NCBI RefSeq assembly: GCF_000225345.1
Contig: NC_015977.1
Span: forward strand, 399,501-463,500
Length of the DNA: 64,000 bases
Direction: 5' to 3'
From: Roseburia hominis A2-183
GTDB lineage: Bacteria; Bacillota; Clostridia; Lachnospirales; Lachnospiraceae
Shown here: piece after piece, positions 1 to 64,000 of the stretch
Layout of the letters: each line of letters opens with the position of its first letter
Numbering within the stretch: position 1 is the first letter of the stretch
Made by a program: the position numbers and the translations under genes
The notes under the pieces: generated by a model
Seen by the model: only the letters and a program-made list of their open reading frames with translations
Told to the model about the DNA's origin: nothing
Databases searched by the model: none

Positions 1-519
1 GAGCGTGTACTGGAGCAAGTTTCTATGGTAGACCAGGACATATTTCTTTTTGACGATACCATCCGGGATAATATCCGACACGCTCGCCCTAATGCTACGG
101 ACACGGAAATCGAGGCTGCCTGCCGGGAGGCTAACTGTGACAGCTTCATCCGTAAGATGGAAAAGGGATACGATACGCCGACTGGCGAGAATGGAAATCT
201 TCTCTCTGGCGGTGAGCGTCAGCGAATTTCAATCGCCCGCGCTATCCTGAAAAACAGCCCAATCCTGCTTTTGGATGAGGCAACAGCGTCCCTTGACATC
301 GAGAACGAACTGGCAGTAAAGCAGGCCATCGCCAATCTGCTGAAAGAGAAAAAGACTGTGGTAATGATTGCTCATACCCTTTCCATCGTCAAAAATGCAG
401 ATCAAATCCTTGTAATGGGTGATGGCAGGATTGCTGAATCTGGAACCCATGAGGAATTGCTTGCGAAAGGCGGAAAATATGCTGCTATGTGGAACGCAGA
501 GCAAAAAATATCGGCTTGA
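1..519 (+). CDS. ABC exporter ATP-binding domain, C-terminal part (5' end outside window)
   Basis: The frame is open from base 1, so this is the end of a longer gene; the first ATG at 25 is internal. Visible ATPase motifs, in order, are a Q-loop-like region (VDQDIFLFDDTIRDNI), the signature LSGGERQR, Walker B ILLLDEA and the H-loop IAHTLS. The Walker A lies upstream of the window. The spacing and wording match type IV exporters (fused membrane plus ATPase, as in MsbA/LmrA-like half transporters), so the missing part probably holds six membrane segments. The protein ends 120 bases before a strong hairpin. The substrate cannot be told. It is probably cargo of the mobilizable element whose recombinase lies at 6024-7694. 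Confidence 0.9.
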   Translation, partial: ERVLEQVSMVDQDIFLFDDTIRDNIRHARPNATDTEIEAACREANCDSFIRKMEKGYDTPTGENGNLLSGGERQRISIARAILKNSPILLLDEATASLDIENELAVKQAIANLLKEKKTVVMIAHTLSIVKNADQILVMGDGRIAESGTHEELLAKGGKYAAMWNAEQKISA

Positions 520-555
520 TAGAAGCTAAAGAAGAATAATTGCATAGCGCATGAA

Positions 556-669
556 CCTGCCCCGACTACGGGGAAAGAAAAAAACGCTGGCTGGGGCAGG
601 TGATTTTGCGCGCCTATTTTAAGTTATTATCCTAACGGCGGTTTTGAGAAATCAGAGCCGCCGTTTCTT
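556..669 (+). terminator. Two-hairpin element ending in a terminator, downstream of the ABC gene
   Basis: A first stem pairs CCTGCCCC (556-563) with GGGGCAGG (593-600) around a loop containing an A-rich run. A second stem pairs AACGGCGG (634-641) with CCGCCGTT (658-665), followed by TTTCTT. The same layout, with different stem bases but the same A-rich loop, recurs at 44884-44980. The second hairpin is a likely terminator for the ABC gene. Confidence 0.55.
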
Positions 670-677
670 GCGTATAC

Positions 678-908
678 CTAAAAGGAATCTTCCGCATCTA
701 TCCACATTTGCATCGTTCCATCAAGATACAATCTTGCATACTCAAGTGGTTCATCAATGGCAAGTGCGTTTAATGCACAGTCAGATCCGGGAGTAGTTGT
801 TAAATTCTTCTCCGCTTCCCAGCAGTCAATGCGGAGCATATAGCCAGCAGAAGTATAAACATCAATGCTGTTGCGTTGTGGATTGTATTCTGCAAATATC
901 GTTCTCAT
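678..908 (-). CDS. DUF6061-like small protein
   Basis: A 76-residue protein read on the minus strand from ATG at 908, with GGAG upstream. It carries the conserved core LAIDEPLEYARLYLDG and an acidic, tryptophan-containing C-terminus. I recognise it as the small DUF6061-like family common in Clostridia mobile elements; its function is unknown. A clear paralogue is cut by the right edge of this window (63890-64000), with the same core. It stands alone and convergent to the ABC gene. No membrane segment or known catalytic motif is visible. Confidence 0.7.
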   Translation of the reverse strand: MRTIFAEYNPQRNSIDVYTSAGYMLRIDCWEAEKNLTTTPGSDCALNALAIDEPLEYARLYLDGTMQMWIDAEDSF

Positions 909-1019
909 CGTATCAAATCTCCTTATCGTTCAATCAATCATTTGTTGCAAAAATCAGAAGCATTTCAATCAGTTCCCCATGTCACTTTTATTTTGTGTTA
1001 TACTATTTTATAAGATTTT

Positions 1020-1098
1020 CTTTCCCTTGTTTTTTCCCTTATCAGAGTTCGTAAAAACTCATGGGACAATATAATACAAGGGAAACAATAAGGGAAAG
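1020..1098. repeat. CCCTT/AAGGG inverted repeat in a gene-free stretch
   Basis: The 909-1245 interval has no convincing gene. It holds two arms, each with two CCCTT-type units: CTTTCCCTTGT (1020-1030) and TTCCCTTAT (1034-1042), facing ACAAGGGAAA (1076-1085) and ATAAGGGAA (1088-1096). Both units match as inverted repeats. This may be an operator, or arm sites for a recombinase. The rest is AT-rich and looks like promoter DNA for the kinase-like gene at 1246. Confidence 0.4.
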
Positions 1099-1245
1099 CT
1101 CACCTGCGACAAACTTAGTGTTTTCAAGGGCTTGAGAGATATTTGATAATAAAATATAACAGTTATTAAATCCCTTTGAATATATGAAATCTCAATTCAA
1201 GTTTGTAGAATTAAGAAAATCGTAATTTGTGGAGGTAAAATATAG

Positions 1246-1791
1246 ATGAATCAAGGTAGAATTATTGTAATCACAGGTGCGCCGGGGACAGGAAAAACTA
1301 CAACGGCATCTGCTGTTGCAAAAGAATCAGATTTGGAAAAGTCTGTGCATATGCACACAGATGACTTTTATCATTATTTGAGTAAAGGGGCAATACCACC
1401 GCATTTGCCAGAATCAAATGAGCAAAATTTGATTGTCATTGAAGCGTTTTTAGAAGCTGCGAAGCGATATGCTCGTGGTGGATATGATGTAATTGTTGAC
1501 GGTATTATCGGACCGTGGTTTTTAAAGCCGTGGCAAAGTCTTGTTCGGGAACATTATGAGGTGCATTATATTATTTTAAGGGCAAGTAAGGAAGAAACCT
1601 TGAAGCGAGCTGTTGAACGCTCAAAGTTAGACCGAAAGACAAATATCGAATTGGTAGAAACCATGTGGGAGCAATTTTGCAATCTGGGAATATATGAATC
1701 GAATGTTATAGATACGACCACTTATTCCATTCAAGAAACTGTTTCCGCAGTACAAGAAAAAATCGCAAGTAGGGCAGCGTTGTTGTCTTAG
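1246..1791 (+). CDS. P-loop kinase-like / AAA_33 ATPase
   Basis: A 181-residue single-domain protein starting at ATG 1246 behind GGAGG. Residues 8-17 form a textbook Walker A (TGAPGTGKTT) after a short beta strand, as in the AAA_33, gluconate-kinase and zeta-toxin/chloramphenicol-phosphotransferase fold. An acidic pair follows in MHTDDFYHY, a typical place for the catalytic aspartate of small-molecule kinases. The segment ILRASKEETLKRAVERSK resembles the lid and arginine region. The substrate is unknown; no antitoxin-like neighbour is seen, so I do not call it a zeta toxin. It sits alone between DUF6061 and the relaxase and is probably cargo. Confidence 0.75.
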   Translation: MNQGRIIVITGAPGTGKTTTASAVAKESDLEKSVHMHTDDFYHYLSKGAIPPHLPESNEQNLIVIEAFLEAAKRYARGGYDVIVDGIIGPWFLKPWQSLVREHYEVHYIILRASKEETLKRAVERSKLDRKTNIELVETMWEQFCNLGIYESNVIDTTTYSIQETVSAVQEKIASRAALLS

Positions 1792-1889
1792 ATTGTTTTG
1801 GTGCAATTCCAGTTTGTTAGCTTTACATCGGGTCAACTTGTCCCGAACTTTTACAACTAAATACCCGCCGCTCACACAGTGGCACACCG

Positions 1890-1924
1890 AGCAGGAAATC
1901 TGAAAAAGGTCTCCTGCTTTTTTT
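1890..1924 (+). terminator. Leader hairpin with T-run upstream of the MobA/L relaxase
   Basis: AGCAGGA (1890-1896) pairs with TCCTGCT (1912-1918), followed by seven Ts and then CTGCCCAAAA. The same hairpin plus tail recurs at 23004-23045 before the large helicase gene and at 24247-24290 inside it. It may terminate incoming transcripts or act as an attenuator for the relaxase operon. Confidence 0.65.
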
Positions 1925-1987
1925 CTGCCCAAAATGAGGTGGTAAAACGCCACCCCATCCACCAATTAGCGAAAGGAGGGACACGAA

Positions 1988-3568
1988 ATGCCTTGTCCAC
2001 ACAACGAAATCACGATTGTTCAGCGCAGCCAGCGGCAGTCTGCGGTTGCCGCCGCTGCTTACCAAAGCGGCGAAAAGCTGTTCTGTGAATACGACCAGCA
2101 AGTAAAGCACTACCCGGAAAAGCGTGGTATCGTCCACAATGAAATCCTGCTCCCGGCAAATGCTCCACAGGAATATGCAGACCGCAATACTTTATGGAAT
2201 GCCGCCGAAGCGGTGGAAAAGCAATGGAACTCCCAGCTTGCAAGGCGGTGGGTGCTTACCATTCCCAGAGAGATACCGCCCGACCAGTACGCTGTCCTTG
2301 TACGGGAGTTTTGTGAACAGCAGTTTGTTTCCAAAGGCATGATTGCTGATTTTGCCATCCATGCCCCCCATCCGCCGGGACACAATCCCCACGCCCATGT
2401 CCTGCTGACCATGCGGGCAATGGATGAACATGGAAAATGGCTTCCCAAGAGCCGCAAGGTTTATGACCTTGACGAGAATGGGGAACGGATAAAGCTGCCG
2501 TCCGGCAGGTGGAAAAGCCACAAGGAGGATACGGTGGACTGGAACGACCAGAAGTATTGTGAAATCTGGCGGCATGAATGGGAGGTTATCCAGAACCGCT
2601 ATCTGGACGCCAATGACCGCCCGGAGCGTGTGGACTTGCGTTCCTATGCCAGACAGGGGCTTGATATAGTCCCCACTGTCCATGAGGGGACTGCTGTCCG
2701 GCAGATGGAAAAGCGAGGTATCCAGACGAATATCGGCAACCTGAACCGGGAAATCAGAGCCGCCAACCGCCTGATGAAGTCCATCCGGCAGCTTATCCAA
2801 AACCTCAAAGGCTGGATTACCGAGCTGGGAGAAAAACGGAAGGAGCTGCTTGCACAAAAGGCGGCGGAGGAAGCGACACTTCTTCCCAATCTGCTGATGA
2901 AGTATATGGAGATACGAAAGGAAGAACGGAAGGACTGGACAAGGGCTGGACAGAACCGGGGAACTTCACAGGACTTAAAGGCAGTCAGCGAAGCCCTGTC
3001 CTATCTCCGGCAAAAGGGGCTTTCCACTGTGGAGGACTTAGAAGCGTTTCTGGAATCTTCCGGGAAATCAGCCGCAGATTACCGCAATCAGATGAAGCCA
3101 AAGGAAGCCCGGAGCAAAGTGATTGACGGGATTCTTGCCAGCCGGACAGACTGCAAGGAATGTAAGGCTGTCTATGAGAAGTACCAGAAGATATTTTTTA
3201 AGAAAATAAAGGGGAAATTCAAACAGGAACACCCGGAGGTTGCCCGGTATGAGAAAGCCGCTGACTACCTTGCCAAGCACCCGGACGATAAGGATAAAAC
3301 GAAAAATGAGTTGCAACAGGAGCAGGAAACGCTTCTCAGCGAAATCGCAGAGCTGAAAGTACCACTGACCGAGGTACAGGAGGATTTGAAGAAGCTGCGG
3401 GACATCCGCTACTGGGTACGGAAAGCCACACCCGGCACAGAGGAAAGCAAAGAGCCGCCCAAGAAGCAGCCCATCAAAGAAGTCTTGCAGGATAAGACTG
3501 ACGAGAAAAAAGCACAAAGAACCGCCCCGGCACAGGAGAAACACAGACAACAGGATATGGAACTTTAA
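1988..3568 (+). CDS. mobA: MobA/MobL family (MobQ-type) relaxase
   Basis: A 526-residue DNA-nicking and strand-transfer protein, which would start transfer of its element by cutting oriT and staying bound to the 5' end. The N-terminal QRSQRQSAVAAAAYQSG is typical of MobA/MobL, and the HUH metal site is at about residue 130-140 (HNPHAHVLLT). An ARRW...IP strand motif precedes it. The C-terminal half (from about residue 250) is charged and coiled-coil rich with no helicase or primase domain. The start ATG 1988 follows GAAAGGAGG. It is the first gene of the mobilizable module that includes the primase, VapE and serine recombinase. No VirD4 or VirB4 belongs to this module, so it would need a host conjugation system, such as the one it sits in. 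Confidence 0.92.
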   Translation: MPCPHNEITIVQRSQRQSAVAAAAYQSGEKLFCEYDQQVKHYPEKRGIVHNEILLPANAPQEYADRNTLWNAAEAVEKQWNSQLARRWVLTIPREIPPDQYAVLVREFCEQQFVSKGMIADFAIHAPHPPGHNPHAHVLLTMRAMDEHGKWLPKSRKVYDLDENGERIKLPSGRWKSHKEDTVDWNDQKYCEIWRHEWEVIQNRYLDANDRPERVDLRSYARQGLDIVPTVHEGTAVRQMEKRGIQTNIGNLNREIRAANRLMKSIRQLIQNLKGWITELGEKRKELLAQKAAEEATLLPNLLMKYMEIRKEERKDWTRAGQNRGTSQDLKAVSEALSYLRQKGLSTVEDLEAFLESSGKSAADYRNQMKPKEARSKVIDGILASRTDCKECKAVYEKYQKIFFKKIKGKFKQEHPEVARYEKAADYLAKHPDDKDKTKNELQQEQETLLSEIAELKVPLTEVQEDLKKLRDIRYWVRKATPGTEESKEPPKKQPIKEVLQDKTDEKKAQRTAPAQEKHRQQDMEL

Positions 3569-3571
3569 CAG

Positions 3572-3615
3572 GCACTTGCCATTTTCAATTAGAGAATGTC
3601 AGGTGCTTTTCTTAT
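3572..3615 (+). terminator. Imperfect hairpin with T-rich tail after the relaxase
   Basis: GCAC at 3572 begins an imperfect stem that closes with GGTGC (3602-3606), the inner arms being CATTTTC and GAGAATG. TTTTCTTATTTT follows. It lies between the relaxase stop and the primase ribosome site, so it could be a terminator or attenuator. Confidence 0.45.
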
Positions 3616-3633
3616 TTTCAAGGAGGGATAGAT

Positions 3634-4278
3634 TTGAATGTATTCGAAGCTGTGAAGCAGTCCGTCACAACAAGACAGGCTGCGGAGTATTATGGAATCC
3701 ATGTAGGTCGGAACGGGATGGCTTGCTGCCCGTTCCATAACGATAAAACCCCAAGCATGAAGCTGGATCGGCGTTACCATTGCTTCGGCTGCGGTGCGGA
3801 TGGGGATGTGATTGATTTTGCCGCCGCCCTGTATGGGCTGGGAAAGAAAGAAGCCGCCGTACAGCTGGCACAGGACTTCGGGCTTTCCTATGAGGACTGG
3901 AAACCGCCGGGAAAGGTAAAAAAGCCCAAGACCCGGCAGAAATCCCCGGAGGAACAGTTTCAGGAAGCAAAGAATCGCTGCTTCCGTATTCTTGCCGATT
4001 ATCTCCATCTGCTGATGGCATGGAGAACGGACTACGCCCCGCACTCCCCGGAGGAAGCCTTTCATCCCCGGTTTGTGGAAGCCTTACAGAAGCAAGCCCA
4101 AGTGGAATATCTGCTGGATGTGCTGCTGTTCGGGGAAACAGAGGAAAAAGCGGATTTGATTACGGACTACGGAAAGGATGTGATACAGCTTGAACAGCGA
4201 ATGGCAGAACTTGCAGCCGCAGACGCAGCAAGAACTAAAAAACACTATGAACGCCATGCAGCCGCCCCAGAGCGTTGA
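3634..4278 (+). CDS. CHC2 zinc-finger primase-like protein
   Basis: A 214-residue protein with the DnaG-type zinc-binding domain at residues 1-85: CCPFH, then YHCFGCGADGDVIDF. It lacks the TOPRIM catalytic domain of a full primase, so it probably binds DNA or works with the next gene. TTG at 3634 is the start because AGGAGGG sits 7 bases upstream and the paralogue begins alike. The first 190 residues are closely related to the N-terminus of the conjugative element's gene at 17371. The last 29 codons overlap the start of the VapE gene in another frame, so the two are probably translationally coupled. Confidence 0.85.
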   Translation: MNVFEAVKQSVTTRQAAEYYGIHVGRNGMACCPFHNDKTPSMKLDRRYHCFGCGADGDVIDFAAALYGLGKKEAAVQLAQDFGLSYEDWKPPGKVKKPKTRQKSPEEQFQEAKNRCFRILADYLHLLMAWRTDYAPHSPEEAFHPRFVEALQKQAQVEYLLDVLLFGETEEKADLITDYGKDVIQLEQRMAELAAADAARTKKHYERHAAAPER

Positions 4279-5584
4279 GGAAATCAAGGCGGGGCTGGAA
4301 ACCACCGAGAAAGGCGGTGTCCGTCAGAGCATACGGAACTGCCTGACCGTATTCCAACGTGACCCTCTGCTTTCAGGGGCTATCGCATACAACATCCTGA
4401 CTGACCGCAAGGACATCATAAAGCCCATCGGTTTTCACAGAGAAAGCACCGCCCTGAACGATACGGACATGAAGTATCTGCTTCTTTATCTGGAAGAAAC
4501 CTACGGGCTTACCAATGAGAAAAAGATTGATAACGCCATCGGGATTGTGGCGAATGAAAACAAGTACCATCCCATCCGGGACTATCTCAATACCCTTGTG
4601 TGGGACGGGACAGAGCGAATCCGCTTCTGCCTGCGGCACTTTCTGGGGGCTGACGCAGACGATTACACCTATGAAGCGTTGAAGCTGTTCCTGCTGGGTG
4701 CAATCTCACGAGCCTTTCAGCCGGGGTGCAAGTTTGAAATCATGCTCTGTCTGGTAGGCGGTCAGGGGGCTGGAAAGTCCACCTTCTTCCGGCTGCTGGC
4801 AGTCCGGGACGAGTGGTTCTCCGATGATTTGCGGAAGCTGGACGATGACAATGTGTACCGCAAGCTGCAAGGTCACTGGATTATTGAAATGTCGGAAATG
4901 ATGGCAACCGCCAACGCCAAGAGCATTGAGGAAATCAAGTCATTTTTAAGCCGGCAGAAAGAGGTCTACAAGATACCTTATGAAACCCACCCGGCAGACC
5001 GCCCCCGTCAGTGCGTGTTTGGCGGCACTTCCAATGCCCTTGACTTCCTGCCCCTTGACCGTTCCGGCAACCGCCGCTTTATCCCGGTCATGGTGTACCC
5101 GGAGCAGGCGGAAGTTCACATTTTGGAGGATGAAGCCGCTTCCAGAGCCTATATCGGGCAGATGTGGGCGGAAGCGATGGAGATTTATAAAAGCGGCAGG
5201 TTCAAGCTGGCTTTCAGCCCCGCCATGCAGCGGTATCTCAAAGAACACCAGCGGGATTTTATGCCGGAGGACACCAAAGCCGGGATGATACAGGCGTATC
5301 TTGATAAATACACCGGGAGCATGGTCTGCTCCAAGCAGCTCTATAAGGAAGCCTTGAACCATGCTTTTGACGAGCCGAAGCAATGGGAAATCCGGGAAAT
5401 CAACGAGATTATGAACCAGTGCATTTCCAGCTGGCGGTACTTCCCAAACCCAAGAATGTTTTCCGAATATGGCAGACAAAAGGGCTGGGAGCGTGAAAAC
5501 CCGGCAACGGACTCCGGCAACCCGTCTGAAAAAACGATGGACGGTTTTGTGGAGGTCACAGAACAGATGGAGCTTCCATTCTGA
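4190..5584 (+). CDS. VapE-like P-loop helicase/primase-associated ATPase
   Basis: A 464-residue virulence-associated-E family protein, related to the D5/SF3-type ATPases that load or unwind DNA during replication of phages and mobile elements. Walker A is CLVGGQGAGKST near residue 187, and Walker B with its acidic partner is HWIIEMSEM near residue 230. Sensor-like GGTSNALDFLPLDRSGNRRF and the C-terminal winged region are typical of the family. The assigned start is TTG 4190, preceded by AAAGGA. An ATG at 4247 is an alternative that would shorten it by 19 residues. With the CHC2 protein it forms a likely replication module for the excised element. Confidence 0.85.
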   Translation: MNSEWQNLQPQTQQELKNTMNAMQPPQSVEEIKAGLETTEKGGVRQSIRNCLTVFQRDPLLSGAIAYNILTDRKDIIKPIGFHRESTALNDTDMKYLLLYLEETYGLTNEKKIDNAIGIVANENKYHPIRDYLNTLVWDGTERIRFCLRHFLGADADDYTYEALKLFLLGAISRAFQPGCKFEIMLCLVGGQGAGKSTFFRLLAVRDEWFSDDLRKLDDDNVYRKLQGHWIIEMSEMMATANAKSIEEIKSFLSRQKEVYKIPYETHPADRPRQCVFGGTSNALDFLPLDRSGNRRFIPVMVYPEQAEVHILEDEAASRAYIGQMWAEAMEIYKSGRFKLAFSPAMQRYLKEHQRDFMPEDTKAGMIQAYLDKYTGSMVCSKQLYKEALNHAFDEPKQWEIREINEIMNQCISSWRYFPNPRMFSEYGRQKGWERENPATDSGNPSEKTMDGFVEVTEQMELPF

Positions 5585-5596
5585 AAAGGACAGCCC

Positions 5597-5780
5597 GTTG
5601 CACCCCCTGTTGTTATCCCGTTGCCGAGCCGGTTGCCGGGAAAAACCCCTTATTTCCGGGCTTTTCTCCCTTATAACAACCAAAACAACAAAAAAATAAA
5701 AGAAAAGTATAAATAGTAACCATCGCCAGATTGAGATTGTTTGCAAGGTCTTTTGAAGTCCGTTGCCGGACTTCGTTGCC
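5597..5780 (+). repeat. GTTGC(C) direct repeats and a perfect palindrome (possible replication origin)
   Basis: GTTGC/GTTGCC occurs at 5597, 5620, 5632, 5762 and 5775. A perfect stem pairs GAAGTCCG (5755-5762) with CGGACTTC (5767-5774). An A-rich tract (about 5680-5715) lies between the clusters. It follows the primase and VapE genes and precedes the small gene at 5826. An iteron-like origin is a guess from this layout. Confidence 0.3.
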
Positions 5781-5825
5781 GACACCCTCTGTCTGGCTAT
5801 TTTCATGTATGGAGGATAACTGCCT

Positions 5826-6023
5826 ATGGCAAAAAACAAAACAGAGATTCATGTGACCACTGTATTTGACGGGGAGCTTGACGCCACTGATGTGTTCGTC
5901 AGCCTGATTTCCCAGAAATACGGAAAGACAAATGCAAAAGAATATCTTGCTAAAAAGAAAGATATAGGCTATAATGAAGATGAGGTTCAAAAGAGCCAGA
6001 TACCGTCTGGATTGTGTGGGTAA
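5826..6023 (+). CDS. Small conserved mobile-element protein
   Basis: A 65-residue protein starting at ATG 5826 behind GGAGG. It is hydrophilic, with the pattern TEIHVTTVFDGELDATDVF, and ends YNEDEVQKSQIPSGLCG. The stop codon directly abuts the ATG of the serine recombinase, so the two are likely co-translated. I recognise it as a conserved companion of such recombinases in Clostridia elements, but no function is known. A role in directionality or recombinase control would fit its position and is inference only. Confidence 0.7.
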   Translation: MAKNKTEIHVTTVFDGELDATDVFVSLISQKYGKTNAKEYLAKKKDIGYNEDEVQKSQIPSGLCG

Positions 6024-7694
6024 ATGGCTATGATGAACGAAATGGAATACAGAACAATCGGTTCGGCACTTGCCGGGGGTTATCGTGCGGCGGTCTATTG
6101 CAGGCTGTCAAAGGACGATGACCTGCAAGGCGAAAGTGCCAGTATCGCAAACCAGCGTGATATGCTGGAAAAATACTGCGAAAAGCAGGGATGGGAGGTT
6201 GTGGCAGTCTATCAGGACGATGGCTTCACAGGTCTTAACATGGAGCGTCCTGACCTACAGAGAATGTTGAGAGCCATTGAGCGCAGGCAGATCAACCTTG
6301 TTATCACGAAAGACCTCAGCCGACTGGGGCGTAATTATCTGCAAACCGGGCATTTGATTGAGGACTTTTTCCCAAGAAACGGTGTCCGCTATATCGCCAT
6401 GAATGACGGCATCGACACCCTGCGGGATAACAACGACATTGCCCCGTTCAAGAATATCCTGAATGAAATGTACAGCAAGGATATTTCCAAGAAAGTCCAT
6501 TCCTCCTATCTTCTGAAAGCGCAGAAAGGACAGTTTACCGGGTGTCTTGCCCCCTTTGGGTATCGGAAAGACCCGGAGGACAAAAACCATCTGCTCATTG
6601 ACGAGGAAACCGCCCCGATTGTGCGGCTGATTTTCGGATATGCCCTGAACGGTCATGGTCCCAACTATATCCGCAGACGGCTGGAGGAAGAAAAAATCCC
6701 CTGCCCTACATGGTGGAACCGGGAACGGGGGCTTCGCAATACCCGCACCAAATGGGAAAAGAAAGACCCGGAAAACGGGCGGTATATGTGGGACTTCTCC
6801 GTTATCAAAGACCTTTTGATGAATCCCGTCTACACCGGGGCGATTGCTTCCCAGAAAAAGGACTACCGCTTCAAAATCGGCACGATTGGGGAAAAGAAGC
6901 CGGAGGACTGGATTGTGGTGGAGGGACAGCATGAACCGCTGATTGACCGCATGAGCTTTGACATTGTGCAGAACAAGCTGAAATCCCGCCAGCGTCCGGG
7001 GCAGACCAATGAAATCAGCCTGTTTGCCGGACTGATAAAATGCGGCGAGTGTGGGAAGTCGCTGACGATACGCTACACAAACGCAAAATATCCCCAGCAG
7101 ATTTACTCCTGCAAGACCTACAATGCCTTTGGAAAGAACCACTGCACCCAGCACCGGATTGATTATGACACCCTTTACAGCCATGTACTGCGGAAAATCC
7201 GGGAATGTGCCAGAGCTGCCCTGATGGACGGGGAAGCGGTTGCCGACCGCCTGACCAATACCTGTGAAGCCGAGCAGCGTGAACAGCGGGAAGCAATGGA
7301 ACGCTCCCTTACAAGGGACGAGGAACGGATTGAGGTTCTGGACAAAATGGTCATGCGGCTTTATGAGGATATGATTGCAGGGCGTATCAGTGAGCAGAAT
7401 TTCAACACCATGCTGGAAAAGACACAGACCGAGCAGACGGAGCTTAAAACAAAAGTGTCTGAGGGCAGAAAGCGGCTGTCCGATGAAGTCCAGCTTGCCA
7501 ATGACGCAAAACAATGGGTGGAAGCCATTCAGGAATACGCCAACATCACAGAGTTGGACGCAGCCACCCTCAACCGCTTAATCAAAGAAATCGTCGTGCA
7601 TGAGCGCATTGACGAAGATAAAACAAGACACATTTCTATCGAAATTCATTTTAATCTCAAACCCATCCCGGAGGTGGAACAGGTCACTGCCTGA
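6024..7694 (+). CDS. Large serine recombinase
   Basis: A 556-residue site-specific recombinase that would integrate and excise the element. The resolvase domain holds the catalytic serine in YCRLSKDDD (Ser29) and the helper arginines in TKDLSRLGRNYL. The recombinase domain follows (about residues 170-300), then a zinc ribbon (CGECGKSL, later C...C) and a coiled coil at about 400-480. This is the TndX/TnpX-like layout. No strong ribosome site precedes it; its ATG directly follows the stop of the 65-residue gene, so coupling is likely. The truncated maff2 gene starts about 90 bases after its stop, which points to insertion into maff2. Confidence 0.95.
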   Translation: MAMMNEMEYRTIGSALAGGYRAAVYCRLSKDDDLQGESASIANQRDMLEKYCEKQGWEVVAVYQDDGFTGLNMERPDLQRMLRAIERRQINLVITKDLSRLGRNYLQTGHLIEDFFPRNGVRYIAMNDGIDTLRDNNDIAPFKNILNEMYSKDISKKVHSSYLLKAQKGQFTGCLAPFGYRKDPEDKNHLLIDEETAPIVRLIFGYALNGHGPNYIRRRLEEEKIPCPTWWNRERGLRNTRTKWEKKDPENGRYMWDFSVIKDLLMNPVYTGAIASQKKDYRFKIGTIGEKKPEDWIVVEGQHEPLIDRMSFDIVQNKLKSRQRPGQTNEISLFAGLIKCGECGKSLTIRYTNAKYPQQIYSCKTYNAFGKNHCTQHRIDYDTLYSHVLRKIRECARAALMDGEAVADRLTNTCEAEQREQREAMERSLTRDEERIEVLDKMVMRLYEDMIAGRISEQNFNTMLEKTQTEQTELKTKVSEGRKRLSDEVQLANDAKQWVEAIQEYANITELDAATLNRLIKEIVVHERIDEDKTRHISIEIHFNLKPIPEVEQVTA

Positions 7695-7781
7695 CCTGTC
7701 CCGCCGGGACGGTTCTCTTAACAACACCATATAGATTTTTTGTACGCCGCCGCCCGCCATCGAGCAGAGTTTTACACCTAA

Positions 7782-7871
7782 TTGGGGATAAAACAGCTCA
7801 TGGCTGGCGCTGGTGTAGCCGTTGTTGGTATGGTTCTTGTACCTCTGCTCTCCGGGCTGTTCTCTGTCTAA
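7782..7871 (+). pseudogene. 3' remnant of maff2, cut by the serine-recombinase element
   Basis: In frame with a stop at 7869-7871 the DNA reads GIKQLMAGAGVAVVGMV, then LVPLLSGLFSV. This is the C-terminal membrane segment of Maff2, a small protein normally encoded just before the TrbL/VirB6-like gene in Tn1549-type elements. An in-frame stop at 7779 and loss of similarity before 7782 show that the first half is absent. The junction at about 7780-7790 should be one attachment site of the element to the left. An ATG at 7800 could allow a 23-residue product, but I see no good ribosome site. Confidence 0.7.
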
Positions 7872-7940
7872 GCGTTCCTGCATGAAATCCTTGCCGCTCC
7901 CGCAGCTCTGCGGGGGCGGCGGAAAGGAGGTTGACACCGT

Positions 7941-8810
7941 ATGGATTTCTTACTTGAAGCCCTGACAAATTGGCTGAAAGAAATGCTGGTGGGCGGTATT
8001 ATGAGCAACCTTTCGGGGATGTTTGACAGCGTAAACCAACAGGTCGCGGATATATCCGTACAGGTAGGACAGACCCCACAGGGATGGAATGGCAGTATTT
8101 TCAATATGATTGAGAATCTGTCAAACTCCATCATGGTGCCGATTGCAGGTGTGATCCTGGCTATCGTTATGACCGTAGACCTGATCCAGATGATTGCAGA
8201 CAAGAACAACCTGCATGATGTGGATACCTGGATGATTTTCAAGTGGGTGTTCAAATCAGCTGCCGCCATCCTCATTGTCACAAACACATGGAATATCGTG
8301 ATGGGCGTCTTTGATATGGCGCAGAGCGTGGTGGCGCAGGCGGCAGGGATTATCAATTCGGATGCGTCCATTGACATTTCCTCAGTTATGACCGATTTGG
8401 AACCGAGGCTGATGGAAATGGATTTGGGACCGCTGTTCGGACTGTGGTTCCAATCCCTCTTTATTGGCATTACCATGTGGGCGTTGTATATCTGTATCTT
8501 TATCGTTATTTATGGCCGTATGATCGAGATCTACCTTGTAACTTCGGTGGCTCCCGTTCCAATGGCTGCAATGATGGGCAAAGAATGGGGCGGTATGGGA
8601 CAGAATTACCTCCGATCCCTGCTGGCACTGGGCTTTCAGGCGTTTCTCATTATCGTCTGCGTGGCAATTTATGCTGTGCTGGTGCAGAACATCGCTATGG
8701 AAGATGACATCATCATGGCAATCTGGAGCTGCGTGGGCTACACTGTACTGCTATGTTTTACGCTGTTCAAAACCGGCAGTCTCGCCAAATCAGTCTTTCA
8801 GGCGCACTAA
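7941..8810 (+). CDS. TrbL/VirB6-like conjugation membrane protein
   Basis: A 289-residue polytopic membrane protein with at least five or six hydrophobic segments. They include the IMVPIAGVILAIVMTV region, a segment near WALYICIFIVIYG, and one near FQAFLIIVCVAIYAVLV. It would form the inner-membrane part of the type IV secretion channel. ATG 7941 has AAAGGAGG upstream. It is the first complete conjugation gene after the maff2 remnant and is followed 20 bases later by prgI. The family is assigned from position and topology in Tn1549-like elements; there are no catalytic motifs to check. Confidence 0.8.
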   Translation: MDFLLEALTNWLKEMLVGGIMSNLSGMFDSVNQQVADISVQVGQTPQGWNGSIFNMIENLSNSIMVPIAGVILAIVMTVDLIQMIADKNNLHDVDTWMIFKWVFKSAAAILIVTNTWNIVMGVFDMAQSVVAQAAGIINSDASIDISSVMTDLEPRLMEMDLGPLFGLWFQSLFIGITMWALYICIFIVIYGRMIEIYLVTSVAPVPMAAMMGKEWGGMGQNYLRSLLALGFQAFLIIVCVAIYAVLVQNIAMEDDIIMAIWSCVGYTVLLCFTLFKTGSLAKSVFQAH

Positions 8811-8830
8811 AACGGAAGGAGGTTTCCACA

Positions 8831-9286
8831 TTGGCTTATGTACCCGTACCCAAGGACTTAACAAAAGTCAAAACAAAGGTCATGTTCAATCTGACCAAGC
8901 GGCAGCTTATCTGCTTCACGGGCGGAGCGCTTATTGGCGTACCGCTTTTCTTTTTGCTCAGAAAACCTACCGGAAACAGTGTAGCGGCTATGTGTATGAT
9001 GCTGGTTATGCTGCCCTTCTTTATGCTGGCTATGTACGAAAAGCATGGACAGCCCCTGGAAAAGATCGTGGGCAACATTCTCAAAGTAGCTGTGATCCGT
9101 CCAAAGCAGCGACCTTACCAGACCAACAACTTTTATGCCGTATTAAAGCGGCAGGAAATGCTCGATAAGGAGGTGTATGACATTGTTCACCGCAATAAAA
9201 AAATGGCTGCATCGGATGTTCGGAAAAACCGAGGAAAAAACTGTGCAGCCGGTAAAGACAAAGAAAAAACTGTCCCGCGCCGATAA
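8831..9286 (+). CDS. prgI: PrgI family membrane protein
   Basis: A 151-residue VirB3-like subunit of the mating channel. It begins AYVPVPKDLTKVKTKVMFNL, typical of PrgI, followed by two membrane segments (about residues 28-50 and 55-75). I use TTG 8831 because AAGGAGG lies 10 bases before it and family members begin there; a longer frame reaches back into the previous gene without a ribosome site. The last 110 bases overlap the start of virB4 in another frame, an unusually long overlap that is normal in these elements. PrgI works with VirB4 in Gram-positive type IV systems. Confidence 0.85.
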   Translation: MAYVPVPKDLTKVKTKVMFNLTKRQLICFTGGALIGVPLFFLLRKPTGNSVAAMCMMLVMLPFFMLAMYEKHGQPLEKIVGNILKVAVIRPKQRPYQTNNFYAVLKRQEMLDKEVYDIVHRNKKMAASDVRKNRGKNCAAGKDKEKTVPRR

Positions 9287-11645
9287 GAAGCAGATCGAAG
9301 CGGCCATTGCCCGCGCTAACCGCACGGACAAAAAAGGAAAATCTGCGCAGGACAGTATCCCTTATGAACGGATGTGGCCGGACGGAATCTGCCGCATATC
9401 GGACAGCCACTACACAAAGACCATCCAGTTTCAGGACATCAACTATCAGCTCTCCCAAAACGAAGATAAGACGGCAATCTTTGAGGGGTGGTGTGATTTC
9501 CTCAATTATTTTGACAGCTCGATTCATTTCCAGCTGTCTTTTTTGAACCTTGCGGCATCGGAGGAGACCTTTGCTAACTCCATTTCCATCCCGCCCCAGA
9601 GGGACGCCTTTGACAGTATCCGCGAGGAATACACCACAATGCTGCAAAATCAGCTGGCCAGAGGTAACAACGGTCTCATCAAGACCAAATACCTGACCTT
9701 TGGTATCGACGCGGACAGCATCAAAGCCGCCAAGCCCCGTCTGGAGCGTATTGAGACCGATATACTTAATAACTTCAAGCGTCTTGGTGTAGCTGCCAGA
9801 ACGCTGGACGGTAAAGAAAGGCTTTTTCAGCTTCATGCGGTATTCCACATGGATGAACAACTCCCGTTTCAGTTTGAATGGGACTGGCTGGCTCCTTCTG
9901 GTCTGTCCACAAAGGATTTTATTGCACCAAGCTCCTTTGAGTTCCGCACCGGCAAGCAGTTCCGTATGGGTAAGAAATACGGAGCTGTTTCTTTTTTGCA
10001 GATTCTCGCACCGGAGCTGAATGACCGTTTGCTGGCTGATTTTCTGGATATGGAAAGTTCGCTCATTGTGAGTATGCACATTCAGTCGGTGGATCAGGTG
10101 AAAGCCATCAAAACGGTAAAGCGAAAGATTACCGACCTGGACCGCAGCAAGATCGAGGAACAGAAAAAAGCAGTCCGTGCCGGATACGACATGGACATCA
10201 TTCCATCTGACCTTGCTACCTACGGCAGTGAAGCGAAAAAACTCTTGCAGGATTTGCAGAGCCGCAACGAGAGAATGTTCCTTTTGACCTTTCTGGTGCT
10301 GAACACAGCGGACAATCCCCGTCAGCTTGGCAACAACATCTTTCAGGCAGGCTCTATTGCCCAGAAGTATAACTGTCAGCTGACCAGGCTGGACTTCCAG
10401 CAGGAAGAAGGGCTGATGAGCTGTCTGCCTCTGGGTCTCAATCAGATTGAGATTCAGCGAGGACTGACCACCAGTTCCACAGCTATCTTTGTGCCCTTTA
10501 CTACGCAGGAACTGTTCCAGAACGGGAAAGAAGCTCTGTACTACGGTATCAATGCTCTGTCCAACAACCTCATCATGGTGGACAGAAAGCTGCTGAAAAA
10601 CCCCAACGGCCTGATTCTGGGTACGCCGGGTTCCGGTAAGTCCTTCAGCGCAAAACGAGAAATTGCCAACTGCTTTTTGCTTACCAGTGATGATGTTATT
10701 ATCTGTGACCCGGAAGCGGAGTACGCACCTCTGGTGGAGCGTCTGCATGGGCAGGTCATCAAGATCTCACCTACTTCAACCAACTATATCAATCCGATGG
10801 ATCTGAATCTGGACTATTCGGATGATGAAAGCCCGCTGTCACTCAAGTCTGACTTTATCCTCAGCTTGTGTGAGCTGATCGTGGGCGGTAAGGAGGGCTT
10901 GCAGCCGGTGCAGAAAACCATTATTGATCGTTGTGTACGGTTGGTTTACAACGAATATCTCAATGACCCGAAGCCGGAGAATATGCCGATTTTGGAGGAC
11001 CTTTATAACCTGTTGCGGGAGCAGGAAGAAAAAGAAGCTCAGTACATTGCAACGGCATTGGAAATCTATGTAACGGGTTCTTTGAATGTGTTCAATCATC
11101 AGAGCAATGTGGACATTGATAACCGGATTGTCTGCTACGACATCAAGGAACTGGGCAAGCAGCTTAAAAAAATCGGTATGCTGGTGGTACAGGATCAGGT
11201 GTGGAACCGCGTTACCATCAACCGTGCCGCCCACAAGTCCACCCGTTACTACATCGACGAGATGCACCTGCTTTTGAAGGAGGAGCAGACCGCCGCCTAT
11301 ACGGTGGAAATCTGGAAGCGATTCAGAAAATGGGGCGGTATTCCGACAGGTATCACCCAGAATGTCAAAGACCTTTTGAGCAGCCGCGAGGTAGAGAACA
11401 TCTTTGAAAACTCGGACTTCGTGTATATGCTTAACCAGGCAGGCGGAGACCGTCAGATTTTGGCGAAGCAACTGGGGATTTCCACGCACCAGCTTAGCTA
11501 TGTGACCCACTCCGGTGAGGGCGAGGGCCTGCTGTTCTATGGCTCCACGATCCTGCCGTTTGTGGATCACTTCCCGAAGAACACCGAACTTTACCGCATT
11601 ATGACTACCAAACCCCAGGAACTGAAAAAGAAGGAGGATGAATGA
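9177..11645 (+). CDS. virB4: VirB4/TraE-type conjugation ATPase
   Basis: An 822-residue cytoplasmic ATPase that powers the type IV secretion channel. Walker A is LGTPGSGKSFSAKRE at about residue 480, and Walker B is YYIDEMHLLL at about 690. The arginine-rich ITQNVKDLL and GGDRQILAKQLG motifs of the family follow. The first 60 residues are charged and lie in the overlap with prgI. The start ATG 9177 has AAGGAGG very close upstream. Its length agrees with VirB4 proteins of Tn1549-like elements. It is followed by an ATGA-type overlap with the next gene. Confidence 0.95.
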   Translation: MTLFTAIKKWLHRMFGKTEEKTVQPVKTKKKLSRADKKQIEAAIARANRTDKKGKSAQDSIPYERMWPDGICRISDSHYTKTIQFQDINYQLSQNEDKTAIFEGWCDFLNYFDSSIHFQLSFLNLAASEETFANSISIPPQRDAFDSIREEYTTMLQNQLARGNNGLIKTKYLTFGIDADSIKAAKPRLERIETDILNNFKRLGVAARTLDGKERLFQLHAVFHMDEQLPFQFEWDWLAPSGLSTKDFIAPSSFEFRTGKQFRMGKKYGAVSFLQILAPELNDRLLADFLDMESSLIVSMHIQSVDQVKAIKTVKRKITDLDRSKIEEQKKAVRAGYDMDIIPSDLATYGSEAKKLLQDLQSRNERMFLLTFLVLNTADNPRQLGNNIFQAGSIAQKYNCQLTRLDFQQEEGLMSCLPLGLNQIEIQRGLTTSSTAIFVPFTTQELFQNGKEALYYGINALSNNLIMVDRKLLKNPNGLILGTPGSGKSFSAKREIANCFLLTSDDVIICDPEAEYAPLVERLHGQVIKISPTSTNYINPMDLNLDYSDDESPLSLKSDFILSLCELIVGGKEGLQPVQKTIIDRCVRLVYNEYLNDPKPENMPILEDLYNLLREQEEKEAQYIATALEIYVTGSLNVFNHQSNVDIDNRIVCYDIKELGKQLKKIGMLVVQDQVWNRVTINRAAHKSTRYYIDEMHLLLKEEQTAAYTVEIWKRFRKWGGIPTGITQNVKDLLSSREVENIFENSDFVYMLNQAGGDRQILAKQLGISTHQLSYVTHSGEGEGLLFYGSTILPFVDHFPKNTELYRIMTTKPQELKKKEDE

Positions 11646-12025
11646 TGATGAACCCCAACATTTTGAATAAGAATCCGCTGATGTTTTTTGACAGGGCGGT
11701 AAATGCCCAGCGCAGCCAGCTGCTTACAGTCATGGCCGATGCGGTAAGTGAGTGCCGCACGGCGGCAGATCAGGCAGCCGAACTGAATGAGACCGGTCAG
11801 GTGGGGCTACTCCGTCTGGCAGAGGTCTGGAGCACCATCCGTGCCAAGGAAGGTATGGGCGGTCTGGTTCTGGAAGGAACCGAAGCGAAGATCCTGTCCG
11901 ATGTGGTGGCACAGTTTTATGCCTACCTGTCCGGCTGTATGTTCAACGATCCGGTGGGAATGGCCATTTATGCAGAGCTGCACTACATGATGTCCTCCCT
12001 CATGCTGGGAGAATGGTTTGAATAA
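11642..12025 (+). CDS. Conserved conjugation-cluster protein of unknown function
   Basis: A 127-residue, mostly helical, slightly acidic soluble protein (LNKNPLMFFDRAVNAQR at the start, ending MMSSLMLGEWFE). No known motif is visible. It overlaps the virB4 stop and its own end overlaps the TTG start of the CHAP gene, so it is translated as part of the channel operon. Start choice among three consecutive ATGs (11642, 11645, 11648) is uncertain; GGAGG precedes 11642 closely. A structural or chaperone role in the channel is inference from position. Confidence 0.75.
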   Translation: MMMNPNILNKNPLMFFDRAVNAQRSQLLTVMADAVSECRTAADQAAELNETGQVGLLRLAEVWSTIRAKEGMGGLVLEGTEAKILSDVVAQFYAYLSGCMFNDPVGMAIYAELHYMMSSLMLGEWFE

Positions 12026-13754
12026 GGAGCCGCGCCTGCGCTTTACTGATGAGGAACGGTCTGATCCTGCACTGGAAAAGCCGATCCGTAAAGCGGAGAA
12101 AGCTGCGGCCAGAGCAGATAAGGCGCAGGCCAATATCCCAAAGAAAAAGGTCAGGCAGACGGTCATTGACCCGGATACCGGAAAAAAGACCTCGAAGCTG
12201 ACCTTTGAGGACAAGAAAAAGCCACCTTCCAAAGTTTCTCAAGGAGTCAGGGAAGCTCCCGTCCATCTGGTCGCAGGCAAGCTCCACAAAGAGATCCGGG
12301 AAACAGAGCAGGACAATGTGGGCGTGGAAAGCGCCCACAAGTCCGAGGAAGCGGTGGAGACCGGCGCTTATCTGGTGCGGGAGGGCTATCGCAGCCACAA
12401 GCTGAAGCCGTACCGCAAAGCAGCCCAAGCAGAGCGCCAACTGGAAAAGGCAAATGTAAATGTTCTGTACCAGAAATCTTTGCAGGAAAATCCCCAGTTT
12501 GCCAGCAATCCGCTTTCCCGCTGGCAGCAAAAGCAGGCCATCAAAAGGCAGTATGCCGCCGCCAAACACGCCGGTCAGACTGCCGGAAATACCGCCCAGG
12601 CTGCGTCCAAAACCGGAAAAGCCGCAAGGACGGTGAAAGAAAAGGCACAGCAGGCAGGGGCGTTCGTCGTGCGCCACAAGAAGGGTTTCCTGATGGCAGG
12701 GGTTTTGTTCCTCATTACCTGTATGCTGATGAATACCATGTCCTCCTGCTCCATGATGGCGCAGAGCATCGGTTCCGTTCTCTCCGGCACCACTTATCCG
12801 TCGGATGACCCGGAAATGCTGGCAGTGGAGGCAGATTATGCAGCCAAAGAAGTCCAGTTGCAGGAGGAAATCGACAACATTGAAAGCAGCCACCCAGGGT
12901 ATGACGAGTATCGCTATGACCTTGGTATGATCGGCCATGACCCTCATGAGCTGGCAGCATTTCTGTCTGCCGTCTTGCAAGGTTACACCCGGCAGAGCGC
13001 TCAGGCAGAGCTGGCGCGTGTGTTTGCAGCACAGTATCAGCTGACGCTTACTGAGGAAGTGGAGATTCGCTACCGCACGGAGACCTCCACCGACCCGGAG
13101 ACCGGCGAGACCACCTCAGAAGAAGTCCCCTATGAGTATTACATTTTGAATGTGAAACTCACCAGCAAGCCCATTTCCGCTGTGGCGTCGGAGTTACTGA
13201 CCCCGGAGCAGATGGAAATGTATCAGGTTTACCGGCAGACCATGGGCAATAAGCCGCTGTTGTTTGGCGGTGGTTCCCCTGACATGAGCAATTCCGAGGA
13301 CTTGACCGGTGTACAGTTTGTAAATGGAACCCGTCCCGGAAATCCGCAGTTGGTGGAGCTGGCCAAGCGTCAGGTCGGCAATGTGGGCGGCTATCCTTAT
13401 TGGAGCTGGTATGGCTTTGACAGCCGCGTGGAGTGGTGCGCCTGCTTTGTATCCTGGTGTTATAACCAGGCTGGAAAAAGTGAGCCGCGCTTTGCAGGCT
13501 GTGAGTGGCAGGGCGTTCCGTGGTTCCAGTCTCATGGACAATGGGGTGCAAGAGGCTATAACAATCTGGCTCCCGGAGATGCAATTTTCTTTGATTGGGA
13601 TTTAGATGGGACAGCAGACCATGTGGGTATCGTGATCGGTACGGATGGCAGCCGTGTTTATACGGTGGAGGGAAATTCCGGCGATGCCTGCAAGATCAAA
13701 AGTTATGACCTGAATTATCAAAGTATTAAGGGCTACGGCCTGATGAACTGGTAA
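12018..13754 (+). CDS. CHAP-domain cell-wall hydrolase of the conjugation system
   Basis: A 578-residue protein with a basic, alanine/lysine-rich cytoplasmic N-terminus (about 1-220), one membrane segment (FLMAGVLFLITCMLMNTM, about 228-246) and an extracellular region. The C-terminal 140 residues form a CHAP amidase/endopeptidase domain, with the catalytic cysteine in WCACFVSWC and the histidine in ADHVGIVIG. It would open the peptidoglycan for the mating channel, like VirB1 or Tn916 Orf14. It starts at TTG 12018, overlapping the previous stop. The middle part (about 250-430) resembles the linker found in CTn homologues. Confidence 0.88.
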   Translation: MNKEPRLRFTDEERSDPALEKPIRKAEKAAARADKAQANIPKKKVRQTVIDPDTGKKTSKLTFEDKKKPPSKVSQGVREAPVHLVAGKLHKEIRETEQDNVGVESAHKSEEAVETGAYLVREGYRSHKLKPYRKAAQAERQLEKANVNVLYQKSLQENPQFASNPLSRWQQKQAIKRQYAAAKHAGQTAGNTAQAASKTGKAARTVKEKAQQAGAFVVRHKKGFLMAGVLFLITCMLMNTMSSCSMMAQSIGSVLSGTTYPSDDPEMLAVEADYAAKEVQLQEEIDNIESSHPGYDEYRYDLGMIGHDPHELAAFLSAVLQGYTRQSAQAELARVFAAQYQLTLTEEVEIRYRTETSTDPETGETTSEEVPYEYYILNVKLTSKPISAVASELLTPEQMEMYQVYRQTMGNKPLLFGGGSPDMSNSEDLTGVQFVNGTRPGNPQLVELAKRQVGNVGGYPYWSWYGFDSRVEWCACFVSWCYNQAGKSEPRFAGCEWQGVPWFQSHGQWGARGYNNLAPGDAIFFDWDLDGTADHVGIVIGTDGSRVYTVEGNSGDACKIKSYDLNYQSIKGYGLMNW

Positions 13755-13782
13755 CAGACTTTGTGGAAAGGAGTGAACGGTT

Positions 13783-14040
13783 ATGGCAAAAAATAAAATT
13801 GAACGTATCGACCAGGAAATTGAGAAAACCCGTGAGAAGATTGCGGAATATCAGGAAAAGCTCAAGACCCTGGAAGCACAGAAAACGGAGGCAGAGAATC
13901 TGGAAATCGTTCAGATGGTTCGTGCGTTACGCATGACTCCAGCACAGCTGAACGCTATGCTTTCCGGTGGAATGAACCACGGCAGAGATACAGCACTGTC
14001 GGAATCAAATAATCAGGAGGTTACCGCTTATGAAGAATAA
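13783..14040 (+). CDS. DUF4315 family protein
   Basis: An 85-residue protein, nearly all coiled coil (residues 4-45, repeated E/K heptads), ending in a short helical part MTPAQLNAMLSGGM. It is recognised as DUF4315, a regular member of Tn1549-like conjugation clusters with no defined activity. ATG 13783 follows AAAGGAG at good spacing. Its last bases overlap the start of the DUF4366 gene. A scaffold role within the channel is possible but not shown. Confidence 0.85.
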   Translation: MAKNKIERIDQEIEKTREKIAEYQEKLKTLEAQKTEAENLEIVQMVRALRMTPAQLNAMLSGGMNHGRDTALSESNNQEVTAYEE

Positions 14041-14794
14041 AAGAATTTGCAAAACACTTTCCGCCCTTTGCCTGACAATGGTTGTGGCATTTGGCTTTAC
14101 GATCCCTGCTTTCGCACAGGGGTCAGAACAGGCTCCGGCGGCACCGGCAGAGGATTCTACCAATGACAGCAATGTGATTGTGGAAGAAACAGAACCGGCA
14201 CCGGCACTTACACCGGAGGGGAATGCGGCATTGGTGGATGATTTTGGAGGCAATAAGCAGCTTATTACTGTTACGACCAAAGCTGGAAATTACTTTTACA
14301 TCCTGATTGATAGGGCGAATGAGGACAAGGAGACTGCTGTTCACTTTCTGAATCAGGTGGACGATGCAGACCTTGCGGCGCTGATGGAAGATGGAAAACC
14401 CAAAGAGGAGATGCCTGCGGTATGCAGCTGTTCAACAAAATGTGAAGCAGGGGCAGTCAATACGGCCTGCCCGGTCTGCGCAACTGATAAGAGTAAATGT
14501 ACGGGCAAAGCACCGGAACCTCCGGCAGAAACGTCGGAGCCGGAAAAAGAGAAGCCTGCCGGATTGAACCCGGCTGCGATAGTCCTTTTGCTGGCTCTGC
14601 TTGGTGGCGGTGGCGTATTTGCCTACTTGAAGCTCGTTAAGAATAAGCCTAAGACCAAGGGCAATGACAGTCTGGACGATTATGATTATGGAGAGGAAGA
14701 TTCCGAGGAATGGGAAACCGAGGATGAGGAGTCGGAAGAACCGGATGCTGACGGGGGCAGCACAGAAGAAGATGATGAGGACAGTGTGAAATGA
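14030..14794 (+). CDS. DUF4366 family secreted/membrane-anchored protein
   Basis: A 254-residue protein with a signal peptide (KRICKTLSALCLTMVVAFGF, cleavage near AFA-QG), an extracellular domain with the motif GNYFYILIDRANEDKETAVHFLNQV, and a small cysteine cluster (CSCSTKC, CPVC). A C-terminal membrane segment follows (AAIVLLLALLGGGGVFAYL), then a very acidic cytoplasmic tail. This is the DUF4366 layout. It belongs to the extracellular part of the mating apparatus by context. RBS AGGAGG precedes ATG 14030, and the stop overlaps the next ATG. Confidence 0.88.
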   Translation: MKNKRICKTLSALCLTMVVAFGFTIPAFAQGSEQAPAAPAEDSTNDSNVIVEETEPAPALTPEGNAALVDDFGGNKQLITVTTKAGNYFYILIDRANEDKETAVHFLNQVDDADLAALMEDGKPKEEMPAVCSCSTKCEAGAVNTACPVCATDKSKCTGKAPEPPAETSEPEKEKPAGLNPAAIVLLLALLGGGGVFAYLKLVKNKPKTKGNDSLDDYDYGEEDSEEWETEDEESEEPDADGGSTEEDDEDSVK

Positions 14795-14994
14795 CCCGTT
14801 TCACAGACAGTCCCTATGAACGTATGATGACACGCAGGCCGGAGGGCGGGAAGGAAACTTCCCGTCCTCCTTCTTTACCCCACAGCCACCCCTGCTATGG
14901 TTGCGGGAATTATGGAAGACCCTGCGTAGGTATCTGTCACCGGGAAATGTCCCGATGGCTCAAAGAGAGGAGGAACCATCATGGCTCAACATAA
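14791..14994 (+). CDS. Small cysteine-containing protein of the conjugation cluster
   Basis: A 67-residue basic protein with the pattern CYGCGNYGRPCVGICHREM, which may bind a metal. It overlaps both neighbours (ATGA with DUF4366, and 14 bases with topB), as expected of a real operon member. No family name is assigned with confidence. Its place just before topB is conserved in related elements. Confidence 0.65.
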   Translation: MTRFTDSPYERMMTRRPEGGKETSRPPSLPHSHPCYGCGNYGRPCVGICHREMSRWLKERRNHHGST

Positions 14995-17089
14995 ATTGGT
15001 AATTGCCGAAAAACCATCAGTTGCCCAGAGTTTGGCGGCTGTGATCGGTGCAACCGTCCGTAAGGACGGGTATCTGGAGGGCAACGGCTGGCGTGTCAGC
15101 TGGTGCGTGGGCCACCTGGCCGGTCTTGCGGATGCAGACAGCTATGACCCAAAGTATGCCAAGTGGCGATATGATGATCTGCCTATCCTGCCGGAACATT
15201 GGCAGATGGTGGTGGGAAAAGATAAGAAAAAGCAGTTTGATATTCTCAAAAAGCTGATGAATGCCCCGGATGTGACGGAAGTGGTAAATGCCTGTGATGC
15301 CGGACGCGAGGGCGAGATGATCTTCCGTAGCGTCTATGAGCTGGCAGGTTGCAAGAAGCCGATGAAAAGGCTCTGGATTTCTTCGATGGAGGACTCCGCC
15401 ATAAGGAAAGGCTTTGCAAACCTGCGCCCCGGTGCGGACTATGACGGACTTCGGGATGCTGCCCTCTGCCGTGCCAAGGCCGACTGGCTGGTGGGGATCA
15501 ATGCGACAAGGCTTTTTTCCGTGCTGTATCACCGAACCCTCAACATCGGGCGCGTGATGTCCCCGACGCTGGCGCTTATTGTTCAGCGAGAAGCTGAGAT
15601 CGACACCTTTAAGCCGATTCCCTTTTATACCGTGGCGCTGGAGCTGCCCGGTCTTACCGTATCCGGGGAGCGCATGGCGGATAAGGCTGCTGCTGAGCAG
15701 CTGAAAGAAGCCTGTCAGGGTGTAAATGTCACAATCAAAAAGGTGGAGTGCAAGGAAAAGTCCGAAAAGCCGCCTGCCCTCTATGACCTGACTACTCTGC
15801 AAAGAGATGCCAACCGCCTGCTTGGATTTACAGCCCAGCAGACCCTGGACTATCTGCAAAGCCTGTATGAAAAAAAGCTCTGCACCTATCCCCGTACTGA
15901 CAGCCGCTATCTGACTGGCGATATGGCAGACAGCCTGCCGGTGCTGGTCAATCTGGTTGCCAATGCTATGCCGTTTCGCAAAGGAATCGCCATTACCTGT
16001 GATCCGCAGACGGTAATCAACGATAAGAAAGTAACCGACCACCACGCAGTAATCCCTACCAGAAATCTCAAGGATGCAGACCTTTCTGCCCTTCCTGCGG
16101 GAGAAAAAGCGGTGCTGGAGCTGGTGGCCCTGCGTCTGATGTGCGCCGTAGCCCAGCCCCATATCTATTCGGAAACCGTTGTGATTGCAGCGTGTGCCGG
16201 TGGGGAGTTTACCACAAAAGGAAAAACAGTGAAGCATCCCGGATGGAAAGCACTGGAGGACGCTTATCGTGCCAAAATGAAGGATACAGAGCCGAAAAAA
16301 GAGGGCGTAGAGAAAGCCCTGCCGGAGCTGACCGAAGGACAGACACTTTCGGTTTCTGCGGCAATCGTCAAAGAAGGCAAAAGCAGTCTGCCTCAGCACT
16401 TTACGGAGGACACCCTATTGTCCGCAATGGAGACTGCCGGGAAAGATGATATGCCAGAGGATGCTGAGAGAAAAGGTCTGGGGACACCGGCCACCCGTGC
16501 CGGTATTTTGGAAAAGCTGGTATCTGCCGGTTTTCTGGAGCGAAAAAAGAACAGAAAAACGGTGCAGCTTCTTCCTTCCCACGATGCAGTATCCCTTATC
16601 ACGGTGCTGCCGGAACAACTGCAATCGCCGCTTCTGACTGCCGAGTGGGAGTACCGCCTGGGAGAGATCGAGCGCGGGCAGCTTGCCCCGGAGGAGTTTC
16701 TGGACGGGATCAGCACCATGCTGAAAGATCTGGTGGGGACTTATCAGGTCATCAAGGGAACTGAGTACCTGTTCACTCCGCCCCGCGAGGTGGTGGGCAA
16801 ATGCCCTCGCTGCGGCGGTGAAGTTGCAGAACTGCAAAAAGGCTTCTTCTGTCAGAATGATTCTTGCAAATTTGCAATCTGGAAAAACAACAAATGGTGG
16901 GCTGCCAAGAAAAAACAGCCGACCAAAGCTGTGGTGTCTGCGCTGCTGAACGATGGCTGTGTCCGTGTGACGGGGCTATATTCGGAGAAAACCGGAAAGA
17001 CCTACGATGCCGCTGTGGTTTTGGAGGATGATGGACAGTACGCCAACTTCAAGCTGGAATTTGACCAGCGGAAAGGAGGCAGCCGATGA
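14981..17089 (+). CDS. topB: DNA topoisomerase III
   Basis: A 702-residue type IA topoisomerase. The TOPRIM domain has VIAEKPSVAQSL at the start and the acidic NACDAGREGEMIF motif at about residue 105. The catalytic tyrosine is in CTYPRTDSRYLT at about residue 302. A C-terminal four-cysteine zinc finger (CPRCGGE...CQNDSC) follows. It relaxes or decatenates single-stranded intermediates, and plasmid and ICE copies help processing of transferred DNA. Start ATG 14981 has GGAGG upstream. The end overlaps the next gene by ATGA. Confidence 0.95.
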   Translation: MAQHKLVIAEKPSVAQSLAAVIGATVRKDGYLEGNGWRVSWCVGHLAGLADADSYDPKYAKWRYDDLPILPEHWQMVVGKDKKKQFDILKKLMNAPDVTEVVNACDAGREGEMIFRSVYELAGCKKPMKRLWISSMEDSAIRKGFANLRPGADYDGLRDAALCRAKADWLVGINATRLFSVLYHRTLNIGRVMSPTLALIVQREAEIDTFKPIPFYTVALELPGLTVSGERMADKAAAEQLKEACQGVNVTIKKVECKEKSEKPPALYDLTTLQRDANRLLGFTAQQTLDYLQSLYEKKLCTYPRTDSRYLTGDMADSLPVLVNLVANAMPFRKGIAITCDPQTVINDKKVTDHHAVIPTRNLKDADLSALPAGEKAVLELVALRLMCAVAQPHIYSETVVIAACAGGEFTTKGKTVKHPGWKALEDAYRAKMKDTEPKKEGVEKALPELTEGQTLSVSAAIVKEGKSSLPQHFTEDTLLSAMETAGKDDMPEDAERKGLGTPATRAGILEKLVSAGFLERKKNRKTVQLLPSHDAVSLITVLPEQLQSPLLTAEWEYRLGEIERGQLAPEEFLDGISTMLKDLVGTYQVIKGTEYLFTPPREVVGKCPRCGGEVAELQKGFFCQNDSCKFAIWKNNKWWAAKKKQPTKAVVSALLNDGCVRVTGLYSEKTGKTYDAAVVLEDDGQYANFKLEFDQRKGGSR

Positions 17090-17364
17090 AGCTCTCTTTA
17101 GTGGAACGGGAAACCATTCTCCTCTATAACCAGGCAGAACCAATGGCTGAGGTCTACACCCACGATCCCCGTCTGATGGAGAAGCTGGAACTGCTGGCAA
17201 AAAAGCACCCCGACCAGATCACCCGAAAGGACGCCCATAACTTTACCGTCCCCAAGCGGTGTGTATCAGTCAGGGAGCCATACAGCGCCGAGCGCCGCAA
17301 AGCTGCCAGTGAGCGTGCGAAAGCTGCCGGATACCAGCCTCCTGTGAGAAAGCCCAGCAGTTAA
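17086..17364 (+). CDS. Conserved small protein between topB and the CHC2 fusion
   Basis: A 92-residue basic protein (KLSLVERETILLYNQAEPMA, ending in an RRKAASERAKAAG-type tail). It overlaps the topB stop by ATGA. No catalytic motif is visible. The C-terminal basic helix and the phrase TVPKRCVSVREPYS are typical of a conserved hypothetical seen at this position in CTn elements. DNA binding is possible from the charge only. Confidence 0.7.
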   Translation: MKLSLVERETILLYNQAEPMAEVYTHDPRLMEKLELLAKKHPDQITRKDAHNFTVPKRCVSVREPYSAERRKAASERAKAAGYQPPVRKPSS

Positions 17365-17370
17365 AGGCAC

Positions 17371-20300
17371 ATGGCAGAGAATGTATTTGAAGCAGTCAAG
17401 CTGTCAGTCAGCACCAGAGAAGCGGCAGAGTTTTATGGGATAAAAGTCAGGCGAAATGGCATGGCCTGCTGTCCTTTTCACGATGATAAGAACCCCAGCA
17501 TGAAGGTAGACCAGCGATTCCACTGCTTTGGCTGCGGTGAAGATGGGGATGTGATCGACTTTACCGCAAAGCTCTTTGACCTCTCCCCAAAAGAAGCGGC
17601 GGAGAAACTGGCGCAGGACTTTGGCCTGATCTATGACAGTCAGGCCCCGCCCCGCAGGAGATATGTCCGGCAAAAAACCGAGGCACAGAAGTTTCGGGAG
17701 GATCGACAGCGCTGTTATCGCGTACTGTCCGATTACTACTATCTGCTGAAAAAATGGGAAGCCGACCGTTCTCCCAGGACACCGGAGGAAGAACCGCACC
17801 CCCGTTTTGTGGAAGCAATCCAGAAGAAAGCCTATGTAGAATACCTGCTGGACCTTTTTCTTTATGAAAGTGAAGAAGAACAAAAGGCATGGATTGCAGA
17901 ACACACAGCAGAAATCACACACTTGGAAAGGAGATTGAAAATCATGGCTGAGAACAAACCCACCAACCGAGAACGGCTAAGGGAAATCACAGATGGCATC
18001 GAGCAGGGCATCAAAGAACTGTTTGAGAGTGAAAAGTATATGCGCTATCTGTCCGTCATGTCCCGCTTCCACCGCTATTCGGTAAACAACACCATGCTCA
18101 TCTATATGCAGAAGCCGGACGCCACATTGGTAGCCGGATACAATAAGTGGAAAGACCAGTTTGAGCGTCATGTAAAAAAGGGCGAGCATGGCATTACCAT
18201 CATCGCTCCCACACCGTATAAGAAGAAAATCGAGGAGCAGAAGCTGGACCCAGATACCAAGGCTCCGATTCTGGATAAAGACGGAAAGATCGTCACAGAG
18301 GAAAAAGAAATCGAGATTCCCATGTTCCGCCCTGTCAAGGTCTTTGATGTGAGTCAGACCGACGGGAAACCTTTGCCGGAGCTTGCATCATCCCTTTCCG
18401 GCAATGTGCCAAATTATGAGGCATTCATGGAGGCCCTGCGCCGCAACGCACCGGTGCCGATTACTTTTGAAGCAATGGCTGCTGATACGGACGGCTATTT
18501 TTCTGCTGATCATCAGAAAATTGCCATTCGTCAGGGCATGAGTGAGGTGCAGACAGTTTCGGCCACGGTTCATGAGATTGCCCACAGCAAGCTCCATGAC
18601 CCTAAAAAATATGAAATGCTACCGTCATGGAAGGTTGTGCAGGAGAGTGAAGGTGGAACCAAACATGATTTCAAGTTGGATTTTGCCACAGAAAAAGAAG
18701 CCGAACAGTTTGCTTCTGATATGGATTGGCGTTATGTGGACGAAAATCAGTTTGAATGGCGTCTTGCAGTTGAGGAAGATGCAACCGCAGAAAAACAGGC
18801 AATCAAAAACCGTCACACGGAAGAAGTGGAGGCTGAAAGCATCTCCTATGCAGTCTGCAAATATTTTGGCATCGAGACTGGAGAAAATAGCTTTGGCTAT
18901 ATTGCCAGTTGGAGTCAGGGCAAGGAACTGAAAGAGTTGAGAGCCAGTTTGGAGACCATCAACAAAACCTCCGGCACTTTGATCTCCGACATTGAGCGCC
19001 ACTATAAGGAAATCTGCAAAGAGCGCGGAATCGACCCTCATGCAAAGGTAGAGCCGGAAACCGCCCCGATAGAGCAGCCAGCAGATGCCATTAAGGTATC
19101 TGATAGGCTGCCGACCGGCGATCTGACCTACTATGTAGCAGAGTGCATGGAATTTCCAAACCTCGGAGAATACCACGATAACCTGTCTTTGGAGGAAGCT
19201 GTCCGCATTTATCAGGAGATTCCAGTAGAGCGAATGAACGGGATCAAGGGCATTGGTTTTGAGCTGAAAGACGGAAGCGACTATGAAGGACCTTTTCCGA
19301 TTTTGACCGGCCAGACCATTGACCTGGACACCATCCAGGCAATCGACTATTACCGTGATAATCCTCTGGTGCAAAAAGCGGTAAAGGAACTGGCTGCGGC
19401 AATGCCGGAAATGGAAGTGCTGGGGGCGGATGCCAACCAGCAGGAGGCTTTGTTTCTGATTGACGATGCCACCTATCTTCATATCCAGTCCTGTGACAGC
19501 GGCTGGGACTATACCCTTTACGATGCCGCGTCCATGAAAGAGTTGGATGGTGGTCAGCTGGATATGCCGGAGATTTCCCGCATGAAGGCAGTTCTCCAGA
19601 TTTGTGATGACAACGATTTGGGCAGAGACTCGGTAAAATACGCACCGTTGTCCATGATTGAGACCTTGCAGGAAGCTGCCTACCAGCAGATGCAGGCAGA
19701 GGCCAGTCAGATGGCTGCTTCTTCTCAGCTGCCGGAAGCACAAGAGCAGGCGCTGGATGAATACCCTATGCCTGATGAGCAGGTATCCACACCGGATATG
19801 CAGGAATACGGCTACTTCTATGATGGGATGCTCCCTGTCACCAGAGAACGGGCGCTGGAACTGGATGCCGCTGGTTTGACTGTCTATGTGCTGCATGAGG
19901 ACAATACGGAGAGCATGGTGTTTGACCCACAGGAGATCATGGATCATGGCGGCATTTTCGGTGTGGACCGTGAGGAATGGGAGAAAAGCCCTCAGTTCCA
20001 CGAAAAGGTCATGGAGCGCCAGGAACATCAGCAGGAACGGGAACAGGCATTTCTTGCTCAGAACAGAGATTGCTTTGCCATCTATCAGGTGAGCCGTGAC
20101 GATCCGCAGAATGTGCGCTTTATGAATCTGGACTGGCTAAAGTCCCATGACATTTCCATAGACCGTAGCAATTATGATCTCATTTACACTGCTCCGCTGA
20201 GGGAGTCTGGCACGGTACCGGAGCAGCTGGAAAAACTATATGAGCAGTTTAATCTGCAAAAACCGGCGGATTTTCACAGTCCTTCTATGAGTGTCAGTGA

Positions 20301-20655
20301 CATCGTTGCGATCAAGCAGGAGGGTAAGGTATCCTGTCATTACTGTGACAGTGTTGGTTTTACCCAGATCCCCGGATTCCTGCCGGAAAATCCGCTGAAA
20401 AATGCGGAGATGGCCGTGGAGGACGATTACGGCATGATCGACGGTATCATCAACAATGGCGCAAAAGAGCCTACGGTGGCAGAGCTGGAACAGCAGGCCC
20501 GCAGCGGTCAGTCCATTTCCCTCATGGATTTGGCTGCCGCTGCCCATCGGGAGGAAGGGGAAAAGAAAAAGTCCGTCATGGAGCAGCTGAAAAGCCAGCC
20601 CAAGGCAGAACACAAAAAGACAGCGCCCAAAAAGAGTGCGGAAAGGGAGATTTGA
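17371..20655 (+). CDS. CHC2 zinc finger - ArdC/LtrC-like - YodL - DUF4316 fusion protein
   Basis: A 1094-residue multidomain protein. Residues 1-190 are a CHC2 primase zinc finger (CCPFHDDK, FHCFGCGEDGDVIDF) related to the gene at 3634. Residues about 195-560 resemble the ArdC N-terminal and LtrC-like region (FHRYSVNNTMLIYMQKP), with a metallopeptidase-like HEIAHSKLHD. The C-terminal third carries YodL-like (IYQVSRDD...LDWL) and DUF4316-like (KNAEMAVEDDYGMIDGI) segments. An internal ATG at 17944 with AAAGGAG upstream begins exactly where stand-alone LtrC-like proteins begin (MAENKPTNRERLREITDGIE), so a shorter second product is possible. The role is probably protection or processing of incoming single-stranded DNA. 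Confidence 0.8.
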   Translation: MAENVFEAVKLSVSTREAAEFYGIKVRRNGMACCPFHDDKNPSMKVDQRFHCFGCGEDGDVIDFTAKLFDLSPKEAAEKLAQDFGLIYDSQAPPRRRYVRQKTEAQKFREDRQRCYRVLSDYYYLLKKWEADRSPRTPEEEPHPRFVEAIQKKAYVEYLLDLFLYESEEEQKAWIAEHTAEITHLERRLKIMAENKPTNRERLREITDGIEQGIKELFESEKYMRYLSVMSRFHRYSVNNTMLIYMQKPDATLVAGYNKWKDQFERHVKKGEHGITIIAPTPYKKKIEEQKLDPDTKAPILDKDGKIVTEEKEIEIPMFRPVKVFDVSQTDGKPLPELASSLSGNVPNYEAFMEALRRNAPVPITFEAMAADTDGYFSADHQKIAIRQGMSEVQTVSATVHEIAHSKLHDPKKYEMLPSWKVVQESEGGTKHDFKLDFATEKEAEQFASDMDWRYVDENQFEWRLAVEEDATAEKQAIKNRHTEEVEAESISYAVCKYFGIETGENSFGYIASWSQGKELKELRASLETINKTSGTLISDIERHYKEICKERGIDPHAKVEPETAPIEQPADAIKVSDRLPTGDLTYYVAECMEFPNLGEYHDNLSLEEAVRIYQEIPVERMNGIKGIGFELKDGSDYEGPFPILTGQTIDLDTIQAIDYYRDNPLVQKAVKELAAAMPEMEVLGADANQQEALFLIDDATYLHIQSCDSGWDYTLYDAASMKELDGGQLDMPEISRMKAVLQICDDNDLGRDSVKYAPLSMIETLQEAAYQQMQAEASQMAASSQLPEAQEQALDEYPMPDEQVSTPDMQEYGYFYDGMLPVTRERALELDAAGLTVYVLHEDNTESMVFDPQEIMDHGGIFGVDREEWEKSPQFHEKVMERQEHQQEREQAFLAQNRDCFAIYQVSRDDPQNVRFMNLDWLKSHDISIDRSNYDLIYTAPLRESGTVPEQLEKLYEQFNLQKPADFHSPSMSVSDIVAIKQEGKVSCHYCDSVGFTQIPGFLPENPLKNAEMAVEDDYGMIDGIINNGAKEPTVAELEQQARSGQSISLMDLAAAAHREEGEKKKSVMEQLKSQPKAEHKKTAPKKSAEREI

Positions 20656-20656
20656 T

Positions 20657-20872
20657 ATGGGAAACTTCACTTTTGAGGAAATGAACCTGATGTGCATTTA
20701 CAATACCGGTAGCCGCACCGGATTGATCGACAGCCTGCGTGAGATGCGCGGCGAGCTTTCGCCAGAGGAAACGGAACTGAGGGAGCTGACCGACAGCGCC
20801 CTTTGCAAGCTCCAAACCATGACGGATGATGAATTTGCGGAATTGGAATTGTACCCGGACTTTGACCAGTAA
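20657..20872 (+). CDS. TTRAP (transposon-transfer assisting protein) family
   Basis: A 71-residue acidic protein (start GNFTFEEMNLMCIYNTGSR, with LREMRGELSPEETELRELT). Recognised as the transposon-transfer assisting family, small proteins always found in CTn transfer regions. I choose ATG 20657, which has GGGAG upstream, over an in-frame ATG 21 bases earlier inside the previous gene. It ends the conserved operon; the next two genes are inserted cargo. Confidence 0.82.
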   Translation: MGNFTFEEMNLMCIYNTGSRTGLIDSLREMRGELSPEETELRELTDSALCKLQTMTDDEFAELELYPDFDQ

Positions 20873-21014
20873 ATTTATCGTGTCGGGATGACATAGTGAG
20901 AGAAACTGTTCGATGGGAAGGCGGTTTCTCTCAACTCTTTACAAACTCCTACTATATTTGGAGGGATGAATGAGCTATAATGTAAGCAACAAATCAGAAT
21001 TTGGAGAAGCAGAG

Positions 21015-21674
21015 ATGGACAAATATAATGAACTAAAAGAGAAATTTGAAGCAAATAGAAATGATGAAAACGCCACAAAAATGGCAGCATATATGAGAAA
21101 TCTGTTTGTATTTTATGGTTTACCAACACCGAAACGAAAATCCATCTATAAGGAATTTCTAAGAGCCGAAAAAACAAAAAAGGTTGTTGACTGGGATTTG
21201 CTTGACAGATGTTATGCAGACGAACATAGGGAATTCCATTATTTTGTGATGGATTATCTTGTAGCGATGCAGGAATTCTTAACATATGATGATGTTCCAC
21301 ACATAAAAAAGTATATTAAAACAAATCAATGGTGGGATACAATAGATGGGCTGGACAGAATTGTTGGAAATATAGCATTTTTTGACGAGAGAATAAACAA
21401 CTTAATGCTTGAATGGTCAACAGATGATGATTTTTGGGTGCGAAGAATTGCTATTGACCATCAGCTGTGCAGAAAAGATAAAACAAACACACAGTTGCTT
21501 GAGAAAATATTGGTAAACAATTTTGGCAGTTCTGAATTTTTTATCAATAAAGCAATCGGTTGGAGTTTGAGGGACTATTCAAAGACCAATCCTGATTGGG
21601 TAAGGAATTTCGTTGAGACTTACAAGGATAAAATGGATAAATTGAGTATTCGGGAAGCAAGTAAATATTTATGA
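21015..21674 (+). CDS. AlkD-like DNA alkylation repair protein
   Basis: A 219-residue all-helical HEAT-like repeat glycosylase of the AlkD/AlkC family, expected to remove bulky or cationic alkylated bases. Family features include MAAYMRNLFVFYGLPTPKRK near the N-terminus, WWDTIDGLD in the middle, DFWVRRIAIDHQL, and the C-terminal AIGWSLRDYSKTNPDWV. I use ATG 21015 (GGAG 8 bases upstream) because family members begin there; ATG 20970, after GGAGGG, would add 15 residues. Base composition is clearly more AT-rich than the transfer genes on both sides, so this is acquired cargo. Confidence 0.85.
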   Translation: MDKYNELKEKFEANRNDENATKMAAYMRNLFVFYGLPTPKRKSIYKEFLRAEKTKKVVDWDLLDRCYADEHREFHYFVMDYLVAMQEFLTYDDVPHIKKYIKTNQWWDTIDGLDRIVGNIAFFDERINNLMLEWSTDDDFWVRRIAIDHQLCRKDKTNTQLLEKILVNNFGSSEFFINKAIGWSLRDYSKTNPDWVRNFVETYKDKMDKLSIREASKYL

Positions 21675-21726
21675 TTGTTGCTATATTAAAGAAATAGACA
21701 ACTTCAAGTTTGAGGGGGAACAAAAT

Positions 21727-22788
21727 ATGAACAATATATTAGAAACAAATTTACACTTAACTCACGCGCCTATCTCTATCAAAGATTTCAACCGTATAAA
21801 GAAAGCACCTGTACTCGATCCTGAACTCTGGAATGAGAAAGAAAGCCTCGACAATGCTTCCCTCTATATCATAGGCAAACGAGAAGTGCCAGTTTTCGTT
21901 CCACGAAGGGAAATGTCAGATGAATCTTGCTTAATCCTTGACGCTGAGGTGGGTAAAACATCCTTCCGTATCTTCATCCCCGCATCGACAAATTCAAAAT
22001 ACTCTTTGAACGGCTTTGCAGGAATAAAAACGGAACCAGAGGGCTTGGAGAAAGCGCAGAAAGTATGGCTGTTCGCTTTTAATGATAAAGGTGAAGCTGT
22101 TTCCACTATTGGATTTACTTTTGATGAACTGATTTATTATTGTAGTAATGACTGGTTCCAAATTTTCATGCAAAGCGATTTTACCCCAGCAATTACCTAT
22201 GAGGTTCTTTATGTAGGAGAGTGTGTCGGGGAGAATCTGACACAGAGGTTTAAGGCACATCACGCCCTACAGGATATGCTTATAGAAGAGAAAGTAATAT
22301 CACCCAGCTTTGATAAAAGTGAAGAACTTATATTGATGCCATTTACCATCGATTCCTATATGTGTACGATGCTCACGGGATTCAGTTCAGAGAATGACTG
22401 GATGAAAGCACTCACTGGGGATTTTGATGTAACACCTAACCAGATAAACCTTGATGCAGAAAAGGCTCTCGTTCATGGCATGAATCCAAAGTATAACCAA
22501 ATACGATTTAAGAACTATCCTCTTTCAAAGGATGGTCTGTATAAATCTGATGCCAGTGTCTTTTACTACTCAATCGCGGAGAACATAATTTTGAAGTATG
22601 ACGCTGGGAACATCACAGGCTGTCCAGAAACGGCATTTGCTTCATCCATTGTGGGAGATAAAGACGGGTACACTAAAGTCTTCGTTCCGGGTGAAGACAA
22701 GGCTGAATGGTATGCGAAAAAATGGTATACTGAACATGAGAAGCGAATGATTGAAAAAGGTTATACATTCACATGCTCGGATGGTTAA
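21727..22788 (+). CDS. Unknown cargo protein with a possible GIY-YIG-like segment
   Basis: A 353-residue soluble protein that I do not recognise. The central part reads YEVLYVGECVG followed by LTQRFKAHHALQDML (about residues 157-185), a spacing that recalls the GIY-YIG nuclease core (Tyr, YVG, then Arg and His). The expected downstream Glu and Asn are not evident, so this may be degenerate or coincidental. ATG 21727 follows GAGGGGG. It runs 52 bases after the AlkD-like gene in the same direction and shares its AT-rich composition, so the two probably travel together. A role in DNA damage or defence is inference. Confidence 0.6.
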   Translation: MNNILETNLHLTHAPISIKDFNRIKKAPVLDPELWNEKESLDNASLYIIGKREVPVFVPRREMSDESCLILDAEVGKTSFRIFIPASTNSKYSLNGFAGIKTEPEGLEKAQKVWLFAFNDKGEAVSTIGFTFDELIYYCSNDWFQIFMQSDFTPAITYEVLYVGECVGENLTQRFKAHHALQDMLIEEKVISPSFDKSEELILMPFTIDSYMCTMLTGFSSENDWMKALTGDFDVTPNQINLDAEKALVHGMNPKYNQIRFKNYPLSKDGLYKSDASVFYYSIAENIILKYDAGNITGCPETAFASSIVGDKDGYTKVFVPGEDKAEWYAKKWYTEHEKRMIEKGYTFTCSDG

Positions 22789-23003
22789 CATGCTGACGGA
22801 TGTATATGACGTTCACATAAGGTTCTTTCGCAGATTTGCGGTTTTTCTGGAAATCAAATCATAGGCTTCTGTTGAATCTGAAAGCACGTGATTATTTGAA
22901 TTTGACGGAGGTATCATTATGTGTGAAATGACAACTGATCTATAAAGAAAAATAACTTGCAGTTTGTATAACCAATAATAATTTAATACTCACAGTTTTA
23001 CTT

Positions 23004-23045
23004 AGTAGGAAATCTTTTAGGTTTCCTGCTTTTCTTTTACCCAAA
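23004..23045 (+). terminator. Leader hairpin with T-run before the giant methylase-helicase gene
   Basis: AGTAGGAAA (23004-23012) pairs with TTTCCTGCT (23022-23030) with one G-U pair. TTTTCTTTTACCCAAAAA follows. The same element occurs at 1890 and, inside the next gene, at 24247. It lies 24 bases before the ribosome site and may end upstream transcripts or attenuate the helicase gene. Confidence 0.6.
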
Positions 23046-23068
23046 AACCGAAAGGAGGACAGAACACT

Positions 23069-26000
23069 ATGCCAACCAAAGCTGAACTATATGCACAGAT
23101 GGCGGAGAAGGTGACAACGCAGCTCACGGGGAGCTGGCAGGAATGGGCAGGGTTTCTCACTACTGCTTCCCGCCTTTACAAGTACCCATTCCATGAGCAG
23201 TTGATGATCTACGCCCAGCGCCCGGACGCTACCGCCTGTGCAGAGTACGATTTGTGGAATGAAAAGATGGGCCGGTATGTAAGGCGCGGCTCCAAGGGAA
23301 TCGCTCTGGTGGACGATTCCGGGGACAGACCCCGCCTGCGCTATGTTTTTGATATTTCCGACACCGGAACTCGTGAACATTCCCGCACTCCCTGGCTGTG
23401 GCAGCTGGAGGAGCGCCATTTGGATTCGGTGCAGGCCATGCTTGAGCGCACCTATGATGTTTCCGGTGATGACCTTGCCGGACAGCTCACCGAGGTAGCC
23501 GGAAAACTGGCTGAGGAATACTGGACGGAGCATCAGCAGGACTTCTTCTATATCGTTGACGGTTCCTTTTTGGAGGAATATGATGAGTTTAACATCGGAG
23601 TACAGTTCAAGGCAGCAGCCACCGTCAGCATCACTTACGCTTTGATGTCCCGCTGCGGACTGGAGCCGGAACGCTACTTCGACCACGAAGATTTCATGGC
23701 AATCTTTGATTTCAATACCCCGTCCACCATCGGGGCGCTGGGAACAGCGGTCAGCCAGATCAACCAGCAGGTGCTGCGGCAGATCGGCGTTACCGTCCGA
23801 AATGCAGAGCGCGAAGCCAACCAAGAAAGGAGCAAACAAGATGAACAATCCCATGACCTATATCCAGAACGGAGACTATCTGATTCCCGACCTGAAGTTG
23901 AGCCAGCAGCCGGAGAAACCCCTGGGCAAGTACGGCAGGATGAGGAAAACCTACCTGAAGGAACATCGTCCCATCCTCTACAACCAGATGTTGCTGAGCG
24001 AAAAGCTGTACCCGCACCTTCTGGAGATCGACGAGACCGCCCAGAGCAGACTGGAGCAGATGATGCCCCAGCTGGCGAAGGAAGCGGGAGCCACCGAGGA
24101 ACTGAAAGCCAGCGATCCCATGAAGTGGGTGGGGCTGATGAACACCTGCAAAGCTCAGGCCGAGGAGATCCTGATGGCGGAGCTTATCAACAGCTGACCC
24201 TAAACCTGTTCCTCTCCGAAGCGGAACAGATCCAATCCATAGATGAAGCAGAGAATGTAGCGCATACATCCTCTGCTTTTTCTTTTGCCCAAAATGACAT
24301 CGACCATGTGCTGCGTTTGGGCGGCAATACAGACCGTCAAAGGGAGCGTGTGGTTGCAGCCTTTGAAAAGCAGAAAACCACCGCTGAGATTGCCGAGATA
24401 CTGAAAACGCTGTACCACGGCGGCAATGGCCTTGGCAGTGTGAGCGCATGGTATGCCGAGGATGGTATCCATCTTTCACATGGGAAGTCTGTCCGTTATG
24501 ACAGGTCTGCCCAGGTCATTTCCTGGGAGAGCGCCGCAGAGCGTATCGGGGAGCTTTTGGAGAGCGGCCAGTTTGCCTCCAATGTGGAGCTTGCAGAAGC
24601 GGCAGGCTATGAACGCTCCCTTCTTTCAGAAAAGCTCTGGTATCTGTACCACGATTTCAGCGAGGAAGCCAGAGAAGCCGGATATTTGTCCTGCCTGTCA
24701 GAAATCAAAGGCAATGGTTTCCCGGAGGAGACCCGCCGCCTGATGGAGCAGCTGAGTGAACCGGCTTTCCGCCAGACCCTCAAGGAAGAATACGCTGCCT
24801 TCTTGACTGCCTATCAGCAGGACCGTGATCTGTTGCGCTTTCACTACCATAGGCCAAGGGAAATCTGGGAGAACCTGAAGGACCTTGACCTTCCACGCAG
24901 GACCTTTTCTTCAGAGCTTTCCCAAGTGCCAACCGTCCAGCACTTTATTACCGAGGATGAGATCGACGCCGCCATGACCGGCGGAAGCAGTTTCGCCGGA
25001 GGAAAAGGCCGTATCTATGCGTTCTTCATGGCAAACCATACGGATAAGGAGAAAGTGAGATTCCTCAAAGACGAGTATGGCATTGGCGGACGCTCTCATG
25101 CCCTGTCCGGCGCAACACACAGCGGCGAAGATCACGATGGGAAAGGACTGCACTATAAAAAGCAGGACTGCCCGGATGTTCACTTGAACTGGGAAAAGGT
25201 TGCCAAGCGCATTACCTCACTTGTCCAGAAAGAACGCTATCTTACCGAACAGGAACAGGCACAGTATGACAAGATCCAGTCTGAACAGGAACTGGCCGAA
25301 GAAGATGCCATTCAAGTCCAGCAGCCGGAGATGGAGGAAGAAACGCCAAAGCCTACCCTTGGGGAGCAGTTTGAGCAGTATAAGCCTGTGGTGACTGTCG
25401 CCATTTCCGAGGATACCGCATATCGCAATGCCTGCGGTCATTCTGACCGTGAAAATGCTGTCATCGAGGGTAATGCCGCTGTGCGCCGTGCAGTCCTTGG
25501 TTCTAAGGATATGGAGCTGATCCGACTCTATTCGGATGTGCCGGAGTTCCGCCAGCGTTTACACCGGGAAGTGATCGACGAGACCTATCCAAAGCTCCAT
25601 GAGCTTCTGCGCCCTCTTTCTCAGGAAGATATTGATACTGCCCTTTGTGCATGGAACGGCAATATCGAGAGTAAACACGCTGTTGTCCGCTATATGAAAG
25701 ACCATGCAAGAGAAAAAGATACCGCCGCATGGCTGGCTCAGGAATACCGCGGCAGTAACAGCAACAGCCTGTTCGTTGTCCGTGCCGGCAGCCCGGAGGA
25801 AACGCAGCTGCCCTGGCCGAAGGTACAGCGTAGGCTTGCCCAGCTCATTCAGGAGGAACGGTTTTATACCGAAGAAGAACAGGACCGTTTTGACGACATC
25901 GACCCAATCGCCATCCGGGAAGCTCTGGAGGAAAGAGGGATCGTCAACGGCCAGGTGGCAGACCCGGAAAAACTGGACAATGATTCGTTTATCCAACAGG

Positions 26001-29000
26001 TGATGTCGGATGTAGAGCAGATCGCAGCTGCTGAGACAAAGCAGACTTCCGAAGTTGCTATTTCCGATGAGGAATATGATGCAGTTCGCCGCCCAACTCC
26101 GCAAAGAACATCCTATGACCCTGCTGCCCCGGTCTATGCCGTGGGCGATACCGTGTATATCGAGGATGACGCCTATCAGATCACCGAGCTGCGGGAGGAC
26201 ACCGTACAGCTTCTGCCCACCGGGATGGTATATCCCATCTACCGGGCAGAGCGCAAAGAACAGTTCGAGCAGCTGCTTCGGGCAGACCGCCGCAATGCTT
26301 ACTATACCGAGTTTCTTCCTACTGACCCGGACAAGGCAGATCAGGACTTGCGGGATGTATTGGCTCATGGACTGATGGATGAAGCGGATAAAAAGCAGAT
26401 TTCCACGCTGCTGCAATCCGGCAGGAGCAACAGCGAGATCGCCTACTGGCTGAGCAGAGCCTATTCCGGTGAGATTGAGACACTGAATCTGGAGACCGGC
26501 GATATTGCCGATTACCGTACCACGGCACAGGGCATAGAACTGGAAGTCATGGATGCAGAGGAAAGGCGTCTGGCTATGCTGTATTTCCGCTGGGATGAGG
26601 TTGCGCCTTTGCTGCGCGGGATGTATGCCCGTCAGCAGGACGGTTTTGGACAGGAACAGTCCCAACCAGCTACCGAATCCCCGACCTTCCATTCCGAGAC
26701 CATGGCCGTCTATCCGGGCGATAAGAACAATCTGCCTTATGATGTGGTGGTGGAACGACTGCATATCGAGGAGCCGGAGCCACCAGCCCCTGTGACTGAG
26801 CCGGAGAAAACCTTTGAGGAAGTGTTGGATGAACACCCGGTTTCCATTCAGGTCAATGGCCAGTGGCAGACCTTTCCCAATGCCAAAGCTGCCGAGGAAG
26901 CATCTTATGAGGAATACAAGGCTAACCTGCGCCGCAATGCAAAAAACTTCCGCATTACAGATGAGCATTTGGGTGAGGGCGGTCCGAAAGCCAAGTTCCA
27001 GGCAAATGTCAATGCGATTCGTTTGCTGAAAGAGCTGGAAGCTGCCGGACAGCAGGCAAGCCCCGAACAGCAGGAGGTTCTTTCTCGATATGTGGGCTGG
27101 GGCGGTCTCTCTGATGCGTTTGACCCGGAGAAACCGGCATGGGCTTTAGAGTATGCCCAGCTAAAAGAACTGCTGACCCCGGAGGAATATGCCGCCGCCA
27201 GAAGCTCTACCCTCAACGCCCATTACACCAGCCCTACGGTCATTCAGGCCATCTATGAAGCGGTGGACCGTATGGGATTTGAGACCGGAAATATTCTGGA
27301 GCCGTCTATGGGTGTGGGCAATTTCTTTGGTATGCTGCCGGAGAAAATGCGAAACAGCCGTCTGTACGGCGTGGAGCTGGACCCTGTTTCCGGGCGCATC
27401 GCAAAGCAGCTCTATCCCAAGGCGGACATCACAGTAGGTGGCTTTGAGACCACCGATAGGCGTGACTTCTTTGACCTTGCCATCGGCAATGTACCTTTCG
27501 GTCAGTATCAGGTCAATGACAAAGCCTACAACAAGCTGAATTTCAGTATTCACAACTACTTTTTCGCCAAAGCACTGGACCAGGTGCGTCCCGGCGGCGT
27601 GGTGGCTTTTGTAACCTCCCGATATACTATGGACGCCAAGGATTCCACCGTGCGCCGCTATCTTGCCCAGCGTGCCGAGATGCTGGGAGCTATCCGTCTG
27701 CCTAATGACGCGTTCAAAAAGAATGCCGGTGCCGAGGTTGTATCGGACATCATCTTCCTCCAAAAACGGGACCGCCCGCTGGACATCGTGCCGGAATGGA
27801 CTCAAACCGGACAGACGGAGGACGGATTTGCCATCAACCGGTATTTTATCGACCACTCGGAAATGGTGCTGGGCAGACAGGAGCCGGTAAGCACTGCTCA
27901 TGGTATGGACTACACCGTGAACCCTATCGAGGGACTGGAGCTTTCCGACCAGCTGCATGATGCGGTGAAGTATATTCATGGCACTTATCAGGAGGCAGAG
28001 CTGCCGGAGCTGGGCGAAGGCGAAGCTATTGACACCTCCATTCCTGCCGACCCCAATGTGAAGAACTATTCCTATGCCATTGTAGACGGGCAGGTGTACT
28101 ACCGGGAAAACAGCCGTATGGTGCGCCCTGACCTCAACGCCACCGCCGAAGCCCGTGTAAAAGGTCTTGTGGGACTGCGTGATTGTGTGCAGGAACTGAT
28201 CGACCTTCAGATGGATGCAGCGGTTCCGGACAGCACCATTCGGGAGAAGCAGGCGGAACTGAACAGCCTCTATGACAGCTTTTCTTCCAAATACGGTCTC
28301 ATCAATGACCGTGCAAACCGTCTGGCCTATGCAGACGATTCTTCCTATTACCTGCTCTGTGCGTTGGAAGTCATCGACGAGGACGGAAAGCTGGAACGCA
28401 AGGCAGATATGTTCACCAAGCGGACCATCAAGCCCCATCAGGCGGTGGCTGTGGTGGATACGGCAAGTGAAGCACTGGCGGTGTCCATCTCGGAAAAAGC
28501 CTGCGTGGATATGGGCTATATGAGCCAGCTTACCGGAAAAACAAAAGAAGAACTGGCCGGAGAGCTGCAAGGCGTAATCTTCCGTGTACCGGGACAGCTG
28601 GAGAAAGACGGCACACCCCATTATGTGACTGCTGATGAATACCTCTCCGGCAATGTACGCCGCAAACTGCGTCAGGCGCAGCGGGCCGCACAGCAGGACC
28701 CGGTTTATGCAGTCAATGTGGAAGCCCTTACCGCCGCCCAGCCCAAAGACCTGGATGCGTCGGAGATCGAGGTGCGTCTGGGCGCTACCTGGATTGACAA
28801 GGAATATATCCAGCAGTTTATGTATGAGACCTTTAATACCCCGTTTTATCTCCAGCGAAGTATCGGGGTCAACTATTCGTCCTTTACCGCTGAATGGCAG
28901 ATCAAGGGGAAATCTTCTGTATCCTACAACGATGTGGCAGCTTATACCACCTACGGAACCAGCCGTGCCAATGCCTACAAGATTTTGGAGGACAGCCTGA

Positions 29001-31858
29001 ACCTGCGGGATGTCCGTATCTATGACACCATAGAGGACGCAGACGGAAAAGAGCGCCGCGTACTGAACGCCAAGGAGACCACCCTGGCGGCTCAAAAACA
29101 GCAGGCGATCCGGGAAGCCTTTAGGGACTGGATCTGGAGAGACCCGGAGCGCCGCCAGACTTTGGTGCGCCAGTACAACGAAGAAATGAACTCTACCCGT
29201 CCCCGCGAATATGATGGCAGCCATATCACTTTTGGGGGCATGAACCCGGCCATTACCCTGCGGGAACACCAGAAAAGCGCCATTGCCCATGTGCTGTATG
29301 GAGGAAATACCCTGTTGGCACATGAAGTAGGCGCAGGCAAAACTTTTGAGATGGTAGCTGCTTCGATGGAAGCCAAACGCCTGGGCTTGTGCCAGAAATC
29401 TCTCTTTGTGGTTCCAAACCATCTGACCGAGCAGTGGGCGTCGGAGTTTCTGCGTCTCTATCCTTCCGCCAATATCTTAGTCACCACAAAAAAGGACTTT
29501 GAAACCCATAACCGAAAGAAGTTCTGCGCTCGTATTGCGACGGGTGATTATGATGCCATTATCATGGGACACAGCCAGTTTGAGCGTATCCCCATCAGCC
29601 GGGAGCGTCAGGAACGGCTTCTCTATGAACAGATCGACGAGATCACTGAGGGGATTGCAGAGGTACAGGCCAGTGGCGGCGAGCGTTTCACCGTCAAACA
29701 GCTGGAGCGTACCAGAAAGTCTCTGGAAGCCAGACTGGAAAAGCTGCAAGCCGAGGGGCGAAAAGACGATGTGGTAACCTTCGAGCAGCTGGGTGTGGAC
29801 CGTTTGTTTGTGGACGAGGCCCACAACTATAAAAACCTGTTTCTATACACAAAAATGCGGAATGTGGCTGGTCTTTCCACATCGGACGCGCAGAAATCCT
29901 CCGATATGTTTGCCAAGTGCCGCTATATGGATGAGATCACCGGAAACCGTGGCGTGATTTTTGCCACCGGCACCCCGGTCAGCAACTCCATGACCGAGCT
30001 TTACACCATGCAGCGTTATCTTCAGTATGAACGCCTGCAAGAACTGAACATGACCCACTTCGACTGCTGGGCTTCCCGATTTGGAGAGACCGTCACAGCA
30101 TTGGAGCTGGCACCGGAAGGCACCGGCTACCGGGCAAGAACGAGATTCAGCAAGTTCTTTAACCTGCCGGAGCTGATGAACCTGTTCAAAGAAGTGGCCG
30201 ACATTAAGACTGCCGATCAGTTGAATCTGCCTACCCCGGAGGTGGAATACCACAACATCGTGGCGCAGCCTACCGAACATCAGCAGGAAATGGTCAAGAC
30301 CCTTTCGGAGCGCGCATCGCTGGTACACAGCGGAACCGTTGACCCGTCCCAGGACAATATGCTCAAGATTACCTCGGATGGCCGTAAGCTGGGCCTGGAC
30401 CAGAGAATCGTCAACCAGATGCTGCCGGATGAACCTGGCACAAAGGTCAATCAGTGCGTGGACAACATCATGCAGATCTGGCGGGACGGCAAAGCTGACA
30501 AGCTGACCCAGCTGGTGTTCTGCGACATTTCTACACCGCAGGCAAAAGCTCCTGCAAGCAAGGCGGCGAAAACGTTGGATAATCCACTGCTTCACGCATT
30601 GGAAGGCGCTGTGCCTCTGCCGGAGCAGGAACCGGCCTTTACGGTATATGACGATATTCGTCAGAAACTCATTGCTCAGGGGATGCCTGCCGACCAGATC
30701 GCTTTTATCCATGAAGCCAACACCGAAGTGCGGAAAAAGGAGTTGTTCTCTAAAGTCCGTACCGGTCAGGTGCGTGTCCTTTTGGGCAGCACCGCCAAGA
30801 TGGGCGCAGGCACCAATGTGCAGGACCGTCTGGTGGCACTTCATGACCTGGACTGTCCGTGGAGACCGGGAGACCTTGCCCAGCGCAAGGGCCGTATCGA
30901 GCGCCAGGGTAACCAGAATCCTCTTGTCCATGTGTACCGCTATGTGACCGAAGGAACCTTTGACGCATACCTCTGGCAGACGGTGGAGAATAAGCAAAAA
31001 TTCATTAGTCAGATCATGACTTCTAAATCGCCGGTACGCTCCTGCGATGATGTGGATGAAACCGCCCTCAGTTTTGCAGAGATCAAGGCTTTGTGTGCCG
31101 GAGACCCACGTATCAAAGAGCGCATGGATTTGGATGTGGAGGTATCCCGCCTGAAGCTGATGAAAGCCGACCACCAGAGCAAGCAATATCGTCTGGAGGA
31201 CCAGCTGCTCAAATACTTCCCGGAGGAGATTGAAAAGCACAAAGGCTTTATCAAGGGCTTTGAATCCGATCTGGAGGTTTTGGCAGCGCACCCGCACCCG
31301 GAGGACGGTTTTGCTGGTATGGAAATCCGTGGCGATCTGCTGACCGATAAGGAGAACGCCGGCGCAGCCCTTTTGGATGCCTGCAAGGAGGTCAAAACCT
31401 CCGATCCGGTGCAGATCGGCAGCTACCGGGGCTATGCCATATCCGTGGAATTTTCCGCATGGAAACAGGAGTATACGCTCCTGCTGAAAGGACAGATGAC
31501 CCACCGGGCAACCCTTGGTATAGACCCTCGCGGAAATCTTACCCGTATCGACAATGCCCTCGCCCAGATGCCCCAGCGTCTGGAGGCGGCAAAGGCCCAG
31601 CTGGATAACCTCTATCAGCAGCAGGCTGCCGCAAAGGAGGAAGTCGGAAAGCCATTCCTTTATGAAGAAGAACTGCGAAGCAAAAATGCCCGTCTGGTGG
31701 AGCTGGATACTTTGCTCAACATCGACGGAAAGGGTCATGCCCAGCCGGAAACTGTGGTTGCCAAGAGTGCGCGGCCCTCGGTGCTGGACAGCCTGAAGCG
31801 TCCGGCGACGCCCCGCAGTACAGACAAGAAACCAAAACAGCATGAGGAGGTGCGATAA
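23069..31858 (+). CDS. Giant ArdC-like / N6-adenine methylase / SNF2-type helicase protein
   Basis: A 2929-residue protein starting at ATG 23069 behind AAAGGAGG. Residues about 1-250 are ArdC-like. Residues about 257-376 overlap tnpV in another frame and are low-complexity (rich in E, R, G, P). An adenine methylase domain follows, with motif I LEPSMGVGNF near 1410 and motif IV GNVPFGQY near 1472 (an NPPY variant). The superfamily 2 helicase has Walker A HEVGAGKTFEM near 2085, VDEAHNYKN near 2248, ATGTPVSNS near 2300 and GRIERQGNQN near 2610. A coiled-coil tail ends the protein. Such proteins are hallmark members of Tn1549-like elements, thought to protect or process transferred DNA. Confidence 0.88.
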   Translation: MPTKAELYAQMAEKVTTQLTGSWQEWAGFLTTASRLYKYPFHEQLMIYAQRPDATACAEYDLWNEKMGRYVRRGSKGIALVDDSGDRPRLRYVFDISDTGTREHSRTPWLWQLEERHLDSVQAMLERTYDVSGDDLAGQLTEVAGKLAEEYWTEHQQDFFYIVDGSFLEEYDEFNIGVQFKAAATVSITYALMSRCGLEPERYFDHEDFMAIFDFNTPSTIGALGTAVSQINQQVLRQIGVTVRNAEREANQERSKQDEQSHDLYPERRLSDSRPEVEPAAGETPGQVRQDEENLPEGTSSHPLQPDVAERKAVPAPSGDRRDRPEQTGADDAPAGEGSGSHRGTESQRSHEVGGADEHLQSSGRGDPDGGAYQQLTLNLFLSEAEQIQSIDEAENVAHTSSAFSFAQNDIDHVLRLGGNTDRQRERVVAAFEKQKTTAEIAEILKTLYHGGNGLGSVSAWYAEDGIHLSHGKSVRYDRSAQVISWESAAERIGELLESGQFASNVELAEAAGYERSLLSEKLWYLYHDFSEEAREAGYLSCLSEIKGNGFPEETRRLMEQLSEPAFRQTLKEEYAAFLTAYQQDRDLLRFHYHRPREIWENLKDLDLPRRTFSSELSQVPTVQHFITEDEIDAAMTGGSSFAGGKGRIYAFFMANHTDKEKVRFLKDEYGIGGRSHALSGATHSGEDHDGKGLHYKKQDCPDVHLNWEKVAKRITSLVQKERYLTEQEQAQYDKIQSEQELAEEDAIQVQQPEMEEETPKPTLGEQFEQYKPVVTVAISEDTAYRNACGHSDRENAVIEGNAAVRRAVLGSKDMELIRLYSDVPEFRQRLHREVIDETYPKLHELLRPLSQEDIDTALCAWNGNIESKHAVVRYMKDHAREKDTAAWLAQEYRGSNSNSLFVVRAGSPEETQLPWPKVQRRLAQLIQEERFYTEEEQDRFDDIDPIAIREALEERGIVNGQVADPEKLDNDSFIQQVMSDVEQIAAAETKQTSEVAISDEEYDAVRRPTPQRTSYDPAAPVYAVGDTVYIEDDAYQITELREDTVQLLPTGMVYPIYRAERKEQFEQLLRADRRNAYYTEFLPTDPDKADQDLRDVLAHGLMDEADKKQISTLLQSGRSNSEIAYWLSRAYSGEIETLNLETGDIADYRTTAQGIELEVMDAEERRLAMLYFRWDEVAPLLRGMYARQQDGFGQEQSQPATESPTFHSETMAVYPGDKNNLPYDVVVERLHIEEPEPPAPVTEPEKTFEEVLDEHPVSIQVNGQWQTFPNAKAAEEASYEEYKANLRRNAKNFRITDEHLGEGGPKAKFQANVNAIRLLKELEAAGQQASPEQQEVLSRYVGWGGLSDAFDPEKPAWALEYAQLKELLTPEEYAAARSSTLNAHYTSPTVIQAIYEAVDRMGFETGNILEPSMGVGNFFGMLPEKMRNSRLYGVELDPVSGRIAKQLYPKADITVGGFETTDRRDFFDLAIGNVPFGQYQVNDKAYNKLNFSIHNYFFAKALDQVRPGGVVAFVTSRYTMDAKDSTVRRYLAQRAEMLGAIRLPNDAFKKNAGAEVVSDIIFLQKRDRPLDIVPEWTQTGQTEDGFAINRYFIDHSEMVLGRQEPVSTAHGMDYTVNPIEGLELSDQLHDAVKYIHGTYQEAELPELGEGEAIDTSIPADPNVKNYSYAIVDGQVYYRENSRMVRPDLNATAEARVKGLVGLRDCVQELIDLQMDAAVPDSTIREKQAELNSLYDSFSSKYGLINDRANRLAYADDSSYYLLCALEVIDEDGKLERKADMFTKRTIKPHQAVAVVDTASEALAVSISEKACVDMGYMSQLTGKTKEELAGELQGVIFRVPGQLEKDGTPHYVTADEYLSGNVRRKLRQAQRAAQQDPVYAVNVEALTAAQPKDLDASEIEVRLGATWIDKEYIQQFMYETFNTPFYLQRSIGVNYSSFTAEWQIKGKSSVSYNDVAAYTTYGTSRANAYKILEDSLNLRDVRIYDTIEDADGKERRVLNAKETTLAAQKQQAIREAFRDWIWRDPERRQTLVRQYNEEMNSTRPREYDGSHITFGGMNPAITLREHQKSAIAHVLYGGNTLLAHEVGAGKTFEMVAASMEAKRLGLCQKSLFVVPNHLTEQWASEFLRLYPSANILVTTKKDFETHNRKKFCARIATGDYDAIIMGHSQFERIPISRERQERLLYEQIDEITEGIAEVQASGGERFTVKQLERTRKSLEARLEKLQAEGRKDDVVTFEQLGVDRLFVDEAHNYKNLFLYTKMRNVAGLSTSDAQKSSDMFAKCRYMDEITGNRGVIFATGTPVSNSMTELYTMQRYLQYERLQELNMTHFDCWASRFGETVTALELAPEGTGYRARTRFSKFFNLPELMNLFKEVADIKTADQLNLPTPEVEYHNIVAQPTEHQQEMVKTLSERASLVHSGTVDPSQDNMLKITSDGRKLGLDQRIVNQMLPDEPGTKVNQCVDNIMQIWRDGKADKLTQLVFCDISTPQAKAPASKAAKTLDNPLLHALEGAVPLPEQEPAFTVYDDIRQKLIAQGMPADQIAFIHEANTEVRKKELFSKVRTGQVRVLLGSTAKMGAGTNVQDRLVALHDLDCPWRPGDLAQRKGRIERQGNQNPLVHVYRYVTEGTFDAYLWQTVENKQKFISQIMTSKSPVRSCDDVDETALSFAEIKALCAGDPRIKERMDLDVEVSRLKLMKADHQSKQYRLEDQLLKYFPEEIEKHKGFIKGFESDLEVLAAHPHPEDGFAGMEIRGDLLTDKENAGAALLDACKEVKTSDPVQIGSYRGYAISVEFSAWKQEYTLLLKGQMTHRATLGIDPRGNLTRIDNALAQMPQRLEAAKAQLDNLYQQQAAAKEEVGKPFLYEEELRSKNARLVELDTLLNIDGKGHAQPETVVAKSARPSVLDSLKRPATPRSTDKKPKQHEEVR
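23841..24197 (+). CDS. tnpV: TnpV family protein nested in the helicase gene
   Basis: A 118-residue protein in a different frame from the surrounding giant gene. ATG 23841 has AAAGGAGC at ideal distance. The sequence (PMTYIQNGDYLIPDLKLS; GKYGRMRKTYLKEHRP; LYNQMLLSEKLYPHL; MKWVGLMNTCKAQAEEILM) is that of TnpV, a small conserved mobile-element protein of unknown function. Its codons look constrained, whereas the helicase frame across the same bases is low-complexity. The stop at 24195-24197 is followed 50 bases later by a strong terminator-like hairpin. Both frames are open over the whole 357 bases. Confidence 0.8.
   Translation: MNNPMTYIQNGDYLIPDLKLSQQPEKPLGKYGRMRKTYLKEHRPILYNQMLLSEKLYPHLLEIDETAQSRLEQMMPQLAKEAGATEELKASDPMKWVGLMNTCKAQAEEILMAELINS
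24247..24286 (+). terminator. Intragenic terminator-like hairpin downstream of tnpV
   Basis: AGCAGAG (24247-24253) plus ATGTA (24255-24259) pair with TACAT (24265-24269) plus CTCTGCT (24271-24277), with one A-C mismatch and a 5-base loop. TTTTTCTTTT and GCCCAAAA follow. It is the same element type as at 1890 and 23004, but lies in frame inside the giant helicase gene. It could end a tnpV transcript or reduce full-length helicase mRNA. Confidence 0.6.
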
Positions 31859-31859
31859 C

Positions 31860-32678
31860 ATGAATACCAATAATCTGAATACGGCCCTTTTTGAAAAGAT
31901 GACTGCCGAACAGGACAAGTTCCGGGACTGGCTGAAAAGCCAGCCCCCGGAAGAAGTCTTAAACCATGCCTATGAGTACACCATCCGCGAGGACATCGTG
32001 ATGGCAATGGAGGAGCTGGAGCTGACCGACACCCAGGCTCAGGCACTTTTGGAATCTCCCTCGCCGCTGGCGGATGTGTACCGTTATTTTGAAAAGCTGG
32101 AGACCGGCTATATGGATATGATCCGGGACAGCATTGAGAACCGTGCCGACGATGTGTGCAGAGCTAAAGAGGAACTGCGAACAACACCAATCTATCCCCA
32201 TTCAGCTGCCTATGCGAGAGAACATGGGGAGCTGGAGCAGTACCGAGCTTCCAACAATGTAAATCTCCAATGCAAGGAGTCCATTGAAGCGGCGGTGCGG
32301 GAACACTTCGACGGAATGTATCTCAGCCACGATGCGGCAAAGGGTGTGATCGAGACCTATGGCATGGAGCGTGTATCTATGGTTCTGTCTAACACGATCC
32401 AGCTTCAGGACTGGGATGGGCGCTACTCCCGACGCAACAAAGAATGGGCCAAGACCATTCCTAATGATAATCCCGAAACCGTCCGTTGTGGTTATGCCTT
32501 AAACAGCCACCCTGCTGTGCTGGATGGTTTTATTGATCTGGTGCGTGAAGAACAGCAGCGCAGCCGTACCCAGAGAGAAAAACTGGAACCGTCCCGTCCC
32601 TCAGTACGGGATAAGCTCAAACAGGAGCTGCCCGCCAATAAGTCTGCCGCCCCGAAAAAACGGGAGCTGGAGCGATAA
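31860..32678 (+). CDS. DUF3849 domain protein
   Basis: A 272-residue soluble protein. The C-terminal half carries the DUF3849 pattern (TPIYPHSAAYAREHGELEQYRAS, then a C-x-E-SIEAAVREHFDG region and QDWDGRYSRRNKEWA). ATG 31860 has GAGGAGG upstream and starts one base after the helicase stop codon, so the two genes are co-expressed. The N-terminal part (about 1-90) is helical and acidic. No catalytic residue can be named. It is a constant neighbour of the giant helicase in Tn1549-like elements. Confidence 0.82.
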   Translation: MNTNNLNTALFEKMTAEQDKFRDWLKSQPPEEVLNHAYEYTIREDIVMAMEELELTDTQAQALLESPSPLADVYRYFEKLETGYMDMIRDSIENRADDVCRAKEELRTTPIYPHSAAYAREHGELEQYRASNNVNLQCKESIEAAVREHFDGMYLSHDAAKGVIETYGMERVSMVLSNTIQLQDWDGRYSRRNKEWAKTIPNDNPETVRCGYALNSHPAVLDGFIDLVREEQQRSRTQREKLEPSRPSVRDKLKQELPANKSAAPKKRELER

Positions 32679-32680
32679 CC

Positions 32681-33019
32681 ATGGCAAAGCGCAAGCGGGA
32701 TGTGCCGGTTCTGTTTTGGGTGTCCGCAGAAGAACTGGAACTGATCCATCAAAAGATGCAGCAATACGGGACAGAGAATTTGAGCGCTTATCTGCGGAAA
32801 ATGGCGCTGGATGGTTATGTGGTCAAGCTGGAACTGCCAGAGCTGAAGGAGTTGGTCTCCCTGATGCGCCGAAGCAGCAACAACTTGAACCAGCTGACCC
32901 GCAAAGTGCATGAGACCGGGCGGGTTTATAATGCTGACTTGGAGGATATATCCCAGCGGCAGGAACAACTGTGGGAGGGTGTGAAGGAAATCCTTACCCA
33001 ACTCTCCAAACTTTCATAA
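32681..33019 (+). CDS. mobC: MobC-like relaxosome accessory protein
   Basis: A 112-residue basic protein with the ribbon-helix-helix-like start (KRDVPVLFWVSAEELELI), the family motif LSAYLRKMALDGYVV, and RRSSNNLNQLTRKVHETG, which is diagnostic for MobC-type relaxosome proteins. It would bind oriT and help the relaxase encoded at 35383. Its ATG lies 2 bases after the DUF3849 stop. A strong terminator follows at 33040. The relaxase gene normally follows closely, but here a regulator on the opposite strand intervenes. Confidence 0.85.
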   Translation: MAKRKRDVPVLFWVSAEELELIHQKMQQYGTENLSAYLRKMALDGYVVKLELPELKELVSLMRRSSNNLNQLTRKVHETGRVYNADLEDISQRQEQLWEGVKEILTQLSKLS

Positions 33020-33039
33020 CAGGGATAGATACTCCATTT

Positions 33040-33088
33040 GCGGAGGGAGGAACGGCGTTTCTTCGCCGCACCTTCCTCCGCTTTTTCT
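33040..33088 (+). terminator. Strong rho-independent terminator after mobC
   Basis: GCGGAGGGAGG (33040-33050) pairs with CCTTCCTCCGC (33071-33081), with an inner CGGCG/CGCCG stem. CTTTTTCTTTTT follows. It ends the long operon from the helicase gene. Confidence 0.8.
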
Positions 33089-33170
33089 TTTTGTCTGTAT
33101 CCTTGTCTTTTGCCTGTCCGTACCGGATAATATGAGTAGAATAAGAAGCGTAGCAAAGGAGTGAAAACAG

Positions 33171-33473
33171 ATGCTGGCCTTTGAAAAGGTGCTGGAGATT
33201 TTTGCGGATTACCTGACCGCAGACGAGACCATAGAAGTTTATATCAGCCGCCATGGATGTGTAAGAGTTGAATTTGACCAAGATTTTCACTATTGCTCTG
33301 GCGAGGTGTGCCATACTCCCAAGGAACTATTCAATCTCTTAGCTGATGATTACCGGACTTATGTGGAGATTGAACTGACCAAAGGCAGACGGGAGTTGAC
33401 GGAAGATGATGAGAGAGAAGCGGATGCCCTGTGCAAACGGTATCTGGAACGTTGGAGGGAGGAACTGGAATGA
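33171..33473 (+). CDS. Conserved small protein of the transfer region
   Basis: A 100-residue acidic soluble protein (FEKVLEIFADYLTADETIEVY; ending in an EREADALCKRYLERW helix). GGAG precedes ATG 33171. Its stop overlaps the ATG of the membrane protein that follows (ATGA), so the two form an operon. It is a conserved hypothetical of CTn elements; no function is known. Confidence 0.72.
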   Translation: MLAFEKVLEIFADYLTADETIEVYISRHGCVRVEFDQDFHYCSGEVCHTPKELFNLLADDYRTYVEIELTKGRRELTEDDEREADALCKRYLERWREELE

Positions 33474-33769
33474 AGATTTTGAAATGCTTGCTGATGATTG
33501 TAACTGCACCGGTCATTTTAGTGTTGACGCTTTTTGTCTGGCTCTGCATGGGGCTGATCTACATATCTGGTCTGGTGCTTGGTCTGCTCAGCACGGTAAT
33601 TGCTCTACTTGGCGTGGCTGTGCTTATTACCTATTCCCCGCAGAATGGTGCAATTTTGCTGATTATGGCATTTTTGATTAGCCCGATGGGGCTGCCGCTG
33701 GCTGCGATCTGGCTGCTGGGAAAGGTGCAGAGTTTGAAATTTGCGATCCAGGATTGGGTGTATGGGTAA
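33470..33769 (+). CDS. Small membrane protein of the transfer region
   Basis: A 99-residue protein with three hydrophobic segments (starting at about residues 5, 30 and 60) and a short basic tail. I take ATG 33470, which has GGAGGGAGG upstream and overlaps the previous stop. It is a conserved CTn hypothetical membrane protein with no motif that indicates activity. Confidence 0.72.
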   Translation: MKILKCLLMIVTAPVILVLTLFVWLCMGLIYISGLVLGLLSTVIALLGVAVLITYSPQNGAILLIMAFLISPMGLPLAAIWLLGKVQSLKFAIQDWVYG

Positions 33770-33797
33770 ATGATGTGAATATAATTTGGAATGAAAA

Positions 33798-33839
33798 AGA
33801 AGCAGGACAATGGGAGATGAGACCCAATGCCCTGCTTCT
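33798..33839. terminator. Bidirectional terminator between convergent genes
   Basis: AGAAGCAGG (33798-33806) pairs with CCTGCTTCT (33831-33839), with further inner pairing CAATGGG/CCCAATG. A-rich DNA to the left and T-containing DNA to the right suit termination from both sides. Confidence 0.65.
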
Positions 33840-33843
33840 CTGT

Positions 33844-35256
33844 TTATTCGGAACGAACTGTAATATATTTTTGATTGCGACTTTTAGGTTTATCGGGAAT
33901 AGTCATTTCTAATTGCCCGGATTCTAAAAGCGGATTGATATGCTTCAAGGTGAAGTTTCTTAAATCTTTGAAGCCGCAAAATACTGCAAGCTCTTTCTTG
34001 GATTTTGGTGTTGTGCAAAAAGCCAAAATCTGTTTGGATACCGTTGATAGTTCAATAACTTGGTGGGTAACTTGGTGGATAACTTGGTGGGCGTCACCCT
34101 CTAAGTTGTAGTTTACATTTTTCAAGATGACTCTGAAATCTGTCGCTGTTGAGGAAAATTCGGGCTTATATGCCTCTGTGTATCCAGGCAGCTTTTCGGT
34201 TTCACTGACGATTTTGCGTAGGCCACTTCCACGGCGTTCCATGTACTTCATGCGGTGGAACAGGTCAGCAATCACAGGGTTTCGTCGCATCGAACGGATA
34301 CTGTAAATATCGTATTCCTGAATTGAGCCGCCGCCAAACATACCGCCCGGAGATGTGATTTCCACCCGATCATCAAACATATCAATATGGATTTCGCTGC
34401 CAAGTACAATATAATCACGATGGATAAGCGCATTAACAAGAGCCTCTGTCACAGCTCGTTCAGCATAATCTGGCTTGTCTACACGATACTGTGCCTCTTT
34501 GACAAAACGGACTTTGGAATTATTGCGAATAAATTCACTGCCGCTTTTCAGTAGATAAATCAGATTCCCTTCGTATTCTTTATCGTCCAGTGCATCATCA
34601 AAGATAGAGCCTTTTTCCAAGCCATTCCACCGGGTACAGAACATACGGGAGTTATAAACTGTGTGCTGATCGGTCATGAGCTTTCCGGCATTGGTCAAGA
34701 CCCCATTTTTGTCAGCCAAACCGAAGGAAACATAATCGGATGGCTCAAAGCGGAGGCCGGTTCGTTCCAGATAGGTTGCCTCCAGGAGTGTGAAGCTGTA
34801 ATCCTTTTTCACAGCTTCTGTTGTTAAGGTGTCAAAGGACTGATTGGTTCCCTTTAAGATCAGTTCATTTACAATGTAATCCGGGGCAATTACGCTTTCA
34901 TTTCCAACACGGATATATGCTTCCATCACTCCGTCTGCCTTGTAATAATATGGGGTGCTGCGGCCGGGAGAAACCTCCAGAGCTAATAGATTTTTACCAT
35001 CTTCCTGTAATGGTTTTAAGATAAACTGAGGTAATGGTGTGATACGTTCTTTGATTAAGCGGCTGATCGCTTCAGCATCCTTTTGAACATCGGACAAGCC
35101 GATAGGCTCCCGGTCATCGGAGACTCCGAAAAACAGAGTGCCGCCGATTCCATTGGAAAAGGCACTGACACTTTTTAACCAGCTTTTTGGCTTTTTTGTT
35201 TCGAGAGCAACTTTGAAATCACATTCGGTTGCTTCAGCAATGAGCTGTTCTATCAT
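33844..35256 (-). CDS. AlbA_2 (Schlafen-like) ATP-binding transcriptional regulator
   Basis: A 470-residue protein on the minus strand. The N-terminal AlbA_2 domain (FKVALETKKPKSWLKSVSAF, GGTLFFGVSDD) is followed by an ATP-binding domain with ALVNALIHRDY, DMFDDRVEITSPGG and RRNPVIADLFH near 280-350 (HATPase_c_4 type). The C-terminal part contains a HQV-repeat linker and a winged-helix-like segment. Such proteins are common regulators or defence-associated factors; no nuclease residues can be named. ATG 35256 has GGAGGG upstream. Its antisense insertion between mobC and the relaxase marks it as cargo. Confidence 0.82.
   Translation of the reverse strand: MIEQLIAEATECDFKVALETKKPKSWLKSVSAFSNGIGGTLFFGVSDDREPIGLSDVQKDAEAISRLIKERITPLPQFILKPLQEDGKNLLALEVSPGRSTPYYYKADGVMEAYIRVGNESVIAPDYIVNELILKGTNQSFDTLTTEAVKKDYSFTLLEATYLERTGLRFEPSDYVSFGLADKNGVLTNAGKLMTDQHTVYNSRMFCTRWNGLEKGSIFDDALDDKEYEGNLIYLLKSGSEFIRNNSKVRFVKEAQYRVDKPDYAERAVTEALVNALIHRDYIVLGSEIHIDMFDDRVEITSPGGMFGGGSIQEYDIYSIRSMRRNPVIADLFHRMKYMERRGSGLRKIVSETEKLPGYTEAYKPEFSSTATDFRVILKNVNYNLEGDAHQVIHQVTHQVIELSTVSKQILAFCTTPKSKKELAVFCGFKDLRNFTLKHINPLLESGQLEMTIPDKPKSRNQKYITVRSE
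34057..34092. repeat. Three tandem 12-bp repeats in the AlbA_2 gene
   Basis: AACTTGGTGG plus two variable bases occurs three times in phase (34057, 34069, 34081). On the minus strand it encodes repeats of HQV plus one residue. In-frame copy-number change here would lengthen or shorten the linker without breaking the protein. Confidence 0.8.
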
Positions 35257-35382
35257 AGAAATCCCTCCTTTGAGGTTGTAGAATATTCTTTTTTATTATA
35301 CCCAGCGGAGAAAGTTATTGCAACGATAGAAGCAAAGAGTTCAGCGAAAACAAAAATATTTATGAGAGGAGGACCTCCTATT

Positions 35383-36795
35383 ATGGCAACTACAAGAATC
35401 ATGCCGCTTCATGTCGGCAAAGGCCGCACAGAGAGTCGGGCAATCAGTGACATCATCGACTATGTGGCCAATCCAAAGAAAACAGATAACGGCAGGCTCA
35501 TTACCGGCTATGCGTGTGACAGCCGGACTGCGGATGCGGAGTTCCTTCTGGCAAAGCGGCAGTACATTGCCGCTACCGGACGAGTGCGTGGTACAGATGA
35601 TGTGATTGCCTATCATGTGCGCCAGTCCTTCCGCCCTGGTGAGATTACCCAGGAAGAAGCAAACCGGCTGGGCGTAGAATTTGCAAAGCGTTTTACTAAA
35701 GGCAATCATGCCTTTGTGGTCTGCACTCACATAGACAAGTCGCACATTCATAATCACATTATCTGGTCATCGGTCAGCTTAGAATATGACCGGAAGTTCC
35801 GAAACTTTTGGGGCAGCACCAAGGCGGTTCGTCGGCTAAGTGACACCATCTGTATTGAGAATGGACTGTCCATTGTAGAGAATCCGAAACCTCACGGAAA
35901 GAGCTATAACAAATGGCTGGGCGATCAGGCAAAGCCCTCTCACCGAGAGCTGCTTCGTGTGGCGATTGACAACGCATTATCACAAAGTCCTGCTGACTTT
36001 GAAGAACTGCTGAAGCTGTTGCAAGAGTATGGTTGTGAAGTTTCAAAGCGCGGAAAATCGTATCGACTGAAGCTCTCTGGTTGGGAGAAAGCCGCCCGTA
36101 TGGACAGTCTGGGCGAAGGATATGGATTGGAAGATTTGCGGGCAGTTCTCTCCGGGAAGAAAGCACATACCCCGCGAAAGAAAACAGTCACACAGGCAGA
36201 GCCGCCAAAGGTCAATCTGCTGGTGGACATTCAGGCAAAATTGCAGGCTGGAAAAGGTGCTGGCTATGCGCGATGGGCTAAAGTTTTCAATCTGAAGCAA
36301 ATGGCGCAGACCATGAATTACCTGTCAGAGAATAACCTGCTGGAGTATGCGGTTTTGGAAGAAAAGGCTGCGGCTGCCACGGCACATCACAATGAACTTT
36401 CGGCGCACATCAAAGCGGCTGAAAAGCGCATGGCAGAGATTGCTGTTCTGCGTACTCACATCGTAAATTATGCCAAGACCCGTGAGGTCTATGTGGCATA
36501 CCGCAAGGCGGGCTACTCTAAGAAATTCCGGGAGGAACATGAGGAAGAAATTCTGCTCCACCAGGCTGCTAAGAATGCCTTTGATGAGATGGGCGTCAAG
36601 AAGCTGCCAAAGGTCAAAGAGTTACAGACAGAGTACGCAAAATTGCTGGAAGAAAAGAAAAAGACTTATTCCGAGTATCGGCGCTCCCGTGAAGAAATGA
36701 GGGAGCTTTTGACTGCAAAAGCGAATGTAGATCGAGTGCTGAAAATGGAGGTAGAACAGGATGTTGAAAAAGAAAAAGACCACGGCCAGCGGTAA
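35383..36795 (+). CDS. MobP/VirD2-type relaxase of the conjugative element
   Basis: A 470-residue relaxase of the PF03432-like family. The N-terminal tyrosine region is AISDIIDYVANPKKT, and the metal-binding histidines are in VVCTHIDKSHIHNHIIWSS near residue 120-130. The C-terminal half is basic and coiled coil. It would nick the element's oriT and pilot the strand through the VirB4 channel, helped by MobC. I choose ATG 35383, which follows GAGGAGG, over an upstream in-frame ATG that overlaps that ribosome site. Several hairpins lie directly downstream (36813-36949). Confidence 0.92.
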   Translation: MATTRIMPLHVGKGRTESRAISDIIDYVANPKKTDNGRLITGYACDSRTADAEFLLAKRQYIAATGRVRGTDDVIAYHVRQSFRPGEITQEEANRLGVEFAKRFTKGNHAFVVCTHIDKSHIHNHIIWSSVSLEYDRKFRNFWGSTKAVRRLSDTICIENGLSIVENPKPHGKSYNKWLGDQAKPSHRELLRVAIDNALSQSPADFEELLKLLQEYGCEVSKRGKSYRLKLSGWEKAARMDSLGEGYGLEDLRAVLSGKKAHTPRKKTVTQAEPPKVNLLVDIQAKLQAGKGAGYARWAKVFNLKQMAQTMNYLSENNLLEYAVLEEKAAAATAHHNELSAHIKAAEKRMAEIAVLRTHIVNYAKTREVYVAYRKAGYSKKFREEHEEEILLHQAAKNAFDEMGVKKLPKVKELQTEYAKLLEEKKKTYSEYRRSREEMRELLTAKANVDRVLKMEVEQDVEKEKDHGQR

Positions 36796-36812
36796 GCTGG
36801 TCCTGGTCAAAA

Positions 36813-36949
36813 GCGTTCGCAGAACGCGCAGCCACAGAATGAAATTCTGTGTTCAAAGGGGCTTGGGGGCGCTGCCCTCAACAAGCAAGCGGAGAGGAAA
36901 ATCACGGAGGGATTTTCTTCTCTGCGGGCCTGTGTGTATTAACACAGGC
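36813..36949 (+). other. Cluster of four hairpins downstream of the relaxase
   Basis: Perfect or near-perfect stems occur at 36813-36827 (GCGTTC/GAACGC), 36833-36851 (CACAGAAT/ATTCTGTG), about 36891-36923 (GAGGAAAATC/GATTTTCTTC) and 36928-36949 (GCCTGTGT/ACACAGGC). None has a long T-run. Position beside the relaxase makes oriT or a structured RNA possible. A reading frame across it (36761-37078) shows no family and is not called. Confidence 0.45.
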
Positions 36950-37017
36950 ATTGCTTGCCTCTTTTCTCCGAAAATGAAAAGAACCAGTGAGAGAATCGTT
37001 AAATTTCACTCACTGGC

Positions 37018-37374
37018 TCAATTCGTTTCAAATTTTTTTGACAACTCTGTCAGTTCTTTCACCGTTTCCTGGGTGTGATGCAGCAGGGTGTCACGCATTT
37101 CTGGCGGACAGCTGGAATAAAGCATTTTCATCTGATTGACACCTTCATCCTCCAGAGAAACATCTGGATTTATAAGTGTATCTAAAGAGATATGCAGGAC
37201 CTTGGCCAATGCTCTCAAAATCAAATAAGAAGGATTCATTTTCCCCTTTTCGATATTGGCGATTTGCTTTACAGAAACATGGCTCAAATCAGATAGCTCC
37301 TGTTGTGTTAGCTCTTTATTCTTTCGGGCTTCCCGCATTTTCTGCCCTAAAGCAGTTAAATCATCAATCGGCAT
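37018..37374 (-). CDS. XRE-family DNA-binding regulator
   Basis: A 118-residue minus-strand protein with an N-terminal Cro/C1 helix-turn-helix (LGQKMREARKNKELTQQELSD; VSVKQIANIEKG; YLILRALAKVLHISLDTL) and a short helical C-terminus. It probably represses its own promoter and the divergent small gene at 37537 from the 160-base interval between them. Its presence near the transfer origin side of the element is typical of Tn1549-like ICEs. Confidence 0.9.
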   Translation of the reverse strand: MPIDDLTALGQKMREARKNKELTQQELSDLSHVSVKQIANIEKGKMNPSYLILRALAKVLHISLDTLINPDVSLEDEGVNQMKMLYSSCPPEMRDTLLHHTQETVKELTELSKKFETN

Positions 37375-37536
37375 AATCGTTCACCTCAATAACATTGTAT
37401 CGTTCTGGTTTGTGCAAAGGAATAACCTAATTATGCCTGATGAACGGTAAGATTATGCTGATTTTTGTAGAGTAATAGGTAGGGATAAACTTGTATTCTT
37501 CGAGAAGACGAAATATAATATTTTAGGAGGTGCAAA

Positions 37537-37716
37537 ATGGACTATATAACATTAAAAGAGGCAAGCCAAAAATGGAATGTTACGCCGCGCCAGATAAATT
37601 ATTTGTGTACATCTGGGCGCATCCCCGGTGCTGTAAAAATGGCGACGATTTGGCTTATTCCTAAAAATGCAGAGAAGCCAGTAGACAGGCGGAGAAAAGA
37701 AAACAAATCTCAGTGA
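37537..37716 (+). CDS. Small excisionase/MerR-like helix-turn-helix protein
   Basis: A 59-residue protein with AGGAGG before ATG 37537. The sequence (YITLKEASQKWNVTPRQINYL, then SGRIPGAVKMATIWLIP) is a typical HTH_17/excisionase-like winged helix followed by a basic tail. Its 3' end overlaps the first operator of the adjacent response-regulator promoter (37713-37732), so its transcription would run through that control site. It could be a DNA-binding adaptor or directionality factor. Confidence 0.75.
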   Translation: MDYITLKEASQKWNVTPRQINYLCTSGRIPGAVKMATIWLIPKNAEKPVDRRRKENKSQ

Positions 37717-37744
37717 GGTTTCTGTGACATTTGGGTGATACACT
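37713..37744 (+). promoter_or_regulatory. Promoter A with 11-bp direct repeat (response-regulator operon)
   Basis: GTGAGGTTT (37713-37721) and GTGACATTT (37724-37732) are spaced 11 bases apart. Six bases later comes a -10 TACACT (37739-37744). It lies 22 bases before the response-regulator ATG. The spacing is identical at 39555, 42905 and 44832. Direct repeats with an 11-base period are typical for OmpR-family regulators, so autoregulation is likely. Confidence 0.7.
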
Positions 37745-37766
37745 GAAAATGAAGGAGTGTGATACC

Positions 37767-38450
37767 ATGCGAATTTTAGTAGTCGAGGATGATCGACTTT
37801 TGAATAATGCTTTATGCTATAACTTGAATACTGCGGGCTATGCGGTTGATTCTGCACTGACAAAATCAGCGGCCGGTAGTTTCTTGACGAAGCAGGACTA
37901 TGACCTGATTGTGCTGGATGTAAATTTGCCGGACGGGAACGGTTTTGACTTCTGCCGGGAGGTAAAAGAGCGCCGCCCCGATACCGCTATTATCTTTCTG
38001 ACCGCAAATGATATGGAAAGCGATATGCTCAAAGGGTATGAACTGGGCGCAGAGGATTATGTGACAAAACCTTTCCCTATGAGCGTCTTTCAAAAGAAAC
38101 TGGCGGTGGTGCTGGGGCGGCTGACAAAACAATATGGTGGTGATACTTATGAGGATGGCACACTGACCATCAATTTTTCAGAGATGAGTGCTGCCCTGTC
38201 AGGAAAGCCACTTACATTCACCCCACTGGAATATCGACTTTTGAAAATCCTGATGAAAAATCCACAGATCGTTTTGACGCGGCAAGTCTTGTTGGAAAAA
38301 CTGTGGGACGCAGACGGAAATTTTGTGGATGAACACGCTCTGACTGCGGCTATCAGCCGGGTACGAAACAAAATCGAAACACCCGACCGTCAGTACATCA
38401 AAACGGTATATGGTATGGGCTATATGTGGATCGGAGGGGCGCTGAAATGA
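37767..38450 (+). CDS. OmpR-family response regulator
   Basis: A 227-residue regulator: receiver domain (acidic pocket EDD at 7-9, phosphoacceptor Asp51 in VLDVNLPDG, lysine in VTKPF) and a C-terminal winged helix (LTPLEYRLLKILMKNP; ISRVRNKIE; VYGMGYMW). I use ATG 37767, which has AAGGAG upstream. It overlaps the histidine-kinase start by ATGA, so the pair is one operon. It is the likely binder of the direct repeats at four promoters between 37.7 and 44.9 kb, and would switch on two ABC transporters in response to peptide antibiotics or similar cell-envelope agents. Confidence 0.92.
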   Translation: MRILVVEDDRLLNNALCYNLNTAGYAVDSALTKSAAGSFLTKQDYDLIVLDVNLPDGNGFDFCREVKERRPDTAIIFLTANDMESDMLKGYELGAEDYVTKPFPMSVFQKKLAVVLGRLTKQYGGDTYEDGTLTINFSEMSAALSGKPLTFTPLEYRLLKILMKNPQIVLTRQVLLEKLWDADGNFVDEHALTAAISRVRNKIETPDRQYIKTVYGMGYMWIGGALK

Positions 38451-39499
38451 ATGTGCGAAAACTTTCCGTCAACAAAGCCTGTATCTTTTTAGCTGTTCTC
38501 CTGCTGGCGGCAATGGTGACGGTTTCAGTGGCTTTATATGCGTTGACCCAAGGTATAACCGCTGTTTGGTATGTACTATTGTTCGGCATCTTTGTGCTGT
38601 TTTGCTCTATTTGTTTTATGGTGCTGGTTCGCCGCAAATTGGCGATGTTCTCCGATGCTTTTTGCAGTTTGATGGATGATATGTTGTCCGGGAATATGCA
38701 GCCGAAACAGACTGTGGAAGAAGAAAGTCTTTTCTATAAAATTGAATATCGGTTGAACCGTTTGTATGAAATCATGCAGGAAAACAAGAACAGCATTGCA
38801 CAAGAGCGGGCTGACTTGCAAGAACTTATTTCCGATATTTCTCATCAGGTCAAGACCCCGATTGCGAACTTGAAAGTGATTAACAGCACCCTGCTTGAAA
38901 ATGAAATCCCTGTGCAAAAGCAAAAAGAGTTTCTTACAGCACAGGCCACCCAACTTGATAAACTGGATTTTCTCATGCAGGCTATGATTAAAACCTCGCG
39001 TCTGGAAACAGGTGTCATTTCTCTGGAAAAGAAAAGCCAGCCGCTTTATGACACGCTTGCCGCCGCATTGGGAGGTATCCTTCTGAACGCCGAGAAAAAA
39101 CAGATCAATGTTCAAGTGGACTGCCCGGAGAGCTTGATCGTTTCTCATGACAGAAAATGGACAGGTGAAGCGCTGTTCAACATTTTGGATAATGCGGTGA
39201 AATATACGCCGGAGGGCGGTCAAATCCGGGTTTCGGTTGAAAGTTGGGAAATGTATGTGAAAATTGACATTACTGATACAGGCATTGGCATCTCAGAACA
39301 GCATCAGGGGGCAATTTTCAAGCGGTTCTATCGGGAGGACATCGTACATGATGTAGATGGAATTGGTATTGGTCTGTATCTGGCTCGTGAGATCGTAACC
39401 TTGCAAGGCGGTTATATTCGGGTAACATCCGAGGTTGGGAAGGGGTCAACCTTTTCTGTTTTCCTGCTTCGAGAACAGAGTAAGTACGCCGAAGAATAA
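38447..39499 (+). CDS. BceS-like intramembrane-sensing histidine kinase
   Basis: A 350-residue kinase with two membrane helices (about 10-32 and 38-60) joined by only a few residues, so it has almost no extracellular sensor. This is the layout of BceS-type kinases, which sense through a partner ABC transporter. The dimerization domain has the phosphorylated His in DISHQVKTPIANL (near 133). The ATPase domain shows the N box (ALFNILDNAVKYT), G1 (DTGIGI) and G2 (GIGLYLAREI). The start ATG 38447 overlaps the regulator stop. Its own stop overlaps an inverted repeat (39498-39521). Confidence 0.92.
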   Translation: MNVRKLSVNKACIFLAVLLLAAMVTVSVALYALTQGITAVWYVLLFGIFVLFCSICFMVLVRRKLAMFSDAFCSLMDDMLSGNMQPKQTVEEESLFYKIEYRLNRLYEIMQENKNSIAQERADLQELISDISHQVKTPIANLKVINSTLLENEIPVQKQKEFLTAQATQLDKLDFLMQAMIKTSRLETGVISLEKKSQPLYDTLAAALGGILLNAEKKQINVQVDCPESLIVSHDRKWTGEALFNILDNAVKYTPEGGQIRVSVESWEMYVKIDITDTGIGISEQHQGAIFKRFYREDIVHDVDGIGIGLYLAREIVTLQGGYIRVTSEVGKGSTFSVFLLREQSKYAEE

Positions 39500-39521
39500 A
39501 TGTCACAGGCTTATGACATTT
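39498..39521. promoter_or_regulatory. Inverted half-site pair upstream of promoter B
   Basis: AAATGTCA (39498-39505) and TGACATTT (39514-39521) are inverted copies of the half-site used in the direct repeats. It lies 33 bases before promoter B. Equivalent palindromes precede promoters C and D. Confidence 0.5.
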
Positions 39522-39554
39522 AGAACCGAATTGTCCAAAAATAATTTATAGCTC

Positions 39555-39586
39555 GTGACATTCCTGTGAGGTTTGGTCGTTACAAT
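39555..39586 (+). promoter_or_regulatory. Promoter B with 11-bp direct repeat (ABC operon 1)
   Basis: GTGACATTC (39555-39563) and GTGAGGTTT (39566-39574), then six bases, then -10 TACAAT (39581-39586). It lies 32 bases before the ATPase ATG. The repeat replaces a normal -35 box, as expected of a promoter that needs an activator. Confidence 0.72.
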
Positions 39587-39617
39587 GGGCTTAACGAAAG
39601 AAAGGATGGTGTTCTTT

Positions 39618-40283
39618 ATGAGCATTTTGCAAACGACTGAACTAAAAAAATATTATGGTTCAAAGCCCAATATTACGAAAGCACTGGATGGCGTAACCCT
39701 CTCCATTGAGGATGGGGAGTTTGTGGCTATTGTTGGTACTTCTGGCAGTGGAAAATCCACACTTCTGAATATGATGGGAGGATTGGATACTCCAACTTCC
39801 GGCAGTATCAAAGTAAAAGGAAAAGAATTGTCGAAATTCAAGGATGAACAGCTTACCATCTTCCGCAGACGCAACATCGGTTTTATCTTTCAGAATTACA
39901 ATCTTGTTCCTGTGCTGAACGTCTATGAAAATATTGTTTTGCCGGTGGAGCTGGATGGTGATACCGTTGATAAGCATTTCATGAATGAAGTCGTGAAAAT
40001 GCTGGCTCTCGATGAAAAGCTGAACAGTATGCCTAACAATCTGTCCGGTGGTCAGCAGCAGCGTGTAGCGATTGCCCGCGCCCTTGTTTCTAAACCGGCT
40101 ATCATCCTGGCCGACGAACCTACTGGAAATCTTGACAGCAGAACCAGCAGCGATGTATTGGGTCTTTTGAAAATGACCAGCCAGAAATTTCATCAGACCA
40201 TTGTGATGATTACTCATAACAATGAGATCGCCCAGCTTGCCGACCGCATTATTCGTATTGAGGACGGCCGGATTTCCGAGTAA
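39618..40283 (+). CDS. ABC transporter ATPase (MacB/BceA-like)
   Basis: A 221-residue ATPase. Walker [10 protein letters not shown] is near residue 40, the signature [15 protein letters not shown] near 140, Walker [13 protein letters not shown], and H-loop THNNEIA. It energises the FtsX-type permease that follows. ATG 39618 is used (AAAGGA upstream and the family start [14 protein letters not shown]). With the BceS-like kinase and the permease it forms a BceRSAB-like detoxification module, probably against peptide antibiotics; the exact drug cannot be told. Confidence 0.92.
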
Positions 40284-40296
40284 AGGGGGCGAAAAC

Positions 40297-42813
40297 ATGA
40301 CAGATATTTTATTTGGGAATAACAACAGACCTGTCTTGAAACTTCTGGCAAAGCGCTCGTTGAAAGCTCAAAAAAATACGATTGCGGTATTGGCAATCAT
40401 GCTTGCTACGTTGCTTTTTACCAGTTTGTTTACGATTGCCATTAGCTTGCAGACTGCCATGCAGGAAAGTAATATGAGGACAACCGGCACTTCTGCCCAT
40501 GCTGGTATCAAGCGTTTATCCTGGGAAGAATATGAGAAGCTATCATCGGATACAGGAATAAAAGACATCGGATATTCAATTATCATAGGAAATGCCGTGG
40601 GCGATGATTTCAATAAGACGCCGACGGAACTGCGATATGGTGATGAAACTTATTCGGAACTGACCTTTAATACTCCTGATACCGGACATCTGCCGGAACA
40701 AAAAAATGAGATTGCCACCAGTCGTATTGTTCTGGATGCGATGGGACTGCCGGATAAAGTCGGCACACAAATGGAGTTGACCTTTACAACCGATACGGAT
40801 ACATTTACCGATACCTTTACGCTTTGCGGCATTTGGGATGGGGATGCTGTGGCGTACCGTCAAACAATGCTATTATCCAAAGCATATACGGAACAGGTAG
40901 CTCCGGTCATCCACGGGGAAACGGACGGAACAACCCCACCTGTGGGAACCGGTTATATTGATACTGTTATGATGATGCCTACGGCATGGAATATTGAAAA
41001 GCAGGCATTAGATGTGACTTCTGAATATGGTTTAGATGAACGGGTAAGTATTAACGACGCTTACGGAATGGCAACGGTCAATCTTTCTTCCATGCTGCCT
41101 CTTGTGGCCGGTATTGCGGTTATCTTTATTGCAGGTTATCTTCTAATCTACAATGTGTTTTATATTTCTATCGCACAGGATATTCGGTTTTATGGAATGT
41201 TGAAAACACTGGGAACCACCGCAAGACAAATAAGGAAAATCGTTTATAGAAAAGCAATTAAGCTATCTCTTATGGGTATTCCTATTGGACTATTGTTGGG
41301 ATGGCCGATTGGTCGGTTGTTGCTGCCTGCGATTGTAAATATGCTAACTGATGATATAAGGATCGTTACTACGATAAATCCATTGATCTTTTTGGTAGCG
41401 ATTGTCTTTTCTGCAATTACAGTTTTCATTAGCTGTCAAAAACCTGCGATATTGGCGGCTAAAGTTTCTCCGATGGAGGCACTGCACTATATTGAACAGA
41501 CTGGTGGAAAGAAAAAGCAGCGGCGCAGTAAGCATATCAGCACAATGATGATGGCAAAGAACAATCTGACTCGAAACAAGAAAAAAGTAATGATTGTTAC
41601 TTTGTCTTTTGCCCTTAGTATTGTTCTCTTGAATAGCGTTTATACCTATGTGACCTCCTTTGACTTTGATAAGTTTGTGGCTGATTTCAGCCTTACAGAT
41701 TTTACAGTTTCCGATACAACAGTAATTAACAATTATGCGCCATATAACACAGCGAGTGTAAGCCAAGATTTTATTAGCCAGGCAGAAAGTTTGAATGGTC
41801 TTGAAGATATAGGAAATATCTACTTATGGACTTCCAAACAGCCGCTTTCTGAAAACGACCTCGCCCGATTACAGGAACTCTCTGCTTCTTCCGGTGATAT
41901 TGCAAATGAACTGGAAAATTATAGGGTTCGACAGGAACATGGTGTGAATGTATATGGCTTGGATGATTTTCCGGCAGAATATGTACAGGTGTTAGACGGT
42001 GAACTAAACACGGAACAGTGGAAAGCCGGAACCGGCGTGTATGTAACTCCGTTGCGAATGATGGGTGATGGTTCTCTTTACTTGTATAAACCGGGCGATC
42101 AAATTAGCGTGACACAGCTTGATGGTACAAATAAAGTGTATGATGTGCTGGCTGTGGTAAGTATTCCAAGCGCATTACAAACTCCTTTGCAGGTAGACAT
42201 GGGATTAGACTATATTTTCCCAACCAATGAACTTTTGGAAAATATGGTATCCGCCGACCAGCCGGCCATGAAAACAATCTTCAATGTGGATGAAGAACAC
42301 CAGCTTGCCACAGAAAACTGGCTGAAAAATTACACTACGAATACGGACACTGCTTTGGATTATCTTTCAAAAGTGACCCTGCGGCAGACCTTTGACGGGA
42401 TGATCAATATGTACCGTCTTGTGGGCGGTGCTCTTTGTGCGATATTGGCTCTGATCGGCATATTGAACTTTATTAACTCCATGACAACGTCTATCTTGTC
42501 TCGGTACAGAGAAATTGCAATGCTGCAATCGGTAGGTATGACAGGACGACAGGTTAAGCAAATGTTGATATATGAAGGGATTGGTTATTCTATCTTGGGC
42601 CTTTTCGGTTCTCTGATACTTTCCGTTATAGCAAGTCTAACGGTGGTGCGGATGATGGGTGCAGAATTAACCTATTTTACATGGCATTTTACTCTGCTTC
42701 CGGTATTTCTCTGTATTATCCCTCTGATCCTCATTACAGCCATTGTTCCTTTGGTTTGCTATAACAAAATGGCACAAAAAACGGTGGTAGATCGGCTACG
42801 CATTGCTGAATAA
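40297..42813 (+). CDS. FtsX-type ABC permease
   Basis: An 838-residue membrane protein. A first membrane helix lies near residues 28-50. A four-helix FtsX block (about 265-385), a further helix (about 445-465), a large extracellular domain (about 465-700) and three C-terminal helices (about 710-830) follow. The double FtsX layout fits MacB/YtrF/BceB-like permeases. ATG 40297 follows AAAGGGGG, 14 bases after the ATPase stop. The large extracellular domain would bind the sensed peptide and signal to the kinase. A terminator follows at 42829. Confidence 0.9.
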   Translation: MTDILFGNNNRPVLKLLAKRSLKAQKNTIAVLAIMLATLLFTSLFTIAISLQTAMQESNMRTTGTSAHAGIKRLSWEEYEKLSSDTGIKDIGYSIIIGNAVGDDFNKTPTELRYGDETYSELTFNTPDTGHLPEQKNEIATSRIVLDAMGLPDKVGTQMELTFTTDTDTFTDTFTLCGIWDGDAVAYRQTMLLSKAYTEQVAPVIHGETDGTTPPVGTGYIDTVMMMPTAWNIEKQALDVTSEYGLDERVSINDAYGMATVNLSSMLPLVAGIAVIFIAGYLLIYNVFYISIAQDIRFYGMLKTLGTTARQIRKIVYRKAIKLSLMGIPIGLLLGWPIGRLLLPAIVNMLTDDIRIVTTINPLIFLVAIVFSAITVFISCQKPAILAAKVSPMEALHYIEQTGGKKKQRRSKHISTMMMAKNNLTRNKKKVMIVTLSFALSIVLLNSVYTYVTSFDFDKFVADFSLTDFTVSDTTVINNYAPYNTASVSQDFISQAESLNGLEDIGNIYLWTSKQPLSENDLARLQELSASSGDIANELENYRVRQEHGVNVYGLDDFPAEYVQVLDGELNTEQWKAGTGVYVTPLRMMGDGSLYLYKPGDQISVTQLDGTNKVYDVLAVVSIPSALQTPLQVDMGLDYIFPTNELLENMVSADQPAMKTIFNVDEEHQLATENWLKNYTTNTDTALDYLSKVTLRQTFDGMINMYRLVGGALCAILALIGILNFINSMTTSILSRYREIAMLQSVGMTGRQVKQMLIYEGIGYSILGLFGSLILSVIASLTVVRMMGAELTYFTWHFTLLPVFLCIIPLILITAIVPLVCYNKMAQKTVVDRLRIAE

Positions 42814-42828
42814 AATACGCAGACACGA

Positions 42829-42856
42829 AACGGTCATCCGAAAGGATGGCCGTTTT
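42829..42856 (+). terminator. Terminator of ABC operon 1
   Basis: AACGGTCATCC (42829-42839) pairs with GGATGGCCGTT (42844-42854) around a GAAA tetraloop. TTTT follows. Confidence 0.85.
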
Positions 42857-42857
42857 C

Positions 42858-42880
42858 AAATGTCACAAAAATGTGAATTT
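42858..42880. promoter_or_regulatory. Inverted half-site pair upstream of promoter C
   Basis: AAATGTCACA (42858-42867) faces TGTGAATTT (42872-42880), an inverted arrangement of the half-site in the direct repeats. It lies 24 bases before promoter C. Confidence 0.45.
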
Positions 42881-42904
42881 TTAGCCGACAAAAGGGGGCT
42901 GGCG

Positions 42905-42936
42905 GTGACATTTCTGTGAGGTTTCTATTTTATGAT
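42905..42936 (+). promoter_or_regulatory. Promoter C with 11-bp direct repeat (ABC operon 2)
   Basis: GTGACATTT (42905-42913) and GTGAGGTTT (42916-42924), then six bases, then -10 TATGAT (42931-42936). It is the same geometry as promoters A, B and D. It drives the BcrA-like ATPase at 42993. Confidence 0.72.
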
Positions 42937-42992
42937 GGCTATAAGACAAAGGAACTCGCACACAGCGAGTATCATCAAAAGGGGGTAATATT

Positions 42993-43907
42993 TTGGATTA
43001 TATTCTCAAAGCCGAGAATTTGACGAAGATTTACGGCCACCATAAAGCATTAGACAATTTTTCCATACACATTCCGCAGGGGAGTATCTATGGATTAGTA
43101 GGAAAAAATGGTGCTGGCAAAACAACCTTGCTTCGGATAATTTGCGGACTGCAAGAAGCTACTTTCGGGGATTATTCCCTATATGGAATTAGCAGCCGAA
43201 AACACGAAATCCTGAACGCAAGAAAAGAAATGGGGGCCGTGATTGAAACACCGGCTATCTATCTGGATATGTCGGCCACCGGAAACTTAAAGGAACAGTA
43301 TCGTGTGTTGGGACTACGATCATTCGATACCATTCCTCAACTTCTGAAGTTGGTGGGCTTGGAGGATACCGGCAGGAAAAAGGCAAAGAATTTTAGCTTA
43401 GGTATGAGGCAGCGATTAGGAATTGCGATTGCTCTTGTGGGAAATCCAAGGTTTTTGGTGTTAGACGAGCCGATCAACGGACTCGACCCGCAGGGCATCA
43501 TTGAAATGCGGCAGCTTCTTTTGAACCTCAATCAGCAGTATGGTATTACCATTTTGGTATCCAGCCACATTCTCGATGAGCTGTCCCGTCTTGCTACGCA
43601 TTACGGCTTTATCGACAACGGAAAAATGATTAAAGAAATCAGTGCGGATGATTTGGAAAACTCGTTCCGCAAGTCTATTCGAATTGAAGTAACAGATGGC
43701 AAAGCGTTGGCCGCCGTTTTGAAGCAGACAGGCCAACCTTACAAAATGCCTGCTCCCAATGTGGCAGAGATTTATCACAGGTTAAATATTTCCCAGCTTA
43801 CATCTGCCCTGGATAAGTACCATTGTGATCTGCTGTCCATTCAGGAACAGGAAGAAAATCTGGAAAGCTACTATGTTGATTTAATCGGAGGTGTTAGCCA
43901 TGAGTAG
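42993..43907 (+). CDS. BcrA-like ABC transporter ATPase
   Basis: A 304-residue ATPase of the bacitracin/lantibiotic-export type. Walker A is GKNGAGKTTLLR near residue 40, the signature region is NFSLGMRQRLGIA, Walker B is FLVLDEPINGLDPQG, and the H-loop is SSHILDEL. The 80-residue C-terminal extension is usual for BcrA/LanF proteins. It starts at TTG 42993 after GGGGG. The permease gene overlaps its end by 8 bases. Control by promoter C puts it under the same regulator as the first transporter, which suggests immunity or resistance to antimicrobial peptides. Confidence 0.9.
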   Translation: MDYILKAENLTKIYGHHKALDNFSIHIPQGSIYGLVGKNGAGKTTLLRIICGLQEATFGDYSLYGISSRKHEILNARKEMGAVIETPAIYLDMSATGNLKEQYRVLGLRSFDTIPQLLKLVGLEDTGRKKAKNFSLGMRQRLGIAIALVGNPRFLVLDEPINGLDPQGIIEMRQLLLNLNQQYGITILVSSHILDELSRLATHYGFIDNGKMIKEISADDLENSFRKSIRIEVTDGKALAAVLKQTGQPYKMPAPNVAEIYHRLNISQLTSALDKYHCDLLSIQEQEENLESYYVDLIGGVSHE

Positions 43908-44754
43908 ACTATTGGTATCAACATTTATTCGTATGCTGAAAAAAGTTATATTTTGGTTTTTTGTGCTTTGTATGTTTGCATACGGAGTGTATAGTGCATT
44001 AAATATAGCTTCGGAGGCTCGTATAGGATTTGTGCTTGATGGATGCCTTTTTGAGTGTTTACCACTGATGGGGCTTATATCTGCAATCTTTACGAGCCTG
44101 TTTATTGGTTCCGAGTACAGCGATGGTACCATTCGCAATAAGATAATAGTCGGCCACTCTCGAATACGGATTTACTTAGCAAATCTTATTGTGTGTGCGA
44201 TTGCCAGTGTATTGATTTCGCTGTCCTATACCGTTGGAGTTTTTGTAATAGGAAACATGAATGGCGGTGAACTGATAACAGAAACAGCTACAATTTTTTT
44301 GTGCATGATAAGCAGTCTTATGATTTCTGTAACCTTCGCCAGCATTATGACGCTGCTTGCTATCCTGAATACAAATAAGGCAGGCAATGTAGTTGTGAGT
44401 ATGATACTGGCTTTGGTTCTACTGGTATCCGGTTCTTTTATCCATCAGAAACTTGGAGAACCAAAACTTTACGATAACTATGTGACTGTCAATGAAATGG
44501 GTATCCCTACACAAGTTGAACAGCTTCCGAACCCTCAATACATTGAAGGTACACCACGGATTGTTCTTGAAGTTCTTAGCGATCTGCTACCCTCTGGACA
44601 GGCCATCCAACTTGCAGATGCGTTTGACACAGAGGGAATGACAGATGAAAGCATAGCAAATGCCCCTTACAGATGGATGGGATATTCTCTGTTGGTGACA
44701 TTTCTAACTTCTGTTTTGGGAATTGCCCTGTTTCGGAAAAAAGAAATTCGATGA
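43900..44754 (+). CDS. ABC-2 type permease (BcrB/lantibiotic immunity-like)
   Basis: A 284-residue protein with about six hydrophobic segments, the first at residues 13-35 and the last at about 260-280, and the conserved ABC-2 region SLFIGSEYSDGTIRNKIIVGHSR. ATG 43900 is used because GGAGG lies 8 bases upstream; an in-frame GTG 9 bases earlier overlaps that ribosome site. It pairs with the ATPase before it. It is probably an exporter that removes peptide antibiotics from the membrane. Confidence 0.88.
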   Translation: MSRLLVSTFIRMLKKVIFWFFVLCMFAYGVYSALNIASEARIGFVLDGCLFECLPLMGLISAIFTSLFIGSEYSDGTIRNKIIVGHSRIRIYLANLIVCAIASVLISLSYTVGVFVIGNMNGGELITETATIFLCMISSLMISVTFASIMTLLAILNTNKAGNVVVSMILALVLLVSGSFIHQKLGEPKLYDNYVTVNEMGIPTQVEQLPNPQYIEGTPRIVLEVLSDLLPSGQAIQLADAFDTEGMTDESIANAPYRWMGYSLLVTFLTSVLGIALFRKKEIR

Positions 44755-44774
44755 AGAAAAGGCAATAAATTTTC

Positions 44775-44798
44775 AAATCTCACAGGCTTGTGAGATTT
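44775..44798. promoter_or_regulatory. Perfect inverted repeat upstream of promoter D
   Basis: AAATCTCACA (44775-44784) and TGTGAGATTT (44789-44798) form a perfect 10-base palindrome with a 4-base centre. It lies 33 bases before promoter D, the same distance as the palindrome before promoter B. Confidence 0.5.
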
Positions 44799-44831
44799 CA
44801 ACCCATTATTCTGTCGAAACAGAGAATGTCA

Positions 44832-44863
44832 GTGACATTTCTGTGAGAATTGCTTGTTAAGAT
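44832..44863 (+). promoter_or_regulatory. Promoter D with 11-bp direct repeat (small-RNA promoter)
   Basis: GTGACATTT (44832-44840) and GTGAGAATT (44843-44851), then six bases, then -10 TAAGAT (44858-44863). No gene starts within 450 bases. A perfect terminator ends at 44980, so the product would be a short RNA. Confidence 0.68.
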
Positions 44864-44869
44864 AAGCGC

Positions 44870-44981
44870 AAAAGAAACAACCTGCCGGACGACGGCAAAA
44901 GAAAAAAAGCCGTCGTAGAGCAGACAATTTGACACGCCCATTTGAAACGGCGGCTTTGATTTTCAGAGCCGCCGTTTCTTT
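44870..44981 (+). ncRNA. Candidate small regulatory RNA with two hairpins
   Basis: Starting about 7 bases after the promoter D -10 box and ending at the second hairpin, a transcript of about 110 bases would contain stem 1 (ACGACGGC 44889-44896 with GCCGTCGT 44909-44916, A-rich loop) and stem 2 (AAACGGCGGCT 44945-44955 with AGCCGCCGTTT 44967-44977), then TTCTT. It contains no plausible gene. A related two-stem element lies at 556-669, where stem 1 has different bases but still pairs and keeps the A-rich loop. That supports a conserved RNA structure. Confidence 0.45.
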
Positions 44982-45010
44982 GCGATTGCACAAACCAATG
45001 ACGACTTGCA

Positions 45011-45060
45011 GGGACACGGTAGCCGATTGGAGGTTAATTTACCGTGTCCCGTTTGCTTTT
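45011..45060 (+). terminator. Second terminator-like hairpin upstream of the sigma-like gene
   Basis: GGGACACGGT (45011-45020) pairs perfectly with ACCGTGTCCC (45041-45050). GTTTGCTTTTT follows. The 20-base loop contains a GGAGG. It separates the small-RNA region from the sigma-like gene. It may be an attenuator. Confidence 0.6.
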
Positions 45061-45264
45061 TCAAAGCTCACATGATCTACATCAGTTAAAAAAAGCATTG
45101 CTCCTCCTCCGGGCAAGTATAATATTGTATCGGCATTATCGTTCTATGTAATTCGGTATAATAGTGGTTGTTTTTGGCGCGCCAGTTTTCCATCGCGGAA
45201 ATCTGGCGTTTTCTGTTGCCATTTTTTCGGAGACGATCCGGTTGTTTGCCGGTGCCGTTCCCCG

Positions 45265-45310
45265 CCTCCATTCGATTCACCCGTTAATCACCCGTGAATC
45301 GAAATGGAGG
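45265..45310 (+). promoter_or_regulatory. Ribosome-site-sequestering hairpin before the sigma-like gene
   Basis: The 16 bases 45265-45280 (CCTCCATTCGATTCAC) pair with 45294-45310, with a single bulged A. The 3' arm ends in the GGAGG that serves ATG 45317. When folded, the ribosome site is fully buried. It looks like a translational switch. Confidence 0.7.
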
Positions 45311-45316
45311 TACATA

Positions 45317-45730
45317 ATGAAGAAAATTAACCTTCGGGAACTTTATCCTGATGTTTATACAACAGACTTTTTTGTAGATGTGACAGAGGAAGTAATAGAG
45401 ACTATTCGGGCAGCTGAACGTGCGGAGGCTGCGTATGAGCGAAAGATGTATCGTTATAAATCACAGTATTCTCTGGATTGCGAGAATGGCATTGAAAATG
45501 CGGTGCTGTTGAAGCCGCAAACACCGGAGATGGTTCTGGAGGAAAAACAGTTCCAGGAGCAGGTCTATGCCGCTGTGATGAAACTGCCAGAGAAACAGGC
45601 AAAGCGGATTTATGCCCGATACTACCTGGGAATGACGGTAAATGAAATTGCCGAAGTAGAAGGTGTAGACCCAAGCCGTGTTCGCGACAGTATCCGCCGT
45701 GGATTAAAGCGGCTTGGAAAATATTTTTGA
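45317..45730 (+). CDS. Sigma-70 region 4-like factor of the conjugative element
   Basis: A 137-residue protein whose last 60 residues form a sigma region 4 helix-turn-helix (LPEKQAKRIYARYYLGMTVNEI, then VEGVDPSRVRDSIRRGLKRL). The N-terminal half is helical with no clear region 2, so it may act as an activator or partial sigma factor. ATG 45317 follows GGAGG at 6 bases. Similar genes occur just before the excisionase and integrase of Tn1549-like elements and probably control them. The long hairpin over its ribosome site suggests tight translational control. Confidence 0.82.
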   Translation: MKKINLRELYPDVYTTDFFVDVTEEVIETIRAAERAEAAYERKMYRYKSQYSLDCENGIENAVLLKPQTPEMVLEEKQFQEQVYAAVMKLPEKQAKRIYARYYLGMTVNEIAEVEGVDPSRVRDSIRRGLKRLGKYF

Positions 45731-46281
45731 TAAAATTTCATTTGATGCGCCTGTTTTTTGCCTTTTTTGTCAGTGTTAATAAGAAGGACAAGTTTTCCTC
45801 CTTCATTCGTACATTGACAATCGAATAGACAGCACAACAGGTACATAACCCATGTACGAGCGAATATGAAGCGCCGCGAAGATGGAGCAGTCAGGGAGGT
45901 GATGAAAAGACTGCTTCGGAGCGATCTACGATTTCATAAAACGGATTGTGGCAGATTCGGCGCGATGACTGCATGGGGGCTTAAAGATACTTCCTCACGG
46001 CCCGCCAAAGACTTGGGGGGAACCCTGCGGCGCACGAGTAAAACGACGCCGCGGAGTTATGACAACCGCGCCAGCGGAGACCTGTTATGTTCCCATCGTC
46101 AGGGTTGCGTGGCAAATGTGACGAGAATTGAGTCATATTGAAATAGGAAGCGACTGCTCTTTTGGGTGGCCGCTTTCTATTCAAAATCAGATACCATGCG
46201 CTGGCAGTTTCGGCTGCCAGCGTATTCATGTGATTTTGAAAGCACGATGATAACCTTGACAGATTGGAGGGAATATAGTCT
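45731..46281 (+). other. 551-base non-coding interval with stable stems
   Basis: No convincing gene is present; one frame of 91 codons (45866-46141) has no recognisable protein character. Stems seen: GTACAT/ATGTAC (45841-45857), GCGGCG/CGCCGC (46027-46052) and AATAGG...CTATT around 46142-46181, plus the long palindrome at 46181-46239. The part 45890-46110 is GC-rich against AT-rich flanks and could be a structured RNA, or oriT or attachment-related DNA. Confidence 0.4.
46181..46239. repeat. Long palindrome upstream of the excisionase-like gene
   Basis: TCAAAATCA (46181-46189) matches TGATTTTGA (46231-46239), enclosing CGCTGGCAG (46199-46207) and CTGCCAGCG (46214-46222). Together they form a cruciform-like arrangement. 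It lies 43 bases before the ATG of the excisionase-like gene, so a terminator, operator or recombinase accessory site is possible. Confidence 0.55.
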
Positions 46282-46512
46282 ATGGAAAAGCTCATTACAC
46301 GAAAAGAAGCTGCTGAAATCTTAGGAATCAGCATAGCAACGCTGGATGCCGCCCGTAACAACGGCTTGATCTCTTATGTGCAGTATGTTCAGAATGGCTG
46401 TGTGTATTTTACTGCGGCAGGTCTCCAGGAGTATATCGCAAAATGCACGCACAGAGCAAAACCAGTTGAGAGAAGCGCAACTTACCGTAAACCTCGAAGC
46501 GGAAGATCGTGA
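46282..46512 (+). CDS. Excisionase-like helix-turn-helix protein
   Basis: A 76-residue protein with an HTH_17-type start (ITRKEAAEILGISIATLDAAR) and a basic tail. GGAGGG precedes ATG 46282. Its place directly before the integrase genes suggests a recombination directionality factor, as in Tn916/Tn1549. The sequence alone does not separate this from a simple regulator. Confidence 0.8.
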   Translation: MEKLITRKEAAEILGISIATLDAARNNGLISYVQYVQNGCVYFTAAGLQEYIAKCTHRAKPVERSATYRKPRSGRS

Positions 46513-46596
46513 GCCGGTCCGTATCCTTGATGGAATCAGAGAGGTCTGATAAAACAAAGGTACAGCGCTGGAGATTATTCTTAGGAGGTGGAGGAA

Positions 46597-47814
46597 TTGG
46601 CAAATAGAAAAATAATACTTCCTCAATATGGCACAGTCATGAAAAGAGGTGTCCTATATTATAGGACCAGAATCAAAGACGCGAATGGTAAGCTCGTAGC
46701 TATCTACGCAAAAACACCTGAAGAACTATATAACAAAGAAACGCTTGCGTTGGAACAGATTGAGAATGCTACTTTTCATCGGAAAACGCCCACAGTTGCA
46801 GAGTATTGTGAAAAGTGGCTGCTGATGCAGTCGGTTCATGTACGAGCCACTACCTTGACGGATTACACCTCAAAGGTCAGGCGGCATATTATAGCGGAAT
46901 TGGGAGATAAACGGATGGGAGAGGTTAGTCTGGATGATATTCAACTTGCCCTTGTTCCGGTTTCCAAGAAATCTGCATCGGTTTATAAATCTGTGGTGAT
47001 CCTTTACAAGTCTATCTTTCGCGCAGCGATGGAAAGCAGGATCATTGACCATAACCCAACGATTTATCTGACAACAAAAGGTGGCGGTGTTCCTCAAGAG
47101 GAGCGTCAGGCTTTGACAGATGAACAGGTGGAGCGACTTTTGGATGCTATCCGAGATTTGCCGCCTTATGTCTTTGTCATGATCGGTTTGTATGCGGGTC
47201 TGCGCCGGGAAGAAATTCTTGCTCTGCAATGGGATTCAGTATATCTGGATACGGATACTCCATATCTGACGGTAAGGCGGGCATGGCATACAGAACACAA
47301 CAGGCCGGTGATTTCGGATGAATTGAAAACCAAGGCTGCGGAGAGAAATATCCCCCTTCCTGTTTGCTTGGCTGAGTGTTTGAAAGCAGCAAAGGAAACT
47401 TCGACTTCGGAGTACGTGGTTTCAAACCGGGATGGCGAACCGCTGTCCTACACGCAGTTTAAGCGACTTTGGCAGTATATTGTTACGAGGACGGTCAAGG
47501 AGCGGAGCTATTATCGGTATGAAGATGGAAAAAGAGTAAAGCATACTGTCACACCTGTCTTGGGAGAAAAGGCTGCTCATAACGGAAAAGTGGTTTACAG
47601 TCTGGACTTTGAAGTAACACCCCATCAGCTGCGGCATACTTACATTACCAATCTCATTCATGCATCGGTAGATCCCAAAACGGTTCAATACCTGGCAGGC
47701 CATGAAAGCAGCAAGATTACCATGGACATTTATGCAAAGGTTAAGTACAACAGACCAAATGAGTTGGTCAGATCAATGAACTGTGCGTTTGCAAGCTGGG
47801 ATGCAGCACAGTAA
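46597..47814 (+). CDS. int: Tyrosine integrase 1 (Tn916/Tn1549-like)
   Basis: A 405-residue tyrosine recombinase with an AP2-like arm-binding start (PQYGTVMKRGVLYYRTRI), a SAM-like core-binding domain (about 70-150) and the catalytic domain. Catalytic residues are Arg in YAGLRREEILALQW, HQLRHTY (H-x-x-R), the late His in AGHES, and the nucleophile Tyr in MDIYAKVKY. I use TTG 46597 because it aligns with the start of the downstream paralogue and has GGAGG upstream; GTG 46588 would add three residues. It is followed by a second, closely related integrase. Confidence 0.92.
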   Translation: MANRKIILPQYGTVMKRGVLYYRTRIKDANGKLVAIYAKTPEELYNKETLALEQIENATFHRKTPTVAEYCEKWLLMQSVHVRATTLTDYTSKVRRHIIAELGDKRMGEVSLDDIQLALVPVSKKSASVYKSVVILYKSIFRAAMESRIIDHNPTIYLTTKGGGVPQEERQALTDEQVERLLDAIRDLPPYVFVMIGLYAGLRREEILALQWDSVYLDTDTPYLTVRRAWHTEHNRPVISDELKTKAAERNIPLPVCLAECLKAAKETSTSEYVVSNRDGEPLSYTQFKRLWQYIVTRTVKERSYYRYEDGKRVKHTVTPVLGEKAAHNGKVVYSLDFEVTPHQLRHTYITNLIHASVDPKTVQYLAGHESSKITMDIYAKVKYNRPNELVRSMNCAFASWDAAQ

Positions 47815-47836
47815 TAACAAATAGGAAATGAAGCAG

Positions 47837-47868
47837 GAGCGAGGCAAGGATGTCTCGCTCTTTGTTTT
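47837..47868 (+). terminator. Terminator between the two integrase genes
   Basis: GAGCGAG (47837-47843) pairs with CTCGCTC (47854-47860), followed by TTTGTTTT. It suggests the second integrase has its own promoter in 47870-47950. Confidence 0.75.
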
Positions 47869-47961
47869 ACCTCAGCCGTATCTTTGATTAAATCGAGGCT
47901 TTCTGATAAAAAGAGAGTGTAGATACGGAGACTACACATTATCAAGAAAGGACGATCAAAG

Positions 47962-49173
47962 ATGGCAAAAAAGAAAACACAGATCCCGAAGTACGGGACC
48001 ATTACATTGAAAGGAATCCAGTATTACAGAACCAGGATTACGGATGCAGATGGCAAAGAGTTGAGTTTGTATGCCGCAACTTGTGAAGAATTGTATGAGA
48101 AGCAGTTAGAGGCCCGGAAGCAGGTGGAAGAAATTATCTTTCACCGGCAGCACCCGACAGTAGCCGAGTATGGAGAGAAGTGGCTGCTGATGCAGTCGGC
48201 AAAGGTGTCTGCGTCTACACTCAGAGGTTATACGAGGGATATGACAAACTATATCATAAAACCTCTGGGAGAGATGTATATGGAAGAAGTGACCGCTGAC
48301 GATATTCGGCTGGCGCTTGTTCCATTGTCAAAGAAATCGGAAGGCTTATACAATAAGGTCAATATGCTACTCAAGTGCATTTTTTATGCGGCAGAGAGAA
48401 ACCAAATTCTTGAACACAATCCCTGTGTGGGAATATCGGGCAAGGGCGGAAAACCATCAAAAAAGAGAGAGGCATTGACAGATCAGCAGGTAGCCGTGCT
48501 TCTGGATACAGTCAAGGGGCTTCCTCCATATTTGTTTATTATGCTCGGTTTATATTCCGGTCTGCGTCGGGAAGAAATTCTTGCACTGCAATGGGATTGT
48601 GTATTTCTGGACGAGGATACACCTTATCTATCGGTGAGGCGGGCATGGCGTACAGAGCATAACAGACCCGTGATTTCTACGGTGCTAAAGACTCCGGCGG
48701 CAAAAAGGGATATTCCGATACCGAAGTGTTTGGTGGATTGTCTGAGAGAAACGAAAGAAAATTCCATATCAGATTATGTGATTGCTGACAGTAAAGGGGA
48801 GCCGCTGGCTGCTTCGCAGTTTCAAAGAGTGTGGCAGTATGTCGTTGTCCGATCCACTAAGCCCCGGAACTATTATAAGTATGTGAATGGGCAGAGCATC
48901 AAATACGCGGTTACCCCAACGCTGGGCATGACCCAGAAAAATCAACCCAAAATCAGATATACGCTGGACTTTGATGTAACCCCGCATCAGCTACGGCACA
49001 CTTACATTACCAATCTTCTCTATGCTGGTGTTGATCCAAAGACCGTCCAATACCTTGCCGGACACGAAAACAGCAAAACAACTATGGACATCTATGCAAA
49101 AGTGAAGTACAATAAACCAGAGGAGCTGTTTGGGGTAGTAAATGGTGCGTTTCATCAGGCTATTGCTGAATGA
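47962..49173 (+). CDS. int: Tyrosine integrase 2 (paralogue of integrase 1)
   Basis: A 403-residue recombinase, clearly related to integrase 1 along its length. It shares PKYGTITLKGIQYYRTRI, GLYSGLRREEILALQWD, HQLRHTYITNLLYAGVDPKT and the nucleophile Tyr in MDIYAKVKYNKPEE. All catalytic residues are present, so it looks functional. ATG 47962 has AAAGGA upstream. No excisionase lies between it and the first copy. Either a second element's integrase has been left here, or the two act together or on different sites. Confidence 0.92.
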   Translation: MAKKKTQIPKYGTITLKGIQYYRTRITDADGKELSLYAATCEELYEKQLEARKQVEEIIFHRQHPTVAEYGEKWLLMQSAKVSASTLRGYTRDMTNYIIKPLGEMYMEEVTADDIRLALVPLSKKSEGLYNKVNMLLKCIFYAAERNQILEHNPCVGISGKGGKPSKKREALTDQQVAVLLDTVKGLPPYLFIMLGLYSGLRREEILALQWDCVFLDEDTPYLSVRRAWRTEHNRPVISTVLKTPAAKRDIPIPKCLVDCLRETKENSISDYVIADSKGEPLAASQFQRVWQYVVVRSTKPRNYYKYVNGQSIKYAVTPTLGMTQKNQPKIRYTLDFDVTPHQLRHTYITNLLYAGVDPKTVQYLAGHENSKTTMDIYAKVKYNKPEELFGVVNGAFHQAIAE

Positions 49174-49504
49174 AAAAAGGCCGTTTTTTATGGTCCGCAC
49201 ACCGGATAACTGAGAGGCAGAAAGCCGGAAAAGCCCGGAGTATCAAGGAAAAACAGCTCAAAAACTCGCGCAATACGGTCTCAAAGCAGCTCGTCGCGCT
49301 CCGCAGTTCTCAAAGAGATAATCTTTCAAGAACGAAGATATCAAGAAAAGCCCATTTTTCAAGGGTTACAGAAGTTGAGGAATGCCGTCAGATGTGCTGG
49401 AATTTACATCGAATGCAACACATATGCAGCAGGTATGCAACAAAGATATTGATATGTATAGGACATTTTTCAGTAGAGATACTGGGGAGTGTCCTTTTCT
49501 TTGT
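49174..49504. other. Junction interval between the conjugative element and the next mobilizable element
   Basis: This 331-base stretch lacks a gene. A hairpin with GGACA (49461-49465), CAGT/ACTG (49471-49484) and TGTCC (49490-49494), followed by TTTTCTTTG, looks like a terminator for the integrase. Short repeats of ATGCA(A/G)CA lie at 49417-49442. The right end of the conjugative element and the left end of the element carrying the integrase at 49505 should both be here, but no core direct repeat could be fixed by eye. Confidence 0.45.
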
Positions 49505-50560
49505 TTAAATCTTATTAATCGCATCTACAAGCTCCTTTATATCAAAGTGGGTATACACTTTCTCTGTGAGTGTCATTGCACCTGAGTGCCCCGCAATCTT
49601 TTTGATAATCGTCTGGTTAATACCAGCTTCTGCTAACATTGAGATGCATGTATGTCTGCAGCAGTGAGGTGTACGATTAATACCTAGCTGTTCCATCAAT
49701 GGCTTGAAATAGCTATCGTAGTAGTTTCGGTATTCAAAATGTTTTCCAACTTCTGTATGAAGTAAATATTCACATTCAGGGCAGGATTCATACCAAGCTT
49801 TGTAATATGGCAGAACTTTGTCTGCTATTGGAACTTTTCTGATACCATTTTCTGTTTTACTACAGATAACATCAAAATACTGTTCATTCAGATGAACATT
49901 CTCTTTCTTCAAATCAAGCATTTCAGAGATACGGACTCCGCTATATAGGAGCATCAATACTATCTGATAATATTTGTCTTCCTTTTGTTCCCAGATAATC
50001 TCAATTTCATTTTTCTCAAACTTGTTTCTATCGTATTTGTTAGGGTTACGATCCTTGTATTGAACAATATCAACGAAGCTTGAAGAATCTTTGTTGCAAA
50101 TATCATTTTTCAAAGCATAATCAAATAGCTGGTTAAACAGGACTTTGATTTTCTTGAGAGTAGGAAAATTCTTACCGCAGGTATCAATAACAGTCTGTAA
50201 ATCAACTAATTTAATATCCTTGAAAATTTTGTTGTAAAGGGGTTCACAGGATTTATAGGATGCTGTGTATCCTTTTACATTAGATTCAGATATAGCAGGA
50301 AACTTACGCTTTGACCATTCTTCATAGACATCTGAAAATGTCATCTTAGCAGCCTTGGTATCAAATGGATTATTATTGTAATCAGCAAGCATTTGCAAGC
50401 CATCAGCTCTGGTAGCTGCATATCCAATTGTAATCATATCCTGAACCTGTTTGTCTTTCGCCTCATCGTAGTGCCAGCCTACAGTTTTTCTCACTTGATA
50501 AGGTTTTCTTCTTTTGCCGGAAAGTTTTACAACGCTTCCGTATCCGTTGGGTAACTTCAT
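49505..50560 (-). CDS. int: Tyrosine integrase of the second mobilizable element
   Basis: A 351-residue minus-strand recombinase, distinct from the two before it. The arm-binding start is KLPNGYGSVVKLSGKRRKPY. Catalytic residues: Arg in YSGVRISEMLDL, H-x-x-R in HCCRHTCISML, His in AGHSG, and Tyr in YTHFDI. I choose the second ATG (50560), which has AAAGGA at normal distance; the first ATG (50569) overlaps that site. It lies at the left edge of its element, as usual for integrase genes next to their attachment site. Confidence 0.9.
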   Translation of the reverse strand: MKLPNGYGSVVKLSGKRRKPYQVRKTVGWHYDEAKDKQVQDMITIGYAATRADGLQMLADYNNNPFDTKAAKMTFSDVYEEWSKRKFPAISESNVKGYTASYKSCEPLYNKIFKDIKLVDLQTVIDTCGKNFPTLKKIKVLFNQLFDYALKNDICNKDSSSFVDIVQYKDRNPNKYDRNKFEKNEIEIIWEQKEDKYYQIVLMLLYSGVRISEMLDLKKENVHLNEQYFDVICSKTENGIRKVPIADKVLPYYKAWYESCPECEYLLHTEVGKHFEYRNYYDSYFKPLMEQLGINRTPHCCRHTCISMLAEAGINQTIIKKIAGHSGAMTLTEKVYTHFDIKELVDAINKI

Positions 50561-50617
50561 AAGCACCATCCTTTCGCTATTTACTAGAAAGCTGATAGCA
50601 AACGGATAAAATGATTG

Positions 50618-51049
50618 TTATTCGTGGGTTACCTTTGTCACACTTGGGCGGATAGTCTTCCATATTTCGTAATTATCCTGTGTCTGGCTGCCATTATCAA
50701 GTAATTCTTTCATAGCCTGCCAGTCTTTAAGAAACTGAACAAGATTCTTATTGGAAAAGAATATACCGGGCTCTCCGTCTAAATCCTTGATAGAAATGTC
50801 AAATGTTTCATCAATAGCAAATAGTAATGGTAGTACATCACCATCAGCCTCGATATCAAATTCCATCAATGAATTAACATTGACACCAAGTGCATCTGCA
50901 ATTTTTCTAAGCTGTTCAGGCTTAGGAAGATTCTTTCCAAGCTCATACTTACGGATTGCAACTTCATGTATTCCACAAGCTTCGCCTAGTTCTTTCTGGG
51001 TTAAACCACGAAAGGTTCGTATTAATTTAATCTTTTTACCGGTATTCAT
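50618..51049 (-). CDS. XRE-family repressor
   Basis: A 143-residue minus-strand protein with a Cro/C1 helix-turn-helix (KLIRTFRGLTQKELGEACGI, EVAIRKYELGKNLPK, ADALGVNVNSLMEF) and a C-terminal acidic region of unknown role. ATG 51049 is chosen because GGAGG lies upstream; a longer frame to 51082 has none. It is transcribed divergently from the gene at 51201 and probably represses the intervening promoters. Confidence 0.88.
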   Translation of the reverse strand: MNTGKKIKLIRTFRGLTQKELGEACGIHEVAIRKYELGKNLPKPEQLRKIADALGVNVNSLMEFDIEADGDVLPLLFAIDETFDISIKDLDGEPGIFFSNKNLVQFLKDWQAMKELLDNGSQTQDNYEIWKTIRPSVTKVTHE

Positions 51050-51200
51050 TGCCTCAACCTCCTGTGATTGTAAATGTAACACACTAATATTTAATAGTCA
51101 ACATTAAATTTTAAACCATTGACAGAGCAAATAAAGGTCTGCATAATACAAAACATAACAGAGCAAGAAATGCTCTATATAAAAATAGGAGGTGGTAGAG

Positions 51201-51437
51201 ATGCCAGAAGTTATCTATCAGGGTGATTTACCAGCTTTTACAGGGAGAAATGTACCAATAAAAGAGATTGCAAGTGCAATAGGGAAGGACGCACAGTATG
51301 TAAGGCTGGGAATACAACAAGGATTACTCAAATTTGGAACGGCAATAAAGGTAGGGAGCTCAAATGAGTTCAGCTATTATTGTCCGGATAAAAAAGTTTG
51401 GGAAGAAACAGGATATTTTAACAAAGAAGCAGTATAG
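51201..51437 (+). CDS. Small helix-turn-helix-like accessory protein
   Basis: A 78-residue protein (PEVIYQGDLPAFTGRNVPIK, EIASAIGKDAQYVRLGIQQG, LLKFGTAIKV) with a likely helix-turn-helix around residues 22-45. It resembles small excisionase-like or replication-accessory proteins of mobilizable elements. ATG 51201 has GGAGG 8 bases upstream. It starts the mobilization operon. Function is uncertain. Confidence 0.72.
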   Translation: MPEVIYQGDLPAFTGRNVPIKEIASAIGKDAQYVRLGIQQGLLKFGTAIKVGSSNEFSYYCPDKKVWEETGYFNKEAV

Positions 51438-51451
51438 CAAGGAGGATGAAT

Positions 51452-52447
51452 ATGGTTAAAAAACAGAATGTTGAACTGAAACTTATTCATATGGAGGATG
51501 TGGTTTCAAAGGAGGTGGAATGGCTATGGTATCCATATATACCATACGGAAAGATAACAATTATTGAAGGAGATCCGGGAGAAGGAAAGACAACTTTGGT
51601 TCTCAAGTTAGCGGCAGCTCTTAGCAGGGGCTTGCCGCTCCCCTGTGATGATGATAAAGAATATGAACCTATTCATATCATTTATCAGACCGCAGAAGAT
51701 GGAATTGAAGATACGATTAAGCCTAGATTAGAAAAGGCAGGAGCAGATTGTTCCATGATTCGGGTTATTGATGAGACAGATAAGGAATTATCAATGACAG
51801 ATGATAGGCTGGAGCAGGCAATAATCGAGACTGGGGCAAGGTTAATCATTCTTGATCCGATTCAGGCATATATCGGAGCTACAGTTGATATGCACAGAGC
51901 AAATGAAATAAGACCGGTGCTAAAGCATCTTGGAATAATAGCAGAAAAGCATAATTGTGCAATTATTCTTATTGGTCATATGAATAAGGCATCTGGCAGC
52001 AAATCAACATACAGAGGACTTGGTTCTATTGATATACAGGCAACTGCCAGAAGTGTTCTGCTGGTGGCAAGGCTCCGTGATAAACCTAATATAAGAATAA
52101 TGGCACATGATAAATCTTCATTAGCTCCGGCAGGGGATGCGATAGGATTTGAAATGACTGAGGATAATGGAATGGTATGCATAGGACCATATGACATTAC
52201 CATAGATGAGCTGTTATCCGGCAATGAAGGAAGAGGAAAAAAGAAGCTCGACATTGCGGAGAATTTTATCAAAGAATACTTTGGTTCAAACAAGGTAATT
52301 CCATCTAATGAAATAATGATGGAAGCTGCAAAGAGGAGCATTAAGAGAAATACTCTTTTATCGGCAAAGAAAAAGCTGGGTATAACATCAGATAAAGAAA
52401 AGGCAGAAGATGGAACAATTTACTGGACTTGGGTAATGCCGGAATAA
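51452..52447 (+). CDS. RepA/AAA_25-type RecA-like ATPase
   Basis: A 331-residue hexameric-helicase-like ATPase. Walker A is IIEGDPGEGKTTLVLKLA near residue 35, Walker B is RLIILDPIQAYIG near 135, and sensor-like ILIGHMNKASG and STYRGLGSIDIQATARS follow. It belongs with plasmid RepA (RSF1010-like) and AAA_25 proteins that unwind DNA for replication. ATG 51452 is used because ATG 51446 overlaps the GGAGG. It probably replicates the excised element together with the MobV relaxase. Confidence 0.87.
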   Translation: MVKKQNVELKLIHMEDVVSKEVEWLWYPYIPYGKITIIEGDPGEGKTTLVLKLAAALSRGLPLPCDDDKEYEPIHIIYQTAEDGIEDTIKPRLEKAGADCSMIRVIDETDKELSMTDDRLEQAIIETGARLIILDPIQAYIGATVDMHRANEIRPVLKHLGIIAEKHNCAIILIGHMNKASGSKSTYRGLGSIDIQATARSVLLVARLRDKPNIRIMAHDKSSLAPAGDAIGFEMTEDNGMVCIGPYDITIDELLSGNEGRGKKKLDIAENFIKEYFGSNKVIPSNEIMMEAAKRSIKRNTLLSAKKKLGITSDKEKAEDGTIYWTWVMPE

Positions 52448-52573
52448 AGAGTTTAACAATCTGAATGTTTGGAAAAGCAGATTCTAAATTCTAGGAAGAG
52501 TTTAGAGTCTGCAACTATAAAAAGTACAGATTATTAAATTCTTGGTAATAGTAAAGATAATATATAAAACCCT

Positions 52574-52661
52574 CGGAGAACCCACTGCAATTTTGGCTTG
52601 CCAAAACTGCTAGGGGGTTATCATCTGTGGCAGAGCCAAGATGATAACTGCACTGCTCCGA
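52574..52661 (+). other. Candidate oriT of the MobV element
   Basis: Between the ATPase and the MobV gene lie nested palindromes. TCGGAG (52573-52578) matches CTCCGA (52656-52661). TTTTGGC/GCCAAAA (52591-52597, 52600-52606) forms a perfect hairpin. GTTATCATCT/AGATGATAAC (52617-52626, 52639-52648) is a perfect 10-base stem. Palindromes just upstream of the gene are where MobV (pMV158-like) relaxases act. Confidence 0.55.
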
Positions 52662-52704
52662 TAGATTTAACAGATAAAAAGGTAGTACAGATAAGGAGAT
52701 GCGA

Positions 52705-54090
52705 ATGGGAAATATTTCATATACAGCTCATGTGAGCAATAAGAAAAGTGCCATTACATCGAAATCTAAGCTTGCAGCTGTTGCAAAGCATAACCTGAGA
52801 AAATACAAATCATCAGATTATAGCAAAGACAACATCTGCATCATATATGGTACATCAAATCTGATTGATGATGTGAAAACAGTATATCATAAAGAATTCG
52901 ATGAGGCATTAGAAGAATATAATAAAAAGCAGACACGACAAGACCGGAAAATCGAAGATTATTTTGAACATGTGGCAGGTAAGGAACAGGATATGGCAGT
53001 TGAAATAATAATTCAAATAGGCGACAGGGAGTTCTGGAAGCAATTTGATGATATAAAGTCATATATGAAATTGTCATATCAGATAATACTGGACGAGCTT
53101 AGAAAGAGGCTTCCACAGTTTGTAGTTGCAAATGCTGTGGTTCATCTTGATGAGGACAGTCCGCATATGCACATTGTCGGAGTTCCTGTGGCAGATGGAT
53201 ATAAGAAAGGTCTTAGCAAGCAGGTGTCAAAACGTAAGGTATTTACTAAAGATGTGTTATCACGAGTGCTGCAGGATGAGCTTCGAGAGGTGGCGAATAA
53301 AGAAGTGAATGACTGGTTTGGGAAACAGATAAAAGAAAAGTCGAAAGGTCGAAATCATGATTTATCTGTTGCAGAGTATAAGGTAGCTCAGGAGACAAAG
53401 CATTTGACACAATTACAAGAGCAGGTGGAAGAATCGGATAGGGCAGTTAAGGCAAATAAAGCTATTGAAAAAGAATATACGGATAAAAAAGAGAAACTGG
53501 AGTCTGATATTTCATGCCTGGAAAGTATGCGGCGGATTAGTAAGTCGCTATCAGAAATGGATAGTAGAGAATCAAAACAGATATCAATGGAACTCGATGA
53601 AAAAAGATCTGAACTTCAATCGGTAAATGAAGAGCTGGCAAATGCTATTGAAAAAGCAGAAGATGCAGCGAAATTGCTTGATAGAATCAAGAATTTTGTA
53701 TCGTCATTCAGATTATTTGCACCTACGATAGAAGAATATGCTAATCAGGTAGAAGCGGATAAGACAATAGAGGCAGGAAATTCATTCCGTGGAATATTGA
53801 ATGAGCTGGGCAAGCTGCTTGGGGCATTCAAGGAACTGATTAAAGAAGGCTTATGCTGGTTTCCAAGACTGATGATATGGAAAACTTCTAGAGGAGAAGT
53901 GGCACCGGTATTCATAGAGAAAAGCGATGGCTATTCATATTCATTGTATGGATATATGAATGTGGGCACTAAGGAATATTACTCAAAAGAGGGTGTTCAA
54001 TGGGAGATTACGGCAGGTAATCGTACTGGTACAGTTGAACAGATGGATGTTATGTTGAGGCAATGGCAAGAGATTTGCAGGAGATATTGA
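52705..54090 (+). CDS. mobV: MobV family relaxase (Mob_Pre)
   Basis: A 461-residue plasmid-recombination/mobilization relaxase. The N-terminal half has the diagnostic HLDEDSPHMHIVGVPV motif (near residue 146-160) and a basic KHNLRKY start region. The C-terminal half is a long coiled coil (about 235-330) followed by a C-terminal domain. ATG 52705 follows AAGGAG; ATG 52699 would overlap it. It would nick the palindromic region directly upstream. It is the third relaxase type in this window, after MobA/L and MobP. Confidence 0.92.
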   Translation: MGNISYTAHVSNKKSAITSKSKLAAVAKHNLRKYKSSDYSKDNICIIYGTSNLIDDVKTVYHKEFDEALEEYNKKQTRQDRKIEDYFEHVAGKEQDMAVEIIIQIGDREFWKQFDDIKSYMKLSYQIILDELRKRLPQFVVANAVVHLDEDSPHMHIVGVPVADGYKKGLSKQVSKRKVFTKDVLSRVLQDELREVANKEVNDWFGKQIKEKSKGRNHDLSVAEYKVAQETKHLTQLQEQVEESDRAVKANKAIEKEYTDKKEKLESDISCLESMRRISKSLSEMDSRESKQISMELDEKRSELQSVNEELANAIEKAEDAAKLLDRIKNFVSSFRLFAPTIEEYANQVEADKTIEAGNSFRGILNELGKLLGAFKELIKEGLCWFPRLMIWKTSRGEVAPVFIEKSDGYSYSLYGYMNVGTKEYYSKEGVQWEITAGNRTGTVEQMDVMLRQWQEICRRY

Positions 54091-54147
54091 GGATAGGAGC
54101 GGAGCAGAAGAGATTGTGGGAGGTGTATGAGGGGAGATAAAAATTAT

Positions 54148-54186
54148 CAAAGGCTATTGTGACTGAAAAAGTTTTAATAGCCTTTG
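54148..54186 (+). terminator. Perfect 11-base hairpin after the MobV gene
   Basis: CAAAGGCTATT (54148-54158) pairs with AATAGCCTTTG (54176-54186). No long T-run follows, so termination is uncertain. A likely promoter for the methyltransferase follows (TTGTGT at 54295, TATACT at 54318, 17-base spacer). Confidence 0.5.
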
Positions 54187-54355
54187 TGATACTTCTAAAG
54201 TGCAATAAAGGTGTTTTCTTTATAAGTGGAAAAAACGGAAGATATATGTTAAAATTTATCTTGGATTTTTATATGAAAAAACAGATATAGGAACTTGTGT
54301 TCGACAAAATAAAATGATATACTATGAACAGAAAATATGTTCGAGGAGATAAGGC

Positions 54356-55213
54356 ATGAATAGTGAAAAAAATAATATAGATATGAGTAATGTGATCAAC
54401 AAATTGTTTGAAGGCGATTGCTTAGAGTATATGAAAAAAATACCAGCTGGAAGTGTGGATATGATTTTGTGTGATTTACCATATGGTATGACACAAAATA
54501 AATGGGATAGTTATATTCCTTTAGATGAGTTATGGAAACAATATAATCGAATAATAAAACCCAATGGGGCAATTGTTTTAACATCTAATGGAGTTTTTAC
54601 TGCAAAGTTGATTTTGAGCCAACCTAATATTTATAAGTATAAGTGGGTATGGGAAAAATCAAAGCCAACTAATTTTTTGAATGCTAAAAAGCAACCATTA
54701 AGAAAACATGAAGATGTTTGCGTTTTTTATAAAAAACAGCCAACATATCATCCTCAAATGACAAAGGGAGAACCATATGATAAAGGAATAAGAAAAAATC
54801 AGCTTAGTGGTAATTATGGAGACTTTGAACCAGTGCATGTAGCAAGTGATGGAGACCGTTATCCTACAGATGTTATTTATATTAAAACAGCAGAATCAGA
54901 AGGTGCAGTTCTTCATCCAACACAGAAGCCTATAGAACTGGGCAGATATATGGTAAGGACATATACAAATCCAGGGGATATAGTACTTGATAATACTTTT
55001 GGTAGCGGATCATTTTTAGTGGCAGCATTGATGGAAGGGCGAAATTTTATTGGAATTGAAAAGAATGAAGATGTTGCATTGTTTAAAAAAGAAGAAATAG
55101 ATTATATTGATGTAGCAAAAAGAAGATTATTCTTAGCATGGGAAGGATTAGAAAAAAAAACTCGTAAATATATAAAAGAGGAAAATCTTATAGCAGAATT
55201 TAAAGAAAGATGA
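54356..55213 (+). CDS. Site-specific DNA methyltransferase (beta-type N6/N4)
   Basis: A 285-residue DNA amino-methyltransferase. Motif IV (DLPYG, near residue 40, the DPPY variant) comes before the AdoMet-binding motif I-like region (VLDNTFGSGSFLVAALMEGR, near 210), the order of beta-class enzymes. The middle part (FLNAKKQPLRKHEDVCVFYK, ending GRYMVRTYTNPGD) is typical of M.HinfI/CcrM-like enzymes. GGAG precedes ATG 54356. Its stop overlaps the start of the nuclease-methylase gene (ATGA), so the two form a restriction-modification operon. It may protect host DNA at the same sites. Confidence 0.9.
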   Translation: MNSEKNNIDMSNVINKLFEGDCLEYMKKIPAGSVDMILCDLPYGMTQNKWDSYIPLDELWKQYNRIIKPNGAIVLTSNGVFTAKLILSQPNIYKYKWVWEKSKPTNFLNAKKQPLRKHEDVCVFYKKQPTYHPQMTKGEPYDKGIRKNQLSGNYGDFEPVHVASDGDRYPTDVIYIKTAESEGAVLHPTQKPIELGRYMVRTYTNPGDIVLDNTFGSGSFLVAALMEGRNFIGIEKNEDVALFKKEEIDYIDVAKRRLFLAWEGLEKKTRKYIKEENLIAEFKER

Positions 55214-56751
55214 AGGTGAAATGTATGGGGACAATTATCAGAAGAAATGAAAGAAGTTGGGCAATCGTAATTATTTCAGAGATAAAAGTAATGCTGAATG
55301 GCTTGGGGTTAAAGATTAAGAGTGCAGGTGGAGAAAGTACGCTTTCTGTAAATAAGAAAAGTATGTTTCCAGACGTTTTGTTGTACGAAGATGAGGCACA
55401 AACTAAAATACTGCAAGGCTGGGAACTTAAAATGCCGGATGTATTGATTACAGATGAAGCATTGATTGCAGATGCGACAAGAAAGGCAAAAGCATTAGGC
55501 TTGAACAGTTTTGTAATATGGAATTTTACCTATGGAAAATTATATATACAGAACAAACAAGGCTTTTTCGAGGAAGCCAAAGTATGGGATGGAACAAGTC
55601 ATATTAAATCAAGAGAAGATGTTACTACATACAAAGCAGAGTGGTTACCTATTATAAAAGAAATTGTAATGACAGTAAATGAGTATCTTGTTAATGGAAG
55701 AATTGTAACATCGTCTATTGTAAATACAATATCGGATGGATTAATGACAGAATTGATTCAGCGGAATAAAGAGTTAGTAGCTGAAAATATTATGATTGAG
55801 TCTAGCAAGAATATGCAGATGGAACGCAGACTAAAGGTTTGGTGGAATGCATTTCATGAAGAATACGATAAAGATGAGAATAATATGTATTCGGCATATG
55901 CTAAGTCAGTGTTGTTAAATTGGACAAATCGAGTTATGTTTGCTAATGCAATTAAAAAGTATCATAATTGTGCATATGCCATAAAAGATATTGATTATAC
56001 AACATCTCCTAATGATGGAAATAATATTATTGAACATATAGTCGAACAAGGAGATTTTTATAATGTATTTAAGCCGTTGGAATTTAATGAGGTAATACCA
56101 GAAGATACATGGATTGATATTGTTGATTATAATCAATTTTTAATTGAGAATAACATTGAAAAAATAGAGCAAGGAGTATTGCAAGATATACTCGAAAAGA
56201 CCGTAAATACTGCAAAGAGAGAGATTCGTGGACAATATGCGACACCATATCGTTTGGCAGATATTTTGTGTCAGATTACTGTGCAAGATTGGAACAAGGA
56301 TTGTGCTGATTTGTGTGCTGGTACAGGTACGATTGCAAAAGCAATTATTAATAATAAAGCCCAAAGAATACATAGGGCAGATAAAGCGTTTATGACAACT
56401 TGGATGTCAGATAAGTATGCATATCCATTACAGATTGCTAATATTGCGGTTACAGATATTCATGCATTAAATATACCGATTAATATGTTTACAACGGATA
56501 TATTTGAGGTAGAGACAGGAGATAAGATTAAAATAAAAAATCCAATAGATGGTAGTGATATAGAAGAAATCATTCCCCAATTTGGAACTATTGTATCAAA
56601 TTTGCCTTTTGTAGAATACAATAAAGTCGCTGACGATGAGCAGGAATATATTGCTCAATGGAGAGAAAAGATAACAAATAGTACTGGTATTAAATTTACA
56701 AGAAAAACGGATTTATATAATTATATACCATTTAAATTATATGAGTTATTG
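55210..56751 (+). pseudogene. 5' part of an N6-adenine methylase/nuclease gene, split by IS66
   Basis: Codons 1-514 of an interrupted gene; the frame runs 15 bases into the IS and stops at 56766. Residues about 15-110 look like a PD-(D/E)xK-type nuclease (KSMFPDVLLYED, then QGWELKMPD). AdoMet motif I is ADLCAGTGTIAKAI near 375, and the catalytic SNLPFVEY (NPPY variant) is near 460. Joining to 59731 restores one open frame of 915 residues (KLYELL then EKNGKLGIIISNSW). This suggests a type IIG-like restriction-modification enzyme. A truncated methylase could still be made. Confidence 0.85.
56744..56751. repeat. Left copy of the IS66 target duplication
   Basis: AGTTATTG directly before the left end of the IS. 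The identical 8 bases follow the right end at 59723-59730. An 8-base duplication is characteristic of IS66-family insertion. Confidence 0.95.
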
Positions 56752-56934
56752 GTAAGCGATGAATAACATACCGTTCCAAATTTAATTGAAGATTTGGGAT
56801 AATACAGTCAATAAACAGTAAACGACTACTTTATCTATTTTCAGATCTGGATGCGGACGTATCACTCTTCTTTTCTTAAGCAAAGGTAGCCGTTTACGGT
56901 GTTTAACTACTTTAGCTAACAGGAGGAGCAGCTT

Positions 56935-57321
56935 ATGCGTAATAAGAGAAGAACAGACGAAGAATGGCTGTCATTAATTCAGCAATGTCGCAGCAGTGGA
57001 TTTTCTGACCGTGTCTGGTGTGAGCAGAATGATATCTCTATCAATACGTTTTATAATACTGTCACAAGGCTGAGAAAGAAATCATGTATGATTCCGGAGA
57101 CAGACAGGCTAATCGTGGATGCCACACATGAAATCGTACCACTTTCCATTACAGAAGAATCGCATATACCGATATCGAATCCAGTCAGACTGCTGTCAAC
57201 AGATGCAACATCAGAGGGCGAAGCACTGACAGTTATCATAAACGGCTGTAAAGTTGCAATCAATAATCATGCAGGCAGGGATGTGATCTATCATACGATA
57301 TCTGCCCTGCGGAAACTTTGA
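56935..57321 (+). CDS. tnpA: IS66 TnpA accessory protein
   Basis: A 128-residue protein with a helix-turn-helix start (RRTDEEWLSLIQQCRSSGFS, VWCEQNDISINTFYNTVTRL), typical of the IS66 TnpA/OrfA protein. The C-terminus holds the conserved LTVIINGCKVAI strand. GGAGGAG precedes ATG 56935. Its stop overlaps the TTG start of tnpB. It is required with TnpB for full transposition in IS66 elements such as IS679. Confidence 0.92.
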   Translation: MRNKRRTDEEWLSLIQQCRSSGFSDRVWCEQNDISINTFYNTVTRLRKKSCMIPETDRLIVDATHEIVPLSITEESHIPISNPVRLLSTDATSEGEALTVIINGCKVAINNHAGRDVIYHTISALRKL

Positions 57322-57671
57322 TCGGTGATCTGTCCAGAGTACAGAAAATCTATCTGGTTACAGGAAGGACTGATATGAGAAAATCCTTTGACGGACTCAT
57401 GGCAGTCATCCGTGACAATTTCCAGATGGATCCGTTCTCCAATGCGGTCTTTCTGTTCTGTGGACGCAAAAAGAATACGATGAAAGCCCTCTATTTTGAC
57501 CGGGATGGATTTGTACTCCTGCAGAAGCGCCTGGACAATGGAAAATTCCAATGGCCACGCAATGCTTCAGAAGTCAGACCTCTGACAAGGCAGGAATTCC
57601 GCTGGCTGATGGAAGGACTTTCCATTGACCAGCCGAAAGCGATACAGCCTGCGAAAGACAGGGATTACTGA
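57318..57671 (+). CDS. tnpB: IS66 TnpB accessory protein
   Basis: A 117-residue protein of the IS66 Orf2/TnpB family (KIYLVTGRTDMRKSFDGLMA; FLFCGRKKNTMKALYFDRDG; LLQKRLDNGKFQWPR; LTRQEFRWLMEGL). It begins at TTG 57318, inside the tnpA stop codon, so it depends on coupling. It is not related to the IS200/605 TnpB nucleases. A 287-base stretch without a gene separates it from tnpC. Confidence 0.95.
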   Translation: MIGDLSRVQKIYLVTGRTDMRKSFDGLMAVIRDNFQMDPFSNAVFLFCGRKKNTMKALYFDRDGFVLLQKRLDNGKFQWPRNASEVRPLTRQEFRWLMEGLSIDQPKAIQPAKDRDY

Positions 57672-57958
57672 TTTGTGCAATATGTAGATTTTGAAAAATT
57701 TTTCTACAGCCGGAGCAGGCTGTTGACGGAAGATATCCACAGATGTGAAATCATGGGGTGCGTTGTCCGGGGATAGTTGAGCATGACATCATCATGATGT
57801 GCATAACTTTACGGAAAATCCCGGAAACTGGCTGATTTTGAGAAAAAAAGGAGCTATCTGGCTTTCGGCATAATGCCAGTCTGATTTTGGACGGCATTTG
57901 CAACCATGCCTTCCTTTTCGTACAATAAAGGTAACGAAAAAAGAGGGAGGGATTCACC

Positions 57959-59653
57959 GTGGATTCAAAGGGACAGGACATACTTTTTAACAGTGAGATG
58001 AATCAGAAGGACCTTATGATCCAGATGCTTTCTGAACGGTTAGATGAAAAAGACGAAACCATCACAGAACTGAAGGAAACCATCAATGACCTGAAAGATA
58101 CAATTGCCGGTCTCAGGGAAACACTGGATGAATTCCAGCGGAAACTCTTTGGTACAGGCAGTGAGAAGACAAAACAGGATAAGAAAACGGAAGAAACTGT
58201 GACAACAATCGTCAAAAGCCACAAACGGACAACACGCAAAGCGAAAGCGACACGTGAAGACCAATATGGAAATCTTCCGATCCATAAGGAAGTCATCCCC
58301 CTGCTGGAAGAAGATAAGTATTGTCCTTATTGTAATTCCAAGATGGAGTATGTGACGGAAATGTTTGTCCGTGAAGAACTACGGATCACCCCGGCAAAGG
58401 TGGAACGAATCCACTATTATCAGGAGAAATGGCAGTGCCCGGAATGCAGAAAAGATGGTGACGGGACATTTGCTGAATCCAAGATACCTACAGCATTGAT
58501 TCCACACAGCCCGGCTTCCCCATCCATGGTCGCATATGTTGCAATGGAAAAGATCGGCATGGCAATGCCTTACTATCGTCAGGAATTTCTGATGAACCAG
58601 CTGGGATTTACCCTGCCACGGGAAACCATGGCGAACTGGATCATTTATACGGCAGAAAACTATTTCTATCTGATCTATGATCGGCTGCATGAAGAACTTT
58701 TAAAGCGGGACCTGGTACATGCAGATGAGACAACATGTCAGGTGCTGCGGGAAAAGGGACGTACGGCGGAACAGACCTCTTATATGTGGTTATATACAAC
58801 CGGAAATGATGGTCTTACACCAATTGTCCTTTATGATTACCAGCCAAGCCGGAAAGGATCCTGTGTGCAGGAATTTCTGGAAGGATTCCATGGAATGGTA
58901 CAGTGTGACGGATATCAGGGTTACAACAGGCTTGAAGATGTCATACTGGTCTGCTGCCTTGCACATGCAAGACGTAAGTTCTTTGAAGCAGTCCCGGCAG
59001 CCAGACGTAAAAAGTTGAAACTTCTGGATGTTAACTCTGATGAAGCGATCGAGGATACCGGTATTCCGGATGAAGAGAAGCTGGAACAGCTGCTCCCGGC
59101 AGAAATTGGACTGCTGTATTGCAATAAGCTCTTCTACCTGGAGCGCACATTAAAAGAACTGGAGGCAGAAGAACGAAAACAACAAAGAACCATTCTGGAA
59201 CAGCCTGTATGGGAACAGTTCTGGAACTGGCTTGGCACACTGCATCCAACTGGCGGAAGCAAGCTTGGGAAAGCGGTGAACTATGCCCAAAATCATCATG
59301 ATACCTTGATGAACTATATGATAGATGGCCGGTGTGAAATTTCAAACAACCGTGCGGAACGGAAAGCCAAAAGTTATGCCGTTGGGCGGAAAGCCTTCCT
59401 GTTCCATACATCAGAAGCTGGAGCTGGGGCAAGTGCGGTAATGTACAGCATTGTGGAAACAGCAAAAGCAAACAATCTGAATATTTTCCAATATCTCTAT
59501 ATGGTACTGCTGTATATGCCGGATTATATGAACTCGTCCGCAGGTATAGAACAGCTGATGCCATGGAGTGAATTTATCAAAGAGCAGTGTTCGGGGATCA
59601 TTGATGTGGAATCCAATGTCCCGGAAAACAGAATTCCCCTGCCATGTAGATAG
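57959..59653 (+). CDS. tnpC: IS66 transposase TnpC
   Basis: A 564-residue DDE transposase. It has an N-terminal leucine-rich coiled coil (about 15-65), a zinc-binding region (CPYCNSKMEYV, CPECRKDG), and the catalytic core with Asp in HADETTCQVL, Asp in VQCDGYQGYNRL and Glu in EISNNRAERKAKSYAVGRKA. The C-terminal tail follows the usual IS66 form. It begins at GTG 57959 after GGGAGGG. The frame is complete, so the element may be active. Confidence 0.96.
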   Translation: MDSKGQDILFNSEMNQKDLMIQMLSERLDEKDETITELKETINDLKDTIAGLRETLDEFQRKLFGTGSEKTKQDKKTEETVTTIVKSHKRTTRKAKATREDQYGNLPIHKEVIPLLEEDKYCPYCNSKMEYVTEMFVREELRITPAKVERIHYYQEKWQCPECRKDGDGTFAESKIPTALIPHSPASPSMVAYVAMEKIGMAMPYYRQEFLMNQLGFTLPRETMANWIIYTAENYFYLIYDRLHEELLKRDLVHADETTCQVLREKGRTAEQTSYMWLYTTGNDGLTPIVLYDYQPSRKGSCVQEFLEGFHGMVQCDGYQGYNRLEDVILVCCLAHARRKFFEAVPAARRKKLKLLDVNSDEAIEDTGIPDEEKLEQLLPAEIGLLYCNKLFYLERTLKELEAEERKQQRTILEQPVWEQFWNWLGTLHPTGGSKLGKAVNYAQNHHDTLMNYMIDGRCEISNNRAERKAKSYAVGRKAFLFHTSEAGAGASAVMYSIVETAKANNLNIFQYLYMVLLYMPDYMNSSAGIEQLMPWSEFIKEQCSGIIDVESNVPENRIPLPCR

Positions 59654-59722
59654 CAGGGAAAACCTAAAGTAAATGGTAGTCGTTTACTGTTTTGGGTAGG
59701 CGGTGTGTTATTCATCGCTTAC

Positions 59723-60936
59723 AGTTATTGGAAAAGAACGGAAAACTTGGGATTATTATTTCAAACTCTTGGTTAGGAACAGATATAGGAAAAAATTTTT
59801 TCGAAGCATTGCAGTATTATTACATTATCGAATCGGTTCTTATAAGCAATTGCAAGAGATGGTTTAATAATGCGGATGTTATTGGAACTATACTTATTTT
59901 AAGAAAAAAAGAAATTAGTATTCCAGATAAAACAAAGCGGATTAGTTTTTGGTTAACTAATAAGGATATAAATACAATCGAGGAGGAGGATAAAGAAACA
60001 TTAATTAATAGTATTGTTCTTCATCAAGTTATTGATGAATCAGTTGCAACTATGAAAGAATATTCACTTAGTGATATTGATAATATTATGCAGTATGGAA
60101 TTTCATTGAATGCTTTATTCCATAATATTTCGTGGATTAAAGAAATACAGGAATATATTGAACCAATTACCAAAGAATTAAGTATGATTAGAGGAGAGCG
60201 TACAGGGCAAAATAAAGTCTTTTATATAAATGGTGAAACATCAATAGCAGATAAATTTTTATATCCAATGTTGAAGTCATCGAGAAATATAAAAAAATAT
60301 TCGGCTTCTCCAAATATGAAGGCATTTTGCTGTAATAAGACAATTGAACAGTTAAAAGAAGATGGAGAAGAAGGAACACTGAAATGGATTCGCAAATTCT
60401 CAAATGATAAGTATGAACCATTAGCCAAAAGTATTAACTATTCACCATGGTATCAAATGCCATCAATTAATAGAGCAGATTTAGTTACTTCGGAAAATCC
60501 TGATAAAAGACTTTTTATCGCAGAATTAAATGAAAGTGTGATAGTTGATCAAAGGCTAATTGCGATGAAATATAAAGATTCTGTAGCTAATAAAGAACTG
60601 GTTTTCGCTTTGCTTAATTCTATATATGGTATGTTTGCAATAGAAGCAAATGGATTTGGTAGAGGGCAAGGTGTTTTAGATATAAGTAAAACAGGGTTTC
60701 AAAAAATATGTATGATTAATCCAGAGTTGATTTCAAAGGAAGATGCAGCAGAGATAATAGCATTGTTTTCAAAAATTAAGAATCGTAATGTCATGGAAAT
60801 TGAAGATGAATTAATGAATGCAGATAGACAAGCATTTGACAAAAAGGTGCTTCAGTCAATAGGACATGAAGAACTGTATGATTGTATTAAGGAATCATTA
60901 CTTTCAATGCAACATACAAGACATTGTGTGAAATGA
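59723..60936 (+). pseudogene. 3' part of the IS66-split methylase/nuclease gene
   Basis: Starts with the right copy of the target duplication (59723-59730) and continues the methylase frame as EKNGKLGIIISNSWLGTDIG, the last methylase motifs. A target-recognition-like region follows (WYQMPSINRADLV, NSIYGMFAIEANGFGRGQG, and a C-terminal helix FDKKVLQSIGHEEL). 401 codons remain to the stop at 60936. An artificial frame begins within the IS at 59692, but no start signal belongs to this gene. The gene fragment is otherwise undamaged, which fits a recent event. Confidence 0.85.
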
Positions 60937-61038
60937 TTGTATATATGAATATTAATAATATGGAGAATTGTAAAAATTGTATTTTATTGATTTATTCTAT
61001 GGAAGCTAGTGAATATGACAAATGAAAGAAGGAATGTA

Positions 61039-61863
61039 ATGGAAAATTCAATTTGTAAAATAGTATATTTTGATGAAGATTCAGTAACCGATTATGTACA
61101 GATTATTGCTGGAGGTGCATTAGAGAAGACAACACAGTTATTAAAAGAAACAGATAAAAATATAAATACGGATGCTTCGGTTTCTGGTAAAGCGGGAATA
61201 AGTGGTGTTTTTAAGGCTTTATTGGGATTAGAAGCTCAAGCATCTGCAGATGCATCAATGGGAATTTCTTTAAATACAAATAAAATGGCAAAAAATATTG
61301 TTAAAAACACTATTTTAACTGATTTCTTGGGAATTTTGAATGATGAAAAACAAAATAGAAAAGGCAAAATATCACAAGGAAGTATAAAGAAATTTGAAGG
61401 ATACACTATATCAGTAGAAAAGGATTCGTTATCATATATTGTTATGGTGTCGCCATACTTATCAATGTTAAAAGGTGGAGCAAGCGTTCCGGCAGGTGAA
61501 TTTGATATAGCAATAGAGAAGTTGGATAATGCGTTAAAGTCAGCAAAAGGATATTATGAATTTGTAGGAACTAAAGGGAAAAGTAAAGTTGTGCTACGAT
61601 TTAATATCAATTCTCTAAAAAATAACTATAAAATTAATGATTTGTTAAAAATGAACCTAAGTATATATGCAATAAAAGTTGGGACAACAACATTATCACA
61701 ATTAGATGTAAATAAAGAGTTAGATATTGATTTTTATAGTAGACCTAAGGATAATCCAGATTATACTTCTTCTGAAAAGAAAACATCTGATGATGATACA
61801 GATAAAAATAGAAAACTTGATGTTTATGATGTTTTATTAGCGGGAGTTGAGACGAATGATTGA
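61039..61863 (+). CDS. DUF6414-like protein, first gene of a three-gene cargo operon
   Basis: A 274-residue protein that I tentatively place in the DUF6414 family from its start CKIVYFDEDSVTDYVQIIAGG. A glycine/alanine-rich segment (residues about 45-75) might insert into membranes, and a C-terminal acidic linker holds SSEKKTSDDDTDKNR. I use ATG 61039, with AAGGA upstream; GTG 61009 would add ten residues. Its stop overlaps the ATPase start, so the proteins are made together. It may act as a sensor or effector controlled by the ATPase; this is inference. Confidence 0.65.
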   Translation: MENSICKIVYFDEDSVTDYVQIIAGGALEKTTQLLKETDKNINTDASVSGKAGISGVFKALLGLEAQASADASMGISLNTNKMAKNIVKNTILTDFLGILNDEKQNRKGKISQGSIKKFEGYTISVEKDSLSYIVMVSPYLSMLKGGASVPAGEFDIAIEKLDNALKSAKGYYEFVGTKGKSKVVLRFNINSLKNNYKINDLLKMNLSIYAIKVGTTTLSQLDVNKELDIDFYSRPKDNPDYTSSEKKTSDDDTDKNRKLDVYDVLLAGVETND

Positions 61864-63010
61864 TGAAGTAATTGTTTTTACAGGCTCTAAAAGAGATTTT
61901 AATAGTTTGTTACAGGAAAGAATAGACACAGAAAATGACGAAGTTGTTTCTTTTATGGAATTAATACAACATTATAATGCTAGAATTCATCCAACAGAAT
62001 CTGGAGTGAAGGAAATATTTCTGAAAAAAAAGATAGGCGCAAATTGTTTGATATGTAAGGCGGACGATTTTGGTTCGGTATTAGAACATACTTTATTGAA
62101 TTTTACTAATATAATAAGTTTGAATTATGATGTTGAAAAATTGTTTGTACATAATCCTCCCAAAAAGGTTCTGGAAAATCTACAATCAGAATTTGGAGAT
62201 GAAATCGAATATTGTAAATCAGAATACGCTAAATTAGATATTCCACGTATTAAGAGAATCTATAATGATTTGAATAAGAATATATTGGGGCAGGAAAAAT
62301 GCAAGATTGAAATAATTAGTGGTTTATATAGATTGACAAAAGAAAAAAGTCAAAAGCCAGCCGTTTTTATGTTATATGGACCATCTGGAGTTGGCAAAAC
62401 AGAAACGGCAAAATGTATTAGTGAATCTTTGGGTGGAGCGTTATTAAGAATTCAATTTTCTATGATGCAGACTGGTGAAGCATATAATTATGTATTTGGA
62501 TCGGAACATTCAAAAGCAAGTTTCGCACGTGATATGATGGGGAGGGAGTCAAATTTAATTTTAATAGATGAGTTTGATAAGGTTAATCCCAATTTCTATA
62601 ATGCATTTTATGAATTATTTGATGAAGGGAAGTATGTAGATACTAATTATGAAGTGGATCTGAAAAATTCTATTTTTATATGTACCTGTAACTTTATGAG
62701 TGAAAATGAAATAAAAAAGATTTTGGGACCTGCTATGTATTCAAGAATAGGAAAGTGTATTGAATATGATGAATTACAGAAAGAGCAGAAGATAAAAATT
62801 ATTAATAATTGGTATGATGAAATACTGGAAATTTTAGATGATAATGAAAGGCAAGTTATAAAGGAAACAGATATATTAAAATGGTTTCAAGATAATGAAG
62901 AACGATATGATAATATACGTTTGTTGAAAAGCAAAATGGAACAGGCAATATATGAAAAATTAGCAACTGTTTTTGTTATAAAAAAGAGCGGAGGAGAAGA
63001 TGATATTTAA
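61856..63010 (+). CDS. Clp-type (AAA_2) AAA+ ATPase
   Basis: A 384-residue protein. The N-terminal 140 residues are unlike known Clp N-domains. The AAA+ module has Walker A YGPSGVGKTETAK (near 175), Walker B LILIDEFDKVNPN (near 233), sensor 1 IFICTCNF (near 277) and an arginine finger in AMYSRIGKCIEYDE (near 300). It resembles the second ATPase domain of ClpA/ClpB, but alone. ATG 61856 overlaps the previous stop. A single Clp-like module coupled with a DUF6414-like and a membrane protein suggests remodelling of a membrane or signal complex. Confidence 0.85.
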   Translation: MIDEVIVFTGSKRDFNSLLQERIDTENDEVVSFMELIQHYNARIHPTESGVKEIFLKKKIGANCLICKADDFGSVLEHTLLNFTNIISLNYDVEKLFVHNPPKKVLENLQSEFGDEIEYCKSEYAKLDIPRIKRIYNDLNKNILGQEKCKIEIISGLYRLTKEKSQKPAVFMLYGPSGVGKTETAKCISESLGGALLRIQFSMMQTGEAYNYVFGSEHSKASFARDMMGRESNLILIDEFDKVNPNFYNAFYELFDEGKYVDTNYEVDLKNSIFICTCNFMSENEIKKILGPAMYSRIGKCIEYDELQKEQKIKIINNWYDEILEILDDNERQVIKETDILKWFQDNEERYDNIRLLKSKMEQAIYEKLATVFVIKKSGGEDDI

Positions 63011-63770
63011 AAAAAATCAAAGTAAAAGGTTTCATATTACTTCAATTATTATAGGCGTATTACTTGTAACAGTGGGTACAATTATATATTCATTATTATA
63101 TAAAAATAAAGTAGAAGGGTTTTCTTACGAAAATATTACGTATATGACTGCCTGTATTGAAGTTATAATGCTTGGAATAGTATTAGTACTAATTAATTTT
63201 GAGAATAATCTACACGGAAAATTAGTGCTGGTTATAACAGGTTTTCTAATAGCGGGTTTTATATTTAATAAATCATTTAGATTTGGAATAATCTTGTTTG
63301 TGGGAACAATGTTTGCATATTTTATAACTATGAGATTTAAAAATATTTTTTCGACAGTAGTTACTATGTCAGTCTGTGCTACCATTTTTTTGGTGCTAGC
63401 GATCTTTGCTTTGAAGTTGGTAGATGAAAACTATGGCATTTTAGTATTGTATTGTATGTTTTCTTTATTTATAGTAGTCTATCGAATATTAGGAAAAATA
63501 ATTAATCAATGGTTTATTAATAAAATGTTGGGGTTTGAAGAAGAGAGCAAAACCTATGATGATGAACAACTTAAAAATCAAATCTTATTGATATATATGC
63601 TGATATTTGTTTGTCTAAATGTGTGGCTATATCAAGAGAAAATTGATAGTGAAACTTGGAACTTGATAAACAATAGTTTCTTGACAGGGTTAGCAATTAT
63701 CCAGATGGATTGGAAAAAAATAGTATTTTATTTTAGTAAAACTTCAAATGTAACTGAGAAAGAAAGTTAA
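63000..63770 (+). CDS. Six- to seven-helix membrane protein of the AAA+ operon
   Basis: A 256-residue integral membrane protein with hydrophobic segments near residues 12-32, 45-65, 70-88, 92-110, 115-138, 145-165 and 195-212. A charged loop (EEESKTYDDEQLKN) lies before the last. No family is recognised. It overlaps the ATPase gene by 11 bases, so translation is coupled. A membrane effector (pore or depolarizer) would be the usual partner of a sensor-ATPase pair in defence systems, but no motif proves this. Confidence 0.7.
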   Translation: MIFKKNQSKRFHITSIIIGVLLVTVGTIIYSLLYKNKVEGFSYENITYMTACIEVIMLGIVLVLINFENNLHGKLVLVITGFLIAGFIFNKSFRFGIILFVGTMFAYFITMRFKNIFSTVVTMSVCATIFLVLAIFALKLVDENYGILVLYCMFSLFIVVYRILGKIINQWFINKMLGFEEESKTYDDEQLKNQILLIYMLIFVCLNVWLYQEKIDSETWNLINNSFLTGLAIIQMDWKKIVFYFSKTSNVTEKES

Positions 63771-63792
63771 TTCTATGTAATCAGAGGGTCAC

Positions 63793-63812
63793 AGTCCCTC
63801 TACTGAGGGACT
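63793..63812 (+). terminator. Perfect hairpin downstream of the three-gene operon
   Basis: AGTCCCTC (63793-63800) pairs with GAGGGACT (63805-63812) around TACT. No T-run follows on either strand. It could be a weak terminator or part of an attachment region. Confidence 0.4.
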
Positions 63813-63889
63813 AATCGCCTATCGAATAGGGTAATACCAGCATTATGATAACAAGAAAAGAATATAGGTGCAATATATTTATGAAATAT

Positions 63890-64000
63890 TTAGAAACACC
63901 AATCCTCATCCATAGCATCAGCCCATGCCTGTAACTCACCATCAAGAGCTAGTGCAGCATATTTGAGTGGTTCATCAATTGCAAGATTATCAATTAGCCT
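63890..64000 (-). CDS. DUF6061-like protein, C-terminal part (start outside window)
   Basis: Reading the minus strand from the right edge gives 36 codons and a stop at 63890-63892. The residues LIDNLAIDEPLKYAALALDG, then WADAMDEDWCF, match the core of the 678-908 protein (LAIDEPLEYARLYLDG). It is therefore a paralogue whose first half lies beyond the window. It is convergent to the membrane-protein gene. Confidence 0.75.
   Translation of the reverse strand, partial: RLIDNLAIDEPLKYAALALDGELQAWADAMDEDWCF

Follow-up and report, generated by a model that had tools for sequence, protein, structure and literature searches.

Towards the right-hand end of the window, by which we mean the whole 64,000-nucleotide stretch of Roseburia hominis A2-183 DNA that was analysed, three open reading frames on the forward strand end in stop codons at 61863, 63010 and 63770, with a stop/start overlap of 8 bp (61856-61863) between the first two, dolA and dolB, and of 11 bp (63000-63010) between dolB and the third, which we call gene 3 (Table 1). 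An earlier note on this DNA had described three compact, overlapping genes here and had called all of them AT-rich; our reading agrees on both counts, with GC contents of 29.5% for dolA, 29.0% for dolB and 26.5% for gene 3, compared with 43-46% between 36 and 50 kb of the window. The earlier note's extent for the first gene held at its end (61863) but less well at its start, which had been placed at the GTG at 61009: the ATG at 61039 is the likelier start, because AAAGAAGG sits just upstream of it. Judged by eye, plausible ribosome-binding sites precede all three genes (AAAGAAGG for dolA, GGGAG for dolB and GGAGGAG for gene 3), the last of these occupying 62990-62996 and ending 3 bases 5' of the gene 3 ATG. 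No terminator-like site was found in 60800-64000, a weak result as shuffled sequences average 0.6 such sites, and a promoter scan was uninformative (25 found vs. 21.7 expected).

Table 1. Features of the dolA-dolB-gene 3 cassette and of the surrounding element, in window coordinates
Feature	Coordinates	Strand	Evidence or remark
16-bp repeat AGTTCTCAAAGAGATA, left copy	49305..49320	+	exact match
Tyrosine integrase, near the element's left end	49505..50569	-	PF00589, E 2.2e-21
AAA_25 ATPase of the carrier	51446..52447	+	PF13481, E 3.3e-29
MobV-type relaxase	52699..54090	+	PF01076 Mob_Pre, E 5.2e-16; NF041497 MobV, E 1.6e-09, below the curated cut-off
DNA (N4/N6) methyltransferase	54356..55213	+	PF01555, E 6.7e-27; PADLOC MTase_II, E 1.1e-69
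Type IIG restriction-methyltransferase, piece 1	55210..56766	+	PADLOC PDLC03606, E 7.8e-129, model 7-517 of 935
IS66-type insertion sequence, three ORFs	56935..59653	+	PF05717 TnpB_IS66, E 1.1e-38; PF03050 DDE_Tnp_IS66, E 3.1e-78
Type IIG restriction-methyltransferase, piece 2	59692..60936	+	PADLOC PDLC03606, E 1.6e-100, model 513-931 of 935
dolA, DUF6414 protein, 274 aa	61039..61863	+	PADLOC DolA, PF19952; GTG at 61009 is an in-frame alternative start upstream
dolB, single-module Clp/HSP100-type AAA+ ATPase, 384 aa	61856..63010	+	PADLOC DolB; PDB sequence matches
gene 3, polytopic membrane protein, 256 aa	63000..63770	+	seven hydrophobic segments; no known family

The carrier element and its restriction genes

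A search of the complete 3.59 Mb genome gave three exact matches to the 16-bp repeat AGTTCTCAAAGAGATA (reversed control, 0); the two right-hand copies lie beyond the right end of the window, with starts 269 and 1129 bases from it (64269 and 65129 on the window scale). The copies flank the tyrosine integrase, an HTH regulator, the AAA_25 ATPase (which we take to be RepA-like), the MobV-type relaxase, the restriction genes and the three-gene cassette, and the most plausible reading of the region is a mobilizable element of about 15 kb that has integrated here and carries the cassette as cargo. Similar sequences flank both right-hand copies, as though another small unit, of about 860 bp, were placed at the end of the element.

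That the cassette is mobile-element cargo beside restriction genes had been proposed in the earlier note, and rightly so; the restriction pair upstream consists of the methyltransferase gene and the IS66-split type IIG gene. The restriction-methyltransferase gene is not uninterrupted: the IS66 genes lie between two ORFs that match successive parts of the same model, and the gene therefore probably no longer yields a single working protein. The first IS66 ORF (56935-57321) had no Pfam match at E 0.01 and was assigned by position. Elsewhere in the window, we also observed a 2929-aa ORF (23069-31858) that matches SNF2/ResIII helicase over residues 2062-2256 and sits in an apparent conjugative element together with a TraG P-loop protein (9177-11645), an ArdC-N/YodL protein (17371-20655) and an integrase (47962-49173).

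Identity, pairing and sequence features of DolA and DolB

The earlier note could name no defence system that fitted these genes; genes 1 and 2, however, match both components of Dodola, a published two-gene anti-phage system whose original description is reportedly that of Millman and others in 2022. Gene 1 aligns over nearly its full length with the PADLOC model for DolA (PDLC03837, E 2.8e-83, residues 2-271 of 274 on model positions 2-258 of 258) and matches Pfam DUF6414 (PF19952, E 3.5e-47), a family matched by 14/14 members of our DolA alignment, while gene 2, a lone ClpB-like AAA+ ATPase, likewise aligns over nearly its full length with the model for DolB (PDLC03838, E 4e-130, residues 4-373 on model positions 3-371 of 375). 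The two genes are adjacent and overlapping in the order dolA then dolB, and, as a further likeness to Dodola, the cassette adjoins restriction-modification genes on a mobile element; the difference is the extra polytopic membrane-protein gene that overlaps the end of dolB. On these grounds genes 1 and 2 are almost certainly Dodola, and the anti-phage role suggested in the earlier note would be right by virtue of family membership. The second-best PADLOC family for gene 2 was the candidate PDC-M37 (PDC-M37B, E 6.6e-31), a match much weaker than that of DolB; a Bacillus cereus survey gives one Dodola/PDC-M37 pair among duplicates (PMC11811056).

To examine how steadily the two genes occur together, we compiled 29 DolB loci, comprising 13 from named genome contigs (L006-L018; a 14th match, L019, with 25% identity over part of the query, was left out), 7 found among the 391 genomes of a class sample (DolB E < 1e-60, the next match being at 1.1e-37), 2 found among the 398 genomes of a phylum sample and 7 plasmid loci (7 of the 40 matches listed, the matching records numbering 2076). 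Some genomes belong to both the class and the phylum sample, which means that the two counts are not additive, and the 29 loci are not all independent, as sampled genomes may overlap the named contigs and two loci (L068 and L085) look near-identical. DolA lies directly upstream of DolB in 26/29 loci, in the same order as here: 13/13 of the named contigs, 6/7 of the class sample, 2/2 of the phylum sample and, among the plasmid matches listed, 5/7. The three unpaired copies are one cut by the contig start (L072) and two plasmid copies (L075 and L077) preceded by an IS6-type transposase. The co-occurrence check that the earlier note had put forward thus gave a steady result for the first two genes, and dolA and dolB belong together, with known exceptions. 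At E < 1e-60 DolB is sparse, being found in 8 of the 391 class-sample genomes (own included) and 3 of the 398 phylum-sample genomes, and at E 1e-60 it was found in 0/14 well-known genomes used as a control. The DolB profile gave no confirmed match in viral contigs, and a DolA search of phage records gave one match (32.5% identity), located in a 5.1 kb record without annotation.

When 12 carrier proteins besides DolA and DolB were compared with 20 of the 29 loci (L006-L018 and L066-L072, with flanks of at most about 7.6 kb; L085, L086 and the plasmids left out), none matched at E 1e-5. Two proteins of about 225 aa near Dodola in different genomes (L018:8625-9305 and L069:7635-8306) are partly alike by eye and match nothing in Pfam or PADLOC. 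On plasmid pGTC3 of Enterococcus faecalis, a 338-aa protein with six hydrophobic segments (L073:1927-2943) is encoded upstream of dolA; it matches neither gene 3 nor any family.

DolB has one AAA+ module, which resembles the second module of Clp proteins from about residue 123 onwards and matched the second module of ClpC and ClpB among PDB sequences; we take its GPSGVGKT to be the Walker A motif and its LILIDE the Walker B motif, both placed by eye. The earlier note had described a Clp module without protease or N-domain, of which the single AAA+ module stands, but about 120 residues precede it and are common to 14 aligned DolB proteins. In ClpB and ClpC, the second module grips its substrate with a GYVG pore loop. 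This string is absent from the DolB studied here and from 29/29 related DolB proteins, whereas the presumed ClpC and ClpB of the same genome both carry it at the corresponding site, with SPPGYVGHEDGG of the presumed ClpC standing opposite SEHSKAS of DolB across a 5-residue gap in the alignment. A conserved FG-x-EH-x-K stretch of DolB might serve as pore loop instead. DolB thus shares module sequence and Walker motifs with the HSP100 proteins, and differs from them in having a single module, a front part of its own, no GYVG and no protease gene in its operon. The lack of GYVG in the 29 relatives examined hints at remodelling or switching, and not at classical threading, a point that could be of use in work on the Dodola mechanism. 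For DolA, the PDB profile search returned an engineered protein (E 0.0066) and a chitinase (E 1.2), which we regard as noise.

In the literature, Dodola is described as a two-gene system that acts against phage SPP1, and in the same text it is one of four systems with minimal effect on the phages assayed there (PMC11514479). A 2025 paper reports broad protection against streptococcal phages, gives the mechanism and the abortive phenotype as 'Unknown', and describes a growth delay from chromosomal Dodola that was removed by knockout (PMC12322248); such a delay would fit an effector that burdens the cell. In a metagenome survey, many MAGs had Dodola genes that were solitary or incomplete (PMC10924106), so pairing may be less strict than in our 29 loci. 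In PMC11514479, DolA is initially given as a protein of unknown function and DolB as ClpB-like, but the structural text assigns the Clp matches to DolA; the two names may be swapped in that section. A literature search for DUF6414 found no paper.

Gene 3 and its relatives

Gene 3 encodes a protein in which a Kyte-Doolittle script found seven hydrophobic segments. Its best family matches are regarded as noise (Pfam E 0.022, NCBIfam E 0.053, PHROGs E 0.085), its profile had 0 matches to PDB sequences, and no PADLOC model matched gene 3 or either of its two relatives. The earlier note had cast this protein as a third component and membrane effector, a proposal that fared poorly in the loci examined, as gene 3 shows no co-occurrence with dolA-dolB there. 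The 29 Dodola loci yielded no gene 3 relative, and in 0/29 does a polytopic protein (at least three hydrophobic segments) start fewer than 500 bases after dolB, with only 332 and 530 bases of sequence after dolB in two of them (L070 and L017). In the closest relative (L018, whose DolB is 77% identical), the protein encoded next after dolB has 240 aa and lacks hydrophobic segments. L014 has, at a distance of 805 bases downstream of dolB and on its strand, a 254-aa protein with five hydrophobic segments that does not match gene 3.

Beyond the Dodola loci, we found full-length relatives of gene 3 besides that of its own genome in one of the 391 class-sample genomes (L060; 30-31% identical, E 1.3e-30), in one of the 398 phylum-sample genomes (L083; E 6.5e-11 with a two-sequence profile) and in none of the 299 family-sample genomes. 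Searches of 72,556 plasmid records and 50,697 phage records gave no match, the L060 protein found nothing among plasmids, and viral contigs gave none in scans that used short peptide patterns and reach close relatives only. These two relatives both lie on short contig stretches: at L060, the 854 bases ahead of the relative hold an opposite-strand gene and no dolB adjoins, and at L083 the 382 bases back to the contig end have no DolB match. Genome G226 of the class sample has no DolB at E 1e-60 (best 6.1e-31, in a Clp-sized frame), and the three phylum-sample genomes with DolB do not include G929, the phylum samples of the gene 3 and DolB searches looking the same as judged by their handles.

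Several weaker candidates were set aside. A match of the L060 protein to TM2 (E 0.0054) was below cut-off; eight weak class-sample matches to gene 3 (E 1.2e-4 to 0.006) were partial, four of the eight with internal stops, and the contexts of five of them (L061-L065) included none like this operon; one weak partial family-sample match (L084) was dismissed likewise.

The tight dolB/gene 3 overlap suggests co-expression in this genome, and gene 3 is probably co-expressed with dolA-dolB through translational coupling. Its status as a third subunit is not supported by conservation, as far as the compared sequences go, and it is very probably a passenger or an independent cargo gene. It may nevertheless matter in this lineage, with an 11-bp overlap and a strong ribosome-binding site such as a real partner would have.

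Alternative readings and a possible mechanism

A new three-gene system can be rejected, as genes 1 and 2 are assigned to Dodola and no co-occurrence of gene 3 with them was seen in the loci examined. In a three-component Dodola variant, gene 3 would have been recruited in this lineage as a third subunit, either anchoring the DolA-DolB ring at the membrane or permeabilising the membrane as effector. Such a variant would account for the overlap with dolB, for the GGAGGAG so close to the gene 3 ATG, for a GC content similarly low to that of its neighbours (26.5 vs. 29%) and for the lack of a terminator-like site in the region, but neither a gene 3 relative nor a nearby polytopic protein follows dolB in any of the 29 loci, the two full-length relatives of gene 3 do not adjoin dolB, and Dodola is described as two genes in PMC11514479. 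We therefore consider this reading improbable; if it were true, a cytosolic two-gene system would here have been turned into a membrane-gated one.

Somewhat less unlikely, though still doubtful, is that gene 3 is a stand-alone defence or superinfection-exclusion protein housed in the same cargo region. Its family is a rare and patchy one of membrane proteins of about 260 aa, the cargo region here also holds restriction and Dodola genes, and both relatives lie, by eye, beside what we take to be transposase-like sequences (a gene at L060, fragments near the contig end at L083); against this, the lack of PADLOC matches extends to gene 3 and both relatives, and a reading of the neighbours of L060 and L083 by eye revealed no recognisable defence gene. 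That DolB is a paralogue of housekeeping Clp chaperones in a non-defensive operon seems very improbable indeed. DolB is 25-30% similar to two Clp-type proteins of the same genome, but its match to the DolB model (E 4e-130) far exceeds those to a phage ATP-dependent protease family (5.8e-23) and to ClpA (1.8e-18), its distribution is sparse, and DolA stands upstream of it wherever that side is intact. The reading we prefer, and hold to be probable, is that dolA-dolB is a Dodola pair carried as cargo of the element, and that its operon has captured an unrelated gene for a membrane protein.

For the Dodola pair itself we propose, tentatively, the following scheme. DolB would form a Clp-like AAA+ ring that spends ATP on holding or remodelling DolA, and not on threading proteins for degradation; we favour holding or remodelling because DolB has no GYVG and no second module and the operon has no protease. 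Phage infection would shift the state of DolB such that DolA is released or activated, and DolA would then stop phage multiplication, possibly at the cell's expense. Gene 3 would in this scheme be a passenger or an independent membrane-acting cargo gene, and not the effector of Dodola. That a DolB ring keeps hold of DolA or remodels it and lets it go upon infection, without being a threading unfoldase, is a possibility to which we give rather less than even weight, and a protective activity of this particular copy is predicted from its family membership.

Collectively, these results place the locus within an established defence system and avoid a false claim of novelty, and the locus offers a natural setting in which to ask if the action of Dodola is altered when a membrane protein is added to it.
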